Below, piece by piece: positions 1-64,000 of a stretch of 64,000 nucleotides of DNA. The translations under genes were made by a program, and so were the position numbers. The notes under the pieces are model-generated. The model was not told where the DNA came from. It saw only the letters and a list, made by a program, of their open reading frames with translations, and did no database searches. Source of the DNA: Bacteroides fragilis (GTDB lineage: Bacteria; Bacteroidota; Bacteroidia; Bacteroidales; Bacteroidaceae); contig NZ_CP018937.1 of NCBI RefSeq assembly GCF_002849695.1, positions 1,736,001 to 1,800,000 on the forward strand, given 5' to 3'. The first letter of the stretch is position 1. Each line of letters begins with the position of its first letter.

Positions 1-940
1 GCAGAGTTCTTCGACCGTTATGTGAATCTTGCATTTATTGACTATTCCAAAGTAACAGACACTACAAATAAACCGGAGAAAGAAAAGACCATCCGCCCGG
101 AACTGCCTGCGGGCTTTTTGGAAAAGCTGAAACAGATGCGTTACAGCAATCATACAATACGGGTATATACTACCTATATCGGAGATTTTCAACAGTATTT
201 TGCCGGAAGCAACCTGAAAAGGATTTCGCCTGACGAAATAAATGCCTACCTGCTTTATCTGATAGACAAGAAAAATATCTCTTCCTGCCAACAGAACCAA
301 CGTATCAACGCGATCAAGTTCTATTATGAAAAGGTGCTGGGCAACGAACGTCACTGCTACAAGGTAAACCGTGCAAAACGTGAGAAGACACTGCCGGATG
401 TTGAGCAAGGAAGAAGTGAAAGACTTTCTAACAGTAGCTAAAGAAGATTTGCGGTTTTATTGCATGTATTCGCTGTTGTACTCGGCAGGGCTTCGTATCA
501 GCGAATTGCTGAATTTAAAACCGGATGATATAAACATTTCCCGTTCACTGATACATGTGCGACAGGGAAAAGGGAAGAAAGACCGATATACGCTGCTATC
601 CAAACCGTTTATCAATAAATTGGAAGAATATAGGATAGCATATCAGCCGGAAAAGTGGCTTTTTGAACGTGAAGCCGGAGTACAATTCTCTGAAAGCATC
701 GTTTCCAAAAAACTGAAAGAGATAGCCCATGAAGCAGGAATAACAAAAAGAGTATATCCTCACTTGTTTCGCCATTCGTTCGCTACACATTTGATAGAAC
801 AAGGAACAGACTTGAAAATCATAAAAGAACTGTTGGGGCATGAAAATATTAAAACCACCGAGATGTACGTCCATATTGCAGACACTTACAAAAGCAAAAT
901 TAAAAGTCCGTTGGACGATATTTTAGAAGAAGAGATTTAA
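1..940 (+). pseudogene. Tyrosine recombinase next to the cassette array, frameshifted, 5' end outside window
   Basis: Frame 1 is open from the left edge to a stop at 441 and encodes the SAM-like core-binding domain. Frame 2 (from about 398 to 940) encodes the catalytic domain. It has all catalytic residues: Arg in GLRISELL, Lys in GKGKKDRY, His and Arg in HLFRH, His in LLGH and the Tyr nucleophile in TTEMYVHI. The C-terminal tail KIKSPLDDI resembles the SPLD tail of integron integrases. Homology passes from frame 1 (LPDV) to frame 2 (LSKEEV) at 400-403, as if two T were lost from a GTTTTG run. I see no extra helix insert of the kind typical of classical IntI between the Lys and HxxR motifs, so it is Xer-like in build. 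It is the only candidate here for moving the cassettes. The break could be real or a sequence error. Confidence 0.85.
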
Positions 941-954
941 TAAAATACTTATAG

Positions 955-1001
955 AAAATAACAGCGAAACATTAAATGACCGCTGTTAGCATAACGTTAG
1001 C
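955..1001 (+). repeat. attI-like site with hairpin, downstream of the recombinase
   Basis: TAACAGCG (959-966) and CGCTGTTA (981-988) form a perfect 8-bp stem around a 14-base loop. Eight bases later comes ACGTTAGC, where the first cassette begins (TTA at 997). Bases 955-994 are repeated exactly at 55370-55409. The place, directly between recombinase and first cassette, is that of an integron attI site; the function is inferred. Confidence 0.7.
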
Positions 1002-1021
1002 ATTGAAAATAAACTGAGAAA

Positions 1022-1531
1022 ATGATCCAATTAAAAAGAAAAGAAGCTATTAGGTTAATAAAATACCACCATCTTCTCCATTTATCAAATGAAGAAAAGG
1101 CAGATATAATATCTGATTATAATTCCAAAGTAAAAGTATATGATAAAAGCAGCAGTTTGGATTTTAAAGAGATTCAAAAATATAGTAATAATAAGTATAT
1201 ACTTGATCGATTTTCATATAATGATTTAGTTACTAATGAATACATTGAAGAGATTTTCTTTGCTTTATATAATATTCATATTGAGTTAATTGATAAGCCG
1301 GTGTCATTATTAGGATATTGTTGTCCATGTTGTAACTATAAAGTATATAGAAAAATGGAAATATTTGATATTTGCCCTGTTTGTATGTGGGAAAATACAA
1401 ATACTGGAGAAGATCAATATAGTGCCCCTAATCGTTCTACATTAAAAGAGTATCGACAAGCGTTTTTAAATAATCAAAAGTTAGAGCCTAATAATCTTAA
1501 ATATATACAGTATGAATTAGGGAGTATTTAA
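1022..1531 (+). CDS. Cassette 1: CPCC cysteine-rich domain protein, 169 aa
   Basis: The C-terminal half carries a CCPCC cluster, a CPVCMWE motif about 22 residues later and a GEDQYSAPNRSTLKEYR stretch, which is the pattern of the CPCC cysteine-rich family (probable zinc binding). The first ~95 residues are not recognised. CPCC domains are often encoded near polymorphic toxin immunity genes, so an immunity or accessory role is possible but inferred. It starts 25 bases after the cassette edge at 997 with an A-rich leader. The gene is AT-rich compared with the chromosomal genes further right. Confidence 0.8.
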   Translation: MIQLKRKEAIRLIKYHHLLHLSNEEKADIISDYNSKVKVYDKSSSLDFKEIQKYSNNKYILDRFSYNDLVTNEYIEEIFFALYNIHIELIDKPVSLLGYCCPCCNYKVYRKMEIFDICPVCMWENTNTGEDQYSAPNRSTLKEYRQAFLNNQKLEPNNLKYIQYELGSI

Positions 1532-1588
1532 TTGGGGAACAATATATCAAAATCAACAATAAAAACATCATGATAAAGTAAAAATAAA

Positions 1589-1639
1589 TGCTAACAAACG
1601 GCTTAACTTCCGAAAAGTTAGTTAGCCGATAGACATTAT
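1589..1639 (+). repeat. attC-like site 1 (ends cassette 1)
   Basis: Starts GCTAACAAACGG, ends GACATTATC; arms CGGCTTAACTT and its imperfect complement around TCCGAAAAG form the stem. AATGCTAA before and in the core pairs with TTAGCATT at cassette start 997. Confidence 0.85.
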
Positions 1640-1658
1640 CAACCAATAAACAAAGAAT

Positions 1659-2255
1659 ATGGAGCTGAAAAAATGTTTTCTATATAAAGCAATCCCCACC
1701 ACCAATACAGACAAACCGTTTTTTGGTTGGATTGGTGGTTGTCCACCTGTATGTTTTGATAAAGAGGATACTTCTTTAATGGGTTATCTTTTTTATATGA
1801 CTATCATATTACCTAATAAGCAAAGACAGATTTCTATTTTTCTACCTGAAGATTGGGAAATCTATCTAAATAAGGATAGGTATCCCGATTGTGCAATCAA
1901 GGTAATTGAACATGATGTTTCATTGGAAGGTATAACAATAGAGCTACAACATCCAGTAATTATAAAGCATGATATTATTCTTTACAAAGAGTGTTGTGAT
2001 ACTGAAACCGAAAGTGAACCCTTCTTGGTAAAGCTGGGTGGTAAACCTCGCTTAGTTCAAAATAAAAAAATCTATTATGATCAGTTGGAAAAAGATGGCT
2101 ATTCTTTTTATATGCAAATAGACGAAGACGGCTATCCACTTGATGGACTATTGAAAGGCAATTATCCTTTCTGCTATGGTGCATTATATCTGTATGCCAA
2201 GCAAAACAATAGCATTGTAGAAAACATTATTGCTGGTTATTGGCAATCGACATAA
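1659..2255 (+). CDS. Cassette 2: YwqG/DUF1963-like protein, 198 aa
   Basis: No signal peptide or membrane segment is visible. The second half has LVKLGGKPRLVQ, about residue 122, followed by a DGYSFYMQIDEDGY stretch. This recalls the GGxPxxxQ core of the DUF1963/YwqG family, whose members occur among SMI1-type and immunity genes. The N-terminal half with FFGWIGGCPP is not recognised. Function is unknown; family assignment is tentative. The ATG at 1659 lies 24 bases after the cassette edge. Confidence 0.75.
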   Translation: MELKKCFLYKAIPTTNTDKPFFGWIGGCPPVCFDKEDTSLMGYLFYMTIILPNKQRQISIFLPEDWEIYLNKDRYPDCAIKVIEHDVSLEGITIELQHPVIIKHDIILYKECCDTETESEPFLVKLGGKPRLVQNKKIYYDQLEKDGYSFYMQIDEDGYPLDGLLKGNYPFCYGALYLYAKQNNSIVENIIAGYWQST

Positions 2256-2269
2256 AAAGAAAAAAGGTT

Positions 2270-2321
2270 GATAACACGTGACTAAATCTCTTTTAAGAGT
2301 GATTAGCCACATTTCATTATC
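2270..2321 (+). repeat. attC-like site 2
   Basis: Starts GATAACACGTGACTAAATC, ends TTTCATTATC; GTGACTAA and TGATTAGCCAC make the stem. GGTTGATAA pairs over 9 bases with TTATCAACC at the cassette edge 1635. Confidence 0.85.
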
Positions 2322-2361
2322 GACTATAAACAAAAAATAGAATTGTAAAATATAAGTAAAT

Positions 2362-2922
2362 ATGAAATACTATGAATTAGCAGACTATTACAAAAGAGAT
2401 GTAAACTTTGTATTTGATGAAAAAAAGAATGATTTAGATTACTTTGTTTTAAGTGAAGGTCATCCCGTTATCTACAATCATCCTATCTATTATACTATTG
2501 ATAAGATTGATTCTTACATTGATAAATATGATTTTTTGCCAACATTAGGTCCTTCACTTGTTAGCAAAAAATTTAGAAACACTTTTTCTTTTCTTGAAAA
2601 TTCTGAATTACAATTTTTTAATGCTGTTATAACAGATAAAAAGGGGAATCAGATTAATGACTTTTTTGCATTAAATATAACTAATACATTAGAATGCTTG
2701 GATTTGAATAAATCTGTAATAGAAACAACAAGATATGGTATTAGAACAATGAAGAAAATCTTTTTCTTAACGGATGCTCTTAATAAATTTTCGATAGTAC
2801 GTATGAAAGAACATAAATCTTATATTGTTGTTACGGAAGAGTTTAAGAATATATGTGAAAAATCCAATCTGAAAGGTATAAGATTTTTAAGTGAAGGAGA
2901 TTCAATTTATACAAATGTATAA
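2362..2922 (+). CDS. Cassette 3: Imm11/DUF1629-like immunity protein, 186 aa
   Basis: A soluble protein with a motif LGPSLVSKKFRNTFSF near residue 60 followed by ELQFFNAVITDKKG. This matches the general build of the Imm11 (DUF1629) immunity family, in which a conserved Ser-x-x-Phe region precedes a 'lqf-pv-i' strand. Such proteins neutralise toxins of secretion systems in neighbouring cells. No toxin partner lies beside it, which fits an orphan immunity gene carried on a cassette. The family call is by eye. Confidence 0.75.
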   Translation: MKYYELADYYKRDVNFVFDEKKNDLDYFVLSEGHPVIYNHPIYYTIDKIDSYIDKYDFLPTLGPSLVSKKFRNTFSFLENSELQFFNAVITDKKGNQINDFFALNITNTLECLDLNKSVIETTRYGIRTMKKIFFLTDALNKFSIVRMKEHKSYIVVTEEFKNICEKSNLKGIRFLSEGDSIYTNV

Positions 2923-2929
2923 ATTGGTC

Positions 2930-2983
2930 GATAACAAGCGGCTCAACCTCCCCTAAAAGGTCGGTTAGCCACCAAACATTATC
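2930..2983 (+). repeat. attC-like site 3
   Basis: Starts GATAACAAGCGGCTCAACC, ends AAACATTATC; CGGCTCAACC and GGTCGGTTAGCC are the arms. GTCGATAA pairs over 8 bases with TTATCGAC at the cassette edge 2317. Confidence 0.85.
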
Positions 2984-3002
2984 CACCAAGAAAAAAAATG
3001 AA

Positions 3003-3344
3003 ATGGTTAAATTAGTTGATTATACAGAATATCTTTCAAGAGGAGCAATCCTAAAATGTAAGGGTAAATACCCTTATGAAGATACCGTATATTTTATGGT
3101 AGCGGAGCAAATAGGTGTGCAAGCATATCAATTATGGACTATATCAGGATATTATGCAGGTATGATATTGCACAAATTACCTTCAGATGCTAATTATGAA
3201 ACTTATGCAGTGAGCACTAAATGGCTTGTAGGAAATTGGCATGAATGGGGATATATTGATTGTCCTCTTGAAGATGTTTGGGTAGTTGAAAATGAAGAAC
3301 TATTTTCCAATCTTAATATCAAAAAGTTAAATAGCTCTTACTAA
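3003..3344 (+). CDS. Cassette 4: Imm45-like immunity protein, 113 aa
   Basis: The sequence begins KLVDYTEYLSRGAILKC, then KYPYEDTVYFMV, then SGYYAGMIL and STKWLVGNWHEWGY. These blocks and the length agree with the Imm45 family of immunity proteins (RG-F-C, wPyEd, GY-AG, stsWL--NW). It would bind and block a delivered toxin; the toxin is not in the window. The ATG at 3003 is used because the ATG at 2998 meets a stop after five codons. Confidence 0.8.
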   Translation: MVKLVDYTEYLSRGAILKCKGKYPYEDTVYFMVAEQIGVQAYQLWTISGYYAGMILHKLPSDANYETYAVSTKWLVGNWHEWGYIDCPLEDVWVVENEELFSNLNIKKLNSSY

Positions 3345-3353
3345 ATAGTGGTG

Positions 3354-3405
3354 GATAACAAGCGGATTAATCTCCATAAGGGTTGATTATCCGCCGGACA
3401 TTATG
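3354..3405 (+). repeat. attC-like site 4
   Basis: Starts GATAACAAGCGGATTAATC, ends GGACATTATG; GCGGAT pairs with ATCCGC and AATC with GATT. TGGTGGATAA pairs over 10 bases with TTATCCACCA at the cassette edge 2979. Confidence 0.85.
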
Positions 3406-3427
3406 TGCAACTTAAAAATGGAAAAAT

Positions 3428-3796
3428 ATGAATGATTCAGAATTTGTTAATTCATTGAAAAGAGAAATATTAAATGACTTATATAATCGCTATTTCAACA
3501 CTCTAAATACATTGCCGGTGAGCGGTGGTGATGAGCGATGGAATGATAGTAAAGAATTATATAGTCATTTGAATGAAAAACAACGGCAAGAGCTAAAATC
3601 TTTTGTCCGTTTAATCATGACTGATACATTATCTAATGTTTTTGCCAAACTGGATAACGTATCATCTTTTGCCAACCAAGAAGGATTTTTTGAATTAACC
3701 TTGAACGGTAAAATAATAAGTGGAGATTTGCAGGAAATATTTCTTATGCAAATAGAAGAAAACAATGAGGCACATAACAATCACCTAAACTGCTAA
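3428..3796 (+). CDS. Cassette 5: small acidic helical protein of unknown function, 122 aa
   Basis: Not recognised with confidence. It is rich in Leu, Glu and Lys with a probable helical N-terminal half; the segment DERWNDSKELYSHLNEKQ followed by a long helix resembles small proteins found among immunity genes in Bacteroidales. The last eight codons and the TAA stop (3794-3796) lie inside attC-like site 5, so the site supplies the C-terminus. ATG at 3428 is 27 bases after the cassette edge. Confidence 0.7.
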   Translation: MNDSEFVNSLKREILNDLYNRYFNTLNTLPVSGGDERWNDSKELYSHLNEKQRQELKSFVRLIMTDTLSNVFAKLDNVSSFANQEGFFELTLNGKIISGDLQEIFLMQIEENNEAHNNHLNC

Positions 3797-3821
3797 ACGC
3801 AGTTAGTTGAATCCCATTATC
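3773..3821 (+). repeat. attC-like site 5
   Basis: Starts CATAACAATCACC, ends TCCCATTATC; AACTGCTAAACGCAGTT is the inner stem-loop. It is the only site with a CATAA start, and the cassette edge at 3401 has the matching TTATG; 8 bases pair (GCACATAA with TTATGTGC). Confidence 0.85.
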
Positions 3822-3830
3822 ATTTCTACA

Positions 3831-4364
3831 ATGAAAAAACGAAGAGGACTTAAAAAATATTATCGGAAACTGCATAAGCAGGATGTAAACCGATATTGGT
3901 GTGAAGCCTTATCTGATAATGAGGCTTGGTTTAACCTCGCGCACGAACATTTTGATTGGTCGGGCTATGGCAATAGATCATGGAGAGAGCATAAAGAGCA
4001 TTTGGATATGCTATTCAAGCATTTTTCAATTATGGAAAATCGGCTTAAAGGTATAGAACGCCCAATCCAGATGTTTGCGGTCTTGCATATAAATGACAGC
4101 GAACAAGATGCCCTTTATTTGCACACTCCCAATCCGCATACCGATTACCCAATCAATTTCGTCAAGAACGGGTGTACTGTTGGCATAAATTGCCATGATA
4201 TACCAATCACTGATTATCTCAAAGATTTGGAAAAACAAGGATACACAGTACTAACATCACCAAGAGAGACCAATAACAATTATCTTGGCTCTTTTGTGAT
4301 TTTCAAAAATGGTGTGGGCGAAAGCCTGATTGTAGAAAATGATAACAAACAGCAAACCGACTGA
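3831..4364 (+). CDS. Cassette 6: unknown soluble protein, 177 aa
   Basis: Starts at the first ATG, 14 bases after the cassette edge; an upstream TTG in frame lies inside the recombination site and is unlikely. The N-terminus is very basic (KKRRGLKKYYRKLHK). The middle has a cluster of aromatic and His residues (HEHFDWSGYGNRSW). I do not recognise a family. The stop TGA (4362-4364) sits within attC-like site 6, so the last residues DNKQQTD are encoded by the recombination site and recur at the end of the unrelated cassette 14 protein. Confidence 0.7.
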   Translation: MKKRRGLKKYYRKLHKQDVNRYWCEALSDNEAWFNLAHEHFDWSGYGNRSWREHKEHLDMLFKHFSIMENRLKGIERPIQMFAVLHINDSEQDALYLHTPNPHTDYPINFVKNGCTVGINCHDIPITDYLKDLEKQGYTVLTSPRETNNNYLGSFVIFKNGVGESLIVENDNKQQTD

Positions 4365-4392
4365 ACAAAGCGGAACGCTGTCAAACGTTATT
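4341..4392 (+). repeat. attC-like site 6 (CGTTA variant)
   Basis: Starts GATAACAAACAGC, ends AAACGTTATT. It is the only array site ending CGTTA, as at the attI-like site; the others have CATTA or a decayed end. ACAGC and GCTGT are the arms. AAATGATAA pairs over 9 bases with TTATCATTT at 3817. Nearly the same sequence as sites 9 and 14. Confidence 0.85.
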
Positions 4393-4427
4393 TGCCAGAA
4401 TAAATTAACAATAAAAAAAGAAAAACA

Positions 4428-4883
4428 ATGATTAGATATATAGAGAAAGGCGACATATTCCGCATCGAGGGTGTGAGCAGTTATGCACACGGGTGTAATT
4501 GCGCTGGTGCTATGGGTAAAGGCATTGCCGTACAGTTCAAGGATAAATATCCTGATATGTATATTGAATATAAACATTTGTGCAAAGAAGATAAGTTTTG
4601 CCCCGGAGATGTATTTGATTATAATTATGGCAACGGACATATTTATAATCTTGGAACTCAAGCAACGTGGCGAACACGAGCTAAAAAAGAGTATATCACA
4701 AAGGCATTGATAAAGATGCTTGAGTTTGCCAATCGTGATAACGTAACGGCAATAGCTTTACCTGCGATCGGTGCTGGATTAGGCGGATTAAAATGGAATG
4801 ATGTAAAAGCTATTTTGGAAAAAGTTTCAAATGATTATCCGAATGTTGATTTGTATATAGTTGAAACTTATCAAAGTGAATAG
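4428..4883 (+). CDS. Cassette 7: macro domain protein, 151 aa
   Basis: A single macro domain over the whole length: EKGDIF (adenine-binding Asp), HGCNCAGAMGKGIA (ribose and phosphate loop), and LPAIGAGLGGLKW (second phosphate loop). Macro domains bind or remove ADP-ribose; the build resembles the DarG/ALC1-like group that reverses ADP-ribosylation. A likely role is protection against an ADP-ribosylating toxin, which fits the immunity-like cargo of neighbouring cassettes. Catalysis is inferred. Leader of 40 bases from the cassette edge to ATG. Confidence 0.9.
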   Translation: MIRYIEKGDIFRIEGVSSYAHGCNCAGAMGKGIAVQFKDKYPDMYIEYKHLCKEDKFCPGDVFDYNYGNGHIYNLGTQATWRTRAKKEYITKALIKMLEFANRDNVTAIALPAIGAGLGGLKWNDVKAILEKVSNDYPNVDLYIVETYQSE

Positions 4884-4888
4884 AGGCA

Positions 4889-4939
4889 GATAACAAGCGG
4901 ATTAATCTCCTGAAAGTCGATTATCCGTCGGACATTAGC
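4889..4939 (+). repeat. attC-like site 7
   Basis: Starts GATAACAAGCGGATTAATC, ends GGACATTAGC; GCGGAT/ATCCGT and AATC/GATT arms. GGCAGATAA pairs with TTATTTGCC at 4388 with one mismatch in 9. Confidence 0.85.
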
Positions 4940-4951
4940 AACCCCAAATAA

Positions 4952-5584
4952 ATGGAAATGATTGAAGAAACTTTAAGAACTGAATTTGAAGCATTGAAAA
5001 ATGATTTTGAAACCATAAGACAACAAATAGAAAGCGATGTTGTCAGGACTGAGTTGTATAAGGGCGAGTTTTATGAACTTACCCCATATTCCTATCAGCG
5101 TAATGGTTTCAGACAAGGAAAACCTGTAAAGCGTCCTGATACAGTAAAAAGCACCAAAAATCTTTGTATTTACGGGTTTAATAATCAAAATCAAATAGTC
5201 GAAGTTAAGGTTGGTTGTTCGATTGAAAATCAGTTTTATCACACTTTCCTATATTATACAGACAATTTTGTGAAAAGTATTCTATATAATAATGGTAAAC
5301 GTTTGATAAATGTACGCCATTACTTTTTCGAGGGCGGAAAGTTGAAACGGTTACAGTCATGTGGTAGTCGTGGTAGCCGTGAAGAGAATTACATCTATAA
5401 TGAAAATGCCTTGACACATATTGAAATTAAACAATATGATATTGATGGCAAAAACGGTGGTGACTTAATTCACAGATTCCAATATCAGGACGATGGGAGT
5501 TTAGAAACTATTACCCAATCATTTCCAAATGGATATTCTGAAATAATCTATAAAACGAAAAAAAGGCTGCTAACAAACAGATGA
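4952..5584 (+). CDS. Cassette 8: unknown protein with YD/MORN-like strands, 210 aa
   Basis: The N-terminal ~40 residues look helical, followed by repeated strand units such as NLCIYGFNNQNQIVEVKV and FEGGKLKRLQSCG, similar to YD or Rhs-like antiparallel repeats. The overall plan resembles the protein of cassette 15 (helical start, RQGKPVKRP versus KGRRLKQKPLKKG, then strand repeats), so the two may be one family. No catalytic motif is seen. The stop TGA (5582-5584) is inside attC-like site 8. Confidence 0.7.
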   Translation: MEMIEETLRTEFEALKNDFETIRQQIESDVVRTELYKGEFYELTPYSYQRNGFRQGKPVKRPDTVKSTKNLCIYGFNNQNQIVEVKVGCSIENQFYHTFLYYTDNFVKSILYNNGKRLINVRHYFFEGGKLKRLQSCGSRGSREENYIYNENALTHIEIKQYDIDGKNGGDLIHRFQYQDDGSLETITQSFPNGYSEIIYKTKKRLLTNR

Positions 5585-5618
5585 AACATTTAAGGCTGTT
5601 TATCTGCCGGACATTATC
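5569..5618 (+). repeat. attC-like site 8
   Basis: Starts GCTAACAAACAGATGAAACA, ends GGACATTATC; CAGATGAAACA and TGTTTATCTG are the arms. GGCTGCTAA pairs with TTAGCAACC at 4935, 8 of 9. Confidence 0.85.
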
Positions 5619-5644
5619 GGTCAAACAATAAAAAGAAAAAGTTT

Positions 5645-6151
5645 ATGAAACTACGAGAAGAAATAGAACCTAAAATTATTCAAATAGAAAAAATATGTCC
5701 GCAAATATCGAGGTTACTACGTGGGTATGATAGTGAAAAGGACAATAAATGTTTGAATATAATAAAAAAAATTTCTGAATTAACTCACAAAGTTATTACT
5801 AAAGATATTCTTTCTGAATATATGGAAGATGACTCTATTTGTATGGTTGCTCTTGGGCTTTCAATAGGGACTCCACCATTACTCCATATTCCATTATCGT
5901 GTGACGAACTTCTTGAAATCATACAAAGAATACATTCTAAGAATAATGTCGAATATAAAGTTAAGGCTTTTCCTGAAGATGAACTTTGGTGGGTTCTGTC
6001 ACACGATTATTATGTTCCGTTATTGGAAAAAAACATGGAATTATCAGAACCTTCGCTTATTCGTGAAATGCTATATCAAGAAACTGTATTTGACAGTTTG
6101 CGGTATAAGCCGGAAGAAGTACTTGAAAAAATTTTAGGTGTAATGAAATAG
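5645..6151 (+). CDS. Cassette 9: unknown protein with a broken homologue at 55852, 168 aa
   Basis: Mostly helical, soluble and without a recognised family; blocks include SELTHKVITKDILSEY and LSCDELLEIIQRIHS. A decayed copy lies at 55852-56382 in the remnant cassette region and matches along the length (ELTHKVIT to ILTGKHIT, LLEIIQRI to LFGIIQRI, YVPLLEKNMEL to a VPFSLLEKNLNL stretch). It resembles small immunity-like proteins in size and acidity only. ATG at 5645 is 31 bases after the cassette edge. Confidence 0.75.
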   Translation: MKLREEIEPKIIQIEKICPQISRLLRGYDSEKDNKCLNIIKKISELTHKVITKDILSEYMEDDSICMVALGLSIGTPPLLHIPLSCDELLEIIQRIHSKNNVEYKVKAFPEDELWWVLSHDYYVPLLEKNMELSEPSLIREMLYQETVFDSLRYKPEEVLEKILGVMK

Positions 6152-6154
6152 ACC

Positions 6155-6205
6155 GATAACAAACAGCAAACCGACTGAATAAGCGGAACGCTGTCAAACA
6201 TTAGC
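6155..6205 (+). repeat. attC-like site 9
   Basis: Starts GATAACAAACAGC, ends AAACATTAGC; ACAGC and GCTGT arms, almost identical to sites 6 and 14. GACCGATAA pairs over 9 bases with TTATCGGTC at 5614. Confidence 0.85.
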
Positions 6206-6228
6206 AACTTGGAAATAAAAAAGAAAAA

Positions 6229-6855
6229 ATGAACAATAATTCAATTCAAACTAATCAAATGTGTCCTGTTTGCCATAGCTTTATGATCGAAGCTCCCAAT
6301 AGCGTTTGCTCTGTTTGCCATAGTAAACACAAAAAGATGTATGAGCATAGTAGTTTTATGAGCAATGAATGGACTAAAATTTCTCAAAATGGGCTAAGTG
6401 CAGTAGAGGTTCTAATTGATATATTGGATAATATTGATGCAGATACAGGTACGGATGCAGATATAATTTGGCATAGACGTAGAGTATATTTCATGAAAGA
6501 TATGGTAGAGCAACTTGGTTTAAGATATTTTGCGCCTGCAACGCCTCAACAAATATTTGATTTTACTCAATCTGCAATAGATTTTTGGAATGATAAAATC
6601 TCTCATAGAGAGGCAAAAGATAAATATGATAGCATGGCATGAATCCTTCAAAAGAAAGATATTACACAGTGGGATTCCAAAAGTTTTCTTCTTTGGATGA
6701 TTCAGGAAAGGGAAGATTTTGATTGGATTTGGGATCAATGGTTTGAGTGTTTACATAACTGCATACCAGAACGATGTAATGACAATATTTGGATCAGTCT
6801 TTTAGCCCAACATTTTTCAGAAGAAATAAATGCTTGGGTTAATGATGACAATTAA
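6229..6855 (+). pseudogene. Cassette 10: zinc-ribbon protein split by an in-frame TGA
   Basis: The first 137 codons end at TGA 6640-6642. The same frame then stays open for 70 more codons to TAA 6853-6855, just before attC-like site 10, so the gene was about 208 codons long. The N-terminus has CPVCHSF and CSVCHSK, a probable zinc ribbon. The later part (KSFLLWMIQEREDFDWIWD) looks like normal coding sequence. An ATG at 6697 could start a short separate product. A nonsense mutation is the simplest reading; the truncated first part may still be made. Confidence 0.7.
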
Positions 6856-6859
6856 AGTT

Positions 6860-6907
6860 GCTAACAAACAGCACACCGCCTAAAACGGCACGCTGCCGAA
6901 CATTATC
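6860..6907 (+). repeat. attC-like site 10
   Basis: Starts GCTAACAAACAGCACACCG, ends GAACATTATC. AAGTTGCTAA pairs over 10 bases with TTAGCAACTT at cassette edge 6201. Confidence 0.85.
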
Positions 6908-6922
6908 AATAAAAAGTTGAGT

Positions 6923-7777
6923 ATGCGAATACATGATTCTGAAACAAATAAATGCAAGAAAAAATTAATGCTTGAACCAAAAGAGTTTGAACAAGGTATA
7001 GAATATGCCCTTGCGAATGATTGTGACGGTTTACAAGTTGACACATGGAATATTGTTGATACAATAATGGATTTCAGGCTTTTCGAGAAAGTGGCTAATC
7101 AAATTGTATTCCTATCGTTTATGAATGTTAATACTACAAATGTATCCAATTTTGAATATATATACTCTCTTGAAAGATTAAAAACATTCTATTGTCAGAA
7201 AGTGGATTTGCATATAGATTTTGCTCGTTTTTCATCACTTCGGAATATTGGAATCTTTTATAATAAGAACTTTCTAAATTTGGATAAGCTGGAACAATTA
7301 GAGAGTGCGGTTATCAGCAAATTTGCAGGGAAAGATATGTTGTTGTTTTCCGGTTGGAAATCTATAAAAATATTACATATCTATCAATCACAAATAGAAT
7401 GTTTACGAGGCATAAAAGATTTGGTTCGGATTGATACCTTAGTTTTTGGGCATAATAGAAAGCTAACCGATATTGGCTGTATCAACCTTTTGGATTATGC
7501 CGGAGAAGTTTCATTTGAAAAGAATAGCAGACTACATGATTATTCTATGCTGGCGAATAACCGGAATATTCATAATCTTTTCATTTCGGATTTGGACGAT
7601 TTGGAATTTATTAAAAGCATGAAATCCTTGTCATCATTCAAGTTTTGGAATTGCAAAAATGGAGATTTATCTCCCTTGTTGGCAAACCCTATATTGAAAG
7701 AAGTGTACTTCACACCAAACAAGAAACATTATTCGCATACATTAGAGCAGATTAAAATATTGATAACAAGCGAATGA
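6923..7777 (+). CDS. Cassette 11: leucine-rich-repeat-like protein, 284 aa
   Basis: Repeating units with regularly spaced Leu, Ile and Phe (LERLKTFYCQKVDLHI, FSSLRNIGIFYNKNF, LEQLESAVISKFAGK, WKSIKILHIYQSQIE, LVRIDTLVFGHN) indicate an irregular leucine-rich solenoid. LRR proteins of this size occur as immunity proteins or binding scaffolds; the partner is unknown. ATG at 6923 is preferred to TTG at 6917. The TGA stop (7775-7777) lies within site 11. Confidence 0.75.
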   Translation: MRIHDSETNKCKKKLMLEPKEFEQGIEYALANDCDGLQVDTWNIVDTIMDFRLFEKVANQIVFLSFMNVNTTNVSNFEYIYSLERLKTFYCQKVDLHIDFARFSSLRNIGIFYNKNFLNLDKLEQLESAVISKFAGKDMLLFSGWKSIKILHIYQSQIECLRGIKDLVRIDTLVFGHNRKLTDIGCINLLDYAGEVSFEKNSRLHDYSMLANNRNIHNLFISDLDDLEFIKSMKSLSSFKFWNCKNGDLSPLLANPILKEVYFTPNKKHYSHTLEQIKILITSE

Positions 7778-7813
7778 ACTGCCCTAACGGTCAGTTATTC
7801 ACAAACCATTAGC
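7762..7813 (+). repeat. attC-like site 11
   Basis: Starts GATAACAAGCGAATGAACTG, ends AAACCATTAGC; GAATGAACTG and CAGTTATTC are the arms. TATTGATAA pairs over 9 bases with TTATCAATA at 6903. Confidence 0.85.
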
Positions 7814-7834
7814 ATCAAAAGAAAGAAATTTTAT

Positions 7835-8191
7835 ATGAAGAATTTAGAGTTGAGAAAACCATATCAGTTACAAGAAATTATAGATTCAATATCTAAAGAT
7901 ATTCTTGATAATGGTTTTACGGATGCAAATTATTGTTTGTATTCCAATGAGGATATAGCAAAACTTGAATTATTGTGTTATTTGGAACTTTATCCAATAG
8001 TAACCGATGAAGATGAAGAACTTTATCCGGATTTTGTAAAAGAGAAATCTTTAAAGTTGTTCTATTATGGTCAGCAATTTGAAGATGTATTGATAAACGT
8101 TTCAAATCAAAAAGGTTCAGCTTCAATTAATGACTATATCGAAGGGCTGAATTATTACATGAAACATGATACGTTTATGGATTTTGAATGA
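7835..8191 (+). CDS. Cassette 12: small acidic protein, possibly DUF7716-like, 118 aa
   Basis: Strongly acidic and soluble. Order: helix, a LELLCYLELYPIVTDEDEELYPDF segment, then LFYYGQQFEDVLINV and a C-terminal NYYMKHDTFMDFE. The last block (NYY--D-F-DF) recalls a family of small immunity-associated proteins, but the assignment is weak. The stop lies just before attC-like site 12. Confidence 0.7.
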   Translation: MKNLELRKPYQLQEIIDSISKDILDNGFTDANYCLYSNEDIAKLELLCYLELYPIVTDEDEELYPDFVKEKSLKLFYYGQQFEDVLINVSNQKGSASINDYIEGLNYYMKHDTFMDFE

Positions 8192-8192
8192 T

Positions 8193-8242
8193 GCTAACAA
8201 GCACCTGTGCCACCTAACGGCGGCAAGCTGCATCCCATTAGC
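8193..8242 (+). repeat. attC-like site 12
   Basis: Starts GCTAACAAGCACCTGTGCC, ends ATCCCATTAGC. Same centre type as site 17. TGATGCTAA pairs over 9 bases with TTAGCATCA at 7809. Confidence 0.85.
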
Positions 8243-8275
8243 AATAAAGTTAAACAAATAAAATATCATTAAATC

Positions 8276-8704
8276 ATGCTAAGTAATAAAGTGATAGACT
8301 ATTTGAATAAACAAGGTGTATATTCGGAAAAAGAAGATAAAGCATATAAAAAGGCTTTGATAGATTTAGGAATTGATTTAAATAGTGATTTTGCATTCTT
8401 TTGTCTTCATACAACGGAAACAAGGTTTAAAGGGCGAGTTGGTAGTATAGATAATATATGTTGGTTTCTTGTATATTCAACTTATGCTCGAAGAGCAGAA
8501 GCTCTGCAGAATAATTTGGAACTACCGAAAGAATATCTTCCTTTAGATAATTTTGAGGCGGAAGGCGGTTTTTTCTATAACCGTAATACAGGAGAAGTTC
8601 TCGAAATTGAATTGGGAGAAAAACTAATCAATTTTCAGAATGGAAAGTTGTCTCCACAATGGAAAGACTTCAATTCTTTTTTAGAATGGTATTTGGGATT
8701 ATAA
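8276..8704 (+). CDS. Cassette 13: SUKH (SMI1/KNR4)-like immunity protein, 142 aa
   Basis: The C-terminal half holds LPKEYLPLDNFEAEGGFFYN, then a short strand turn and DFNSFLEWYLG. The pattern 'YlpLd-fe-EGgffYn ... F--FLewyl' is typical of the SUKH superfamily, in which most members are immunity proteins against nuclease and other toxins. No paired toxin gene is present. ATG at 8276 is 38 bases after the cassette edge. Confidence 0.8.
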   Translation: MLSNKVIDYLNKQGVYSEKEDKAYKKALIDLGIDLNSDFAFFCLHTTETRFKGRVGSIDNICWFLVYSTYARRAEALQNNLELPKEYLPLDNFEAEGGFFYNRNTGEVLEIELGEKLINFQNGKLSPQWKDFNSFLEWYLGL

Positions 8705-8713
8705 TAAGTTATT

Positions 8714-8765
8714 GCTAACAAGCGAATGAACCACCCTAACGATCAGTTATTCACAACCCATTATC
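8714..8765 (+). repeat. attC-like site 13
   Basis: Starts GCTAACAAGCGAATGAACC, ends AACCCATTATC; GAATGAAC and CAGTTATTC arms. TTATTGCTAA pairs over 10 bases with TTAGCAATAA at 8238. Confidence 0.85.
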
Positions 8766-8776
8766 GGTTTAATAAA

Positions 8777-9076
8777 ATGGAAAAGGAAGGAGTAATATAT
8801 TGGCTCAAACCAGAAGAGGGCGGATTGAAAAATCTGCCTACTTATGAGTTGTGTTATGCTGTTACTGTTTTACCGCAAGTGGAGCCTTCAGCATGGAGCA
8901 TTAAAATGTTTATACTTGAGCCTGATAAATATGTAAGTGATTGCTTGGTCGCTTTTCTGGTTGATCATGCACCTCATGAAGTTTTAAATACCATAGAATC
9001 CGTAGATGTATATGCAGGCAATAAAAAAGTAGCTACTATAATATTAAAAACCGATAACAAACAGCAGACTGACTGA
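8777..9076 (+). CDS. Cassette 14: small beta-barrel-like protein, 99 aa
   Basis: Start chosen at ATG 8777, 16 bases after the cassette edge; the longer frame from 8726 would read through site 13. The motif YWLKPEEGGLKNLP near the start, followed by strands (AWSIKMFIL, KVATIIL), resembles stand-alone domains like the C-terminal barrel of elongation factor Tu ('-a-I-fl--eEGGRk-P'). Function unknown. The final residues DNKQQTD and the TGA stop come from attC-like site 14, as in cassette 6. Confidence 0.7.
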   Translation: MEKEGVIYWLKPEEGGLKNLPTYELCYAVTVLPQVEPSAWSIKMFILEPDKYVSDCLVAFLVDHAPHEVLNTIESVDVYAGNKKVATIILKTDNKQQTD

Positions 9077-9103
9077 ATAAGCGGAACGCTGTCAAACATT
9101 AAC
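9053..9103 (+). repeat. attC-like site 14
   Basis: Starts GATAACAAACAGCAGACTG, ends AAACATTAAC. AAACCGATAA pairs over 10 bases with TTATCGGTTT at 8761. Close copy of sites 6 and 9. Confidence 0.85.
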
Positions 9104-9121
9104 AGTATAAAGAAATGAAAA

Positions 9122-9841
9122 ATGAAAAATTATTATATAGCTTTCGATTCTTTGATAAAAGAAAGAAATGATGTATTGAAACACATGGTAGAACATCAAA
9201 CAGAAATAGTAAATCATGTGAAAACAGCTAAATGCTATGAGCTATATAGTAGTTCAGCCGATGATTTAGGTATTCTTACTCCCAGTTTAATCAGAGATAA
9301 AATTACAAGTGGGTATCATAAAGGTAGGAGACTCAAACAGAAACCTTTGAAAAAAGGATATGTTTCATATGAATTTGATAATACAATGAGGCCTTTAAGA
9401 ATACGTAAGTATAATAAAGAAGGCCATTTAGATGTAACTTTTTATTTTATTGATTACAATGATGCATTATTTGCCATACCATGTGGAGGGAATAACCCCT
9501 TATATATCTATCCTACTGATTTACACAAAATAGAATATAGAGAAGGCCAAATATGGAGATATTCAACCATTACTTCTAATTCTTTATGGCAGGAAGTATA
9601 TGATTTTGCAAAGAACGATTATGTAGAATGCAAGAACTGCTACTATGTGTCTAATTTGGTTGGAAGTGACAAAAGTGTCCTTGAGGAACAAAATAGTTCC
9701 CCTCTACAAACATGGTTGGCAAAAATTTATATGATTGAAAATAAGGTTTCAAGATTACTGTATTATAATTTTTCTAATAATAAAGAAGAATTGATATATG
9801 AATATGGAAAAAAACATACCGATAACTCCTATCACTCGTGA
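9122..9841 (+). CDS. Cassette 15: unknown YD-like strand protein, 239 aa
   Basis: N-terminal helix (DSLIKERNDVLKHMVEHQ), then strand-rich repeats (YVSYEFDNTMRPLRIRKYN, HLDVTFYFIDYND). It shares the plan of the cassette 8 protein. It overlaps the next small reading frame by 38 bases. This cassette is the only one of the first 19 whose edge does not match its own site, so it may be a fusion of two cassettes with the inner site lost. Function unknown. Confidence 0.7.
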   Translation: MKNYYIAFDSLIKERNDVLKHMVEHQTEIVNHVKTAKCYELYSSSADDLGILTPSLIRDKITSGYHKGRRLKQKPLKKGYVSYEFDNTMRPLRIRKYNKEGHLDVTFYFIDYNDALFAIPCGGNNPLYIYPTDLHKIEYREGQIWRYSTITSNSLWQEVYDFAKNDYVECKNCYYVSNLVGSDKSVLEEQNSSPLQTWLAKIYMIENKVSRLLYYNFSNNKEELIYEYGKKHTDNSYHS

Positions 9842-9950
9842 AGAAATGGTACGAAATCAGTATTCTTACTCAACGGTATGGTTTCCTATTGATTTAGAAA
9901 ACAAAATAATAGAAAAACTGGCTACTAACAAGTGTATCAATCGCCCCTGA
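9804..9950 (+). CDS. Cassette 15, second gene: 48-aa protein
   Basis: ATG at 9804 lies inside the end of the preceding gene in another frame; the frame stays open to TGA 9948-9950, inside attC-like site 15. Sequence includes PITREEMVRNQYSYSTVWFP, a plausible small folded peptide. It fills the otherwise empty 83 bases before the site. No family recognised; it may instead be the remnant of a second cassette's gene. Confidence 0.45.
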   Translation: MEKNIPITPITREEMVRNQYSYSTVWFPIDLENKIIEKLATNKCINRP

Positions 9951-9977
9951 AAGGTCGATTATCCGCCAAACATTACC
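9924..9977 (+). repeat. attC-like site 15 (rule-breaking)
   Basis: Starts ACTAACAAGTGTATCAATC, ends AAACATTACC; AATC and GATT plus outer arms remain. GGCTACTAA does not pair with TTAACAGTA at 9099. Confidence 0.8.
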
Positions 9978-10000
9978 AATAATGCCATAAAATAATAAAA

Positions 10001-10531
10001 ATGAATTTGAAAGATAAAACGTTAGATATTACAATTAAAGACTACTTGTTGTCAGGTGGCATTAAACATATTAATCCATATGCCGATTTTAAAATAAATG
10101 AATTTAAAAATATGGCAACAGAAATATGGACAACACCTGAGTCAGATTCAATGATTATTTCGATAAACATAAACAAAGTGACAACTTTTGAGATTGTATA
10201 TGATAATAAAGATCATTATTATGTACACGATTCTTTAAATTTCAATATCGGGTTATTAAGAAATTCCCCCAAGTATGTACATAGATTAGGATTGTTTTAC
10301 GCTAAAGAGCTTGAAAAATCAGAATACATGAATAGCCTAAAAATTGTCGGTGAAGTATCAGACCAAGAGGAAAAGGTTTTATTCTTGAGCAATGGAGTTA
10401 ATTTGCATTTTCTAAAAAGTGATAAAACAGATGATTATTTAATCATAAAAATCGTCCCTGATGGAGAAGAATACAGGAGTTCTATTAGGAAAATTTTTAG
10501 GGAAGTTAATCTATCGGTAACAAACGGATGA
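10001..10531 (+). CDS. Cassette 16: unknown soluble protein, 176 aa
   Basis: No motif recognised. Alternating strands and helices, acidic and Asn-rich, with strand pairs such as DSMIISININKVTTFEIVYD and KVLFLSNGVNLHFL. Size and charge resemble immunity proteins but this is not evidence of function. The last codons (SVTNG) and the TGA stop at 10529-10531 fall in attC-like site 16. ATG is 28 bases after the cassette edge. Confidence 0.7.
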   Translation: MNLKDKTLDITIKDYLLSGGIKHINPYADFKINEFKNMATEIWTTPESDSMIISININKVTTFEIVYDNKDHYYVHDSLNFNIGLLRNSPKYVHRLGLFYAKELEKSEYMNSLKIVGEVSDQEEKVLFLSNGVNLHFLKSDKTDDYLIIKIVPDGEEYRSSIRKIFREVNLSVTNG

Positions 10532-10567
10532 ATTGCTCTAATGATCAATTATCCGCCAAACATTATA
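10516..10567 (+). repeat. attC-like site 16
   Basis: Starts GGTAACAAACGGATGAATTG, ends AAACATTATA; CGGAT and ATCCG, AATTG and CAATT arms. TATCGGTAA pairs with TTACCAATA at 9973, 8 of 9. Confidence 0.85.
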
Positions 10568-10590
10568 AGCAACAGAAAAACGGAAACAAT

Positions 10591-11058
10591 ATGATAAAAT
10601 ACATTTCGGGAGATATATTGCAAAGCAAAGATGAGTACATAGCGCAAGGTGTGGCTGTTGGCTCACAAGAAGGATTAGGAACTGGGCTTGCCTTTAAGCT
10701 ATCAAGTCAATTCCCTGAAATCCAAAAACTCTTTAAGAAGTACACACGAAACACCAAGTTTCAAGCTGGTGATATGTTTATAGGAGAAATCAAAGGTTTC
10801 TCTCCGGGTATAATCTACATCGCTACACAACCGGATATGTATCATGCAGAACTTACATATCTGAATAAAGGCTTGAAACGCTTGAAAAAAGTATGCGAAA
10901 GCAGAGGTATTAAAACTGTGTCGCTCCCGAAAATAGGTGCAGGTTTGGGTAAGTTGGATTGGAATAGTGAGGTCAAACCTTTGCTTGAAAGCATTTTATC
11001 TGATTGTGAAACTGTATTCAATGTATATGAAGATTACAAGATTGAATACGAAAATTAG
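10591..11058 (+). CDS. Cassette 17: divergent macro domain protein, 155 aa
   Basis: Start at ATG 10591 after site 16; the longer frame from 10528 reads through the site. Macro-domain landmarks: YISGDILQ at the N-terminus, a Gly-rich loop GLGTGLAF near residue 30 and LPKIGAGLGKLDW near residue 110. Compared with cassette 7, the Asn-Cys pair before the first loop is replaced by AQGVAVGSQE, so ADP-ribose hydrolysis is less certain than binding. It is the second macro domain in the array and not a recent copy of the first. Confidence 0.85.
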   Translation: MIKYISGDILQSKDEYIAQGVAVGSQEGLGTGLAFKLSSQFPEIQKLFKKYTRNTKFQAGDMFIGEIKGFSPGIIYIATQPDMYHAELTYLNKGLKRLKKVCESRGIKTVSLPKIGAGLGKLDWNSEVKPLLESILSDCETVFNVYEDYKIEYEN

Positions 11059-11060
11059 CT

Positions 11061-11110
11061 TATAACAAGCACCTGTGCCACCTAACGGCGGCAAGCTGCA
11101 AACCATTACC
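11061..11110 (+). repeat. attC-like site 17
   Basis: Starts TATAACAAGCACCTGTGCC, ends AAACCATTACC. GCTTATAA pairs over 8 bases with TTATAAGC at 10563. Same centre type as site 12. Confidence 0.85.
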
Positions 11111-11128
11111 AATAAACAAATAATTGAA

Positions 11129-11416
11129 ATGTTAGATTTTAGCAATACAATGAATAATCATCACTTTGCTTTGAATAATGTTGAATTGAGAATATTACAA
11201 CCTGTCTTTTGGGAGTTTCATGCAAAGACAGGATTGAGTATTGATGAATATGGAGATACAAGATTGATACCTCAAAATCTTGAATTACTTATTAATTTGG
11301 CAAATGATTATATAAAGACGTTAGATAAACAATCAATGAAAATTGTAATAGAGTTTATTAAGAATTTGCGTCCTATGATAATAGATAAAAACACAATTTG
11401 GGTAAGTGGAGATTGA
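11129..11416 (+). CDS. Cassette 18: small unknown protein, 95 aa
   Basis: Starts at ATG 11129, 23 bases after the cassette edge; the frame from 11075 begins inside site 17 and is rejected. The protein reads helix-rich, with NNVELRILQPVFWEF, a NLELLINLANDYIKTL helix and a C-terminal helix. No family recognised. It ends 6 bases before site 18. Confidence 0.7.
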   Translation: MLDFSNTMNNHHFALNNVELRILQPVFWEFHAKTGLSIDEYGDTRLIPQNLELLINLANDYIKTLDKQSMKIVIEFIKNLRPMIIDKNTIWVSGD

Positions 11417-11422
11417 AATATT

Positions 11423-11474
11423 GGTAACAAGAGAATGAACTGCCTTAACGGTCAGTTATTCACAAACCATTATC
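11423..11474 (+). repeat. attC-like site 18
   Basis: Starts GGTAACAAGAGAATGAACTG, ends AAACCATTATC; GAATGAACTG and CAGTTATTC arms. TATTGGTAA pairs over 9 bases with TTACCAATA at 11106. Confidence 0.85.
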
Positions 11475-11492
11475 TGCATAAAAAAACAAAAT

Positions 11493-12383
11493 ATGAATGA
11501 TAGGTTATTCAAAATATTAAAGAAAGTGTATTTCAAAAAGAAATACATCAAAGATGAAAAAGGCTATCTCCGTGAAATTGATTGCGGAGATAAGTTTGAT
11601 TGTGATACAAAGACAATTCATTATGCAACAAATAACTTAACTCCTGCCGAATATGCTTATCTTATAGAGTCTGGTTATCCTGTAAATGAGGTTGTCCATT
11701 TAACACACGACCAATGTATTGAAAAATACAAGTTCGTTTTGCAGAACGAAAATATAAGCCTAAGAAGTTGTTTGTCTACCTTTGTTTGTGGATTTGGAAG
11801 TTTTCCAAGGGGCAGACAGCCGATTCTAAGTTATTTGTTTGCAAGAGCCGTTCCTATCCACAATTTTGTTGGAGATGTGTGCTGTCCGATTTGCTCAATT
11901 AAGGTAAATAACTGGTTGCAACGTGGAGAAGAAATTTTTAGGTTATATTATGGCTATGCGTGGAATGAAGGATGGGACGCTTATGTAATAGACTTGGAAG
12001 AATTTTCCCAATTGCCACCTTGTGAACCGACTGAAAATGACATTACGGTTTTCCGCACTGTTATTGATTACATTCGCAATGCTCCAGCAGAAGAAACATC
12101 GGGTAAGTTGGAACAGAGAATAAGAGTGGCAAAGATTGTTCCCGGTTATGAAAAATATCGTTTTCGAGGTCAACTTATGGTACTTGCAGAACTTGGAATC
12201 ATGCCAAACTCTTATATAAAGCCTCTATTTGAGGGCTTTACACCGTTTGAAGAAAGATGTCATGTTAGTGATAAAGCTACAACCAATTTCAGGTCTGATA
12301 TAATCTTGCCGCTTTCCGGATGGCGTGGGAGTAATCCTATAAATGAGGAACGGCTCAATGAGTTATTTGGAAATATTATGTAA
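11493..12383 (+). CDS. Cassette 19: unknown Cys-containing protein, 296 aa
   Basis: The longest cassette gene. The N-terminus is basic (KKVYFKKKYIKDEKGYLREIDCGDKF); the middle has DVCCPICSIKVN, one possible zinc-binding pair, in an FVGD..CC context; the C-terminal part is helical and contains KYRFRGQLMVLAELGI. I do not recognise the family. Because it is not immunity-sized it shows that cargo is not limited to one type. ATG is 23 bases after the cassette edge. Confidence 0.75.
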   Translation: MNDRLFKILKKVYFKKKYIKDEKGYLREIDCGDKFDCDTKTIHYATNNLTPAEYAYLIESGYPVNEVVHLTHDQCIEKYKFVLQNENISLRSCLSTFVCGFGSFPRGRQPILSYLFARAVPIHNFVGDVCCPICSIKVNNWLQRGEEIFRLYYGYAWNEGWDAYVIDLEEFSQLPPCEPTENDITVFRTVIDYIRNAPAEETSGKLEQRIRVAKIVPGYEKYRFRGQLMVLAELGIMPNSYIKPLFEGFTPFEERCHVSDKATTNFRSDIILPLSGWRGSNPINEERLNELFGNIM

Positions 12384-12390
12384 CAATACA

Positions 12391-12441
12391 GATAACAAAC
12401 GGATCAATCTCCCCAAAGTCGATTATCCGCCAGACATTACC
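12391..12441 (+). repeat. attC-like site 19
   Basis: Starts GATAACAAACGGATCAATC, ends AGACATTACC; CGGAT/ATCCG and AATC/GATT arms. ATACAGATAA pairs with TTATCTGCAT at 11470, 9 of 10. Last site that obeys the rule. Confidence 0.85.
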
Positions 12442-12455
12442 AACAGAGTAAAAAA

Positions 12456-12887
12456 ATGAAAGTATATAGAATAGCAATAAATATGATTAAGCAAACCCAG
12501 ATTTTTAAATTCATAATCCCTATTGTAGTATTCATTCTATTGTATGCTGTCTCAACAATTAGAAACAACAATGTAAGAAAGGATGGCATATATTCTATAG
12601 TAACTCTTGTCAAATACGGTTCTGCTTATAGAGGGCAAAGTGCAAAATATGAATTTATATACAATAAGACTTTATATGAAGGAAGTTTTTTTATATCATT
12701 TGCCGAGAGTAAAAATACTCCAATCGGAACCCGTTACTTTGTGACATTCTTAGCCAAAGCCCCCGACCGACATCTTATATTAGACAGCGTACCATCTTGG
12801 TTTACTCTAAAAGCACCGGATAAAGGATGGAAAACATTACCTACACAAAAACAACTACGAATAATGATGAAAGATAGCTCGAATTAA
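12456..12887 (+). CDS. Cassette 20: single-pass membrane protein, 143 aa
   Basis: One membrane segment at about residues 18-35 (FIIPIVVFILLYAVS), then a soluble domain ending LKAPDKGWKTLPT. The C-terminal part matches the product of the minus-strand gene at 16811-17356 (PTWVLSPPKKGWKQYP), so a cassette gene has a relative outside the array. The protein is probably anchored in the inner membrane with the domain facing out. Function unknown. Confidence 0.75.
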   Translation: MKVYRIAINMIKQTQIFKFIIPIVVFILLYAVSTIRNNNVRKDGIYSIVTLVKYGSAYRGQSAKYEFIYNKTLYEGSFFISFAESKNTPIGTRYFVTFLAKAPDRHLILDSVPSWFTLKAPDKGWKTLPTQKQLRIMMKDSSN

Positions 12888-12889
12888 AA

Positions 12890-12909
12890 TGCTGCCACCA
12901 GACATTAAC
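12890..12909 (+). repeat. attC-like site 20, right half only
   Basis: Only the right part GCTGCCACCAGACATTAAC remains, directly after the stop of cassette 20; there is no TAACAA arm. The left half has been deleted, so this unit could no longer fold as a site. Confidence 0.65.
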
Positions 12910-12930
12910 TTGATAATAAATAAACGAAAA

Positions 12931-13035
12931 ATGAAACAGAAATACTATATAATCAAACTCTTATTGAAAATATGGTTTGGAATATTATGTATTAGTCTAT
13001 TGTGTACCACGGGTATTCTTTGGCTAAAGACTTAA
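12931..13035 (+). CDS. Cassette 21, first gene: 34-aa membrane peptide
   Basis: ATG at 12931, 22 bases after the half site, with an AAACGAAAA leader; stop TAA at 13033-13035. The peptide is basic at the start (MKQKYYIIKLLLK) and then one hydrophobic helix (WFGILCISLLCTTGILWL). It may be a small membrane protein or a shortened copy of a longer one. It precedes the next membrane gene by 21 bases. Confidence 0.45.
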   Translation: MKQKYYIIKLLLKIWFGILCISLLCTTGILWLKT

Positions 13036-13056
13036 AATATAAAACCTGTACCAGAT

Positions 13057-13320
13057 ATGGATACTTCTTATAGAGGCATGGCATTGGCTTGGTCAATTTT
13101 GGCATTATCTACCGGAGCAATCACTTTGTTCTTGAACTGCTTTGCAAGAGTTAGAAACAGCATACTGTATAGTTCCCTATCATTTTTTCTTATTCCTATT
13201 TTGATGATTTTATTTTCTGGTACAATGTGCTTGTATGATACTACAATACCATTTTTACTTTGTTTATTGGTGTCATACATATTGTTTAGAAATAAAATAA
13301 TACAGAAAACAAGCGGATGA
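13057..13320 (+). CDS. Cassette 21, second gene: small membrane protein, 87 aa
   Basis: Two to three hydrophobic helices (MALAWSILALSTGAITLFL, LSFFLIPILMILFSG, IPFLLCLLVSYILF). The stop TGA at 13318-13320 falls in attC-like site 21. Not recognised. With the 34-residue peptide before it, this cassette carries only membrane products, unlike the soluble cargo of cassettes 1-19. Confidence 0.6.
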   Translation: MDTSYRGMALAWSILALSTGAITLFLNCFARVRNSILYSSLSFFLIPILMILFSGTMCLYDTTIPFLLCLLVSYILFRNKIIQKTSG

Positions 13321-13356
13321 ATTGCTCTGATAGTCGATTAGCCACCAGACATTATC
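13305..13356 (+). repeat. attC-like site 21, decayed left arm
   Basis: Left core reads GAAAACAAG instead of GATAACAAG; the centre (CGGATGAATTG, then TAGTCGATTAGCC) and CATTATC are kept. No complementarity with the cassette edge at 12905. Confidence 0.75.
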
Positions 13357-13403
13357 AGAATATATATGATAAAAATCAGAGTATAAGATTGAAACACATA
13401 ACG

Positions 13404-13411
13404 TATATTTG
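13404..13411 (+). promoter_or_regulatory. Candidate -7 element for the gene at 13458
   Basis: TATATTTG fits the Bacteroides TAnnTTTG element. It lies in the only long leader of the array (over 100 bases from the cassette edge). A good -33 element is not seen at the usual distance, so this is weak. Confidence 0.35.
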
Positions 13412-13457
13412 CAGTCTATTTCAATGAAATGGATGAAATCATAAGAGTAATTTGAAT

Positions 13458-13967
13458 ATGAAACATTTAAAAATAATAAGGATGGGGATATTTGCCTCTA
13501 TGCTGGGTTTACTGGGATGTGGATATGGAAACAAGCAAGCTATGCAGAGTGAGAGTATAAATCCATATATTCCGGTAGCCGCACAGATTACAATAGATAA
13601 GTTGCCAGACGTGCTGAAAAACGTACAGGCAGGACGAACGGAATATGATTTTACGGGTATCTGTGCCCATGGTGTGGATTGTATTTATTTCATGCAGGAT
13701 AACGGAAAGTTCTACATTGATTTTGAAGCCATGAGCAAAGACCAGCTTCCCTATCTGGATACATTGAAGCAGTTTGCCAAAGAGCATAATTACCCAATTA
13801 TCGAAATGACCTATAACAACACGCCCATAGATTACGATCATGTGAAATTTGCGGTTCTAAGCCTGAAAGTCAATGCGGATATTGACAGCATCGTTCATGT
13901 CGGAAAATTGATTGAACAAACCATTTTCAAGAATAACGATCAGACCATTTACGATATAGTGCCTTAG
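13458..13967 (+). CDS. Cassette 22: lipoprotein of unknown function, 169 aa
   Basis: Start ATG 13458 (a TTG lies two codons upstream). Signal peptide with a lipobox, MGIFASMLGLLGCGYGN; the Cys at about residue 22 would be lipidated. The mature part is a small mixed fold with no recognised motif (GRTEYDFTGICAHGVDCIYF). Codon use looks closer to the chromosomal genes to its right than to cassettes 1-19. It ends 24 bases before site 22. Confidence 0.75.
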   Translation: MKHLKIIRMGIFASMLGLLGCGYGNKQAMQSESINPYIPVAAQITIDKLPDVLKNVQAGRTEYDFTGICAHGVDCIYFMQDNGKFYIDFEAMSKDQLPYLDTLKQFAKEHNYPIIEMTYNNTPIDYDHVKFAVLSLKVNADIDSIVHVGKLIEQTIFKNNDQTIYDIVP

Positions 13968-13991
13968 AGGGCATAAGGGAACTACTATGGG

Positions 13992-14042
13992 AATAACAAG
14001 CGGATGCGCTGCCCTAACAGCCAGCTATTCACAATTCATAAA
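13992..14042 (+). repeat. attC-like site 22, decayed right core; end of array
   Basis: Starts AATAACAAGCGGATGCGCTG, centre CCCTAACAGCCAGCTATTC as in sites 11, 13 and 18, but ends ACAATTCATAAATG instead of CATTA. No pairing beyond TTAT with edge 13352. Confidence 0.75.
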
Positions 14043-14434
14043 TGATAATTGATATGGAAGAATATAAAGAAAATATAGTAGCAGTCAAGTTGGCTGATAA
14101 TTCAGAATTTGAACTGACAATAAATATCATGGAAGATGATCTATTTACAATGTCTGTGTCATTGGATGATCATCTGTATGAAGTACAAGAAGAAGACATT
14201 TTTCCAACATTTCAAAAGTTGCGGGATATGCTTTTGTTAAATGGCATTGGTCTGAAATGTTGTGGTGCTATGATAAATGCACACCAGTCAGGAATGATGA
14301 GTACTTCTGATAAAGTCTATATCTTAACTCTTGGAAAGCCCGCTTTAAGAAAGGATATTTCCATGATATTTAATTATACGGATATTCGAGAGTTTCCTAA
14401 CACATCTGAACAAAAAGAGTTTGCTCAAAAATGA
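14042..14434 (+). CDS. Unknown acidic protein after the last site, 130 aa
   Basis: ATG overlaps the last bases of decayed site 22, so this may be the final captured gene, now without its own site. Soluble, acidic (MEEYKENIVAVKLADNSEFEL, IMEDDLFTMSV), with one Cys pair KCCGAM near residue 81. No family recognised; size is immunity-like. Confidence 0.65.
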   Translation: MIIDMEEYKENIVAVKLADNSEFELTINIMEDDLFTMSVSLDDHLYEVQEEDIFPTFQKLRDMLLLNGIGLKCCGAMINAHQSGMMSTSDKVYILTLGKPALRKDISMIFNYTDIREFPNTSEQKEFAQK

Positions 14435-14460
14435 CTTAAATCTTTGCAGGAAGAAATATA

Positions 14461-14805
14461 ATGGAAAAAGTGACCTGTAAAGAATATATGCCCGCATCCA
14501 ATAACACTGTGATAACAGGGTTTTATTTTTCTAATCATAAACTGATTAAAATAAAATATAGCGATGGTAAAAATGAAAAAGAAATAACTCCTTTAGATGT
14601 AGATTTATGGAAAATTATTACTACCCAACATAGCGAAGAAATAAAACGGTATGAAGTAATGCAAGCAGCTTCTTTTACCGTAAACAATCATAAAAAAAGC
14701 AATAATCCCAAACACCTTAGCAAAGTAAAGAAAGCTATTTTATTTTTAAGCCTTGTTATTATTGCTACGTTAATTCTGTTATGGGGAATAAAAATGACGA
14801 TTTAG
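14461..14805 (+). CDS. Tail-anchored small protein, 114 aa
   Basis: A short soluble domain (strands around VITGFYFSNHKLIKIKYSDG), a basic linker (NNHKKSNNPKHLSKVKK) and one C-terminal membrane helix (AILFLSLVIIATLILLWG). The N-terminal domain resembles the KTSC-like fold in strand pattern only. It overlaps the next gene by 25 bases, which suggests coupled translation. Confidence 0.6.
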   Translation: MEKVTCKEYMPASNNTVITGFYFSNHKLIKIKYSDGKNEKEITPLDVDLWKIITTQHSEEIKRYEVMQAASFTVNNHKKSNNPKHLSKVKKAILFLSLVIIATLILLWGIKMTI

Positions 14806-15023
14806 TCCACTTTGTAAGAGGATATAAATTGTATTCACCAACATTTCTTCTATTAGGATTAACATTGAGTATATTAGTTCATATATTTATACCTCGTAAT
14901 ATAAAAGCATGGAGTAAGAAGAAAAAAATATTATTCATTGGGATAGCAAGTGTAGGTTTAGTTACTTTAATAATGCTTGTATTATTAGGTATAGCAATTT
15001 TATTCAAATCATATTTGATATAA
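14781..15023 (+). CDS. Small two-helix membrane protein, 80 aa
   Basis: Two membrane segments (LYSPTFLLLGLTLSILVHIF and FIGIASVGLVTLIMLVLLGI) separated by a basic loop (KAWSKKKK). No recognised family. The start overlaps the end of the preceding gene, so the pair is probably co-translated. Confidence 0.55.
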   Translation: MGNKNDDLVHFVRGYKLYSPTFLLLGLTLSILVHIFIPRNIKAWSKKKKILFIGIASVGLVTLIMLVLLGIAILFKSYLI

Positions 15024-15108
15024 AATACAATGGGAATAAAAGAGTTAAATGCTATTCCGTCCCATTTTTCATTATGAAAAATAATTAATAAATAGCTCAA
15101 AATAGAGA

Positions 15109-15792
15109 ATGAAAGGAAGAATCTTATTCATATTGATAATTCATGCAATGATAGCAACTGCATGTGTCAACTCAAAAAACAAAAAGACGGATCAGAATGA
15201 ACCGTTAGTCATGGCTGGCAAAACTGCTGAACGGGCATTACAGCTTGCCGGAGCAAACCGCAATAATCCGGATTCGCTGGCTTTAGCGATTGAACTGATT
15301 GACGGGGCAATCGTGCTTGTAGACCAGTCGCAAACATCTGATGATGACAGGTCGTGGTTCTATCACACACTCTATGGGCAAAAATCCCAGATACAATGTT
15401 GTCAGGGAAAGTTTGACACGGCACTTGCCACGCTGGATGATGCAGAGGTAAAATATGGTGCTTTTTGGATGAACTGGTTTTTAAAGGCTATCATATCCGA
15501 TTTTACGGGAGATACTGCGTCTGCCAACTTGAATTATGAGAAGGTGATTGACTATTGCGACTCTAATTTAAAGGAAACGGATCAAAATACTCAAGAGTAT
15601 TTGAACATGCTCGTCACGTGCATTACAGCTAAAGTGAATAGATACGGTAAAGAAGCGGTAAAAGAGGATATAGAGGCGTTGAAAGCCCGAAAGGATTATA
15701 CCGAAGGCTCTCCTGTTTATCATGTCGTTATCGGATTTGAGGATTGGGATAAAGAGGTATATTTCAAAAGTTTATGGGGAATAAAAGAATAG
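15109..15792 (+). CDS. Lipoprotein with TPR-like helices, 227 aa
   Basis: Signal peptide with lipobox (HAMIATACVN, Cys at about residue 19), then helical repeats of TPR type (AERALQLAGANRNNPDSLAL, KFDTALATLDDAEVKYGAFW, DTASANLNYEKVIDYCDSN). TPR lipoproteins usually hold partner proteins together in the periplasm. First gene of a three-gene run with 19- and 4-base overlaps, so the products probably work together at the envelope. Confidence 0.75.
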   Translation: MKGRILFILIIHAMIATACVNSKNKKTDQNEPLVMAGKTAERALQLAGANRNNPDSLALAIELIDGAIVLVDQSQTSDDDRSWFYHTLYGQKSQIQCCQGKFDTALATLDDAEVKYGAFWMNWFLKAIISDFTGDTASANLNYEKVIDYCDSNLKETDQNTQEYLNMLVTCITAKVNRYGKEAVKEDIEALKARKDYTEGSPVYHVVIGFEDWDKEVYFKSLWGIKE

Positions 15793-16343
15793 AATTGGAT
15801 ATGAGAGACAAGGATTCCGGGAAAAAGACATTCTGGATTTACCCTACAAATAAGTTTGTTTGGGCAGGAGTTGCAATTTGCTGTATATTCAGTTCATTTA
15901 TGATCTACTTTTTATGTGTAGCCAATTTAAGTGAGAATAAAGTCTTCCTTATTTTCCTGTTGCCCATATCTTTGTCTATCCTGTTAATCTGTTGGGCACT
16001 ACCCAGTAAGATTTTACTTTGTGAGGATAGAATAGAAGCACGAAGCCTGTTCGGGAAAAGAAGCATCCGGGTGGATGAGATAAACTCGTGGGGAGTTGTG
16101 CAAATGTATAAGCCCTACCGTTGTAAAGAGGGTATTTATTCTTATATACCTGCCAAGTCATTCAAGCCTTCCCGTAAAATAGAGCAGAACATGATTTTCT
16201 CGTATGGACTGTTTTTATCCAATATTCCACACTATGACGGGAATAAGAAAGATTCGTTCCAAACAGATAAAACTATTTTTGTCAGTTACCGGAAAGAAGT
16301 GTATATTGCATTGGAAAAGCATCTGAAAGAAAAAATACAATGA
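15774..16343 (+). CDS. Membrane protein with a PH-like domain, 189 aa
   Basis: Two adjacent membrane helices at about residues 28-72 (FVWAGVAICCIFSSFMIYF; VFLIFLLPISLSILLICWAL) followed by a soluble C-terminal domain with strands ILLCEDRIEARSLFGKRSI and VDEINSWGVVQMY. This plan resembles STM3941-like or bPH-domain membrane proteins. Overlaps the lipoprotein gene by 19 bases. Function unknown. Confidence 0.7.
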   Translation: MGNKRIELDMRDKDSGKKTFWIYPTNKFVWAGVAICCIFSSFMIYFLCVANLSENKVFLIFLLPISLSILLICWALPSKILLCEDRIEARSLFGKRSIRVDEINSWGVVQMYKPYRCKEGIYSYIPAKSFKPSRKIEQNMIFSYGLFLSNIPHYDGNKKDSFQTDKTIFVSYRKEVYIALEKHLKEKIQ

Positions 16344-16828
16344 ATAAAAGAATCATTTCATTTATCTGTGCGGGATTGGTCGCAACAAGTTGTGTGTCCT
16401 CACTCTGTTTCTATGATTATTTTGCCAATGATGGCAATACAAGCAATCCTATCTATTGGATTTTCGACTTTTTCCAGTTATCCATACTGCTGGGACAAGC
16501 CGGAATAGGTGTTTATGCTATCAATGCGCTTCTACGGCAGCGGAAAGAAGCCGTTTCTTCTCTGGGATATTTTGCGGCTCACGTATTTCTGCAAAATATA
16601 GCTCCCTTGCTCCAAGCATGGTCTGCGGCTGTCATAACGGAATATCCGCAATGGTTGCTGATGAGCCAGGTCGGCTTTAGCATTGTTCTTTTTATTACTT
16701 TGCTAATCATCCAGCCTGCCTCTTTATTCAGAAAGTCGGAATATATCCCCCGGCTGTTGATGGCTGCATTTTATATCAACTGCGTATATACGGCACTTAC
16801 CGTCATCGGATTAATTATTACCCTGTAA
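16340..16828 (+). CDS. Four-helix membrane protein, 162 aa
   Basis: Four hydrophobic segments (IISFICAGLVATSCVSSLCF, LLGQAGIGVYAI, VGFSIVLFITLLIIQ, LLMAAFYINCVYTALTVIG). A lipobox-like VATSC near residue 17 exists but the mature part is membrane-embedded, so a lipoprotein is unlikely. ATGA overlap with the previous gene indicates coupling. Its last 18 bases overlap the convergent gene on the other strand. Resembles uncharacterised DUF2569-like proteins in helix number only. Confidence 0.65.
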   Translation: MNKRIISFICAGLVATSCVSSLCFYDYFANDGNTSNPIYWIFDFFQLSILLGQAGIGVYAINALLRQRKEAVSSLGYFAAHVFLQNIAPLLQAWSAAVITEYPQWLLMSQVGFSIVLFITLLIIQPASLFRKSEYIPRLLMAAFYINCVYTALTVIGLIITL

Positions 16829-17356
16829 TGATTGCATATAAACAGAATCCAGCACAGCACCTTCCCAATGAATAGCAGGCGGGTATTGTTTCCAACCTTT
16901 TTTCGGTGGGGACAGTACCCATGTGGGGACAAACTCGTCCCCGAAAGCCTTATTGTATTCAGGGTTGCTGATGGCATACCTCACTATGATGCGCAAAGGA
17001 TTGCTGACACCCAAGAATTTGGGGTATGTCGTCGTAGTATTATATTTCACCCCATCCACATAAAAACCGAACTGGCGTACCTTGTGCCCCCCTTTAATGA
17101 CACCCGACACTTTTTCATAAGTGGCTAAAGTGTATCGGTTGCCTTCTGCCAACGCACGGGCTTTGTGTATGCTATCATACCATGTCCAGCCGGAACCTGC
17201 CATTGCGAAAAGGTATAAAAGGTAAATGGATAACGAAGTCTTTTTCCCCTCCGTAGCCCACTGCTTTTTCAATAGCGAGCCTACTATCATGGCAAGGGCT
17301 CCCGCACCCAACAGGGAGACACAGATCAAAGCCGGAATGTTCATGTACTCTATCAT
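16811..17356 (-). CDS. Two-helix membrane protein, relative of cassette 20, 181 aa
   Basis: Start chosen at ATG 17356; the frame is open to 17455 but that part overlaps the preceding gene's coding end. Two N-terminal helices (PALICVSLLGAGALAMIVGS; LSIYLLYLFAMAGSGWTW), then a soluble domain ending VPTWVLSPPKKGWKQYPP, which matches the end of the cassette 20 protein. Function unknown. Confidence 0.65.
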   Translation of the reverse strand: MIEYMNIPALICVSLLGAGALAMIVGSLLKKQWATEGKKTSLSIYLLYLFAMAGSGWTWYDSIHKARALAEGNRYTLATYEKVSGVIKGGHKVRQFGFYVDGVKYNTTTTYPKFLGVSNPLRIIVRYAISNPEYNKAFGDEFVPTWVLSPPKKGWKQYPPAIHWEGAVLDSVYMQSLQGNN

Positions 17357-17378
17357 ATTGTTGTTTATACCGTACCTT

Positions 17379-17933
17379 TTAGTTCTTGTTTTTGGTTGTC
17401 CATTCTCTTTCGATAGCTTGACGGATTGCTTCCCGGTTATCACAATTCCTGCCACCGGAAGCGTGCCAACGGCGAGTGGGATTGCATCGGCTATTGTAAG
17501 CCATATGCGGATTCCCGAAAATGACGGTTATACGCACACGCCAGCGCATACAAATGTCATCGGCTACGAATTGCTGTTTGTTGCACAATATTATTTTCCA
17601 CTGATTTTCCTTAGCCAGCCGTATCAGGACTTTTTGTTGCTCTTGGGGGGTGAGTGCCGTACTGATGTAATGCAGTTTGAGCGTGTTCTTCTTATTCCGA
17701 TAGGTAATGTAACCAACCGCAGCGAAAACAACCGGAAACAATACGACAAACCATACAGATTCCGGTTCTATCGTTTCACCCTTAATCTTTGCCATCAGAA
17801 GGCAAAACAGTAAAGCGACAGAAGTAAACAGAAGCATAAAAAGAGGTTCTTTAGGATAGTAATCCTTTTTCTCCTGATTCGTCAGCTCTATGCGGCGGTT
17901 CTTTAGCGTGCGCTTTAATAATTCCTGATTCAT
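17379..17933 (-). CDS. Two-helix membrane protein of unknown function, 184 aa
   Basis: An N-terminal cytoplasmic helix (QELLKRTLKNRRIELTNQEK), two membrane segments (LFMLLFTSVALLFCLLMAKI; VWFVVLFPVVFAAVGYITY) and a C-terminal soluble part that includes QEQQKVLIRLAKENQWKI. Upstream of and on the same strand as the 16811 gene, 22 bases apart, likely one transcript. The last ~45 residues look less regular, which may mean a frameshifted end. Confidence 0.65.
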   Translation of the reverse strand: MNQELLKRTLKNRRIELTNQEKKDYYPKEPLFMLLFTSVALLFCLLMAKIKGETIEPESVWFVVLFPVVFAAVGYITYRNKKNTLKLHYISTALTPQEQQKVLIRLAKENQWKIILCNKQQFVADDICMRWRVRITVIFGNPHMAYNSRCNPTRRWHASGGRNCDNREAIRQAIEREWTTKNKN

Positions 17934-18357
17934 ATCGGATTCTTTGATTTACAAAGTTACGGATATGGCAGGGAAAGGGCAAATTTCAATCGGGAAAAGA
18001 TTATGACCGGAGCTTGTTTTTATCTTTAACGTGTTAAACTGACGTTAATAAACAGGATGGGCACTGGTATTATACACCTTTCGCATATATTTGATAATAA
18101 TAAACAGCAGGCTGCACGGCATTTATAACAAGCAGAGTAAAGTAATATGAAAGCAACTGAATAAAATGCAGTACGACATGTTTTATTTTGGGGAATCAGT
18201 TTATTGGACGTATAAGATGTGTAGCCCGGAACCGCTGTCCCTGTTATATAGATGAGAAAAAGGGCGATAAGAACCAGTACATGGGATGCGGTTGGAAAAG
18301 ATCAGCTAAACAGAATGAAATAAAGTTCATATAACTTTTCCATTTAAAATAGAAAGT
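17934..18357. other. Intergenic region, 424 bp, before the AraC-type gene
   Basis: Contains a 7-bp inverted repeat, TTAACGT and ACGTTAA (18026-18048), and a TATATTTG that fits a Bacteroides -7 element at 18086-18093. Either could serve the downstream regulator gene, although a leader of about 260 bases would be long. An ATAACAAGC at about 18126 resembles the array sites but has no stem or CATTA. No gene seen. Confidence 0.4.
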
Positions 18358-19209
18358 ATGGGAAAAACTTTGGGTCAGATTTTGATGGATGAAGCTCGAC
18401 AAACAGGGTTACAGGAGTGGATGAAAAAGGTACAGGTCGCTGTGCGGCAGACGGATGTGAAGAATCCGGTAACGTGGATGGCATTGGAAAGATTGTCCCG
18501 GGACGAGGATAATATGCCCTGTCTGGTGAAACTGTTGAAGGAACATTGCCCTTGCCCTTCATTAAAAACACAGGAAGAACCGGCTTACCTGATATTGGCT
18601 GCTTATCATAACGACAACGATTCTTTGGGATATTTATTGGATACAATGAAAGTATATATCAAAAAGAAAGACCATGACGGGATATTGTTCTTATGCCGGA
18701 TGCAGGCTGCCATCAATGATAATGAGGATTATCCGCACCTGAACGGATTGTACAACGAACTAACGGGCTACCTGCTATCTTGTCGCCGTGATAGGGTAAA
18801 GGAGTACCGAAAAGGGAATATTCCCGTATTCAGCGAAGCGGATCTGCAAGTGGCGGAAAAGTACTTGCCACACTTGAAAGAATATTCTTTTCGTGACAAA
18901 GTGATGGCTGCCTTCCCTACAGCAAAGACCGTTACGGAATTGGCGGAGAAATGCGGATGTGCGGTGAATACTTTTGAACGTCGTTTCAAAGAGGAGTTCG
19001 GGGCTGCTCCCCGCAAATGGATGATGGAGCAAAAAGCAAAGCGTGTAGTAACGCTGCTCACCCATACCAACCTTCCCATGAAAGAGATTGCGGGTGATTG
19101 CGGGTTTGAGTCGAGCAACTATTTCTGGGACTTTTGCAGGCGTAACCTCAAAGCTACACCCACCCAAATAAGGGAAGGATTCATGGATGAACAGAAGTCC
19201 GTTGATTAA
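18358..19209 (+). CDS. AraC-type transcription regulator, 283 aa
   Basis: The C-terminal ~100 residues contain the double helix-turn-helix of the AraC family: TVTELAEKCGCAVNTFERRF and MKEIAGDCGFESSNYFWDFC, ending in the typical 'ATPTQIREG'. The N-terminal 180 residues are helical and not one of the usual cupin sensor domains; they are not recognised. It probably acts as an activator, target unknown. Located between the small membrane genes and the small RNA. Confidence 0.85.
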   Translation: MGKTLGQILMDEARQTGLQEWMKKVQVAVRQTDVKNPVTWMALERLSRDEDNMPCLVKLLKEHCPCPSLKTQEEPAYLILAAYHNDNDSLGYLLDTMKVYIKKKDHDGILFLCRMQAAINDNEDYPHLNGLYNELTGYLLSCRRDRVKEYRKGNIPVFSEADLQVAEKYLPHLKEYSFRDKVMAAFPTAKTVTELAEKCGCAVNTFERRFKEEFGAAPRKWMMEQKAKRVVTLLTHTNLPMKEIAGDCGFESSNYFWDFCRRNLKATPTQIREGFMDEQKSVD

Positions 19210-19365
19210 AGATAGTGGGATGTCGTGGATATAGGAACGGCTTGGTACCTGAACAATGGGGTTATAACCTTACTTTAGGGACTTTTTACTCGAAAACTGT
19301 TTTACCGTTTTGTGAGTAAGATGCTGACCTGTTTGATTGGATATTTAATAGGATTAATATATAAA

Positions 19366-19433
19366 TAAAAAAAGGAGTACCGCCGTACTCCAACCTTTGT
19401 TAACCTTAAAATCTAATACTATGAAAAACACAT
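19366..19433 (-). ncRNA. Probable small RNA with own promoter and terminator, about 65-70 nt
   Basis: On the minus strand a full promoter precedes it (TTTG at 19463-19466, 19 bases, TATATTTG at 19436-19443). The transcript would start near 19433 and end in a perfect 7-bp hairpin GGAGTAC-GGCG-GTACTCC (19374-19391) followed by seven T. No reading frame of useful length lies inside. The body (TTTTTCATAGTATTAGATTT) recalls short leader or small RNA sequences that recur in Bacteroides genomes; this memory is not checked. Confidence 0.6.
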
Positions 19434-19435
19434 TG

Positions 19436-19466
19436 CAAATATACGCACGATAAATTAATCTGCAAA
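19436..19466 (-). promoter_or_regulatory. Promoter of the small RNA
   Basis: TTTG (minus strand, 19466-19463), 19-base spacer, TATATTTG (19443-19436): a consensus match to the Bacteroides housekeeping promoter. Confidence 0.65.
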
Positions 19467-19501
19467 CTATCCAAGAAAAAAAGCATGCTTTATAACATAA
19501 T

Positions 19502-20872
19502 TTAAATAAACCAGAATCTATCGCAGATATCTAAATAAGTTTTTTCACATTGTTTTTGTACAGAAAGAGCATATATGTAGGTATTGTTTTGCTTGATTTT
19601 CTTTATTTCTTCCGAAAGCTCGTCATTTAAAGGAGACATTTCGAAGTCGGACATCATTACCAGATCAGCATTCCGATAAGATTTAGTTCTTAAAATATGT
19701 ATAGCGTGAAGAAGTGCAGGCGTTAAATCAGTGCCTCCATGAAAACTTTGACAAAGAAAATCTGCTAATTCCTGTATATTTTGGCTTAAACGTTCTATCT
19801 CAATGCAGGCTATGTCGTCGGAAAAGCTGATAAGATAGCATTTTCGATCTTGTTGTTCCGTGAGTTCGGCAATGGCAAGAATGGCCGATTTGACAAACTC
19901 TTCTCTTTCTCCACTCATAGATCCTGAAGTATCCACACAGATAATAAATGGTCCTGATTGTTCTTCTGCAATATCTTTTCCCTGTACCTTTACATCTTTT
20001 ATGCGGTGTTGTTCCTTTGATTCATAGTCTATCATCTGTAACTTCTTCTTGCTGAATCGTTCGAAGAAAAGAGATTGTAAGACTGGATCTGAAAGATAAC
20101 AATACTCTATGGGTAAGAGGCTGTTTAAATCATTGCCTTCACATATTCCTCTTATATCGCTTTGGGCAGCAGGCGTAATGATCTGTTCCTGGTGTATGCC
20201 TGCAATCATACGGAATTTTTTCTCCTTACCTTGATGTTGTTTTCCGAGAATTTCTGCCAGTTCCCGAATAGCCGGGTGAGTTTTTGCTATTTCGTCGTAA
20301 TGGAAAAGTTGTTTAGCCAGTTCTTTGTGACCCCTTAATAACCACATTAAGCGGATGCTACCACGTTGGGGCAGCTGATCGGCTATACTTTTCTGTAGTT
20401 GGTAGAAGTTCTCACAAAGTCCGTCGATACGTTCTGTCTGATAATTATATTCATTATTAGCTAACAGGTGATGCCATTTGCCGAAAAAAAGATTTCGAAG
20501 GTTTTTCCACTCTTTCGACCGTTTTTTAAGTGTATGAAATCGGCTGATATAGTATTGAATATTTAAGTCACCGCGGTTGTATTTCATTTGTAACGGATAG
20601 GCTGAATTCTCAAGAAAATGCAAAAAAGCGGTGTCCGTAAGTTCACGACTTTCGTAAAAATGTTCCCATTGCGCAGCATAATGTGAATAAAATTCCTGCA
20701 GGGAGGGTTGAGTGTGTTGATAATAAGACTTGATTTCTTCATCAAGTTCCTCTTGCTTGATAATATCATTCCGAAGATGTGACTCGTATAGTTGGTAAGT
20801 TACCTTTTCCAGCTTTTCCAGATAGATGTCTCTAAGTTCTTGCAGCCTAATATTCCTTATTTTCCAATCCAT
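19502..20872 (-). CDS. VWA-domain protein, ViaA-like, 456 aa
   Basis: The C-terminal domain is von Willebrand factor A with a complete metal site: CVDTSGSMSG (DxSxS), GGTDLTPAL (Thr) and MMSDFEM (Asp). The N-terminal 290 residues are helical, as in ViaA. The start overlaps the MoxR ATPase gene by 26 bases, so they are translated together. In E. coli, RavA and ViaA form a chaperone-like pair acting on membrane or respiratory complexes; the same role is inferred. Confidence 0.85.
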   Translation of the reverse strand: MDWKIRNIRLQELRDIYLEKLEKVTYQLYESHLRNDIIKQEELDEEIKSYYQHTQPSLQEFYSHYAAQWEHFYESRELTDTAFLHFLENSAYPLQMKYNRGDLNIQYYISRFHTLKKRSKEWKNLRNLFFGKWHHLLANNEYNYQTERIDGLCENFYQLQKSIADQLPQRGSIRLMWLLRGHKELAKQLFHYDEIAKTHPAIRELAEILGKQHQGKEKKFRMIAGIHQEQIITPAAQSDIRGICEGNDLNSLLPIEYCYLSDPVLQSLFFERFSKKKLQMIDYESKEQHRIKDVKVQGKDIAEEQSGPFIICVDTSGSMSGEREEFVKSAILAIAELTEQQDRKCYLISFSDDIACIEIERLSQNIQELADFLCQSFHGGTDLTPALLHAIHILRTKSYRNADLVMMSDFEMSPLNDELSEEIKKIKQNNTYIYALSVQKQCEKTYLDICDRFWFI

Positions 20873-22421
20873 GTGTATATGCTATTTCCCGGATTTCATT
20901 CTGGCAGATGTCCAGCATTTCTTTCTGGCTGTTTAATACTCGTTTAATCATACTGCGTTGTTTATCGTCCATAAATAAATGTTCCTTGCAATATTGTAAT
21001 TCGATGTCAGTTATGCGCTTTAAGTCATTTTCGCGGTTGTGGCATAGGTCAATCAACTCCTGAAACCGAAATTCAAAAGGTTGATATGTCTCTTCCGGAA
21101 TATCAATGTCATATCCTGTATTACAGGTTAATGGGTGCTCTTGATTATTGATGAATACAGAGCGAGTGCCTTTTTTAAGTGAGACGACGGCTGATTGGGA
21201 TACATTGCGATTGCGGACATAGTCATATACCTTTAATATCCAATTTACAGGACGATACTTATCTCTCTGGATATAAAACAATTTTTGAGTATCTTTCCTT
21301 AAACCTTGGTAGTCGGAAGCAAAAATCAATAAATTGCCTGCTACAGGATATCCTTCAATCTGATGATAGAAAGTATCTACAATCTGTAATGCAGGATCTT
21401 TTATTTCTCTCAGGCTGTGTTCTGATTTCATGTTTTCCCGGATACTGTTCAATTTCTGTTCTAAAATTCGTTCACCACAAAGATAGTGGTCGATGCACTC
21501 GCGGAGTGCGGCCGAAACTATTTGTTCGACAACCGGGATTTGTTCCACCTCGTTCCACAGGCAATGTAGTAATAGCGTACAGTCGGAGAAGCGAATGGTA
21601 TCTGCTCCGTTCAGAAAAGCAGAAGTTCTGAGTAAGGATACGATTTTTTTCCATCGGCGGTCAGAAACATAAAGAACAGAGTGGGGGATTTCTTCTTTCT
21701 GTATGTTATATTTTTCTATCTGCCGTTTGATGGAGTGAATTAATTCAAAGATGGTATAATGTATATTGACTTGGTTGATTTGAGTTCGCCAGTCCCTGTA
21801 TTGCTCTTCTGTAATGGAAAGTCCGGATGGAATTACCGGTTCAGCATCATTTACTGAGGCTATCATCCGGTCGAAAGCGAATTCCTGTTCGATGTTCCCT
21901 ACGAAACAGCGTATTAGGAAACGATCCCACAGAGCTTCTAAACCTTCTCCCTGAGCGGGCAGTTCGTTAGAAGCTGCTATTAATCCTTTCAATGGCAACC
22001 GGATCGTATATTGTCCGTTGCGGTATATTTTCTCGTTGATGACTGTCAGCAATGAGTTTTGTATGCTTGGTCCGGCTTTCCATATTTCATCCAGAAATAC
22101 GATCGTTGCCGATGGAAGGTAGCCTTCGATAATACGTTCATATTTATCCTCGTCTTTCAGCTTAGAGATGGATACCGGACCGAATATTTCATCGGGGGTA
22201 CTGAAACGGGACATCAGGTATTCAAAGGAAGTGCTTCTGTCGAATGCCAGTTTCAATCGTCTTGCGATAAGGCTTTTGGCGACTCCTGGAGGTCCGAGGA
22301 AGAAAATGCTTTCTCCGGAAATGGCTGATAAAAGTGATAATGCGATGGGATGTTCTTTCTCAAAGATTCCCTCGTTCATGGCATACAATAATTGGGTAAT
22401 ATGTGATTTTACTGTTTTCAT
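20847..22421 (-). CDS. MoxR-family AAA+ ATPase, RavA-like, 524 aa
   Basis: AAA+ domain with Walker A GPPGVAKS (about residue 40), Walker B IVFLDEIWK and sensor 1 region GLIAASNELP. The C-terminal part (LARA-like and helical) is longer than in plain MoxR, which fits RavA. Start chosen at ATG 22421 because a TATTTTTG promoter element lies at 22440-22447, inside the longer open frame that begins at 22511. Operon with the VWA gene. Confidence 0.85.
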   Translation of the reverse strand: MKTVKSHITQLLYAMNEGIFEKEHPIALSLLSAISGESIFFLGPPGVAKSLIARRLKLAFDRSTSFEYLMSRFSTPDEIFGPVSISKLKDEDKYERIIEGYLPSATIVFLDEIWKAGPSIQNSLLTVINEKIYRNGQYTIRLPLKGLIAASNELPAQGEGLEALWDRFLIRCFVGNIEQEFAFDRMIASVNDAEPVIPSGLSITEEQYRDWRTQINQVNIHYTIFELIHSIKRQIEKYNIQKEEIPHSVLYVSDRRWKKIVSLLRTSAFLNGADTIRFSDCTLLLHCLWNEVEQIPVVEQIVSAALRECIDHYLCGERILEQKLNSIRENMKSEHSLREIKDPALQIVDTFYHQIEGYPVAGNLLIFASDYQGLRKDTQKLFYIQRDKYRPVNWILKVYDYVRNRNVSQSAVVSLKKGTRSVFINNQEHPLTCNTGYDIDIPEETYQPFEFRFQELIDLCHNRENDLKRITDIELQYCKEHLFMDDKQRSMIKRVLNSQKEMLDICQNEIREIAYTHGLENKEY

Positions 22422-22439
22422 GTATTTCTGAATTTTGTG

Positions 22440-22465
22440 CAAAAATAAGGGATTTTTCTGCCAAA
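22440..22465 (-). promoter_or_regulatory. Candidate promoter of the MoxR-VWA operon
   Basis: TATTTTTG (minus, 22447-22440) fits the -7 element. TTTG at 22465-22462 is only 14 bases away, shorter than the usual 19-21, so the -33 element is doubtful. Confidence 0.45.
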
Positions 22466-22540
22466 TTGAGGCATAGTTGTATTTTTGTATGTCAACGGCT
22501 TGTATAAACATATATTCGTATGGAGTGTTATAAACAGAAG

Positions 22541-22571
22541 TTGGTGAAATGGAAACATTATTGTATCTTTA
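22541..22571 (+). promoter_or_regulatory. Candidate promoter of the HipA-like gene
   Basis: TTG (22541-22543), 20 bases, TATCTTTA (22564-22571). An unusually strong Shine-Dalgarno GGAAGGAG follows at about 22591, 8 bases before the ATG at 22607. Confidence 0.5.
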
Positions 22572-22606
22572 TCACCTGTAACAGTATACAGGAAGGAGTT
22601 TGAATT

Positions 22607-23389
22607 ATGGAGTTGCGTACAGTCGATGTCACTCGTTACATCATGCCGCTGCGTGAGGGTGGTTCTCTACCGGCACTGGCCGAAGCTGATGATGGTTTTA
22701 AATATGTTGTTAAGTTTCGGGGTGCAGGGCACGGAACTAAAGCACTGATAGCAGAATTGATTGGTGGTGAGATTGCACGGATGTTGGGTTTTCGTCTGCC
22801 GGAGTTGGTCTTTTTGAATTTAGATGAAGCTTTCGGACGTTCGGAAGGTGACGAAGAGATACAGGATTTATTGCAGGGAAGCCGGGGATTGAATCTGGGC
22901 TTGCATTTTCTTTCAGGCGCTTTACCATTCGATCCGGTTGTTACTGAGATCGACGGCAAACTGGCGTCACAGGTTGTATGGCTGGATGCGTTATTGACTA
23001 ATGTGGACCGTACCACGAAAAATACCAATATGCTTATGTGGCATAAAGAGTTGTGGCTGATAGATCATGGTGCCTCTCTCTTTTTTCAGCATTCATGGGT
23101 CAATTGGCACAAACATGCAATGAGTCCTTTTACTCAGATTAAAGATCATGCTCTATTGCCGCAAGCCGATAAGTTGGAGGAGGTGGATGCCGAATTTCGG
23201 GTATTACTGACATCGGAGAAGATTCGTGAGATCGTAAATTTGATTCCGGATGACTGGGTGGAGTGGCGTGACAAAAATGAAACTCCCCAAGATATCCGTG
23301 ATATCTATTACCAATTTCTTATAGAAAGGATAGAACATTCTGAAACGTTTGTAAAAGAAGCAAAACATGCCAGAGAAGCATATTTATGA
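22607..23389 (+). CDS. HipA-like kinase family protein, 260 aa
   Basis: Motifs follow the HipA-like kinase fold: FKYVVKFRGAG (Lys of the nucleotide site), AELIGGEIARMLGFRLPE, DALLTNVDRTTKNTNML (catalytic loop, D..x..N) and LWLIDHGASLFF (metal-binding Asp). Shorter than true HipA toxins and without an N-terminal HipB-interaction domain. The next gene overlaps by 23 bases and encodes a DUF3037-like protein, a known neighbour of this family. Possible toxin-antitoxin-like or signalling pair; role unproven. Confidence 0.8.
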   Translation: MELRTVDVTRYIMPLREGGSLPALAEADDGFKYVVKFRGAGHGTKALIAELIGGEIARMLGFRLPELVFLNLDEAFGRSEGDEEIQDLLQGSRGLNLGLHFLSGALPFDPVVTEIDGKLASQVVWLDALLTNVDRTTKNTNMLMWHKELWLIDHGASLFFQHSWVNWHKHAMSPFTQIKDHALLPQADKLEEVDAEFRVLLTSEKIREIVNLIPDDWVEWRDKNETPQDIRDIYYQFLIERIEHSETFVKEAKHAREAYL

Positions 23390-23750
23390 ATACGCCGTTA
23401 TCCGGATTGTTCCGAAAGTGGAACGTGAGGAGTTTATCAATGTTGGAGTTATCCTGTTTTCCAAACAAGCATGCTTTATCAGGATGCGTTATGATATCAA
23501 TGAAAAAAGGCTGAGGCTATTTGCACCGGAACTTGATATTGATTCTTTCCGTGAACATCTGGAGGCTTTTAGCAAAATTTGTGCCGGTTGCCGTACAGGA
23601 GGAGCTATTGCCCAATTGGAAATCCCGGAACGTTTTCGATGGTTGACTGCACACCGGAGTTCGTGTATTCAAACTTCAAGACCTCATGTGGGTTACTCCG
23701 ATGATCTGGAGGAGACATTGGAGCGATTGTTCCGGGAATTGGTACTTTAA
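23367..23750 (+). CDS. DUF3037-like protein, 127 aa
   Basis: The N-terminal YEYAVIRIVPKVEREEFINVGVILFS and a later LEAFSKICAG match the DUF3037 family, usually encoded next to HipA-like kinases. No catalytic residue known. The ATG at 23367 lies inside the kinase gene, so production is likely coupled. Function unknown. Confidence 0.8.
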   Translation: MPEKHIYEYAVIRIVPKVEREEFINVGVILFSKQACFIRMRYDINEKRLRLFAPELDIDSFREHLEAFSKICAGCRTGGAIAQLEIPERFRWLTAHRSSCIQTSRPHVGYSDDLEETLERLFRELVL

Positions 23751-23755
23751 TGCTT

Positions 23756-25420
23756 TTATCCTTTTGCCTCCTGATACATAAATCGTTTGATGCTCTTCTT
23801 CGCAGTTTTCTCAAATTCTTCGAAGTGAATCTTTATTTTAGTAATCTGGCAATAAGAGGGTAATTGCTGATTGAGTTCAATCCGGTTGGTTTCCATCATC
23901 CTTTCAATATCTGTTTGTGATAGTCCATGTGCAAAGGCATCATCGAAATCAGGGTAGATTAATGCCACAAGTTTATCTTTCTGGAGCAGGACTAATGATT
24001 CGGATACATAAGGCATGTTGTTGAATTTACTTTCTATTTCTTCCGGATAAATGTTCTGTCCGCTTGAAGTTAGTAACATGTTTTTACTTCGTCCACGTAC
24101 TGTGACATACCCCTCCGAATCCATTGTGGCTAAGTCTCCGGTATGGAGCCATCCGTTTACATCGATGATTTGTGAAGTCGCTTCCGGATTTTTGTAGTAC
24201 CCCAACATTAGGTTCATACCCTTACAAATGATTTCTCCGGCAATGCTTTTCGGATCAGGGGAGTCGATTTTCACTTCCATACGGCTGGTTGCTTTTCCGC
24301 ACGAAGCCTGTTTCAAGGTTTCCCAGCGACTTGAACAGATAATGGGCCCACATTCTGTCATGCCATAAGCAATGGTGTATGGAAATCCTATTTGTTTAAG
24401 GAAGGCTTCCACTTCTGCATTGAATGGAGCTCCTCCGATAATAATCTCATCGAAATTTCCCCCGAAGATCTCCATAGCGGCCTGTCGGGCAGCGGCTTTT
24501 ATTTTATCATTAACAATGGGGACCTTCAACAGCAATTTACCTATTTTATTGTCCAGTTTGGGGAGAATATCTTTTTTAATAATCTTTTCAACAATCAACG
24601 GCACACAAGAGATCACTCTCGGCTTGATTTCCGCAAATGACTGTGCAATGATCTTAGGAGACGGCATACGCGTCAGAAAGTAGAGATGGGCGCCGGCAGA
24701 GAATCCGTAAAGGAAGTCGTAGACCATGCCGAACACATGTCCCATAGGGAGCATGGAGACGATATGATCTCCCGGTTTTACCGGAAGCATCTCATGACAA
24801 TAGGCGATGTTTGACCACAAACTCCGGTATGGAAGCATAACTCCTTTGGAATAGCCGGTTGTTCCCGACGTATAATTTATGACAGCCAGTTCTTCCGGCA
24901 TTTCTTTACGGTAGGAGATATGTTCCGGGCGGAAATTTCTGGGATATCGTTGCCCGTATATTTCATTACGGTGTTCATGTGCATACGTCAGTTTATTGTT
25001 GCGCGACACAAGTGGGGCAAAATCAGTTAAGGAAGATATGCCTTCAAGTAGCGGCATCCGGTCCTCATTAAGGTTTTCCCACACCTGCTCACCTACAAAA
25101 AGCAATTTTGCTTCGGAGTGATTGACGATATTATGAATATTGTCAGCCTTAAATTCGTGTAAGATAGGAACAATGACTGCACCATAAGTCACAGTAGCCA
25201 AAAAGGTTACAGCCCAGTGGGCACTATTACGTCCACAGACAGCTATTTTATCTCCCGGCTGAATGCCGGCCATTTCTAATATGATGTGAAATTTGGCTAT
25301 TTTCCGGGCTACATCCTTATATTGAAGGGTGATTCCTTTGTAGTCTGTCAGGGCGTTTGCATCCCAGTTGTTTATGATGCTCTGTTCAATATAACCAATG
25401 AACCGTTGTTCTTGTTCCAT
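23756..25420 (-). CDS. AMP-forming acyl-CoA synthetase, 554 aa
   Basis: Adenylate-forming enzyme: P-loop-like YTSGTTGYSKG near residue 185, YGMTECGP, GWLHTGDLATMDSEGY and RGRSKNMLLTSSGQNIYPEEIE. It would activate a fatty acid with ATP and CoA. Start chosen at ATG 25420, with an A-rich leader; an ATG six codons upstream is possible. The final Lys in AKKSIKRFMY is the likely catalytic Lys. Substrate chain length cannot be told. Confidence 0.85.
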   Translation of the reverse strand: MEQEQRFIGYIEQSIINNWDANALTDYKGITLQYKDVARKIAKFHIILEMAGIQPGDKIAVCGRNSAHWAVTFLATVTYGAVIVPILHEFKADNIHNIVNHSEAKLLFVGEQVWENLNEDRMPLLEGISSLTDFAPLVSRNNKLTYAHEHRNEIYGQRYPRNFRPEHISYRKEMPEELAVINYTSGTTGYSKGVMLPYRSLWSNIAYCHEMLPVKPGDHIVSMLPMGHVFGMVYDFLYGFSAGAHLYFLTRMPSPKIIAQSFAEIKPRVISCVPLIVEKIIKKDILPKLDNKIGKLLLKVPIVNDKIKAAARQAAMEIFGGNFDEIIIGGAPFNAEVEAFLKQIGFPYTIAYGMTECGPIICSSRWETLKQASCGKATSRMEVKIDSPDPKSIAGEIICKGMNLMLGYYKNPEATSQIIDVNGWLHTGDLATMDSEGYVTVRGRSKNMLLTSSGQNIYPEEIESKFNNMPYVSESLVLLQKDKLVALIYPDFDDAFAHGLSQTDIERMMETNRIELNQQLPSYCQITKIKIHFEEFEKTAKKSIKRFMYQEAKG

Positions 25421-25561
25421 TTTGTAATTTTTGCACATTCAGTTTAAAACTGCGCAAAATTAATATTCTATTAACGGAAACCGAATTCTTTCGTAAAGTT
25501 TTACGTTAAATTAACGGAGGATGGGAGAGCTTTATTTGTCTATTATTAAGCCGATAAAAGT

Positions 25562-25616
25562 CACAGAGACACGTCTTATGATATCAGGGTGATATATAAT
25601 CTCCGTGTTCTCTGTG
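25562..25616 (-). terminator. Hairpin downstream of the antiporter gene
   Basis: CACAGAGACACG and CGTGTTCTCTGTG form a long stem with a one-base bulge around a 29-base loop, beginning 18 bases past the antiporter stop on the minus strand and followed by CTTTTAT. Confidence 0.55.
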
Positions 25617-25633
25617 TACTTCGTTATGAGCTT

Positions 25634-27100
25634 TTATTCACTCTCAGCCATTTCCTTTTTATTCTTTTCTGAGATCAGCAATAATTTGTCCCCTACATGC
25701 AGTTTTAGTGTGCCATTAGGAATCAGGAATTCATCTCCGCGTTTTACGATCATTACCAAAGTTCCTTTAGGCAGGTTCATATCTTTCAGCGTATCGGCTT
25801 CACTCAATATTTCCGAAGTGATGGTCATGTCCGAGAGGTCGGTATCTATTTCTTCGGGAAGTTCGACACCAAATTCATTTCCGGTCTTTTCAAGAGGAGT
25901 AGACAGATGCAATAAGCGTGCTACAAACGATACGCTTGTTCCTTGCACAATCAGCGAAACAATTGTGATGAAAAATACAATATTGAAAATCATATTCGAT
26001 CCTTCTACATTAGCTACTACCGGATAGGTTGCAAAAATGATAGGCACAGCTCCCCGCAGACCTACCCACGAAACGAATAAACGCGATTTCAAAGTGATTT
26101 TTCGGAAAGGCAACAGACAAAGAAATACACTTAAAGGACGCCCGATAACGATCATGAATACTCCGATAAGTAATGCTACAACAGCAACTTCAAGCATTTC
26201 GTGCGGATTGACAAGTAGTCCCAGCATGAGGAACATAATGATTTGGAATAACCATGTAAGTCCGTCCATAAACGTTGCAATTTCTTTCCGAAAGGTTATT
26301 TTATGGTTACCTACCATCATACCGGCAATGTATACAGCCAAATATCCGTTACCGCGGAGTAGGTCGGTGATGGCAAAAGTAAAGAATACAAATGACAGTA
26401 ACAGAATGGGATAAAGTGACTGGTTATCGATATTTATTTTATTAAGGATCAGTATTGCCAGCTTTCCCAGTATATATCCGGCGGCTGCGCCTACCAGAAA
26501 CTGGATGATGAATGAGCCGATAATGGTGCCTGTACCCATACCATCCGATTGGATGAACTGTATTAGGACAATGGTCAGCATATAAGCCATCGGGTCGTTG
26601 CTTCCGCTTTCCAGTTCGAGCATGGGACGCAGATTATGTTTCAGATTCATCTTCTGTGAACGGAGGATAGCGAACACGGAGGCAGAATCGGTGGACGACA
26701 TGGTCGATGCAAGCAGTAGGGAAGTAATCAGCGGGAAATGGATATTCGTCCAACCCATTCCGGAAAGATACCAAATGAACAAACCGGTGAAAAGAGCTGT
26801 GAGGAATACTCCTACAGTAGAGAGTACAATTCCCGGTGACAGGATGGGACGGATTTCTTTGAACTTAGTATCCATACCACCGGAAAACAAGATGACGCTA
26901 AGGGCTACCATACCTATAAATTGAGCGACTTTGGCGTTGTGGAACTGCAGTCCCAGACCGTCGCTTCCGAAAAACATGCCTACGAGAAGAAATAATAATA
27001 AAGCGGGTACTCCGAAACGATAGCCGGTTTTTCCGACAACAATGCTAACGAATAGTAAGATAGAACCAATGAGTAGAATGTTTTCTGCGGTAAATATCAT
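25634..27100 (-). CDS. K+(Na+)/H+ antiporter, CPA1/NhaP2 type, 488 aa
   Basis: About 12 membrane helices of the monovalent cation/proton antiporter fold: RFGVPALLLFLLVGMFFGSDG near the start, SSTDSASVFAIL (ion-binding Asp) and GSNDPMAYML. The C-terminal ~80 residues form a TrkA-C/RCK domain (LPKGTLVMIVKRGDEFLIP), usual for NhaP2/CvrA proteins, which export K+ and react to cell volume or pH. Start ATG 27100. Confidence 0.85.
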   Translation of the reverse strand: MIFTAENILLIGSILLFVSIVVGKTGYRFGVPALLLFLLVGMFFGSDGLGLQFHNAKVAQFIGMVALSVILFSGGMDTKFKEIRPILSPGIVLSTVGVFLTALFTGLFIWYLSGMGWTNIHFPLITSLLLASTMSSTDSASVFAILRSQKMNLKHNLRPMLELESGSNDPMAYMLTIVLIQFIQSDGMGTGTIIGSFIIQFLVGAAAGYILGKLAILILNKINIDNQSLYPILLLSFVFFTFAITDLLRGNGYLAVYIAGMMVGNHKITFRKEIATFMDGLTWLFQIIMFLMLGLLVNPHEMLEVAVVALLIGVFMIVIGRPLSVFLCLLPFRKITLKSRLFVSWVGLRGAVPIIFATYPVVANVEGSNMIFNIVFFITIVSLIVQGTSVSFVARLLHLSTPLEKTGNEFGVELPEEIDTDLSDMTITSEILSEADTLKDMNLPKGTLVMIVKRGDEFLIPNGTLKLHVGDKLLLISEKNKKEMAESE

Positions 27101-27211
27101 AAGCAATAAGTGCTGAAGGTTATTAATTTGTTATTTTACATTTCACTGTGCGAAGTTACTTAAATTATGTAACAAATAGAAATCCTCTTTGGATGTATTT
27201 ATGTCCCAAAT

Positions 27212-27244
27212 TGCCGTAAAATAGTTTAAAAATGTTATTTTTGC
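27212..27244 (+). promoter_or_regulatory. Promoter of the uracil permease gene
   Basis: TTG (27212-27214), 22 bases, TATTTTTG (27237-27244), ending 28 bases before the ATG at 27273. Confidence 0.6.
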
Positions 27245-27272
27245 AGCCAAAATAATATCATTCTATATCTAT

Positions 27273-28457
27273 ATGGATTCAAATCATCTTTCTCCTTTAC
27301 GTAAGGGCGTGGTAGGAGTACAGTTTCTTTTTGTGGCTTTTGGCGCTACTGTTCTCGTACCTTTATTGGTCGGACTTGACCCCTCTACAGCCTTATTTAC
27401 GGCCGGTATCGGTACACTTCTTTTTCATTTGGTAACAAAGGGGAAAGTTCCTATCTTCCTGGGCAGCAGCTTTGCGTTTATTGCTCCCATTATTAAAGCA
27501 ACCGAATTATACGGACTCGCCGGCACGCTTTCTGGAATGGTGGGGGTTGCATTGGTATACTTTGTCATGAGTGCTTTGGTCAAATGGCAGGGAATCAGAC
27601 TGATTGAACGCCTGTTCCCTCCGGTAGTTATTGGTCCGGTAATTATCTTGATCGGGCTTTCACTTGCCGGAACCGGAGTCAATATGGCAAAAGAAAACTG
27701 GACTCTTGCATTACTTTCATTACTGACTGCCGTGGTTGTATCTATCCGTGCTAAAGGACTATTGAAGCTAATACCTATCTTTTGCGGAATTATCGTGGGG
27801 TATGTTGCCGCATTGGTCTTTTATGATGTAGACCTGTCGGGAGTGAGAGATGCAGCATGGTTGGGCTTTCCGCAGTTTGTATTTCCTAAGTTCTCCTGGG
27901 AGCCTATTTTGTTTATGATGCCGGTAGCGATTGCTCCGGTGATAGAACATATCGGTGATGTGTATGTAGTAAATACTGTAACCGGAAAGGACTATGTGAA
28001 AGATCCCGGATTGCATCGAACGCTCTTGGGAGATGGTTTGGCCTGTCTTTGTGCAGGCTTGTTGGGAGGTCCTCCTGTGACTACATATTCGGAAGTAACC
28101 GGAGCGATGTCACTTACCAAGGTGACAAATCCTCAGGTAATACGAATTGCGGCGGTCACGGCAATCCTGTTTTCAGTGATCGGCAAAGTCAGTGCTTTGC
28201 TAAAGTCTATCCCTTCGGCTGTATTGGGAGGAATCATGCTGCTTCTTTTCGGTACGATTGCTTGTGCGGGAATTGCCAATCTTGTCAATAATTGCATTGA
28301 CTTGAGCCGGACGCGCAATATCATAATTGTTTCTCTGACCTTGACAATAGGCATAGGTGGAGCCGTGTTGACATGGGGTGAGTTTTCATTGTCAGGAATC
28401 GGTCTCGCTGCATTGGTAGGAGTAGGGTTGAACCTGGTGCTCCCGAGAGAAGAGTGA
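27273..28457 (+). CDS. uraA: Uracil/nucleobase permease, NCS2 family, 394 aa
   Basis: The NCS2 fold with about 14 helices. Signature blocks: FVAFGATVLVPLLVGLDPST, GSSFAFIAPI, VIEHIGDVYVVN (His-Glu substrate region) and the GGPPVTTYSEVTGAMSLT loop. UraA takes up uracil with protons. The HIGD and TYSEV blocks favour UraA/PyrP over xanthine or ascorbate carriers. Convergent with hcp and separated from it by a long hairpin. Confidence 0.88.
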   Translation: MDSNHLSPLRKGVVGVQFLFVAFGATVLVPLLVGLDPSTALFTAGIGTLLFHLVTKGKVPIFLGSSFAFIAPIIKATELYGLAGTLSGMVGVALVYFVMSALVKWQGIRLIERLFPPVVIGPVIILIGLSLAGTGVNMAKENWTLALLSLLTAVVVSIRAKGLLKLIPIFCGIIVGYVAALVFYDVDLSGVRDAAWLGFPQFVFPKFSWEPILFMMPVAIAPVIEHIGDVYVVNTVTGKDYVKDPGLHRTLLGDGLACLCAGLLGGPPVTTYSEVTGAMSLTKVTNPQVIRIAAVTAILFSVIGKVSALLKSIPSAVLGGIMLLLFGTIACAGIANLVNNCIDLSRTRNIIIVSLTLTIGIGGAVLTWGEFSLSGIGLAALVGVGLNLVLPREE

Positions 28458-28462
28458 TAAAC

Positions 28463-28533
28463 GATGAAGGGTAAACGATAAACCGGTTGTGTGCCATAGG
28501 CAAGAGTCCTCCGTTTATCGTTTACTGTTCATC
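28463..28533. terminator. Bidirectional terminator hairpin between uraA and hcp
   Basis: GTAAACGATAAAC (28471-28483) and its exact complement at 28513-28525; the stem extends with GATGAA and TTCATC after a two-base mismatch, to about 21 pairs. It sits between two convergent genes. Confidence 0.7.
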
Positions 28534-28547
28534 ATTTACCGTTCATA

Positions 28548-30179
28548 TCATGCCAGGAACCTTGCAATATCTTCATCCGCTGTGCTGATACCTCCGATTC
28601 CGAAGTTATCGATCAGTACCTGTTTTACGTTAGGTGATAAGAATGCAGGAAGTGTCGGTCCCAAATGAATCTTTTTCACTCCAAGTGCTAACAAAGCCAG
28701 CAGAACAATAACGGCTTTTTGTTCATACCACGCAATGTTATAAACGATTGGCAGATCATTGATATCTTTTAGTCCGAATACTTCCTGCAATTTCATGGCG
28801 ATGATAGCGAGCGAATAACTGTCATTACACTGTCCGGCATCCAGTACTCGGGGAATGCCGTTGATGTCTCCTAAAGGCAGCTTATTATATCGATACTTGG
28901 CACATCCTGCTGTCAGGATCACTGTATCTGCCGGAAGTTTCTCTGCAAACTCTGTGTAATAACTGCGACTTTTCATTCGGCCGTCACATCCGGCCATGAC
29001 GAAGAACTTACGGATAGCACCGCTTTTTACTGCTTCTACCACCTTATCGGCCAATGCGATTACTTGGGCATGGGCGAATCCGCCTACAATCGTACCGTTT
29101 TCTATTGCTACCGGTGGTTGGCAACGTCGTGCATGTTCAATGATGATAGAGAAGTCTTTGGGCTTTCCGTTTTTACGTTCGGGGATGTGGATAGCACCTT
29201 CCAAACCGGTGGCTCCCGTTGTGTAAATCCGATCTTTATAAGTGGCATTCGGGCGTGGTGGAACGATGCAATTGGTAGTGAAGAGGATGGGACCGTTGAA
29301 ACTCTCAAATTCCTCTTTTTGCTTCCACCAGGCATTGCCGTAATTTCCTACTAAATGCTTGTATTGCTTCAGCCGGGGATAATAATGTGCCGGCAGCATT
29401 TCACTGTGGGTATAAATGTCTATACCGGTACCTTCTGTTTGCTGTAGCAATTCTTCTATATCTTTTAGGTCATGCCCGCTGACAAGGATACCCGGATTGT
29501 TCCGGACGCCAATATTCACTTCAGATATTTCCGGATTTCCGTAATGATTGGTGTTGGCAGTATCAAGCTGGGCCATTGCCTGTACCCCATAATTTCCGGT
29601 AGTGAGTGTGAGGGTTATCAGTTCATCTACCGTAATATCTTCGCGGGTCAGTTCTGCCAGTGCGTGTTGCATAAAAGCAAATATTTCCGGGTTTTCGTAT
29701 CCTAAGTTATAGGCATGTTCTACATATGCCGCCATACCTTTAATGCCATAGTGAACCAGTTCTTTCAGTGAACGGATGTCTTCGTTCGGAGTGCGAAGTA
29801 CGCCTACAGTTTGGGCTTTTTCTTCAAACTCTGATTCATCGCCATACCAGGTACATTCATCGGGGACGGACTCGATAGTAACCTGACTACCTAAATCTTT
29901 TTTAAGTTCGAGGCCCTTCTTTATTTTTTCAATAATGGCCCGTTTGTCAAAATTGGCGTTTGTAATAGTGACAAACAAGGCATCGAAGATGAACTTATCT
30001 GCCTGGGCAGAAGAACGTCCTTCTTTGCGTAATGCCTCGTTGTAGACTGCGATTCCGCGTACAACAAAAAGCAAGAGGTCTTGCATATTGGCTACTTCGG
30101 GAGTTTTCCCGCATACTCCGCTAAGGATACAGCCTGTACCTTTTGCGGTTTCCTGACACTGATAACAGAACATACTCAT
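28548..30179 (-). CDS. hcp: Hybrid cluster protein (hydroxylamine reductase), 543 aa
   Basis: The N-terminus has the cluster-binding pattern C-x2-C-x8-C-x5-C ([13 protein letters not shown]...C) of the anaerobe-type [4Fe-4S] Hcp. Later hybrid-cluster ligands lie in [31 protein letters not shown] and [11 protein letters not shown]. Full length for the family. Hcp reduces NO or hydroxylamine and protects against nitrosative stress. The promoter has an activator-placed palindrome and a Crp/Fnr gene lies upstream on the same strand. Confidence 0.93.
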
Positions 30180-30214
30180 AATTCTTACGTATTAATTGGT
30201 TTCTTAATTGAAGG

Positions 30215-30222
30215 CAAAGATA
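30215..30222 (-). promoter_or_regulatory. -7 element of hcp
   Basis: TATCTTTG on the minus strand, 36 bases before the ATG. No TTTG or TTG at the -33 position, as expected of a promoter that needs an activator. Confidence 0.55.
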
Positions 30223-30244
30223 GGTGGAGGATTTGAGGTAGTTC

Positions 30245-30260
30245 TGTAACCAATGTTACA
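30245..30260 (-). promoter_or_regulatory. Candidate operator of the Crp/Fnr regulator at hcp
   Basis: Perfect palindrome TGTAAC-CAAT-GTTACA. Its centre lies about 40 bases before the predicted hcp start site, the class II activator position of Crp/Fnr proteins. Same-strand regulator gene 26 bases away. HcpR-type control of hcp is known in Bacteroidales; the match to a published motif was not checked. Confidence 0.6.
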
Positions 30261-30285
30261 AACAATAGAAAAAAGATTGGAGATT

Positions 30286-30951
30286 TTATTGTATCAACTG
30301 CATTAAATCTTCTTTTCTCAGGATATGCACTAATTTCCGGTCTGTTCTGATCAGGCCATCATCCTGCATGTGTGCCAGTTCGCGTGCCAGTGAGGGGCGT
30401 GACACTCCGAAATAATCGGCCAATTCTTGCTGTGAGCGATCGAGTAGTATAGGATTTCCCTCCTGCTGTTTTGAAATCCGGAGCAGGTACGAGGCCAGTT
30501 TTTGCCGGATCGTCTTGAAAGACATAAAAAATAGTTTGTCGGCAAGTGTCCGGGCATAATTGGCCGAAAGGTTCATATAGTTTTCTAAGAATCTCTCATT
30601 TCTCCGGAATAGCTTCAGTACACTTTCTTTAGGAATTTCAAAAATCTCAGTAGCTTCGTTTGCTGTGACCTCTACCGGGTAACGATTGTCGGCACCAAAC
30701 AAGAAAAGTGGGGCTATCGCACGAGGGGCAGTAATATCCTCTACTTTAATCAGTCTGCCCGAATAATCGATCATTTCTCCCCGGACACTGCCCTTTAGCA
30801 ATATCATCAGCCGGTTGCATACGTCACCTTGTCTGACAAGAATGTCACCTTTGCGGAACATACGGAGGTGAGAAACGATTCCGTCAAAATCACGGGATAG
30901 CGTTTCGGGCGAAATTCCGTGGAATAAAGGGTTGTTAGCAAGATAGGTCAT
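30286..30951 (-). CDS. Crp/Fnr-family regulator, probable HcpR, 221 aa
   Basis: N-terminal cyclic-nucleotide-binding-like barrel (FRKGDILVRQGDVCNRLMIL), a long dimer helix and a C-terminal winged helix with LDRSQQELADYFGVSRPSLA as the recognition element. No N-terminal Cys cluster, so it is not an FNR-type iron-sulphur sensor. In related bacteria HcpR activates hcp in response to NO. Its position directly upstream of hcp and the palindrome between them support this. Confidence 0.85.
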   Translation of the reverse strand: MTYLANNPLFHGISPETLSRDFDGIVSHLRMFRKGDILVRQGDVCNRLMILLKGSVRGEMIDYSGRLIKVEDITAPRAIAPLFLFGADNRYPVEVTANEATEIFEIPKESVLKLFRRNERFLENYMNLSANYARTLADKLFFMSFKTIRQKLASYLLRISKQQEGNPILLDRSQQELADYFGVSRPSLARELAHMQDDGLIRTDRKLVHILRKEDLMQLIQ

Positions 30952-31069
30952 GGCTTTAAAGATTGAATTGATATATTATTAATAACAGGAATCTTTTCTC
31001 ATTGTTTGCCGGTAACTGTTGCTATTGCGTTGCTAATAATACTGATATCGCATTTTGGAAACAATGGTT

Positions 31070-32383
31070 TTACTTAAATTTCAGCACAAATTTAGTTTCT
31101 TTACCCGGTAATAAAGTGATGCTTCCTCCGGACAGACGCATGATCTGGCGAGAGATGCTAAGTCCGATGCCGCTACCTCCCTCTTTAGTCGTAAAGAATG
31201 GGATGAAGATATGGTCTGCTATTTCCGGGGGAATGACGGGACCATTGTTCTTGATTTCTATCAGTATCTCTTCCGAATCGTTACAGCGGGCACTGATTTC
31301 TATTTTTCCGTCAGCTTGTGTACCAATAGCTTGAATTGCATTTTTGAGCAGATTGATGACAACCTGCGAGATTAGATTTTCATCGGCATAAACAATTAAG
31401 TCGGCAGGAGAAATATCTGTATGAAACGTGATGTTTTTGCAAGTGTTCTGATGCCGTGCCAGTTCTACCATGCGATCGATGAAGGCTTTTACATAAAACA
31501 AAGATGGTTCGGGAGTGGGGATACGGGTAAAACGTCGATAAGACTCTACAAAAGCTAATAACCCTTTCCCTGTAGTGCTGATGGTCTGGAGACCACTGCG
31601 TATTTCTTCGTCAGGGGTATCGGAAAGTGAGAGTAGGGTATCGCTCAGTGAAGTGATGGGAGTTACCGAATTCATTATTTCGTGAGTCAATACACGCGTC
31701 AGGCGTATCCACGAATCAATTTCCTTTTCGTCCAATTCGCTGTTGATGTCGCTGAGGGCGAGGATGCGTAAATGTTCTTTGCGTATTGTAATATCCGATA
31801 CGCGAATGGAAAGATTGACTGTGCCCCGTTCATTATTAAAAGTAATCTGTAGTTTTTCTCCGGTACGGCAGAATTCCACCTTTTGCATCAATGTCACATC
31901 TACTTTACTCAGTTGGCGGATGTGAGTGAGTACATTCAATCCTAACAGACGGAGTGCTTCGTTATTTTTTTGATAGATGGCTCCATTATCGTTGAGCACT
32001 AATACTCCTGTGTTTATACAGTCAAGAATAAGTTCATAGTACTTCTCTTGTTGTGCCGTTTCCGATTTTACATTATATAATATGTGTCCCACCCGGTTCA
32101 GTGCACGATTGATGTCCCGGGTTTCGGGTGTGGTTTTTTCTTCCGGGAAGTGAATGGCATTGTCGTTGTTCTCAAGCGCATCGATCATGAAAAGAACCCG
32201 CTTGGTATGGATGCGGTATAGAGATAATTGCCACCAGATGCTGAAGATTAAAAAACAGAGGCTCAATATCATCCAAACGAAGTCTCTGTTTGAGTAAAAC
32301 AGAGCCGCTGTTATGGCAAAACAGAGGCTCACTCCGAGGCGGAACCAATATCGTTCGGTAAGTAGTTTGATGTGAGTCTTCAT
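31070..32383 (-). CDS. Sensor histidine kinase, NtrB-like, 437 aa
   Basis: Two N-terminal membrane helices (about residues 15-30 and 36-55) with almost no periplasmic loop between them, a PAS-like region (LILDCINTGVLVLNDNGAIY), the phospho-acceptor His in VLTHEIMNSVTPI near residue 235, and an ATPase domain with LLKNAIQAI (N box) and GGSGIGLSISRQIM (G box). Its start overlaps the end of the regulator gene by 4 bases. It probably phosphorylates that regulator; the signal is unknown and may be sensed in the membrane, as in kinases paired with ABC exporters. Confidence 0.88.
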   Translation of the reverse strand: MKTHIKLLTERYWFRLGVSLCFAITAALFYSNRDFVWMILSLCFLIFSIWWQLSLYRIHTKRVLFMIDALENNDNAIHFPEEKTTPETRDINRALNRVGHILYNVKSETAQQEKYYELILDCINTGVLVLNDNGAIYQKNNEALRLLGLNVLTHIRQLSKVDVTLMQKVEFCRTGEKLQITFNNERGTVNLSIRVSDITIRKEHLRILALSDINSELDEKEIDSWIRLTRVLTHEIMNSVTPITSLSDTLLSLSDTPDEEIRSGLQTISTTGKGLLAFVESYRRFTRIPTPEPSLFYVKAFIDRMVELARHQNTCKNITFHTDISPADLIVYADENLISQVVINLLKNAIQAIGTQADGKIEISARCNDSEEILIEIKNNGPVIPPEIADHIFIPFFTTKEGGSGIGLSISRQIMRLSGGSITLLPGKETKFVLKFK

Positions 32384-33711
32384 AAGCCGAACTTTTTCAT
32401 CTTATTGTATAGTGTCTGGCGGGTGATTCCCAATTGGGAAGCTACTGCCGAAAGGTTGCCTCCGCATTTATCCAATGCCTTCCGGATCATGGCTTTTTCC
32501 ATCTCCTCAAGTGTGGAAGCTTCGGTTTGCTGTATTTCTGTTTTTTGTACCAATTGAAACATTTCGGCAGGTATCGAATTGCCGTCACAGATGATGACTG
32601 CTTTTTCGATGGCATGTTCCAGTTCCCGGATGTTACCGTACCAGGAGTGTGCGGTCAGCTTTTCACAAGCAGATGCAGTCAGGCTGATGGGAGCTTTGTC
32701 GTATTGTTTACAGAAACGTGTAATGAAGCGTTCGGCCAGTGGGACAATATCTTCCCTGCGATTACGCAAAGGCGGAATCTCTACATGAATGGTGTTGATA
32801 CGGTAAAGTAAGTCTTCGCGGAACTCTCCTTTATCAACCATTCCCTGTAGATTCCGGTTGGTAGCACAAATCAGCCGGATATCTACAGGAACAGGTTCGT
32901 TACTACCTACCCGTACGATACTTCTTTGTTGGATGGCTGTCAACAGTTTGGCTTGCAGGTGGTAGGGGAGGTTCCCGATTTCGTCAAGAAAGAGAGAACT
33001 ATGGTTGGCTGCTTCAAATTTACCCGTGCGGTCGGCATGTGCATCGGTAAAAGAACCTTTCACATGTCCGAAAAGCTCGCTTTCGAATAAAGACTCGGTA
33101 ATTGCCCCCATGTCTACGGAGACCATCGTTTCTTTATAACGGGATGACAGGGCGTGAATCTCCCGGGCGAGCATTTCTTTTCCGGTGCCGTTTTCTCCCG
33201 TAATCAATATGTTGGCATTGGTTGTAGCTACTTTTTCTACCAGCATGCGAAGTTGTTGCATAGCACTGCTTTCACCCCAGTACATGGCAGCTATAGAAGG
33301 ATTTTCTTTCTTTCGGTTCTTCTTTTTGCCTTCTTTGGCCTGTGAAGCAGCGTTTAGCAGAGTCTCGACTAACTTTTGGTTATCCCATGGCTTTACGATA
33401 AAGTCGGTAGCGCCTTCTTTGATACCTCGTACAGCTAAATCAATATCGGCGTATGCGGTGAAAAGTACTACCGGGAGATTGGGGTATTGGCGTTTGATTT
33501 CGTGCAACCAGAATAGGCCCTCGTTGCCGTTGTTGATGCCGGAAGTGAAATTCATGTCCAATAAGACGACTTCCGGATTTTCTTCTCTCAGAACAGATGA
33601 CAAGCTGACTGGTGAAGAGAGGGTGATGGTTTTCGAAAAATGATTTTTCAGTAATAGCTGCACTGCTGTCAGTACTCCTTTGTTATCGTCGACAATGATA
33701 ATGGTTCCCAT
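32380..33711 (-). CDS. Sigma-54-dependent response regulator, NtrC-like, 443 aa
   Basis: Receiver domain (VVLLDMNFTSG, Asp near residue 52), AAA+ domain with Walker A GENGTGKE, sigma-54 contact loop GSFTDA (a variant of GAFTGA), Walker B SSLFLDEIGN, and a C-terminal Fis-type helix-turn-helix (LSAVASQLGITRQTLYNKMK). It should activate sigma-54 promoters from upstream sites. The nearest matching promoter with paired palindromes is at the ABC operon at 35520. Confidence 0.9.
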   Translation of the reverse strand: MGTIIIVDDNKGVLTAVQLLLKNHFSKTITLSSPVSLSSVLREENPEVVLLDMNFTSGINNGNEGLFWLHEIKRQYPNLPVVLFTAYADIDLAVRGIKEGATDFIVKPWDNQKLVETLLNAASQAKEGKKKNRKKENPSIAAMYWGESSAMQQLRMLVEKVATTNANILITGENGTGKEMLAREIHALSSRYKETMVSVDMGAITESLFESELFGHVKGSFTDAHADRTGKFEAANHSSLFLDEIGNLPYHLQAKLLTAIQQRSIVRVGSNEPVPVDIRLICATNRNLQGMVDKGEFREDLLYRINTIHVEIPPLRNRREDIVPLAERFITRFCKQYDKAPISLTASACEKLTAHSWYGNIRELEHAIEKAVIICDGNSIPAEMFQLVQKTEIQQTEASTLEEMEKAMIRKALDKCGGNLSAVASQLGITRQTLYNKMKKFGL

Positions 33712-33804
33712 TTAGAAGATTGAAATTTAATTGTTAGCGGCAAAGTTAATAACAATTCTCTATTACAGAGGATCAAAATGAATCTAAATCCGGGAAATAT
33801 CTTA

Positions 33805-33841
33805 TTATCTCCCCTTCTGACAGGAGAAAGAGGGGAGATAA
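33805..33841 (-). terminator. Hairpin after the 33865 gene
   Basis: TTATCTCCCC (33805-33814) and GGGGAGATAA (33832-33841) form a 10-bp stem beyond the stop of the minus-strand gene ending at 33865. Confidence 0.55.
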
Positions 33842-33864
33842 AATTTTATCTTTTGTTTATGTCG

Positions 33865-34575
33865 TTATAGCCACTGGAATTTTAATCCGAAAGATAGGCT
33901 TAAATAGTCACGTGCCCGTAAGTAACGGTTTGTGGCACGGCTTATCAGCAGCAAGTCGCAAGTACTCAATTCATAAAAGAGTGTGACAGACTTGGTAAAG
34001 AAACGACGGTCTTTATCTATGTTATAGGTTAACCGTTGTCCCAGAAAGATGTGGGTACGGATTTTGGAAGAGAAGCCATAGTACCCTTCCGGATAGCGGC
34101 TGGGTTCTTTTACCCAGAACTCGTGTCCGAATACCGTATTAAAGTAGAGCCCGCATGACAGAGGTTCCGTAGAAAAGCCTTTCCCCAACTCAAGACTCCA
34201 AGGCATATAGTTTTGCTTGAGGGTCATAGTCAGTTTCGTGCGATGTGAGTCATGTTTGGGAATAAATCCCAGAAAAAGGTCGGTTTCCCACTGATCCCTC
34301 CGTCCGTAATCCCATCCGGTTCCGAAAGAGAACATGCCCATATTTCCGGCAAACTGTATTTTATTGTGAGTCGGTATCAAAGAGTTCCATCCTTTCCGGA
34401 AACGGTGGATGCGTTTATCATATTTGCTGGGCTCCGATTTGGAGACCAGAACAGTATCTTTGGTTTCTTCTTCATCACTTTTGTCTGCCTGTGCCAAAGC
34501 GTCTTCCGGACAAAACAAGAACAGTGCCAATACAGTATAAAGAGTAGATTTAAAATTCAACCACTTCATAATCAT
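33865..34575 (-). CDS. Secreted outer-membrane-type protein, 236 aa
   Basis: Signal peptide (STLYTVLALFLFCPEDALAQ), a charged linker (DKSDEEETKD) and a strand-rich remainder (KIQFAGNMGMFSFGTGWDYG, RTKLTMTLKQNYMPW, TKSVTLFYELS) ending in an aromatic residue near the C-terminus (FGLKFQWL), as expected of a small outer-membrane barrel. Overlaps the metallophosphatase gene by 26 bases. Confidence 0.75.
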   Translation of the reverse strand: MIMKWLNFKSTLYTVLALFLFCPEDALAQADKSDEEETKDTVLVSKSEPSKYDKRIHRFRKGWNSLIPTHNKIQFAGNMGMFSFGTGWDYGRRDQWETDLFLGFIPKHDSHRTKLTMTLKQNYMPWSLELGKGFSTEPLSCGLYFNTVFGHEFWVKEPSRYPEGYYGFSSKIRTHIFLGQRLTYNIDKDRRFFTKSVTLFYELSTCDLLLISRATNRYLRARDYLSLSFGLKFQWL

Positions 34576-35359
34576 ATCCTTCAGGTTTTATGGTGAATAC
34601 TAAATAACTGCGGTTTTTCATACAATTGCTGCCGTAGTACATTACTCCGTCTTCAAATACATCCGAAGCACTGATACGATGCTCATGGGCTACAGTACAG
34701 AATTGCAGGGCTGGAAATTGACGTATATACATTTGAAAGATCTTGGCTACATTGTTATTAAACTGATCGCACAAAGGGCGGGCATGCATGCAAAATACCG
34801 TCTTGTCAAACTCGTCCGAACGTTCTGTCAATTCCGCTTCGATAAAATTGAAATCCGGAATCGGATCGGAGTAATCATATTCCATTGCATTCGTATTGAG
34901 GCATACAAACTTTACTCTTCCTGCGATAAATGAAAAATTAGTATCTCCAAATATCTTCCTGAATGCTTCTTCTCCTGTTCCCAAACAGTCATGATTACCA
35001 ATCAAAGCGACATACGGCACATTTAGTTTGTTCATGATATCTCTTTGCCATAGAAATTCGTCTGTTAGTCCGAAATCGCTCAGATCTCCTCCATGCACTA
35101 CAAAGTCGATGTCGTTTCGTTTATTTACGGCATTTACGAAGTCTACTGTCTCGTCATACCATCGTTGCGAGTCACCCATAGCTATAAAGCGGATAGTGGT
35201 CTTATTCAGACATTTGGCTTCTATCTTCTCGATATTTTTGTTATTAATATCTCTTTCGCCTTTGATTTTGACATCGTAGGGATGGTAGTCTATCATGTCG
35301 CAACCGGTAAGTAACAGGCAAGAGAGAAAGATTCCGATTATTCCTTTTTTCTTATCCAT
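34550..35359 (-). CDS. Metallophosphoesterase lipoprotein, 269 aa
   Basis: Lipobox CLLLTGCDM near residue 20. Calcineurin-type metal motifs: IAMGDSQ (GD), VVHGGDLSD (GGDxxD), ALIGNHDC (GNHD), VFCMHARP (H) and VAHEHR (H.H-like). It probably cleaves a phosphoester outside the inner membrane. Coupled to the outer-membrane-type protein. Divergent from the ABC operon; substrate unknown. Confidence 0.85.
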   Translation of the reverse strand: MDKKKGIIGIFLSCLLLTGCDMIDYHPYDVKIKGERDINNKNIEKIEAKCLNKTTIRFIAMGDSQRWYDETVDFVNAVNKRNDIDFVVHGGDLSDFGLTDEFLWQRDIMNKLNVPYVALIGNHDCLGTGEEAFRKIFGDTNFSFIAGRVKFVCLNTNAMEYDYSDPIPDFNFIEAELTERSDEFDKTVFCMHARPLCDQFNNNVAKIFQMYIRQFPALQFCTVAHEHRISASDVFEDGVMYYGSNCMKNRSYLVFTIKPEGYDYEVVEF

Positions 35360-35426
35360 AAACTATTTTTTTGAATTGAAAACTCGATGCAAAGATAGAG
35401 TTTTCTTCTCGATAAGCAAATATTGT

Positions 35427-35464
35427 TGTCTAATAAATAGACAGCAGTGTCTAAGAATTAGACA
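35427..35464 (+). promoter_or_regulatory. Two palindromic enhancer sites for an NtrC-type regulator
   Basis: TGTCTAATAAATAGACA (35427-35443) and TGTCTAAGAATTAGACA (35448-35464) are 17-bp palindromes with centres 21 bp apart, two helical turns. They lie 56-93 bases before the sigma-54 promoter, the usual enhancer distance. Confidence 0.75.
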
Positions 35465-35519
35465 GGTAGAATGAATATGGTGAAATGTAACGGTTTGATT
35501 GTCAATAGATAAATTCTCT

Positions 35520-35535
35520 TGGCACGCTTTCTGCT
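35520..35535 (+). promoter_or_regulatory. Sigma-54 promoter of the ABC exporter operon
   Basis: TGGCACGCTTTCTGCT matches the TGGCACG-N4-TTGCW consensus with GG and GC exactly spaced; one T to C change. The ATG of the first gene is 75 bases downstream. Confidence 0.8.
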
Positions 35536-35609
35536 TTATAATAGATAAATAACTTTATAATTATTGGGTTACTTCTGTTTTTCTAAAATAATAATATACA
35601 GACAGAGAT

Positions 35610-37904
35610 ATGAGACAACTTTACTACACTTTCCGGACTCTTCTTAATAGGCGGGGTTTAAATTTGGCTAAAATTATTTCGTTGACCTTGGGATTATTTA
35701 TGGGGATACTGCTTTTTGCACGGGTTACTTTTGAATTGAGTTTTGACAACCATTATTACGAGGCTGATAAATTATGTGCCGTCAATGTTACAGTGCATTA
35801 TAAGGATGGTGAAAAGAAAGGTCCTTACCCGACAGTGATGGCTCCTGTTCCGGCTGCTATTAGTGAAAACTTTCCCGAAGATATTGAATCGGCTACAGTG
35901 GTGCGTGTGCAAAGTCGTAGTAATGCTTTGTTCAATGGAAGTACTCGTTTGGAGCCTAAGGTCATTCTTGCCGATTCTCTTTTTTTTCGGACGATGGGTA
36001 TTGAGATCCTAAAAGGTAACCCGCATGAACTGGGTAATCCGGAAACCATGTTCATTTCCGAGAGTTTTGCCCGAAAAGCATTTGGCAATGAAGATCCGAT
36101 AGGGAAAGTACTACTTTATAAGCGTTCCCTTCCCATGACTGTTAAAGGTGTCTATGCGGATATTCCGGAGAATAGTTCTTTACGTCATGATGTGGTAATA
36201 TCTTTTGCTACCATCATAAAGCATGAGTGGGAATGTGTCAGCTGGACTTGTGGCGATAGCTTCGAAGGATATATTCGCCTGAAAGAGGCCGGCAGTTTGG
36301 AGAAAGTGAACTCTCGGATAGATAAGGTGATTGAAAAGTACTTGCCGTTCGATCTTGAAAATGACGGCTTTGGAATGCGCTATTCACTTCAACCGATCCG
36401 TGAAGTTTACGCAGAGACTCCCGTTGTACATAAAATGATAATGATTATGTCCTTATTGGGATTTGTTATCCTTTTTATAGCTGCAATGAATTATGTTTTG
36501 ATTTCTGTTTCGTCACTTGCAAGTCGTGCCAAAGCGATAGGTGTACATAAATGCAGTGGAGCCAGTGGCGAAAACATCTTTTCGATGTTTCTTTGGGAGA
36601 CAAGCATTATCATTTTGGTATCTTTGATATTGGTCGGCATCTTGGTTTTAAATTTTGATGAGCAAATAGAGGATATTGCTTCCGCTTCTTTAAGTTCTCT
36701 TTTTGCATGGAGAACTCTCTGGGTACCTGTTTGTGTCATTCTGGTTCTGTTTTTATTTGCCGGTATCATTCCCGGTTATCTATTTTCCTCTATTCCTGTC
36801 ACTCAGGTGTTCCGACGTTATACTGAAGGGAGGAAAGGTTGGAAACGGTCTCTGCTTTTTGTACAGTTTACCGGGATGACTTTTATTCTTGGTGTATTGT
36901 GTGTGGTTCTAATACAGTACAATCGGATTACAACCAAACCTTTAGGGTATAATGCTGACGGAGTGGCTTTCACTTATCACAGCTTTGATGATCCGGAATC
37001 TGCTTTGGATAATCTCCGTCGTTTATCAATGGTAAAAGATGTTGCTGTCTGTTGGTCAAACATAACTTCCGGTTATAGCGGTCAGCCTGTTGCTGATGAT
37101 AACGGAGCGGTTGTATTCACAGCACGTCTGAATGTTTGTTCATATAATTATGCTCCGTTTATGGGGATTCGTATTAAAGAAGGGAAGAATTTGGATGGTC
37201 CCAATCAAGTTCTGGTAAATGAAAAGTTTGTAAAATCTGTCCATTGGACTGATGGGGCTGTGGGCATGAGATATGAGGATTTTACAGTTGTGGGAGTGAT
37301 GGAAGACTTTCCGGTAAGCAGTTATTATGATGAATTAAAACCGGTGGTATTTATGGGGCAACAGGATGTGAATGATTGTTATCACGTCCGGCTCAAGGCA
37401 CCTTACGAGGAAAATCTTCGTCTGCTTAATAAAACAATAAGAGAAATGTATCCTACTGAAGATATTGTATTTATATCATTACAGAAAACCATTGATAACC
37501 AATATTTAAGCGTACTTCGCTTTCGCAATGCCGTGATATTGGCTTTTATTGTTATCTTGCTGATTTCACTGATGGGACTGATAGGATATACTAATGATGA
37601 AGTACGTCGTCATAGCAAAGAAATAGCTATTCGTAAGGTGAATGGTGCCGAAGCTTCCCATATATTAAAATTACTTTCCAAGGAGGTCGTTTGGGTAGCT
37701 CTGCCAGCCGTATTGTTAGGTGCTACAGGAGCCTATTTTATGGGTATTCATTGGTTGGGACAATTTACCGAACAGATTCATTTGAAGGTATATTGGTTTG
37801 TACTGATTGCTTTGGCTATAATGGCTGTAATTGTGATTAGTGTGATGATAAAATCCTGGCACATAGCCAACGAGAATCCTGTAAAGAGTATAAAGAATGA
37901 ATAA
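35610..37904 (+). CDS. ABC transporter permease, MacB/FtsX type, 764 aa (permease 1)
   Basis: First membrane helix at about residues 20-40, a periplasmic MacB-core-like domain (MGIEILKGNP, SESFARKAFGNEDPIGK), three helices around residues 275-400 including ASRAKAIGVHKCSGASGENI, a second periplasmic domain and three C-terminal helices with HSKEIAIRKVNGAEASHIL. Two FtsX domains in one chain. These permeases use ATP hydrolysis in the cytoplasm to move substrates from the periplasm. First gene after the sigma-54 promoter. Confidence 0.9.
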   Translation: MRQLYYTFRTLLNRRGLNLAKIISLTLGLFMGILLFARVTFELSFDNHYYEADKLCAVNVTVHYKDGEKKGPYPTVMAPVPAAISENFPEDIESATVVRVQSRSNALFNGSTRLEPKVILADSLFFRTMGIEILKGNPHELGNPETMFISESFARKAFGNEDPIGKVLLYKRSLPMTVKGVYADIPENSSLRHDVVISFATIIKHEWECVSWTCGDSFEGYIRLKEAGSLEKVNSRIDKVIEKYLPFDLENDGFGMRYSLQPIREVYAETPVVHKMIMIMSLLGFVILFIAAMNYVLISVSSLASRAKAIGVHKCSGASGENIFSMFLWETSIIILVSLILVGILVLNFDEQIEDIASASLSSLFAWRTLWVPVCVILVLFLFAGIIPGYLFSSIPVTQVFRRYTEGRKGWKRSLLFVQFTGMTFILGVLCVVLIQYNRITTKPLGYNADGVAFTYHSFDDPESALDNLRRLSMVKDVAVCWSNITSGYSGQPVADDNGAVVFTARLNVCSYNYAPFMGIRIKEGKNLDGPNQVLVNEKFVKSVHWTDGAVGMRYEDFTVVGVMEDFPVSSYYDELKPVVFMGQQDVNDCYHVRLKAPYEENLRLLNKTIREMYPTEDIVFISLQKTIDNQYLSVLRFRNAVILAFIVILLISLMGLIGYTNDEVRRHSKEIAIRKVNGAEASHILKLLSKEVVWVALPAVLLGATGAYFMGIHWLGQFTEQIHLKVYWFVLIALAIMAVIVISVMIKSWHIANENPVKSIKNE

Positions 37905-37936
37905 ACAAAAATAAACCGATTAAAATAAAAAGAATT

Positions 37937-38611
37937 ATGATACAAATTAATGATCTTAGTAAAGTTTTTCGTACTTCTGAAGTAGAAACCGTAGCGTTAA
38001 ACCATGTGAGCCTGGATATAGAGGAAGGTGAGTTTGTTGCCATTATGGGACCTTCCGGTTGCGGCAAGTCTACGTTGCTCAATATTTTGGGATTACTTGA
38101 TAACCCGACAGAAGGTTCTTATCAGCTGATGGGCCAGGAGGTAGCCGGTCTTCAGGAGAAGGAGCGTACGCGGGTACGTAAGGGTAAACTGGGCTTTGTT
38201 TTCCAGAGTTTCAATTTGATAGATGAACTGAATGTTTACGAGAATGTGGAACTTCCTCTCACTTATCTGGGGTATAAGGCTTCCGACCGGAGAAAAATGG
38301 TAGAGAATATGCTGCGCCGGATGAATATTAGTCATCGTGCCAAGCATTTCCCACAGCAACTCTCCGGTGGACAACAACAACGTGTGGCTATAGCCCGTGC
38401 GGTAGTAACTAATCCGAAATTGATCCTTGCTGACGAACCTACAGGAAATCTCGATTCTAAGAATGGTGCGGAGGTAATGAATTTGTTGACCGAATTGAAT
38501 AAAGAGGGAACAACAATTATTATGGTGACCCACTCCCAACATGATGCCTCGTTCGCCCATCGCACGGTACATCTGTTCGATGGCAGTATTGTGGCGAGTG
38601 TAACTGTTTAA
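37937..38611 (+). CDS. ABC transporter ATPase, LolD/MacB type, 224 aa (ATPase 1)
   Basis: Walker A GPSGCGKST, Q-loop FVFQSFN, signature LSGGQQQRVAIARA, Walker B LILADEPTGNLDS and H-loop VTHSQHD. Partners with the permeases on both sides. About 95 percent identical in protein to ATPase 2 at 40938, with long stretches identical in DNA. It lies 32 bases after permease 1. Confidence 0.95.
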   Translation: MIQINDLSKVFRTSEVETVALNHVSLDIEEGEFVAIMGPSGCGKSTLLNILGLLDNPTEGSYQLMGQEVAGLQEKERTRVRKGKLGFVFQSFNLIDELNVYENVELPLTYLGYKASDRRKMVENMLRRMNISHRAKHFPQQLSGGQQQRVAIARAVVTNPKLILADEPTGNLDSKNGAEVMNLLTELNKEGTTIIMVTHSQHDASFAHRTVHLFDGSIVASVTV

Positions 38612-38627
38612 TAAAAAGGATCATACG

Positions 38628-40922
38628 ATGAAACAATTCTATTATACCATTTTGACATTGATTCGCGGACGTGGAAGTAATGTCATTAAAGTAATATCTC
38701 TGACGTTGGGGTTATTAGTGTCTATTATTTTATTCTCTCGAGTTGCTTTTGAGCTTAGTTATGATAACTTTTTTCAGGATGTGGATGATCTTTACATCGT
38801 AAAAACGGAGTGGGTTGAGAATGGAGTGATTAAAGGGAATGCCGGAGTATATACATTGATTCCGGTAGCCTCTACCATTGCTGAGGAATTTCCGGAAGAG
38901 GTAGAAAGTGCAGCTTTTTCGAGTTTGTCTTTCGGAACTACTTTAAAGATAGGTAACCGAAAGTTGAATAGGTCTTTCATTTTATCTGACTCTCTTTATT
39001 TTCGTACCATGGGGATAGAAGTTATTAATGGCAATCCGAATGATTTGACCAGCCCAGATGTGGTTTTTCTGTCACAGTCTGTTGCACGAGAAGTATTTGG
39101 TGAAGAGGATCCTATAGGAAAAACCTTACATCTGATGATTTGGGGCACTCAAGTTGAAGCTTTGGTGAGAGGAGTTTATGCCGATCTTCCGGATAATGTA
39201 TCGCTGGAACGTCACGAAATGGTTCTTTCTTTTGCCAGCCATAATAAATATGGTTGGGGACGTTCGGGTTGGACGAGTGGTGGTAATTATAATGCTTTTA
39301 TCCGCTTAAAAGACGGAGAAAGAAGCGCTGATGCTATCAATGCCGGTATTGATAAGGTGATTGCAAAGCACATTCCTCCTGAAATGAATCTGCATTTACA
39401 TATGTTTGTAGTACCTTTACGTACTATTCATTTGGAGCAATCTAATGTGCGGAAGACAATTTTAATAATGTCTTTATTGGGTTTTGCCATCCTTTTTGCC
39501 GCCACTATGAACTATGTACTTATTTCTATTTCTTCACTTTCTCAGCGGGCAAAAGGGATCGGCGTTCACAAGTGTAATGGTGCGTCTGATAAGGCTATAC
39601 TTTCGATGTTTATATATGAAACAGCTTTGATTATAGGGATCTCTCTGCTTTTCATGGTAGTACTTTTATTCCAGTTCCAGGAAAAAATTGAAGAATTGGC
39701 GGAAGTGTCGTTATCATCTCTTTTCACTTGGCACAATCTATGGGCTCCATTGTCGGTAGTTGCCTTTTTGTTTGTTATTGGAGGTGTATTGCCGGGAAAA
39801 GTATTCTCTTCAATTCCGGTAACGCAGGTTTTCCATCATTACTCTAAAGGGAATATGGGTTGGAAGCGGATACTTCTATTTATAGAATTTGCAGGGGTAG
39901 CTTTTATTTTTGGATTGATGTGTGTGACTTTTTTTCAGTTCCATTATATTACAAATAGAGATATGGGGTATCGACCGGAACGTATAGCATCTTGTTGGCA
40001 TAAGTTTGCTGAGCCGGATAATGCACGTAATAATTTGAAATCGTTGCCTTATGTAGAAGGAGTAGCTACTGCTGAGGGAGGCATGATGTGGCTTGGGAAC
40101 CGACAGGTGACTGATGAGAACGGGAATGCTCTTTTTAATCCCCGTTGCGGTATATTTGACAGGGATTTTGTCCCGCTTATGGGGCTTCGGCTTAAGGCCG
40201 GGCAAAACCTCACTGGTGAAAGGCAGTTTCTGGTCAATCAACCCTATGTAGAAAAGATGGGTTGGACAGGTAGTGGCGTTGGTGAAATAATTCCTAATCG
40301 AGGAACGGTGGTAGGAATACTTGCTCCTTTCTGTTTTGGTACGCTTCCACCTGACTATGAACCCATAGAAATTGAATGGGGGACTAATTTAGTGAATATG
40401 CATGTACGTCTTAAAGAACCTTTTGCAGATAATCTGCGTATGTTGAATAATGAAATGAAAAAGATATACCCACAAGAAGAAATAGAGTTCACCTCTTTGG
40501 AGCGGGATTTGGAAAGGGGATATCGTCCCACAATGATATTCCGTGATACTACTATATTGGCTTTTATAACGATTCTGTTTATCACTTTGATGGGATTGAT
40601 CGGGTATACGAATGATGAAGTTCGCAGACGTGGTAAAGAGATAGCTATTCGTAAGATAAATGGCGCCGAAGTAAGTTCTGTTTTGCTTTTGTTATCTAAA
40701 GATATCTTCTGGGTAGCTATTCCTTCAATTGCTATCGGTACATATGGAGCTTACTTGGTGAGTCAAATATGGATAAGCCAATTTAGGGATACGGTATGTA
40801 TAAGTATAGGCTGGTATGTAGCAATAGCTATTTGCCTACTGGCTTTTATCATTATATGCATTATTTGGAAATCCTGGCACATCGCCAATGAAAATCCGGT
40901 GAATAGTATTAAGAGTGAATAA
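38628..40922 (+). CDS. ABC transporter permease, MacB/FtsX type, 764 aa (permease 2)
   Basis: Same plan and length as permease 1: N-terminal helix, periplasmic domain (MGIEVINGNPNDL, FGEEDPIGKT), FtsX block SQRAKGIGVHKCNGASDKAI and C-terminal block RGKEIAIRKINGAEVSSVL. Clearly less similar to permeases 1 and 3 than the two ATPases are to each other. 16 bases after ATPase 1. Confidence 0.9.
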   Translation: MKQFYYTILTLIRGRGSNVIKVISLTLGLLVSIILFSRVAFELSYDNFFQDVDDLYIVKTEWVENGVIKGNAGVYTLIPVASTIAEEFPEEVESAAFSSLSFGTTLKIGNRKLNRSFILSDSLYFRTMGIEVINGNPNDLTSPDVVFLSQSVAREVFGEEDPIGKTLHLMIWGTQVEALVRGVYADLPDNVSLERHEMVLSFASHNKYGWGRSGWTSGGNYNAFIRLKDGERSADAINAGIDKVIAKHIPPEMNLHLHMFVVPLRTIHLEQSNVRKTILIMSLLGFAILFAATMNYVLISISSLSQRAKGIGVHKCNGASDKAILSMFIYETALIIGISLLFMVVLLFQFQEKIEELAEVSLSSLFTWHNLWAPLSVVAFLFVIGGVLPGKVFSSIPVTQVFHHYSKGNMGWKRILLFIEFAGVAFIFGLMCVTFFQFHYITNRDMGYRPERIASCWHKFAEPDNARNNLKSLPYVEGVATAEGGMMWLGNRQVTDENGNALFNPRCGIFDRDFVPLMGLRLKAGQNLTGERQFLVNQPYVEKMGWTGSGVGEIIPNRGTVVGILAPFCFGTLPPDYEPIEIEWGTNLVNMHVRLKEPFADNLRMLNNEMKKIYPQEEIEFTSLERDLERGYRPTMIFRDTTILAFITILFITLMGLIGYTNDEVRRRGKEIAIRKINGAEVSSVLLLLSKDIFWVAIPSIAIGTYGAYLVSQIWISQFRDTVCISIGWYVAIAICLLAFIIICIIWKSWHIANENPVNSIKSE

Positions 40923-40937
40923 CAAATAAAATAAATT

Positions 40938-41612
40938 ATGATACAGATTAATGACATTAGTAAAGTCTTTCGTACTTCTGAAGTAGAAACCGTAGCGTTA
41001 AACCATGTGAGCCTGAATATAGAGGAGGGTGAGTTTGTTGCCATTATGGGACCTTCCGGTTGCGGCAAGTCTACGTTGCTCAATATTTTGGGATTACTTG
41101 ATAACCCGACAGAAGGTTCTTATCAGTTGATGGGGCAGGAGGTAGCTACTCTTCAGGAGAAGGAGCGTACGCGGGTACGTAAGGGTAAACTGGGCTTTGT
41201 CTTCCAGAGTTTCAATTTGATAGATGAACTGAATGTTTACGAGAATGTGGAACTCCCTCTCACTTATTTGGGTATAAAATCTTCTGAACGGCGTCAGATG
41301 GTAGAAGATATGCTGCGCCGGATGAATATTAGTCATCGTGCCAAGCATTTCCCGCAGCAACTTTCCGGTGGACAACAACAACGCGTGGCTATAGCCCGTG
41401 CAATTGTGACTAACCCGAAATTGATCCTTGCTGACGAACCGACCGGTAACCTTGATTCCAAGAATGGTGCGGAGGTAATGAATTTGTTGACCGAATTGAA
41501 TAAAGAGGGAACAACAATTATTATGGTGACCCACTCCCAACATGATGCTTCGTTTGCCCATCGCACGGTGCATCTGTTTGACGGTAGCGTGGTGGCAAGT
41601 GTAAAGGCTTAA
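40938..41612 (+). CDS. ABC transporter ATPase, LolD/MacB type, 224 aa (ATPase 2)
   Basis: All ABC motifs as in ATPase 1; only about a dozen residues differ, mostly near residues 113-125 and at the C-terminus. The high DNA identity, against divergent flanking permeases, points to gene conversion or recent duplication. 15 bases after permease 2 and 11 bases before permease 3. Confidence 0.95.
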   Translation: MIQINDISKVFRTSEVETVALNHVSLNIEEGEFVAIMGPSGCGKSTLLNILGLLDNPTEGSYQLMGQEVATLQEKERTRVRKGKLGFVFQSFNLIDELNVYENVELPLTYLGIKSSERRQMVEDMLRRMNISHRAKHFPQQLSGGQQQRVAIARAIVTNPKLILADEPTGNLDSKNGAEVMNLLTELNKEGTTIIMVTHSQHDASFAHRTVHLFDGSVVASVKA

Positions 41613-41623
41613 TAAAGATCAAT

Positions 41624-43933
41624 ATGCTAAGACACATATATTATACCATTCAGACCTTAATTCGTAGACGCAGTTCAAATGTCATTAAGATTATTTCGTT
41701 AACTTTGGGACTGTTTGTCGGACTTCTACTGTTTGCCCGGGTCGCGTTTGAACTGAGTTATGACCATTTTTATCCGGAGTCAAGAAACCTGTTTCTGATA
41801 CAGGCTTCTTACTCCTATGAAGGAAAGCAGGAGAAGCCAAGTCCTTATATTTATGGTGCAATGCCTGCTGCTATCCGAGAGAACTTTCCTGATGAGGTGG
41901 AAGAGGCTACTGTGCTGCGTAATGTTGGTCAGCAAATATTTTTTAAAGGAAACGAACGTTTTGATCAACAGCAGACTATTTATGCAGACGATCACTTCCT
42001 CTCAACTATGGGGGTAGAAGTGTTGAAAGGGAACAAAGCTGATTTAGTGGCTCCCGACGCTATTTTCATTAATGAATCATTGGCACGACGTGTTTTTGGT
42101 GATGCAGACCCTATCGGGCAAACCATGTTATGGGAAAAGAACTATCCGGTCACTGTACGGGGAGTATTTGCCGATCAGCCGGAGAATACAGATCTAAAAT
42201 ATGATGTAATCGTATCGTTTGCCACTTTGTATAAGCGGATGGGAGAGGATCGTGCCGGTTGGGGATATGATATCAGTTACATGGGGGTGGTTCGTTTCCA
42301 TAATGATACGGAAGCTCCTGAGAGGGTTGCCGGACGGTTACCGGAAATGCAGAAAAAGTATCTTCCGCAGGGGAAGGATGGTTTTTCTGAAGAGTATTCT
42401 TTTCAACCTATATCTGAGTACCACAGTAGTCAGCCGGAGGTTCGAAAAATGGTACTTATCATGTCGGTTCTTGCTTTTGCCATTTTATTGATAGCTGCTT
42501 TGAACTATGTCTTGATTTCCGTATCGTCATTGGCACGTCGTGCAAAAGCAGTGGGAGTCCATAAATGCAGTGGGGCCAGTGATGGTAACATATTCGGTAT
42601 GTTTTTATGGGAAACCATGTTTATTATATTGTCTGCACTCGTATTGGTCGGGCTATTGATTCTGAATCTTAGGGAACTGATTCAGGATACGCTGAACGCC
42701 TCGGTCGGTGCACTTTTCACTTGGGAAACCTTATGGGTGCCTTTGCTTGTGATAGTAGTTGTTTTCTTTGTGGCAGGAGTGATACCCGGATATATGTTTT
42801 CGTCTATTCCGGTGAGTCAGGTTTTTCGTCGTTATACCGAACGGAAGACAACCTGGAAGCGCCCGTTACTTTTTGTTCAGTTTGCTGGAGTACCTTTTGT
42901 CTTTGGTTTATTGGCAGTTGTATTGCTTCAATACTATAGTGTGATGAATCGTGAGTTGAATTATACTCCTGAACGGATAGCTGTTGCAAGGTGTTACTTC
43001 AGCGATGACGAAGTTGATAATGTCCGTTCTGATATGCGTCGTTTGCCGATGGTAGAAGATGTTGCTTTTGCCTGGTTTCCTATTTCCGATTACTATAGTG
43101 GTTTCAGTGTCTACAACAGTACAGGAAAGTTGCTTTTCGATGCACATACTTCAATGTGCGATTACCACTTTTTGTCAATGATGGGAGTTCAGCTTATTGA
43201 TGGTAAAAATTTTGATTCTCCCAAACAGGCTATTGTAAATGAAGAATTTGTGCGGAAGATGCATTGGGAAGACAGTGCGGTAGGCAAACAAGTCAATATC
43301 GGAACTTCTCTTCCTGTTGTGGGAGTCGCAAAGGATTTTCCGATACGAAGTGCATATACTCCTCAGGATATAGTGATGTATATCAGCAGTCCCTTTGCTT
43401 CCGGAGCTCCCCATGTACGTTTGAAGGAACCATTCGATCAAAATTTGAAAGCTCTCAATCAAAAGATGGGAGAGCTGTTTACTACGAAGGATATTGTGTT
43501 TATCCCTTTGCAGGAAATAATCGATCAACAATACGAAGCGATTCGTCGTTTCCGCGATTCGGTAATCATTGCTTCTATTTCCATCCTGCTGATTACCTTG
43601 ATGGGACTTTTCGGCTATACTAACGATGAAGTCAGTCGTCGTAGTAAAGAGATTGCGATCCGTAAAGTGAATGGGGCTGAGGCCGGAGATGTTTTGCAAC
43701 TTCTTTCAAGAGATATTTTCTGGACAGCCTTGCCTGCTGTACTATTGGGTGCAGCAGTAGCCTGGTTTGTCGGTGGCAAATGGCTTGAGCAGTTTAGTAA
43801 TGCCATTGTTCCCAATGCCTGGTTATACCTCAGCATAGCATTGGTTGTGTTGCTGTTGATTGTTGTCAGCGTAATGCTGCGGGCATGGAAAGTGGCCAAC
43901 GAAAATCCGGTGAACAGCATTAAATCTGAGTAA
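41624..43933 (+). CDS. ABC transporter permease, MacB/FtsX type, 769 aa (permease 3)
   Basis: Same double-FtsX plan: ARRAKAVGVHKCSGASDGNI near residue 305 and RSKEIAIRKVNGAEAGDVL near residue 685. Closer to permease 1 than to permease 2 in these blocks. Last gene of the five-gene operon, followed by a strong hairpin. Two ATPases with three permeases may form alternative complexes; substrate unknown. Confidence 0.9.
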   Translation: MLRHIYYTIQTLIRRRSSNVIKIISLTLGLFVGLLLFARVAFELSYDHFYPESRNLFLIQASYSYEGKQEKPSPYIYGAMPAAIRENFPDEVEEATVLRNVGQQIFFKGNERFDQQQTIYADDHFLSTMGVEVLKGNKADLVAPDAIFINESLARRVFGDADPIGQTMLWEKNYPVTVRGVFADQPENTDLKYDVIVSFATLYKRMGEDRAGWGYDISYMGVVRFHNDTEAPERVAGRLPEMQKKYLPQGKDGFSEEYSFQPISEYHSSQPEVRKMVLIMSVLAFAILLIAALNYVLISVSSLARRAKAVGVHKCSGASDGNIFGMFLWETMFIILSALVLVGLLILNLRELIQDTLNASVGALFTWETLWVPLLVIVVVFFVAGVIPGYMFSSIPVSQVFRRYTERKTTWKRPLLFVQFAGVPFVFGLLAVVLLQYYSVMNRELNYTPERIAVARCYFSDDEVDNVRSDMRRLPMVEDVAFAWFPISDYYSGFSVYNSTGKLLFDAHTSMCDYHFLSMMGVQLIDGKNFDSPKQAIVNEEFVRKMHWEDSAVGKQVNIGTSLPVVGVAKDFPIRSAYTPQDIVMYISSPFASGAPHVRLKEPFDQNLKALNQKMGELFTTKDIVFIPLQEIIDQQYEAIRRFRDSVIIASISILLITLMGLFGYTNDEVSRRSKEIAIRKVNGAEAGDVLQLLSRDIFWTALPAVLLGAAVAWFVGGKWLEQFSNAIVPNAWLYLSIALVVLLLIVVSVMLRAWKVANENPVNSIKSE

Positions 43934-43945
43934 CGCTTCAAGACT

Positions 43946-43990
43946 ATACGACAGAGGCTCGGTTTCACTGAAACTGAGCCTCTGTCGTAT
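43946..43990. terminator. Strong hairpin between the ABC operon and the MATE gene
   Basis: ATACGACAGAGGCTC and its exact complement (15 bp), continued inward by GTTTCA and TGAAAC after one mismatch. Serves the two convergent genes. Confidence 0.75.
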
Positions 43991-44016
43991 CTATACCAAG
44001 CCTCTGTTTCATAGGG

Positions 44017-45381
44017 TTAGAGGCTCTGTCCGGATGCTTTCTCTTTTACCTTTTTAATATATACCATCAAAATCACTACCGCTGTTATGAAAGCTAATCC
44101 GTCAGAGACAGGCATGCTGATCCATACTCCCTTTACACCGTATAAAGGGGGAAGCAAAAGTAATCCCGGAAGCAGGTATACTAACTGGCGTGAGAGTGAC
44201 AGGAAGATACTGATCTTAGCCATCCCTATACTCTGGAAGAAGTTTGATATAACGATTTGTGCACCTACGAACGGGAACATCAGCGTGCAAATGCGTAGTC
44301 CGGACGATGCCATGTCAATCAGTTCATCGCTGTCGGTAAAGATAGCCGAAACTGTATGCGGAAAAAGTTCACAGATAACGAAGCCGCTACTCGTAATCAA
44401 TACACCGACGATGATACCCAGACGGAGCGTATGTTTCACGCGGTCAATCTTCTGTGCACCATAATTGTATCCGACGATGGGTTGCATTCCCATTGTTAAT
44501 CCCATAACTACCATCACATACAGCATCAGCAGGCGGTTAATGATACCGTAGGCACCGATGGCCATATCACCACCGTATTTTTGCAAACTATTGTTGATGA
44601 GGATGACGATGATACATGCCGTGACATTCATGGCGAAGGGAGACATTCCTATAGAGAAGATACTGCCGATGATGCGTTTCTTCATCTTCCAGAAGCCCGG
44701 CATAAAATGGACGAAACTCTCTTGGTTACGGAAGTGGCTTACTACCCATACCATTCCGATAAACTGTGACAGGACTGTAGCCATGGCAGCTCCCCGAATT
44801 CCCCAACCGAAATGGAAAATGAAGACAGGGGCGATGATAACATTCGCTATAACCGTCACCAATGATGTCAGCATTGCCTTTCTCGGATATCCGGTGGCAC
44901 GCATCACGTTGTTAAGTCCGATCATGGTATAAGTGATGGGAGTTCCCAAAAGAATTACCTGCATAAAATCGCGGGCATAGGGAAGTGTACCGGTACTGGC
45001 ACCGAAGAAAAACAATATCGGGTCCAGAAACAGATAAGCCAGTCCGCCGAACAGGACTGCATTCGTCAGGCAAAGCATTAATGTATTTCCCAGGACATCG
45101 GTTGCTCCCTTGATGTCTTTTTGCCCCAGGCGTATGGAGGAGATGGTGGCGCCACCTGCAGAGATCAGCACGCAGAAGGCCACGACCAGATTCATTAGCG
45201 GAAAAGTGATAGCCAGTCCGGAGATAGCCATGGGACCGACACCGTGCCCGATGAAAATGCTGTCGATGATATTATAAAGTGACGTAATAGTCATTCCGAT
45301 GATGGCCGGGATGGAGTATTGTAACAGAAGTTTGCCAATAGGTTCTGTGCCCAGTATACGAGGATCGGTTTGTTGTGCCAT
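44017..45381 (-). CDS. MATE-family efflux protein, 454 aa
   Basis: Twelve helices in two similar halves. Typical blocks: LLLQYSIPAIIGMTITSLYN, IDSIFIGHGVGPMAISGLAI in the first half and GLTMGMQPIVGYNYGA in the second, the MepA-like pattern. These pumps export drugs or metabolites against Na+ or H+. Substrate cannot be told. Convergent with the ABC operon. Confidence 0.88.
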   Translation of the reverse strand: MAQQTDPRILGTEPIGKLLLQYSIPAIIGMTITSLYNIIDSIFIGHGVGPMAISGLAITFPLMNLVVAFCVLISAGGATISSIRLGQKDIKGATDVLGNTLMLCLTNAVLFGGLAYLFLDPILFFFGASTGTLPYARDFMQVILLGTPITYTMIGLNNVMRATGYPRKAMLTSLVTVIANVIIAPVFIFHFGWGIRGAAMATVLSQFIGMVWVVSHFRNQESFVHFMPGFWKMKKRIIGSIFSIGMSPFAMNVTACIIVILINNSLQKYGGDMAIGAYGIINRLLMLYVMVVMGLTMGMQPIVGYNYGAQKIDRVKHTLRLGIIVGVLITSSGFVICELFPHTVSAIFTDSDELIDMASSGLRICTLMFPFVGAQIVISNFFQSIGMAKISIFLSLSRQLVYLLPGLLLLPPLYGVKGVWISMPVSDGLAFITAVVILMVYIKKVKEKASGQSL

Positions 45382-45488
45382 ATAGTGAAGCGTTACATAT
45401 TTTTAAGTGCGGCAAAGGTACAAATAATTTGCCTGATTCGATGATTATTCTGAACTTTGCCCACAGAGTTTAACAAACAGGTAAAAGA

Positions 45489-46151
45489 ATGTTTATGGAT
45501 ACAACAAAGAAGATTACCGCATTATTCGATTGTGATGGTGTAATTGTCGATACAGAAGGACAATATACTGTTTTCTGGAATGAAATGGGACAAAAGTACG
45601 TAAACGATGAAAACTTCGGTTCCAAGGTTAAAGGTCAGACGCTGGTACAGATTTATGATAAATACTTTGCAGGAGAACCGGAGAAACAAAGGGACATAAC
45701 CGAGGCATTGAATCGTTTTGAAATAGAAATGAGTTATGACTATGTTCCCGGAATAGTTGAATTTATAGCAGATCTGCGTCAGCATGGTGTAAAAATAGCC
45801 TTGGTCACCAGTTCCAATACAGCTAAAATGGAGAATGTTTATCGTGCACATCCCGAGTTTAAATCCCTTTTTGATGAAATATTGACTGCTGAGCGTTTTA
45901 AACGTTCTAAACCCGATCCGGAATGTTTCTTATTGGGAATGACGATTTTCGGTTCCGATTCAAAAGATTCCTATGTGTTCGAAGATTCATTTCATGGTTT
46001 ACAGGCCGGCAGAGCATCCGGTGCCACTGTTGTCGGATTGGCAACTACAAATCCACGCGAAGCTATTACTGATAAGGCAGACTATGTGATAGACGATTTC
46101 AAAGGAATGACTTACGAAAAGCTGCTGACTATAACTTCACGTTATATCTGA
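45489..46151 (+). CDS. HAD-family phosphatase/phosphoglucomutase-like, 220 aa
   Basis: HAD motifs: FDCDGVIVDTE (nucleophile and acid/base Asp), LVTSSN (motif II), RFKRSKPDPE (Lys, motif III) and VFEDSFHGLQAGRASG (motif IV). The cap is helical and small (class C1), as in beta-phosphoglucomutase and related sugar phosphatases. A second ATG lies two codons inside. Same strand as pyrD and the esterase that follow. Confidence 0.85.
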   Translation: MFMDTTKKITALFDCDGVIVDTEGQYTVFWNEMGQKYVNDENFGSKVKGQTLVQIYDKYFAGEPEKQRDITEALNRFEIEMSYDYVPGIVEFIADLRQHGVKIALVTSSNTAKMENVYRAHPEFKSLFDEILTAERFKRSKPDPECFLLGMTIFGSDSKDSYVFEDSFHGLQAGRASGATVVGLATTNPREAITDKADYVIDDFKGMTYEKLLTITSRYI

Positions 46152-46223
46152 TAAGAAAGATTGAATAGTATCTCAGGGAAGAATCCCTTAGCTTTGCATG
46201 GTATTAAAAAAAGAGAGAAAATC

Positions 46224-47219
46224 ATGTATAAGCAAACGATTCGCCCTGTTTTATTTCTGATGGAACCCGAAAAGGTACACACCTTGTTGGTTTCCTTCCT
46301 CAAATGTTACCGGCATTTGCCATGGTGCAAATGCTGGATACGTCATCTCTATACTTGTTCCGACAAACAGTTGATATGGAACCATCTTACTTTCCGAAAC
46401 CGTATCGGCCTGTCGGCCGGTTTCGATAAAGGTGCCGAGGTTTTTGATGAATTGGCCGATTATGGTTTCGGATTTATTGAAGTCGGTACTGTCACTCCCG
46501 ATGCCCAGGATGGAAATCCCCGTCCCCGTATTTTTCGCTTACCTCAGTGTGAATCTTTAATTTCCCGTACAGGTTTCAATAATCCCGGATTGGATGTTAT
46601 TAAACGCCGTCTTGAACAGAAACACGGTTCATATGTTTTAGGTGTAAATATCAATAAGAATCCCTCTTCGGAAGGCGAACAAGCTGTGGCAGACTTTTTG
46701 CATTTATACAAAGAGTTATATCCTTATGCCGGCTATTTCACGCTTAATTGGGGATCGGTGGAGATTACTCTGATGAAGCGGGTCCTCAAAACGCTGGCTG
46801 CTTTTCGTTTGGAACAGAATATACATGTTCCGGTACTTCTCAAACTTCCTGCCGATATAACAGAAGAAGGAATGGATGATGTGATCGACTGTACTCGTCT
46901 GTACCGGGTAGATGGAGTGATAGCTACCGGACCGACCATGGAGCGTACTTGTTTAAAAGGTTATTCGCCTGCACAATTGCAGAAGATCGGAGCCGGTGGA
47001 GTCAGTGGACGCGGGATAGGGGAGAAGTCATTAAAAGCCGTCGGCTATTTGCGTGCCCATGCCGGAAAAAGCCTTTTGATAGTAGGGGCAGGCGGAATTA
47101 TTACTCCCCCCGATGCCCGTCGAATGTTGGATGCGGGGGCCAATCTGATACAAATCTATTCTTCGTTTATTTACGAAGGGCCGGGCATAGTGAAAAAGAT
47201 GATTCAGGAAATTAAATAA
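46224..47219 (+). CDS. pyrD: Dihydroorotate dehydrogenase (quinone), class 2, 331 aa
   Basis: N-terminal membrane-association helix (PVLFLMEPEKVHTLLVSFLK), then the barrel: GLSAGFDKGAEV, GFIEVGTVTPDAQDGNPRPR, RTGFNNPG, GVNINKNP, KLPADITEEG and the phosphate loop IVGAGGI. It oxidises dihydroorotate in pyrimidine synthesis with a membrane quinone. Start at ATG 46224 after an A-rich leader rather than the upstream frame at 46161. Confidence 0.92.
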   Translation: MYKQTIRPVLFLMEPEKVHTLLVSFLKCYRHLPWCKCWIRHLYTCSDKQLIWNHLTFRNRIGLSAGFDKGAEVFDELADYGFGFIEVGTVTPDAQDGNPRPRIFRLPQCESLISRTGFNNPGLDVIKRRLEQKHGSYVLGVNINKNPSSEGEQAVADFLHLYKELYPYAGYFTLNWGSVEITLMKRVLKTLAAFRLEQNIHVPVLLKLPADITEEGMDDVIDCTRLYRVDGVIATGPTMERTCLKGYSPAQLQKIGAGGVSGRGIGEKSLKAVGYLRAHAGKSLLIVGAGGIITPPDARRMLDAGANLIQIYSSFIYEGPGIVKKMIQEIK

Positions 47220-47233
47220 TAAGGAATAAAGTT

Positions 47234-47962
47234 ATGGAACAGAGTTTTATTGAATATTCATTAGGAAAAGATGCTTCTTCGGCTACTCTTTGGGTTTATC
47301 CGGCTCGTAAGCCAGGAGGTAAAGCCATTATTATGTGTCCCGGTGGCGGATTCAATCAAGTAGCTTCAGATCATGAAGGACGTGATTTTGCTGCGTGGTT
47401 TAATAATCAGGGTATCACATACGCTGTACTGAATTATCGCATGCCTCATGGTGATGTTGAAGTGATTCGTGAGGATATTCGTGAAGCGATTCGCCTGATC
47501 CGGTGTCAGTCGGCAGAGTGGGGAATCCATCAACTGGGTGTTATGGGAGCTTCTATCGGAGGCTATATTGCTGCTACTGCCGCTACTCTTTATACCGGGA
47601 CCGACCGCCCCGACTTTCAGGTATTGCTTTATCCTGTTATCAGCATGAACGACCGGCTGACCCATTTGCCTTCACGCGGACGTATGTTGGGAGAAACTAT
47701 TCCGGAAAGTTTGAAAGAGACATTATCTCTTGAGCTTCATGTCACAGCCGATACCCCTCGTACATTTATTGTTTTAGCTGAGGATGATCAGGCCGTATCT
47801 CCTCTCAACAGTATTGTCTATTATACAGCATTATTGAAACATGGAGTCTCTGCCGGACTGCATATTTATCCGGAAGGCGGACATAGCTTCGGATTTCGCG
47901 ATAGCTTCATATATAAAAAGATATGGACTGATGAACTGCAAAAATGGTTGCTGACCTTTTGA
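47234..47962 (+). CDS. Alpha/beta hydrolase, acetyl-esterase-like, 242 aa
   Basis: IIMCPGGGF (oxyanion HGGG-like loop), nucleophile elbow GASIGG (Ser near residue 105), acid Asp in [10 protein letters not shown] and His in GGHSFGF. No signal peptide, so cytoplasmic. Similar enzymes deacetylate sugars or other small esters. 14 bases after pyrD. Confidence 0.8.
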
Positions 47963-47991
47963 TGCGGACGCACTAATTTATTTGCTTTTAC

Positions 47992-48023
47992 TTGTATGGT
48001 ATGAATTAAAAGTTATACCTTTG
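47992..48023 (+). promoter_or_regulatory. Promoter of panB
   Basis: TTG (47992-47994), 21 bases, TACCTTTG (48016-48023). It lies inside the longer open frame, which supports the start at 48054. Confidence 0.65.
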
Positions 48024-48053
48024 CGCCCGATTTTTAATTTAAAAAGATTGGAT

Positions 48054-48875
48054 ATGGCTGGTTATATATCAGATGACACAAGAAAAGTGACGACTCATCG
48101 CCTGATCGAGATGAAGCAAAGAGGCGAAAAAATATCTATGCTTACTTCGTATGATTATACTATGGCGCAGATTGTAGATGGTGCCGGTATCGATGTTATC
48201 CTTGTAGGAGACTCTGCATCAAATGTGATGGCAGGTAATGTAACTACACTTCCTATTACTCTCGATCAAATGATTTATCATGGTAAATCGGTTGTGCGCG
48301 GTGTGAAGCGTGCAATGGTAGTAGTGGATATGCCTTTTGGTTCTTATCAGGGAAATGAGATGGAAGGGCTTGCTTCGGCTATCCGTATTATGAAAGAGAG
48401 CCACGCTGATGCTTTGAAACTGGAAGGCGGCGAAGAGATTCTCGACACTGTGAAGCGTATCCTGAGTGCCGGTATTCCGGTGATGGGACATCTCGGACTG
48501 ATGCCGCAATCTATCAATAAATACGGTACATATACCGTTCGTGCCAAAGATGATGCAGAAGCAGAGAAGCTGATTCGTGATGCACATCTGCTTGAAGAAG
48601 CCGGATGTTTCGGGCTTGTGCTTGAGAAAATTCCCGCAGCATTGGCCGCCCGCGTTGCAAGCGAACTGACTATTCCGGTTATCGGCATTGGTGCCGGTGG
48701 CGATGTAGACGGACAGGTATTGGTTATTCAGGACATGTTGGGTATGAACAATGGTTTCCGTCCCCGTTTCCTTCGTCGTTATGCCGACCTCTATACGGTG
48801 ATGACTGATGCAATCAGCCACTATGTTTCGGACGTAAAGAACTGTGACTTCCCGAACGAGAAAGAACAATATTAA
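48054..48875 (+). CDS. panB: 3-methyl-2-oxobutanoate hydroxymethyltransferase, 273 aa
   Basis: First step of pantothenate synthesis. Motifs: [31 protein letters not shown] (metal Asp), [25 protein letters not shown] (Leu-Met-Pro), [10 protein letters not shown] (Glu) and [14 protein letters not shown]. Start ATG 48054 follows a clear promoter. Confidence 0.95.
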
Positions 48876-48882
48876 TTGTCGT

Positions 48883-50049
48883 ATGGCAACTAAATTATGG
48901 ACATTGCATTTTATGCGGATATGCCTTGCTAATTTATTGTTGTTCATATCCCTGTACCTGTTGTACCCTGTGCTTCCGGTAGTGATGGCTTCACGTTTGG
49001 GCGTGCCAGTCAGTCAGACGGGGGGAATATATATACTTTTTACGCTTGCCATGTTTTTTATCGGCCCGTTTCATGCGTATCTGGTCGATGTCTACAAGCG
49101 AAAATATATATGTATGCTTTCGTTTGGGATAATGGTAGCGGCGACTGCCGGTTACACACTTGTGCAAAGTGCCACACATCTGTTGTTGCTTTGCTTGGTA
49201 CAGGGAATCTCCTTTGGAATGGCTGCTACGGCAGGCATTACATTGGCCATTGATGTCACCAATTCCACTTTTCGCAGTGCCGGCAATGTAGTCTTTTCTT
49301 GGGCAGCACGTCTGGGGATGATTATAGGGACAGCGTTGGGAGTGTTTTTATTCCGGACACATGGCTTTGAAACTCTGTTATATGTTTCTGTCGCATCGGG
49401 AGCCTTGGGAATGCTGTTTGTGTCGAGGGTATATGTGCCTTTCCGTGCACCAATAGGGATGAAGGTTTGTTCGATGGACCGTTTTCTGCTTCCCCGTGGA
49501 TTTATTCCGGCATTTAACCTGATGTTGATCGCTTTTGTGCCCGGATTGTTGCTTCCTGTGCTTGCCGGTGCGCCAAGTGATGTGCCGGTAGGAGGTGAAC
49601 TGATACCTTTCTTTGCTTTGGCCGGAGTCGGTTTTCTCTTGTCAGTAATGGTGGTGAGACTGTTTTTCCGTTATGATAACAAGATATGGCTGCAGATAGT
49701 CACCGGGTTGATAACTATGATCGGAGCGATGGCTTTGTTGTTTTCTCCTGAAACCGGTTGGAATGTCCCGGCAGCGATATTGATGGGATTAGGACTTGGA
49801 TTGGTTACTCCGGAATTCTTGATGATGTTTGTCAAGCTGTCTCAACATTGCCAGCGTGGCACGGCCAATACGACTCATTTACTTGCATGGGAACTTGGAG
49901 TCGGCTTAGGTATTGCATCTGCCTGTCACTTACATCTCACAGCTAATGAACATGTGGTTTGTCGGGTAGGATTGTTGGCGGCAATCGTGGCTCTGGCTTT
50001 CTTTGTCCTGATTACATATCCTTATTTTAAAAGGAAGAAGGTGAGATAA
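48883..50049 (+). CDS. MFS transporter, 388 aa
   Basis: Twelve helices; LYPVLPVVMASRLGVPVSQT near the start and the loop motif FIGPFHAYLVDVYKRK between helices 2 and 3 fit the major facilitator fold. Start ATG 48883, 7 bases after the panB stop, so probably co-transcribed. Substrate unknown; no evidence that it carries pantoate. Confidence 0.8.
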   Translation: MATKLWTLHFMRICLANLLLFISLYLLYPVLPVVMASRLGVPVSQTGGIYILFTLAMFFIGPFHAYLVDVYKRKYICMLSFGIMVAATAGYTLVQSATHLLLLCLVQGISFGMAATAGITLAIDVTNSTFRSAGNVVFSWAARLGMIIGTALGVFLFRTHGFETLLYVSVASGALGMLFVSRVYVPFRAPIGMKVCSMDRFLLPRGFIPAFNLMLIAFVPGLLLPVLAGAPSDVPVGGELIPFFALAGVGFLLSVMVVRLFFRYDNKIWLQIVTGLITMIGAMALLFSPETGWNVPAAILMGLGLGLVTPEFLMMFVKLSQHCQRGTANTTHLLAWELGVGLGIASACHLHLTANEHVVCRVGLLAAIVALAFFVLITYPYFKRKKVR

Positions 50050-50075
50050 ACGATATATGTATATCTGAAAAACAG

Positions 50076-50116
50076 ACTCCGTAGTTTGGTGATGAATTGT
50101 CGCAAAACTACGGAGT
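50076..50116. terminator. Hairpin between the MFS gene and dgkA
   Basis: ACTCCGTAGTTT and its exact complement AAACTACGGAGT, followed by TCGTTTTTATT on the + strand. Confidence 0.75.
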
Positions 50117-50129
50117 TCGTTTTTATTGT

Positions 50130-50516
50130 CTATCCCATGTTGCACAATAAAACCGCAAGCACATAAGGCATGAAGATAATGACTCCTATGATGACGGCAA
50201 CTATGGCACATATCAGCACTGCACCTGCCGCAATATCTTTCACATCACCTGCAATCGGATTGTGTTCCGGGGATACGAGGTTGACTAATCTTTCTATAGC
50301 TGTATTGAATCCCTCCGCTGCCAGTACCATTCCGAAACAAAGTATGATGGCTATCCATTCGTTCCGGGTGATACCGAAGTAAAATCCGGCGATTGTTACT
50401 GTGATGATTGCCACACAGTGTATCCAGGCATTATGCTCTTTGCTTACAAAACTCCGAATGCCTTTCCAGGCATATCCGAAGCTCTGTATCCTTTTTTTTA
50501 TACTGAATTTTTCCAT
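50130..50516 (-). CDS. dgkA: Diacylglycerol/undecaprenol kinase, 128 aa
   Basis: Three helices with the DAGK signature AEGFNTAIERLVNL and the downstream DVKDIAAGAVLI. N-terminus FGYAWKGIRSF is typical of the Gram-positive and Bacteroidetes type, which phosphorylates undecaprenol for lipid-carrier recycling. Two bases after the Rel-type gene. Confidence 0.88.
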   Translation of the reverse strand: MEKFSIKKRIQSFGYAWKGIRSFVSKEHNAWIHCVAIITVTIAGFYFGITRNEWIAIILCFGMVLAAEGFNTAIERLVNLVSPEHNPIAGDVKDIAAGAVLICAIVAVIIGVIIFMPYVLAVLLCNMG

Positions 50517-50518
50517 TC

Positions 50519-52732
50519 TCAGTTTCTGCTAACCTGTTTTACACCTTTCACTGTGCGTAGCTTTTTAATCAGTGCCTCCAGTCGTCCGGTGTCACTCACC
50601 ATAATGGTCAGTGTGCCCGAGAAGAGTCCGTCGTTCGAATCAATTCCAATGGAACGCAGTGAGATGCCATTCTCTTTTGATATGATAGAGGTGATATTGG
50701 TCACAATACCGATGTCATCATGACCCACTACACGGAGTGTGATCGGATATTGAGTACCTTCCGATTTTCCGGCCCAGCGTGCTTTGACAATACGGTATCC
50801 GAAGCGTTCGCGCATCTGTCCCGCATTGGGGCAGTCGTTGCGGTGAATCTTGATCCCCCCGGATACAGTGACAAATCCGAATACGTCGTCTCCATATATG
50901 GGGTTGCAACATTTGGCCAACTTGAAGTCCAGTCCTTTCAGGTTTTGGTCAATGACGAGTACATCCTCTTTAGTGACAGTGGTTTCGTCTATCTGGTTTT
51001 GCAGGTTGTATTCTTCGGCACTGCGGTAGATCACTTCATCACGTTCACCGTCCCGTTTCTGTTGTTCGATGTATTTATCCAGAATGTCGTTCACGTCAAG
51101 CACTTCGTCGGCAATATTCTGATAAAACTCTGTCACATTCTTGAATCCCAGGCGTTTGATCAGACGCATCATTACTGCTTCGTCATATTCCATCTTCCGG
51201 TTTTTGAATTTCCGTTCCAATGTTTCTTTGGCGAAATCGTGTTGGCGTGCTACCATTTCCTTCAGGGCTTGGCGGATCTTCGTACGGGCTTTTGAGGTAG
51301 TGACAATGTTCAGCCAGTCCTGTTTCGGAGTCTGTGTGTTCGATGTCATAATCTCTACCTGGTCTCCGCTATTCAACTTTTGTCTCAGCTGTACATTTTT
51401 ACCGTTCACCTTTGCACCGATGCACTTACACCCCAATTTGCTGTGAATGTGGAAAGCGAAATCGAGTACCGTAGCTCCTTTTGCCAGTTTGAAGAGGTCT
51501 CCTTTCGGCGTAAACACAAATACCTCGTCTTCATACAGATCCAGTTTAAACTGATCCATCATTTCCAGGTCGTTTTCTGTATTCTCCAATGCTTCGCGTA
51601 TTGAAGTCAGCCATTCGTCCAGCCCGCTTTCACCTTTCACGCCTTTGTATCTCCAATGTGCGGCCAGTCCGCGCTCGGCTATCTCGTCCATACGTTCCGT
51701 ACGGATTTGCACTTCGACCCATTTTCCTTCCGGCCCCATTACAGTAATGTGCAATGATTCGTAACCATTGCTTTTGGGAACCGACAGCCAGTCACGCAGA
51801 CGTTTCGGATTAGGTTGATACATATCCGTCACAATGGAGTAAGCCTGCCAGCATTCCTGCTTTTCTTTTTCGAACTGGGATTCCAGAATGATACGTATGG
51901 CAAACAAGTCATACACGTTTTCGAACTGGCATTTCTGTTTCTTCATTTTCTGATAGATGGAATGAATGGATTTGGTGCGTCCTTTCATGTGAAAATGCAG
52001 TCCCGCTTCCTCCAGTTTCCGTTGTATCGGAGCGATGAAGTTGGCAATATAACGGTCACGTGACTTTTTCGTCTCGTTCAGTTTCTCTTTGATGTGGTAA
52101 TAAATGTCATGTTCGGTGTACTTCAATGACAAATCTTCCAGCTCCGATTTCAGTTTATACAATCCCAGTTTGTGAGCCAACGGAGCGTACAGATAGGCGG
52201 CTTCATTAGCCACTCGTCTGCGGGCCTCGTCATTCTCGGCATCCTTTATTTGCCGCATCACGTTTACACGGTCGGCGATCATGATCAGGATCACACGCAT
52301 GTCTTCGGCAAAAGACAACAACAGGTTACGGAAATTTTCCGATTCGATAGTCGGACTCTTATCGTAAAGGTCATTAATCTTAATGAGTCCCCGGATAATT
52401 CCAGCTACATCTTCGCCATACTCCTGTTGAATATATTCTATTGTATACGAGTGACAACGCACCGGTGTGTGTAACATGATACCCAGAATAGATGCCCGTT
52501 TCATACCGATTTCTTCGGCTACGATTACAGCAGTCTGCATATCTTTGATGACAGGATTCAGACCGAAACTGTCCCTTTGCATCGCATTGTTCTGTGTGGA
52601 GTCGATAAGGTGCTTTTTCAGCTTTCTGCAGTCTCCTTTTTGTAAGGTTTCTCCGGTGAGGCGCAGTAGTTTTTTGTATAGTGAGAACAATAATTCTCTC
52701 TCTTCTTTCGTAAAGAATTCATCTCTTTCCAT
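50519..52732 (-). CDS. Rel-family (p)ppGpp synthetase, 737 aa, hydrolase site degenerate
   Basis: Start at ATG 52732 (MERDEFFTKEER); the longer frame to 52960 runs into the divergent gene's region. N-terminal domain, where the hydrolase HD is expected, reads GIMLHTPVRCH instead of LLHD--ED, so hydrolysis is probably lost. The synthetase has SIHSIYQKM, VYDLFAIRII, NGYESLHITV and EVQIRTERMDEIAERG. TGS (FTPKGDLFKLAKGATVLDFA), zinc-finger (KLAKCCNPI) and ACT domains follow. Functionally RelA-like. Confidence 0.88.
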   Translation of the reverse strand: MERDEFFTKEERELLFSLYKKLLRLTGETLQKGDCRKLKKHLIDSTQNNAMQRDSFGLNPVIKDMQTAVIVAEEIGMKRASILGIMLHTPVRCHSYTIEYIQQEYGEDVAGIIRGLIKINDLYDKSPTIESENFRNLLLSFAEDMRVILIMIADRVNVMRQIKDAENDEARRRVANEAAYLYAPLAHKLGLYKLKSELEDLSLKYTEHDIYYHIKEKLNETKKSRDRYIANFIAPIQRKLEEAGLHFHMKGRTKSIHSIYQKMKKQKCQFENVYDLFAIRIILESQFEKEKQECWQAYSIVTDMYQPNPKRLRDWLSVPKSNGYESLHITVMGPEGKWVEVQIRTERMDEIAERGLAAHWRYKGVKGESGLDEWLTSIREALENTENDLEMMDQFKLDLYEDEVFVFTPKGDLFKLAKGATVLDFAFHIHSKLGCKCIGAKVNGKNVQLRQKLNSGDQVEIMTSNTQTPKQDWLNIVTTSKARTKIRQALKEMVARQHDFAKETLERKFKNRKMEYDEAVMMRLIKRLGFKNVTEFYQNIADEVLDVNDILDKYIEQQKRDGERDEVIYRSAEEYNLQNQIDETTVTKEDVLVIDQNLKGLDFKLAKCCNPIYGDDVFGFVTVSGGIKIHRNDCPNAGQMRERFGYRIVKARWAGKSEGTQYPITLRVVGHDDIGIVTNITSIISKENGISLRSIGIDSNDGLFSGTLTIMVSDTGRLEALIKKLRTVKGVKQVSRN

Positions 52733-52805
52733 AAGCAGCTCAAATTTATCGTCGGTAAAGATAGTTTTTTTCCGGGTTTTGTAGGGTGTCCTCTTCCTTT
52801 TTTTG

Positions 52806-52813
52806 TATTTTTG
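52806..52813 (+). promoter_or_regulatory. -7 element of the DUF4301-like gene
   Basis: TATTTTTG, with TTTG at 52778-52781, 24 bases upstream (slightly long). It lies 27 bases before the ATG at 52840. Confidence 0.45.
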
Positions 52814-52839
52814 GGCATGAATTAATAAAATTAGATAGT

Positions 52840-54357
52840 ATGATAACACCTGAAGACAAAGAATTGCTTGCCCAAAAAGGCATTTCGGAAGTACAAATCG
52901 CTGAACAGTTGACTTGTTTCCAAAAAGGCTTTCCTTATTTGAAATTAGATGCTGCCGCATCTGTAGAAAAAGGTATTCTGGCTCCCGATGCCGAAGAACA
53001 GAAAGCTTATCTCGCAGCCTGGGATGCTTATACCAATTCTGACAAAACGATTGTAAAGTTTGTACCCGCTTCGGGTGCTGCCAGCCGTATGTTCAAAAAT
53101 CTTTTTGAATTTCTGGATGCTGACTATGCTGAGCCGACTACAAAGTTCGAACAAACGTTCTTTGCCTCAATTGAGAAATTTGCTTTCTATGATGATCTGA
53201 ATACTGCTTGTATGAGGATAGAAGGTAAAGACATTCCCGGTTTGATTGCAGACGGCGACTACAAGGCAGTTGTTTCAGGATTGCTGAACGTAGCGGGATT
53301 AAACTATGGTGCACTTCCGAAAGGTTTGCTCAAGTTCCATAAGTACGAAGAAGGCTCACGTACTCCGCTTGAAGAACATTTGGCGGAGGGTGCTATGTAC
53401 GCTGCCGGTAAAAGCGGAAAGGTGAATGTCCACTTTACTGTTTCAACCGAACATCGTGAACTCTTTAAATCATTGGTAGCTGAGAAAGCCGATGCCTTTG
53501 CCAAACGTTATGGAGTAGATTATAATATTAGTTTTTCCGAGCAGAAACCAAGTACCGATACGATTGCGGCTGATATGGAAAACCAGCCTTTCCGCGATAA
53601 TGGCAAGCTTTTGTTCCGCCCCGGTGGTCATGGAGCACTGATTGAGAACCTGAACGATTTGGATGCGGATGTGATTTTTATTAAGAATATAGACAATGTC
53701 GTTCCGGACAGATTAAAAGGTGATACGGTGCTTTATAAGAAATTGATTGCCGGTGTACTGGTATCCCTCCAGAAGCAGGCTTTTGAATATCTGGAACTTT
53801 TGGATAGCGGTCGTTACACACACGAACAGGTAATGGATATTCTGCAATTTGTGCAGAAGAAACTTTTCTGCAAGAATCCAGAAACGAAGGATCTGGAAGA
53901 TGCTGAATTGGTCATCTATCTGAAGAATAAATTGAACCGCCCGATGCGTGTTTGTGGTATGGTGAAGAATGTGGGTGAACCGGGTGGCGGTCCGTTCCTT
54001 GCTTATAACAGTGACGGAACGATTTCATTGCAAATCCTTGAAAGTTCACAGATCGATATGAATAATCCGGAAGCTAAAGAAATGTTTGAGAAAGGTACCC
54101 ACTTCAATCCGGTAGATTTGGTTTGTGCGGTACGTGATTACAAAGGACATAAGTTTGATCTGGTAAGATACGTGGATAAAGCCACAGGCTTCATATCTTA
54201 TAAGTCGAAGAGTGGTAAAGACTTGAAAGCTCTTGAGCTTCCCGGCTTGTGGAATGGTGCCATGAGTGATTGGAGTACGGTATTTGTGGAAGTACCACTT
54301 TCTACATTTAATCCGGTGAAGACGGTAAATGATCTGTTGCGTGAACAACACCAATAG
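52840..54357 (+). CDS. DUF4301-like protein, 505 aa
   Basis: Full-length match in build to the DUF4301 family of Bacteroidetes: KFVPASGAASRMFKNLFEFL near residue 72, LFRPGGHGALIENLNDLDAD, FIKNIDNVVPD and NVGEPGGGPFLAYNSDG. The GGHGAL and KNIDN blocks resemble nucleotidyltransferase or sugar-nucleotide pyrophosphorylase loops, so an NTP-dependent role is possible. Start ATG 52840, divergent from the Rel gene. Confidence 0.8.
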   Translation: MITPEDKELLAQKGISEVQIAEQLTCFQKGFPYLKLDAAASVEKGILAPDAEEQKAYLAAWDAYTNSDKTIVKFVPASGAASRMFKNLFEFLDADYAEPTTKFEQTFFASIEKFAFYDDLNTACMRIEGKDIPGLIADGDYKAVVSGLLNVAGLNYGALPKGLLKFHKYEEGSRTPLEEHLAEGAMYAAGKSGKVNVHFTVSTEHRELFKSLVAEKADAFAKRYGVDYNISFSEQKPSTDTIAADMENQPFRDNGKLLFRPGGHGALIENLNDLDADVIFIKNIDNVVPDRLKGDTVLYKKLIAGVLVSLQKQAFEYLELLDSGRYTHEQVMDILQFVQKKLFCKNPETKDLEDAELVIYLKNKLNRPMRVCGMVKNVGEPGGGPFLAYNSDGTISLQILESSQIDMNNPEAKEMFEKGTHFNPVDLVCAVRDYKGHKFDLVRYVDKATGFISYKSKSGKDLKALELPGLWNGAMSDWSTVFVEVPLSTFNPVKTVNDLLREQHQ

Positions 54358-54371
54358 TTGAGGGGGAAATA

Positions 54372-54399
54372 AAAAGGGATGTCAATTGACATCCCTTTT
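54372..54399. terminator. Perfect 28-bp palindrome, bidirectional terminator
   Basis: AAAAGGGATGTCAA and its exact complement, ending in TTTT, between two convergent genes. Confidence 0.8.
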
Positions 54400-54422
54400 C
54401 TCTTATTCTATTGCTTATCAGA

Positions 54423-54668
54423 TCAGTTTCTTGGTAAAGCTTCTTTTACTACCATCGGACGACCGGCATATTCTGCTCCGTTCAATTCTTTAATGGCATT
54501 GCTGGCTTCTGAAGATTCCGGCATTTCAACAAAAGCAAAACCTTTAGATCTTCTTGTTTCGCGATCTGTGATCAGTTTTACTGATTCTACTGTTCCATAC
54601 TCTTCCATAACTTGTCTCAAATCTGACTCCTTAACATTATAGCTAAGATTTCCAACGTACATATTCAT
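54423..54668 (-). CDS. RRM RNA-binding protein, 81 aa
   Basis: A single RNA recognition motif: RNP2 MYVGNLSY and RNP1 KGFAFVEM, with LRQVMEEYGTVESVKL between. Such small RRM proteins are abundant global RNA binders in Bacteroidetes. A second ATG two codons inside is possible. Confidence 0.9.
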   Translation of the reverse strand: MNMYVGNLSYNVKESDLRQVMEEYGTVESVKLITDRETRRSKGFAFVEMPESSEASNAIKELNGAEYAGRPMVVKEALPRN

Positions 54669-55172
54669 AAATATACAAAAATAAAAAATTAATAAAATAA
54701 CAATAAAGCTTTAGGAAGTGTAAATCAGAAATGAAAGTTCTCAATGCGAACATTGAGGAAATACATGTGAGAGTTAGACCAATAAAAACCTCTTATTGTT
54801 TGGTTTTGCAAAGTAAGGCATTAATTCCGGATAATATGCTATATTCGGTTCTTTTCATCCTTTTAAATATTCTTTTTTGTGTAATTAGACCAATAATTAA
54901 CACTTTATTTTGGCCACCCATTCTTGTATTTGTCTCTATATTAGAAATTATTTTATGCCGTTTATGAAGTTAACATCCTGTTGTATACGTCCTATTTTGA
55001 TATACTTTCTAGGGATTGATCTTTATGCACAAATCGCTGAATAATAGCGCATTTATTGCTTTTTGCTTTCTCAATAGTTTGTTGTGTTTTCCAATAATCT
55101 CTATATTTATATGCAAATCGTATGCACATATATTTGCATGCAACAGAGTAGAAACATTAAATACAACAACGT
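54669..55172. other. Gene-poor region at the left edge of the remnant island
   Basis: No gene supported. Holds GAAGTTAACATC (54966-54977) and TGTTGTATACG (54979-54989); both recur, one with a single change, at 58205-58216 and 58173-58183. Confidence 0.5.
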
Positions 55173-55363
55173 GTGTCCAAATATTCAAAGGACGGTGTTT
55201 CGGTACTATCGGTACTGGATGCACGCAAGGTAAAGAAAAGCGGATTATTTCCCGTGAAGATACAGGTGGCTCTAAAAAGTTTGTTTTGTTGGAACACAAA
55301 GAAAGTGCAGTTCACAATGACAGGGAACTGCATTTTTCTTATATTTGCAGACAGAGAGACTAA
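55173..55363 (+). pseudogene. Fragment of a tyrosine recombinase N-terminus
   Basis: The frame begins with a short lead and GVSVLSVLDARKVKKSGLFP, VKIQV, the look of the N-terminal arm-binding domain of Bacteroidetes phage-type integrases ('v-pvlD-rr-kk-G-yPVkirv'). The homology stops after about 30 residues; no core-binding or catalytic domain follows. It lies just before the second copy of the attI-like sequence. Confidence 0.5.
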
Positions 55364-55369
55364 TTCGAA

Positions 55370-55409
55370 AAAATAACAGCGAAACATTAAATGACCGCTG
55401 TTAGCATAA
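55370..55409 (+). repeat. Second copy of the attI-like sequence
   Basis: All 40 bases are identical to 955-994, including the 8-bp stem TAACAGCG/CGCTGTTA (55374-55381, 55396-55403). Downstream the sequences differ (ATATTTGAG here, CGTTAGC there). Confidence 0.85.
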
Positions 55410-55851
55410 TATTTGAGTGTTGCCAACGTTTGAGAATGTATGTACATACGCTATAATAAGACGAATTGTTTCCGGAGAAAAGCCTGAAACATTTGCGTTT
55501 ACAGGTATAATGCTTGGAAATAAAAAGTCTCATAATGTAACATAAGGATAACTATGCCTTGTCATAAAGAAAAGCATGAAAATCCTATTAAAATGAATGA
55601 AAGGAGAACAAAAAATGATTTGTAAATGGAATATGGTATCTCCAAATAGTCAGAATAGATATTCGCCTTTCTGTTCAATGGCAAATGTAGGGGAAATATT
55701 GAATTTCTAATAATAAGGTAAGCAGCCTAAAGGTTACTTGGAGGTTGTTAAAGCAGCCGAAAGGCTGCAAAAAGGTAGTCTCGAACAAAAAGTATATCAG
55801 TCTAAGGGCTTATGACTTAACATTATAGGTCAGGAATTAACTGAAAATATT
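55410..55851. other. Decayed region between the second attI-like copy and the broken gene
   Basis: No gene. Contains palindrome GTATGTACATAC (55438-55449), hairpin GCAGCC-GAAA-GGCTGC (55753-55768) and AACATTATAGG just before the pseudogene, which looks like the right core of an array site. Confidence 0.5.
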
Positions 55852-56382
55852 ATGAAACTAAGAGATGAATATAGAATATAATATATTATCAAAGCCAAAC
55901 AAATTTATCTACAAGTATTGGACTTGATTGATAAATATGACAATGTTTGCAACATTGAGAATAAAGAAAAGTGTGTAGAAATTATTCAGCAGCTTTCAAT
56001 ACTGACAGGTAAACATATTACTGAAAATGATTTATTTGAACATTGGGAAGGTGGTGGAACAGAAGAGTTTGCTTTTCGATTTTGTTTATCAGAACCATCA
56101 ACACTTTCATCATCTTTATTAGAACAGGAACTATTTGGAATCATTCAAAGAATATGTGAACCTAAATATAAACCTTACCCTGAAGTTTATGAAGATATAG
56201 CATATCCTAAAGAATGGGTCAAAGGATAGTTTTGGATTCCTTTAAACAGTGTGTACCATTTTCTTTATTAGAGAAAAATTTGAATTTACCTAAAAGTTTT
56301 TAATATAAGAACTGATGCTTTTGGTGATAACGATGCCACACCAATAGAGATACTTGAAATAATTTAAGAATCAATGAAGTGA
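55852..56382 (+). pseudogene. Broken homologue of the cassette 9 gene
   Basis: Begins MKLRDEYRI then TAA at 55879-55881; the same frame continues as YIIKAKQIYLQVLDLIDKYD to a second stop (56227-56229). Later parts align in shifted frames: VPFSLLEKNLNLPKS and DAFGDNDATPIEILEII, ending ESMK-stop. The order follows cassette 9 from start to end. At least two stops and a frameshift, so non-functional. Confidence 0.8.
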
Positions 56383-56388
56383 AAGACT

Positions 56389-56438
56389 GATAATAAGTAA
56401 ATGCGTAGCCCTAACAATCAGCTATCTGCATCCTATTC
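56389..56438 (+). repeat. Decayed attC-like site in the remnant
   Basis: Reads GATAATAAGTAAATGCGTAG, CCCTAACAATCAGCTATCTG, then CATCCTATTC. The centre CCCTAACnnnCAG matches sites 11 and 22 of the main array; the right core CATTA is lost. Confidence 0.65.
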
Positions 56439-56492
56439 AAGTGATATGGATACAAGTAAATCGTCCGAATGTTTTTTTAACAAAATAATCGC

Positions 56493-57869
56493 ATGCAGAC
56501 AATTCTAAAAATAGTATTTTTCATCGTTACCGCGGCTGTTTATCCATTGTTGTTTTATATTATCGTCCCGTGGAGTAACTCATTCAAAGATTTTAGCGAA
56601 TCAACCGATCCTGCCGGTGGGGGTATGGCTACCGGATTTTCATTCTATTACGGATGCCTGTTTTCATTTATCATCTGGCTCGTTCTCTCAAGTATACTTG
56701 CTCATTGGTGTGTGCGGGCGTGGTGGATAGGTCTTCTCGCACTGATAGTGGGAGGTATTGCAATATCGTCGATAGAAGCATACAAGAAGCATCAAGCAGA
56801 CCACCTCCTCCATCCCTATGAAAAACACTATGAGACCGGCATGATTCGCGAAAAAGGAAATTATATAGGACGGAAAAGTTCAGAGAACAAACATGGCAAG
56901 ATTACCCAGTATTATCCGGATGGAACAATAAAGTCTGTCGATACCTATGAAAAGGGTGAGCCATCAGGTCCCTGCGAATTATACTATCCCGACGGCAAAT
57001 TGATGGTTAAAGGCGGATTAAAGGGTAGTGAATGGAACGATGGAGAACAAATAGGAATACCGGACGGAGACTGGATCTATTATCGCAAAGACGGCAGCAT
57101 AGACGATGAGCGCACCTACGCCAAAGGCAAACTGATAAATTCCAAGAACTTTACTCTTTACTTTGATTCGGCAAGGTTAGTTTGCACGATTGCTACCAGT
57201 AAACCATTTACAGGTCAGCTCAATAAGACGGGAATTGTGGATGAATATCTTTTCCCAAATCGGTATACTGTACAAGTAAACAATGGTCAATATGAGGGCG
57301 ATTTTTGCTCCTATTACACCACAGGAGATGATTTAATCGTTGCAGCAACAGCAACCTATGCCAACGGCAAACTTAACGGTCAGCTCAAGAAGTATCATAC
57401 TAACGGTCAGTTGAAGACAAATGCAGTATATGTCAATGGAAAAATTGAAGGTAATTATACCATTTATTATGCCGATTCAATCGTTAAGCGCCCTTATGGA
57501 AAAATAGAATATACATGTAGTTATAAAAACGGAAATCGTAACGGCGTGGGCAGATGGTATTATAAAAATGGAATGCCGGAAGAAGAAACTGAATATTTAG
57601 AAGGGAAGAGAGAGGGTATCTCGCGCAAGTATTATCAGGATGGGAAACCAAGCTCAATATACAACTATCGCAACGGAGAGAAGGATGGGGTATTCCAGAG
57701 CTATGATGTTGATGGCAGTTACGAAAAAGGCAGTTATGAGAAAGGTGAAATATCGCTTCGTGAAAAATATCGCGCTGACGGCACATTAATATCTATTTAT
57801 CAGTGGCGTAATGGTAATTGCATCAGGAGCGACAATTATGACCAGAATGGTAATTTAAAGTGCTATTAA
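56493..57869 (+). CDS. Membrane protein with MORN-type repeats, 458 aa
   Basis: Three N-terminal helices (about residues 5-25, 50-70, 72-92), then many MORN_2-type repeats of the form 'YYxDGxxKxxxxYxnGkxxG' (QYYPDGTIKSVDTYEKGEPS, KKYHTNGQLKTNAVYVNGKI, RKYYQDGKPSSIYNYRNGEK). MORN-variant proteins of this kind are annotated as YwqK-type, partly as antitoxins. It follows the decayed attC-like site, so it may be a captured gene that is still intact. Confidence 0.8.
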   Translation: MQTILKIVFFIVTAAVYPLLFYIIVPWSNSFKDFSESTDPAGGGMATGFSFYYGCLFSFIIWLVLSSILAHWCVRAWWIGLLALIVGGIAISSIEAYKKHQADHLLHPYEKHYETGMIREKGNYIGRKSSENKHGKITQYYPDGTIKSVDTYEKGEPSGPCELYYPDGKLMVKGGLKGSEWNDGEQIGIPDGDWIYYRKDGSIDDERTYAKGKLINSKNFTLYFDSARLVCTIATSKPFTGQLNKTGIVDEYLFPNRYTVQVNNGQYEGDFCSYYTTGDDLIVAATATYANGKLNGQLKKYHTNGQLKTNAVYVNGKIEGNYTIYYADSIVKRPYGKIEYTCSYKNGNRNGVGRWYYKNGMPEEETEYLEGKREGISRKYYQDGKPSSIYNYRNGEKDGVFQSYDVDGSYEKGSYEKGEISLREKYRADGTLISIYQWRNGNCIRSDNYDQNGNLKCY

Positions 57870-58177
57870 TAATTGCCCTTGTCTTGTCTGCAATAGTGTG
57901 GATAGGTATAATCCGAGCTTTATGCAATACAATTCATTTTTCTCGCCAGTGTTATTTCTATACTTTGCGCAAGTGAAGAATAAGAAAAAGCAAAAACACA
58001 CCATTTATTGGGGTTCTTACAAATACAAAAGTACGCTTCTATTTTCTGAAAATCGCCTAATTAGTATGCAAATTACACGTTCTAAAATTACAGTTCAGAT
58101 TATAAATAAAATTTAATGCCCATATTTCCAATATAATACAAGAAAGTTGCTTTGGTATAGTTTTTAATATTTTGTTG

Positions 58178-58267
58178 TATACGATGTTAATAACGTAATT
58201 ATACGAAGTTAATATCGTAAAGTCGAGAAGTTAACTTTCTGCAAATACGATATTAACTTCGTATAAT
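58178..58267. repeat. Repeat cluster: 21-base direct repeat plus 70-bp palindrome
   Basis: TATACGATGTTAATAACGTAA (21 bases, 58178-58198) recurs at 58200-58220 with few changes. The 22 bases at 58198-58219 are exactly complementary to 58246-58267, and AAGTTAACTT (58228-58237) shares the same centre, 58232.5. The arms contain TATACGAAGTTA, which resembles a loxP arm, but the arms point the other way round. Confidence 0.85.
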
Positions 58268-58473
58268 CCCTTTCTATGTGTGCTTTAAGTGGTTGAAAAT
58301 CAGTGATGTTATATGAAGTGGAAATACTCCATTCTTCTTTTAGGAGGAGAGTTTTCTCTTGAATATGTTTTGCAGACCTTTTACTTGTTAATCATTTTTT
58401 ATACTGTTCCCTTTTTCTTTCCTTTATTGCAATCATTTAGTAGCTCGTTCGGGATTTATTGGAAGAAAAGTAG

Positions 58474-58481
58474 TATTTTTG
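58474..58481 (+). promoter_or_regulatory. -7 element of purT
   Basis: TATTTTTG, 27 bases before the ATG at 58509. No clear -33 element. Confidence 0.45.
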
Positions 58482-58508
58482 CGTCATTATATCTTAAAAT
58501 ATTCAATC

Positions 58509-59675
58509 ATGAAGAAAATACTTTTACTCGGATCGGGCGAACTGGGAAAGGAGTTTGTAATTTCTGCTCAACGTAAAGGTCAATACACCATTGCTTGTGA
58601 TTCGTATGCCGGAGCACCTGCTATGCAGGTAGCCGATGAATATGAAGTTTTCGATATGCTGAACGGTGAAGAACTGGAGCGTATTGTAAAGAAACACCGG
58701 CCGGATATTATCGTCCCCGAAATTGAAGCCATCCGCACGGAACGTTTATACGATTTCGAGAAGGAAGGCATTCAGGTAGTGCCGAGTGCCCGTGCGGTGA
58801 ATTATACCATGAACCGCAAAGCCATCCGTGATTTGGCCGCTAAGGAATTGGGGCTGAAAACTGCGAAATACTATTATGCCAAATCGTTGGAGGAATTGAA
58901 GGAAGCTGCTGCGAAGATAGGTTTTCCCTGTGTTGTGAAGCCTTTAATGTCATCATCGGGCAAAGGGCAGTCGCTGGTAAAAAGTGCTGCTGAGTTGGAA
59001 CATGCCTGGGAGTATGGTTGTAGCGGCAGCCGCGGAGATATTCGTGAACTAATTATTGAAGAGTTTATCAAATTCGATAGTGAAATAACTTTGCTCACGG
59101 TAACTCAGAAGAATGGTCCGACACTATTTTGTCCGCCTATCGGACATGTACAGAAGGGAGGAGACTATCGTGAAAGTTTTCAGCCCGCACACATTGACCC
59201 GGCACATCTGAAGGAAGCGGAAGAGATGGCTGAAAAAGTAACTCGCGCATTGACCGGTGCCGGATTATGGGGAGTTGAATTCTTCTTGAGTCATGAAAAT
59301 GGGGTTTACTTCTCAGAACTGTCTCCGCGTCCGCACGATACAGGAATGGTAACATTGGCGGGAACACAAAACCTGAATGAATTTGAACTTCACTTACGTG
59401 CCGTATTAGGATTACCCATTCCGGGTATAAAGCAGGAGAGAATAGGAGCGAGTGCTGTTATTCTTTCACCGATTGCCAGCCAGGAACGTCCGCAGTATAG
59501 GGGTATGGAGGAAGTTACCATAGAAGAGGATACCTATCTGCGTATATTTGGTAAGCCATATACACGTGTGAATCGCCGTATGGGGGTAGTACTCTGTTAT
59601 GCTCCGAACGGTTCTGATCTGGATGCTTTGCGTGATAAGGCAAAACGAATAGCTGATAAAGTAGAAGTATATTAA
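58509..59675 (+). CDS. purT: Formate-dependent GAR transformylase (PurT), 388 aa
   Basis: ATP-grasp enzyme: [13 protein letters not shown] at the start, [38 protein letters not shown] (ATP-binding Lys and Gly loop), WGVEFFLS and [14 protein letters not shown] near residue 280. It makes formyl-GAR from formate and ATP in purine synthesis. Start ATG 58509; upstream frame at 58479 is not needed. Confidence 0.94.
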
Positions 59676-59705
59676 ATACGGAGGTTTCTTTCTGAAAATC
59701 CAATA

Positions 59706-59748
59706 ACAGGTCTTTGTCGCTTAAGAAGTGGCAGAGACCTGTCTTTTT
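59706..59748 (+). terminator. Terminator of purT
   Basis: ACAGGTCT and AGACCTGT close a hairpin (59706-59742), followed by CTTTTTAT. Confidence 0.7.
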
Positions 59749-61763
<2,015 letters not shown>

Positions 61764-61774
61764 AATAAGGAATC

Positions 61775-62020
61775 ATGAAAGAACTGCATTTGAATATTGT
61801 ATCGCCGGAAAAGGAGGTATTTGATGGTGAAGTGAAGAGTGTTACTCTTCCGGGAACCAGCGGAGTATTTTCCATTTTGGCGCAGCATGCGCCGATTGTC
61901 TCTTCTCTGCAAGAAGGAACAGTCAGTTACACGACAACGGATGGCGAAGAGCATACGTTGGATATTCACAGCGGTTTTGTGGAGCTAAGTAACGGAGAAG
62001 CTTCCGTTTGTGTATCCTGA
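61775..62020 (+). CDS. atpC: ATP synthase F1 epsilon subunit, short form, 81 aa
   Basis: Only the N-terminal beta-sandwich is present (LNIVSPEKEVFDGEVKSVTL, PGTSGVFSILAQHAPIVSSL); the C-terminal helical hairpin that inhibits ATP hydrolysis in other bacteria is absent. 11 bases after atpD. Confidence 0.9.
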   Translation: MKELHLNIVSPEKEVFDGEVKSVTLPGTSGVFSILAQHAPIVSSLQEGTVSYTTTDGEEHTLDIHSGFVELSNGEASVCVS

Positions 62021-62050
62021 CCTTGATCCACACAAGAACCTGTTTTTACT

Positions 62051-62479
62051 ATGAATATGAGCATTACAAAACGCAATTTCCTGAGTTATCTTACCATTTT
62101 GACTCTTGTCGGAGGTGGGTTGGGAGCTTTGGTTTTGCATTATCTTGAGCCCGGACACTATTTCGGAGGTTATCCGTTGATACCGGTATACTTTTATATA
62201 TTCGGTGTATTTTACATTTATATGTTTGATGCCTGCAGGCGTCATGCACCGGACAAGATGGTGATGCTTTTTTTGGTAGCAAAGGTTCTGAAGATGATTA
62301 TATCAGTCTTTCTGTTGATAATCTACTGTGTGGCTGTGCCCGATTCTGCTGTGGAATTTCTGCTGACATTTCTGGCATTCTATCTGGGCTACCTTATATA
62401 TGAAAGCTGGTTTTTCTTCGTTTTCGAATGGAATCAGAAACTAAAAAAGAAATCAAAAAAATATGAAACAGTTGCGTAA
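62051..62479 (+). CDS. Membrane protein of the atp operon, AtpI-like position, 142 aa
   Basis: Four helices (FLSYLTILTLVGGGLGALVL, PLIPVYFYIFGVFYIYMF, MIISVFLLIIYCVAV, LLTFLAFYLGYLIYESWFFF) and a basic C-terminus. Its place before atpB is that of AtpI-type assembly factors. It overlaps atpB by 17 bases. The name is by position only. Confidence 0.75.
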   Translation: MNMSITKRNFLSYLTILTLVGGGLGALVLHYLEPGHYFGGYPLIPVYFYIFGVFYIYMFDACRRHAPDKMVMLFLVAKVLKMIISVFLLIIYCVAVPDSAVEFLLTFLAFYLGYLIYESWFFFVFEWNQKLKKKSKKYETVA

Positions 62480-63614
62480 CATAGTTACCGGAATGTTGAT
62501 CTTGATAGGAGGTATGTTGCCTGTTATGGTCTCTGCACAAGAGCCTGTGGAGGGCGATACCGCCACTGCTTTACAGCAAGAGATTATTGTGGGGAAAGAC
62601 ACAATCAATCAGGAGGCAAATCAGGTAGATGTAAAAGGCATTGTATTCGGTCATATCGGCGACTCCTACGAATGGCACATCACAAATATAGGAAAAACCT
62701 CTATCTGTATTCCATTGCCGATTATCGTATATAGCGAAACTTCAGGTTGGCATGCTTTTTTGTCATCGCGCCTTGAAGAGAATGACGGTAAATACGAAGG
62801 ATTCTATATCGCTCCTGCCGGAAGCAGGTACGAAGGCAAAATTGTAGAACGTAATGCGGCGGGAGAAGAGGTTCGACCATGGGATATTTCTATTACTAAG
62901 GTTACTTTATCTCTGTTTATCAATAGTGCTATCTTATTAATAATCATCCTTAGTGTGGCGCATTGGTATCGTAAGCGTGAACAGGGAGCTTATGCCCCTG
63001 GCGGATTTGTCGGTTTTATGGAGATGTTTATTATGATGATCCATGATGATGTGATTAAGAGTTGTGTAGGGCCTAACTATAAAAAGTTCGCTCCTTATTT
63101 GTTGACAGCCTTTTTCTTTATTTTCATCAATAACATCATGGGACTGATACCGATTTTCCCGGGAGGAGCGAATGTGACCGGAAATATCGCTATAACGCTG
63201 GTGTTGGCTTTATTTACATTTGTCATCGTTAATATATTCGGGACGAAACACTATTGGAAAGATGTTTTCTGGCCCGATGTTCCCTGGTGGCTGAAAGTGC
63301 CTATACCCATGATGCCGTTTATCGAATTTTTCGGTGTATTTACAAAACCGTTCGCATTGATGATCCGTTTGTTTGCCAATATGTTGTCCGGACACATGGC
63401 TATGTTGGTTCTTACCTGTTTGATATTTATATCGGCAAGTATGGGGCCTGCCATTAACGGTTCGCTTACGGTGGCTTCGGTGCTGTTCAACATCTTTATG
63501 AATTTGCTCGAAGTGTTGGTTGCCTTTATTCAGGCCTATGTGTTTACAATGTTATCGGCTGTATTTATCGGACTGGCTCAGGAAGGCGGTAAAAAAGAAG
63601 AAGTAAAAGAATAA
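62463..63614 (+). CDS. atpB: ATP synthase F0 subunit a, 383 aa
   Basis: Signal-like N-terminus and a ~140-residue periplasmic domain, longer than in E. coli, then six helices. The C-terminal core has MIRLFANMLSGHMAMLVL (essential Arg) and EVLVAFIQAYVFTMLSAVFI. It forms the proton path with subunit c. Confidence 0.93.
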   Translation: MKQLRNIVTGMLILIGGMLPVMVSAQEPVEGDTATALQQEIIVGKDTINQEANQVDVKGIVFGHIGDSYEWHITNIGKTSICIPLPIIVYSETSGWHAFLSSRLEENDGKYEGFYIAPAGSRYEGKIVERNAAGEEVRPWDISITKVTLSLFINSAILLIIILSVAHWYRKREQGAYAPGGFVGFMEMFIMMIHDDVIKSCVGPNYKKFAPYLLTAFFFIFINNIMGLIPIFPGGANVTGNIAITLVLALFTFVIVNIFGTKHYWKDVFWPDVPWWLKVPIPMMPFIEFFGVFTKPFALMIRLFANMLSGHMAMLVLTCLIFISASMGPAINGSLTVASVLFNIFMNLLEVLVAFIQAYVFTMLSAVFIGLAQEGGKKEEVKE

Positions 63615-63619
63615 TATAA

Positions 63620-63898
<279 letters not shown>

Positions 63899-63913
63899 TA
63901 AACAAAGAAGATT

Positions 63914-64000
63914 ATGTCATTGTTACTACCCGATAGTGGCCTGATATTCTGGATGCTCCTTTCTTTTGGAATTGTATTCGCGGTATTGGCTAAATACGGC
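63914..64000 (+). CDS. atpF: ATP synthase F0 subunit b, N-terminal part, cut by window edge
   Basis: 29 codons visible: [20 protein letters not shown], then VFAVLAKYG, the membrane anchor of subunit b. ATG 15 bases after atpE. Confidence 0.85.

Follow-up and report, generated by a model that had tools for sequence, protein, structure and literature searches.

Recombinase-associated acquired interbacterial defence (rAID) systems of Bacteroidales were reportedly described by Ross et al. in 2019. In the 2025 preprint PMC12247911, a rAID system is recognized by a recombinase gene lying upstream of at least two co-directional genes with a GC content below 41%, 'conserved intergenic sequence motifs' are noted between these genes, and how rAID systems arise is said to be under active research; in its main text, the words integron, attC and hairpin and those starting with palindrom- are absent. 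Integrons form the second point of comparison. According to PMC2727003, in which own-end self-pairing is thus already published, most of their cassettes self-pair over 9-11 consecutive bases, and PMC9668308 presents the IntI-specific domain as defining for integrons and required for the recombination they mediate. The IntegronFinder 2.0 passage on Bacteroidetes proper names one complete integron, that of Salinibacter ruber, and is silent on CALIN (clusters of attC sites without integrase) there.

The window analysed here is a stretch of 64,000 nt from Bacteroides fragilis (GCF_002849695.1, contig NZ_CP018937.1, forward strand, 1,736,001 to 1,800,000), to which all positions below refer. Its array fits rAID systems as published: a tyrosine recombinase gene (22-940, forward strand) is followed by short genes of low GC content (20 of 20 array genes co-oriented, GC 0.25-0.38), some of which encode immunity domains, with conserved motifs between the genes. 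The recombinase gene, whose 5' end is outside the window, is frame-split into two pieces (22-441 and 371-940); to judge from this split it is probably inactive, and the array may hence now be frozen. Six of the 19 array ORFs scanned reached the Pfam cut-off, i.e., the Cys-rich CPCC ORF of cassette 1 (1022-1531, PF14206), Imm11 in cassette 3 (PF07791), Imm45 in cassette 4 (PF15572), a macro domain in cassettes 7 (DarG-like) and 17 (both PF01661), and DUF7716 in cassette 12 (PF24832). Annotated T6SS immunity genes also occur in both named relatives: genes annotated as SMI1/KNR4, Imm26, PoNi-type and Tdi1 lie between sites matched by the same model in Bacteroides ovatus, as do genes annotated as Tdi1 and SMI1/KNR4 in Parabacteroides distasonis.

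Twenty head-to-tail cassettes, all on the forward strand, span 997-13351, each running from TTA to CA. An earlier note on this DNA had claimed that in 18 of the first 19 the head is complementary over 8-10 bases to the bases preceding the cassette's own palindrome, perfectly in 13 and with one mismatch in five; our recomputation returned the same 18 of 19, while the split is corrected to 14 and four. Uninterrupted runs of 8-10 bases, counted from TTA, were seen in 14 of the 19: they extend over 8 bases in cassettes 1 (997-1635), 3 (2317-2978), 5 (3401-3816, with the tail CATAA) and 17 (10563-11105), over 9 bases in cassettes 2 (1636-2316), 6 (3817-4387, followed by the sole CG/TTA junction of the 20 sites), 9 (5614-6200), 11 (6903-7808), 12 (7809-8237) and 18 (11106-11469), and over 10 bases in cassettes 4 (2979-3400), 10 (6201-6902), 13 (8238-8760) and 14 (8761-9098). 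Four of the 19 pair with one mismatch, at 8 of 9 bases in cassettes 7 (4388-4934), 8 (4935-5613) and 16 (9973-10562), and at 9 of 10 in cassette 19 (11470-12436). Cassette 15 (9099-9972), with a run of 3, is the sole failure among the first 19.

The end shuffling that the earlier note had proposed as a check placed this pairing far above random expectation: at positions 4-10 of all 20 cassettes, 112 of 140 bases match the cassette's own end, whereas ends re-dealt at random gave a mean of 62.0 (sd 5.7) and reached 112 in none of 20,000 rounds. Equal complementarity between the ends of different cassettes, which would speak against own-end pairing, was looked for and is absent, the head of the next cassette matching at only 57 of 140 of these positions. 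The own-end and neighbour-head counts agree with the claim that the pairing joins the two ends of one cassette, not the two sides of a chromosomal site. Beyond the arm, at positions 11-14, matches in the 20 window cassettes are at background level (14 of 80).

The extension to other arrays, also proposed in that note, revealed that own-end pairing recurs. A first set comprised 133 cassettes, duplicates kept, from 20 other stretches; the distinct set, in which same-ended cassettes are counted once, comprises 120 cassettes from 22 of the 31 stretches scanned, window included. Pairing over at least 8 of 9 bases is found in 93 of these 120 (79 of 103 without the window), compared with 3 of 120 when the next cassette's head is used and with 510 of 14,280 other combinations of ends. 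The regular-expression detector employed here found 202 sites, against 295 covariance-model matches (weak ones included); sites missed by it dilute own-end pairing and cannot create it, so the count is not inflated by such misses. The proportion of pairing cassettes falls with inter-site distance, from 66 of 77 at less than 700 bases through 20 of 26 at 700-999 to 7 of 17 at 1000-1300. In all, 27 of the 120 fall short of 8 of 9. That long cassettes fail more often suggests that sites were missed within some of them, but 11 of the 77 below 700 bases fail as well. Among the 17 cassettes of three named plasmid records, 12 pair, and all five misses span at least 1487 bases between sites; this count used 20 of 22 model matches, a truncated terminal one and another on the opposite strand being excluded.

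Each cassette ends in an attC-like site. The first of the 20 lies at 1586-1642 (forward strand; alignment A1, with a covarying stem), and sites 2-20, on the same strand, end at 2323, 2985, 3407, 3823, 4394, 4941, 5620, 6207, 6909, 7815, 8244, 8767, 9105, 9979, 10569, 11112, 11476, 12443 and 13358; model R1 matches all 20, having been built from these same 20. The inner stem covaries: it shows 42 both-sided changes, compared with 16 after shuffling, and none of 500 shuffles reached the observed number. In sequence, the sites show the R''-L''-L'-R' order of attC together with an extrahelical base: of the 295 model matches, the best 150 include 116 with a single base bulging out on the R'' side, and on the bottom strand this base is C in 46, G in 26, A in 24 and T in 20 of the 116. 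When both halves are required, 146 of the 150 best aligned sites carry CATTA; the GTTRRRY core with G before the crossover is replaced here by an A preceding TTA, and the heads read TTA, three variable bases, and then mostly purine-pyrimidine. Rfam, searched at E up to 1 over 900-14200 of the window, matched no family. A site search in 295 genomes of the order, with strict filters and 18 candidates scored per genome, matched only the genome of the window itself, although the named Parabacteroides record does have sites.

Across the 120 cassettes, the predicted bottom-strand fold has a mean of -12.5 kcal/mol with a cassette's own head and of -8.6 with either the next head or other heads, the own-head fold exceeding the neighbour-head fold in strength in 103 cassettes, matching it in 6 and falling below it in 11; this gain follows from the arm pairing and is not independent of it. 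The stronger own-head fold is consistent with a site completed in the excised circle. The statement that a foldable site existed in that circle stands as an interpretation of the predicted folds and not as the demonstration it was taken for.

After the recombinase gene, an attI-like stretch (AATAACAGC...GCTGTTAGCATAACG, 956-996, forward strand) ends at the first TTA. By eye, a similar stretch follows the recombinase in 15 loci (window included, the loci being partly dependent) with 12 different first cassettes. A putative attI beside the recombinase gene, as in integrons, is seen here at the level of sequence. Cassette 18, deep in the window array, has a 93% identical relative in locus L154 that immediately follows the attI-like site as first cassette; its left edge is exactly at TTA, and on its right-hand side the likeness continues 76 bases into the next cassette.

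The nature of the recombinase bears on whether the array is a true integron with a diverged integrase, that is, an IntI lacking its extra domain and acting on ordinary attC sites, which we consider unlikely. The attC-like site architecture speaks for this reading, as do TIGR02249 scores of 191-204 bits for three intact relatives and a near tie between solved structures (IntI 2a3v, 133 bits; XerA 5hxy, best, 135 bits). However, these TIGR02249 scores are under the cut-off of 265 bits and the best match is broken at profile position 178-181, at the IntI-specific stretch; this stretch is absent from the aligned rows shown, the window's C-terminal piece included, and the IntI-specific domain around patch III is lacking. 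The XerA model scores the intact relatives slightly higher (208-216 bits, also under its own cut-off of 220). A 24-row tree, which has long branches and few Bacteroidota rows, separates the array recombinases from IntI as a clade of their own (100/99). Furthermore, the site model finds no site in 35 of 80 IntI loci, and the array has ATTA instead of GTTRRRY. We refer to the array as integron-like, and not as a proven integron, because the intact recombinase relatives are without the IntI-specific domain. When the two pieces of the window's gene were searched separately, NCBIfam returned XerA_Arch and integron integrase, all under cut-off; single-frame relatives in the same genus are 71-74% identical to the C-terminal piece. 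A contig scan with that piece found no relative; the site model and the genome search took its place. At E up to 1e-40, the integron integrase model matched none of the 31 family genomes and no control genome, and is thus uninformative on absence.

For a direct comparison, 77 of 80 IntI loci were scanned (L104, L113 and L135, in which the match starts at the contig edge, were excluded), yielding 146 candidate sites and 76 cassettes in 35 loci, 66 of them distinct. All six TTRRRY bases match in 39 of the 66; the detection rule partly fixes positions 1-6, and only positions from 7 onwards therefore count as evidence. Pairing in these IntI cassettes is raised up to position 11. This result and the 9-11 bases of PMC2727003 overturn the claim that the arm is longer than the 7 bases known for attC. 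The array shares with integron cassettes the order of the site elements, the R''-side bulge, the attI-like site beside the recombinase gene, the edge at TTA and own-end self-pairing. It differs from them in the missing IntI-specific domain of its recombinase relatives, in the A before the crossover, in a bulged base that is not a conserved G, in a recombinase gene co-oriented with the cassettes, and in pairing that, in the 120 distinct cassettes, stops sharply after position 9.

The start codon assigned to the gene lies 14-45 bases downstream of the head in 18 of the 20 cassettes, as might be expected if a gene's 5' leader and 3' end paired in the transcript and controlled translation or decay. 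This RNA-level explanation is very improbable: the pairing starts exactly at the cassette edge and with attC geometry, the bulge and inner stem are left unexplained, and some related cassettes share exactly those edges. Indeed, among 39 homologous cassette pairs, eight have both edges within 5 bases of the CA/TTA junction and 14 have one, while 14 extend into a likewise similar neighbour and three end short; sharp edges on both sides are thus missing in 31 of the 39. A relative of cassette 13 in locus L049 (82% identical) has its edges at -2/+3 around CA/TTA, one of cassette 3 in L061 at -2/+8, and cassette 9 has relatives in L061 and L156. The proposed crossover at CA/TTA fits the eight both-edge pairs and the start of pairing at TTA, although the exact phosphate does not follow from them.

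Complementary ends could also be terminal inverted repeats, with a transposase moving each cassette as a transposon-like unit; each unit does have two such ends and is present in several places. We find this hard to credit, since the arms differ between cassettes and yet stay paired: the 93 well-paired cassettes have 66 different six-base arms behind TTA in place of conserved ends, and their arm positions 4-6, despite holding 30 different triplets, pair in 84-89% of cases. A purine occupies position 7 in 75 of these 93 cassettes, and a pyrimidine occupies position 8 in 88. Moreover, the palindrome lies outside one arm, the units stand head to tail, and no transposase family was matched among the part of the window's ORFs that was scanned. 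Compensatory evolution between homologous cassettes is weakly supported by their sequences: over 234 arm positions in the 39 pairs there were 21 one-sided changes, and two-sided changes lost pairing seven times and kept it three times, two of these three being one comparison counted twice. One further homologous pair (86% identical) carries a compensatory arm change. Shared ancestry yielding complementary ends without function is the least probable reading, for although some cassettes are related copies, other ends from the same and other arrays pair at background and same-ended cassettes are counted once.

On the reading that we favor, and hold to be quite probable from the sequences at hand, the rAID-like array consists of integron-style cassettes. 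Each begins with TTA and ends with CA, and its first 8-9 bases complement those just before its own palindrome; in an excised circle, this own-end pairing would complete a predicted folded single-stranded recombination site, and the cassette would then likely be inserted, by a recombinase like the neighbouring one, at the attI-like site beside the recombinase gene. The cassettes would move as circles and recombine on the folded bottom strand. An integrated site, whose R' arm comes from the next cassette and in most cases pairs at TTA alone, would be a poorer substrate than the circle, so capture would be favored over loss.

To the further proposal that rAID arrays represent a second type of integron, with an XerA-like recombinase without the IntI domain and structure-specific single-stranded capture in which the circle is a strong and the integrated site a weak substrate, we give an even chance. 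Should it be true, gaining immunity genes would be easier for gut Bacteroidales than losing them. As to XerA/XerC-type recombinases (5hxy, 4a8e), XerA 5hxy is the solved structure that matches best in sequence, by a narrow margin over IntI4. Sites of the dif type are conserved double-stranded sequences; in contrast, the arms of the array vary while their pairing is kept. The array resembles CALIN in being an attC-like cluster without a recognisable IntI, and differs from them in having a distinct recombinase and an attI-like site. Within the open-access literature searched, a cassette mechanism for rAID is new, and no link between rAID and integron cassettes was found there. The cassette edges, own-end arms and attI-like site together amount to a specific mechanism by which gut Bacteroidales may gather defences against T6SS toxins. 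They also suggest that the IntI-specific domain may be dispensable for cassette capture based on folding, and surveys based on IntI and GTTRRRY-like sites could, we infer, miss such arrays.

At the downstream end of the array, a degenerate last site (13996-14039, forward strand) scores 21.7 bits with R1. Cassette 20 (12437-13351) is without own-end pairing, and a seemingly half-deleted site can be read by eye inside it, near 12880-12906.

The window opens within a tyrosine recombinase gene, which is followed by a row of short, co-oriented genes parted from one another by palindromic sites of ~57 bases. We defined 20 cassettes (997-13351), each running from TTA to CA, with the junction at 997 determined by eye. 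In every cassette, the opening 14 bases were checked for complementarity against the 14 preceding its palindrome core. Among the first 19 cassettes, the two ends of the same cassette form an uninterrupted duplex of 8-10 bases in 14 and pair with one mismatch in four, and pairing fails in cassette 15. It also fails in cassette 20. Across positions 4-10 of the 20 cassettes, 112 of 140 own-end positions match, against a mean of 62 on re-dealt ends, and none of 20,000 random re-dealings reached the observed total. Since 18 of 19 cassettes pair and re-dealt ends never attain this total, the own-end complementarity described in the earlier note is confirmed at its coordinates. With the head of the next cassette, the TTA pairs and further positions are near chance. 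Cassette 20, which may be two cassettes, holds an apparent half-deleted palindromic site (12880-12906). Judged by eye, the bases past the last good site (13350-13420) look similar to a segment lying upstream of the recombinase in the same genome (~805-868 of the fetched stretch L001).

A covariance model built from the window's 20 sites gave matches in 18 of 99 genus genomes, counting that of the window; under a stricter threshold the figure was 19 of 95. An order-wide scan of 295 genomes, which applied strict filters and scored few candidates, matched only the window's own genome. Twenty stretches and then ten more were fetched, making 31 with the window. The first 20 yielded 133 adjacent-site cassettes, whose own ends match at positions 4-9 in 76, 73, 77, 81, 79, and 59%, compared with 38, 36, 26, 44, 44, and 29% for the next head. 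A second site detector, a separate regular expression applied to all 31 stretches, gave 120 distinct cassettes from 22 of them, with own-end matches of 88, 84, 89, 90, 84, and 63% at the same positions and near-background values from position 10 onward (28% versus 23%). Pairing over at least 8 of 9 bases occurs in 93 of these 120 with the own head and in three with the next head. The pairing carries over to arrays beyond the window, where 79 of 103 distinct cassettes reach this level. The 93 well-paired cassettes carry 66 different six-base stretches behind TTA; arm position 7 is a purine in 75 of them, and position 8 a pyrimidine in 88.

The inner stem covaries, with both-sided changes in 42 cells against 16 in shuffles (20 window sites). 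Among the best 150 of 295 model matches, CATTA is intact in 146, and the R'' side has one partnerless base in 116. Because this base, on the bottom strand, is C in 46, G in 26, A in 24, and T in 20, the bulge is attC-like but is not attC's conserved G. Predicted bottom-strand DNA folds average -12.5 kcal/mol when the cassette's own head is used, against -8.6 for that of the neighbour; these energies re-express the pairing.

The earlier note also held the arm to be longer than the 7 bases known for attC. This is wrong, because self-pairing of integron cassette ends over 9-11 bases is already described in PMC2727003, and our IntI control agrees. In 66 distinct cassettes beside IntI genes, own ends match at positions 7-11 in 71, 59, 53, 45, and 44%, versus 21, 36, 42, 23, and 29% for the next head (own-end excess z 9.9; 0 of 2000 randomizations). 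Own-end pairing in itself is ordinary for integrons. We found no report in the openly available literature of rAID genes as integron-style cassettes.

The recombinase of the window (22-940) lies in two frames meeting within 371-441; its relatives in the genus have a single frame. These intact relatives score 203-204 bits with the integron integrase model (191 in a second clade; cut-off 265) and 208-216 bits with the XerA model (cut-off 220), and, in contrast to IntI, have no IntI-specific stretch. The second clade comprises the loci L057 and L066, by tree, and L164 and L165, by context; its loci have a different stretch ahead of the first TTA, yet cassette sites of the same kind.

In 15 loci, an attI-like stretch reading AATAACAGC...GCTGATA... 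was seen by eye between the recombinase stop and the first TTA, in two main variants and a looser one (locus L063). These loci have 12 different heads, and some share a recombinase. In 39 homologous cassette pairs, both edges of likeness lie within 5 bases of the junction in eight and one edge in 14; likeness continues into neighbours that are themselves alike in 14 and falls short in three. Cassette 13 and its relative in locus L049 have edges at -2/+3. In locus L154, the cassette directly after the attI-like site is a 93% identical relative of cassette 18; its left edge is exactly at TTA, while right-hand likeness runs 76 bases into the next cassette. Identical cassettes occur twice per array in L065 (2087 and 7805) and L153 (2192 and 12858; 2883 and 13549), as if captured or duplicated twice.

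Judged from sequence, integron-like, folding-based capture by another recombinase lineage is the best-supported reading. Own-end arms, the stem and bulge, the attI-like stretch, and related cassettes at different places, with CATTA edges in part of the cases, are directly visible. Cassettes would pass through excised circles, single-stranded DNA would be the recombination substrate with the bottom strand chosen, and an asymmetry would favour capture over loss. Against folding-based capture count a recombinase without the IntI domain, its split frame in the window strain, and the 27 of 120 cassettes where good own-end pairing is missing. Thin evidence for compensatory change also counts against it: in the 39 homologous pairs, three arm positions are altered on both sides and still paired, seven altered on both sides and unpaired, and 21 altered on one side.

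The Pfam cut-off was reached by six of 19 scanned array ORFs, namely Imm11, Imm45, a CPCC protein, DUF7716, and two macro-domain proteins resembling the DarG antitoxin, each in its own cassette of this one array (4428-4883 and 10528-11058). All 20 array genes have a GC content below 41%. Hallmarks of rAID systems, according to PMC12247911, are a predicted tyrosine recombinase, short co-oriented genes, and conserved intergenic motifs. A plasmid of Bacteroides ovatus carries a site-specific integrase ahead of annotated SMI1/KNR4, Imm26, PoNi-type, and Tdi1 immunity genes, and in Parabacteroides distasonis an integrase precedes annotated Tdi1 and SMI1/KNR4 genes; sites of the window-array kind are present in both records. 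Together with an unannotated Phocaeicola massiliensis record, 12 of 17 cassettes pair, and the other five all span at least 1487 bases. Elsewhere in the window, consecutive ORFs of 764, 764, and 769 aa plus two of 224 aa (35610-43933) look like duplicated units, judged by length and spacing only.
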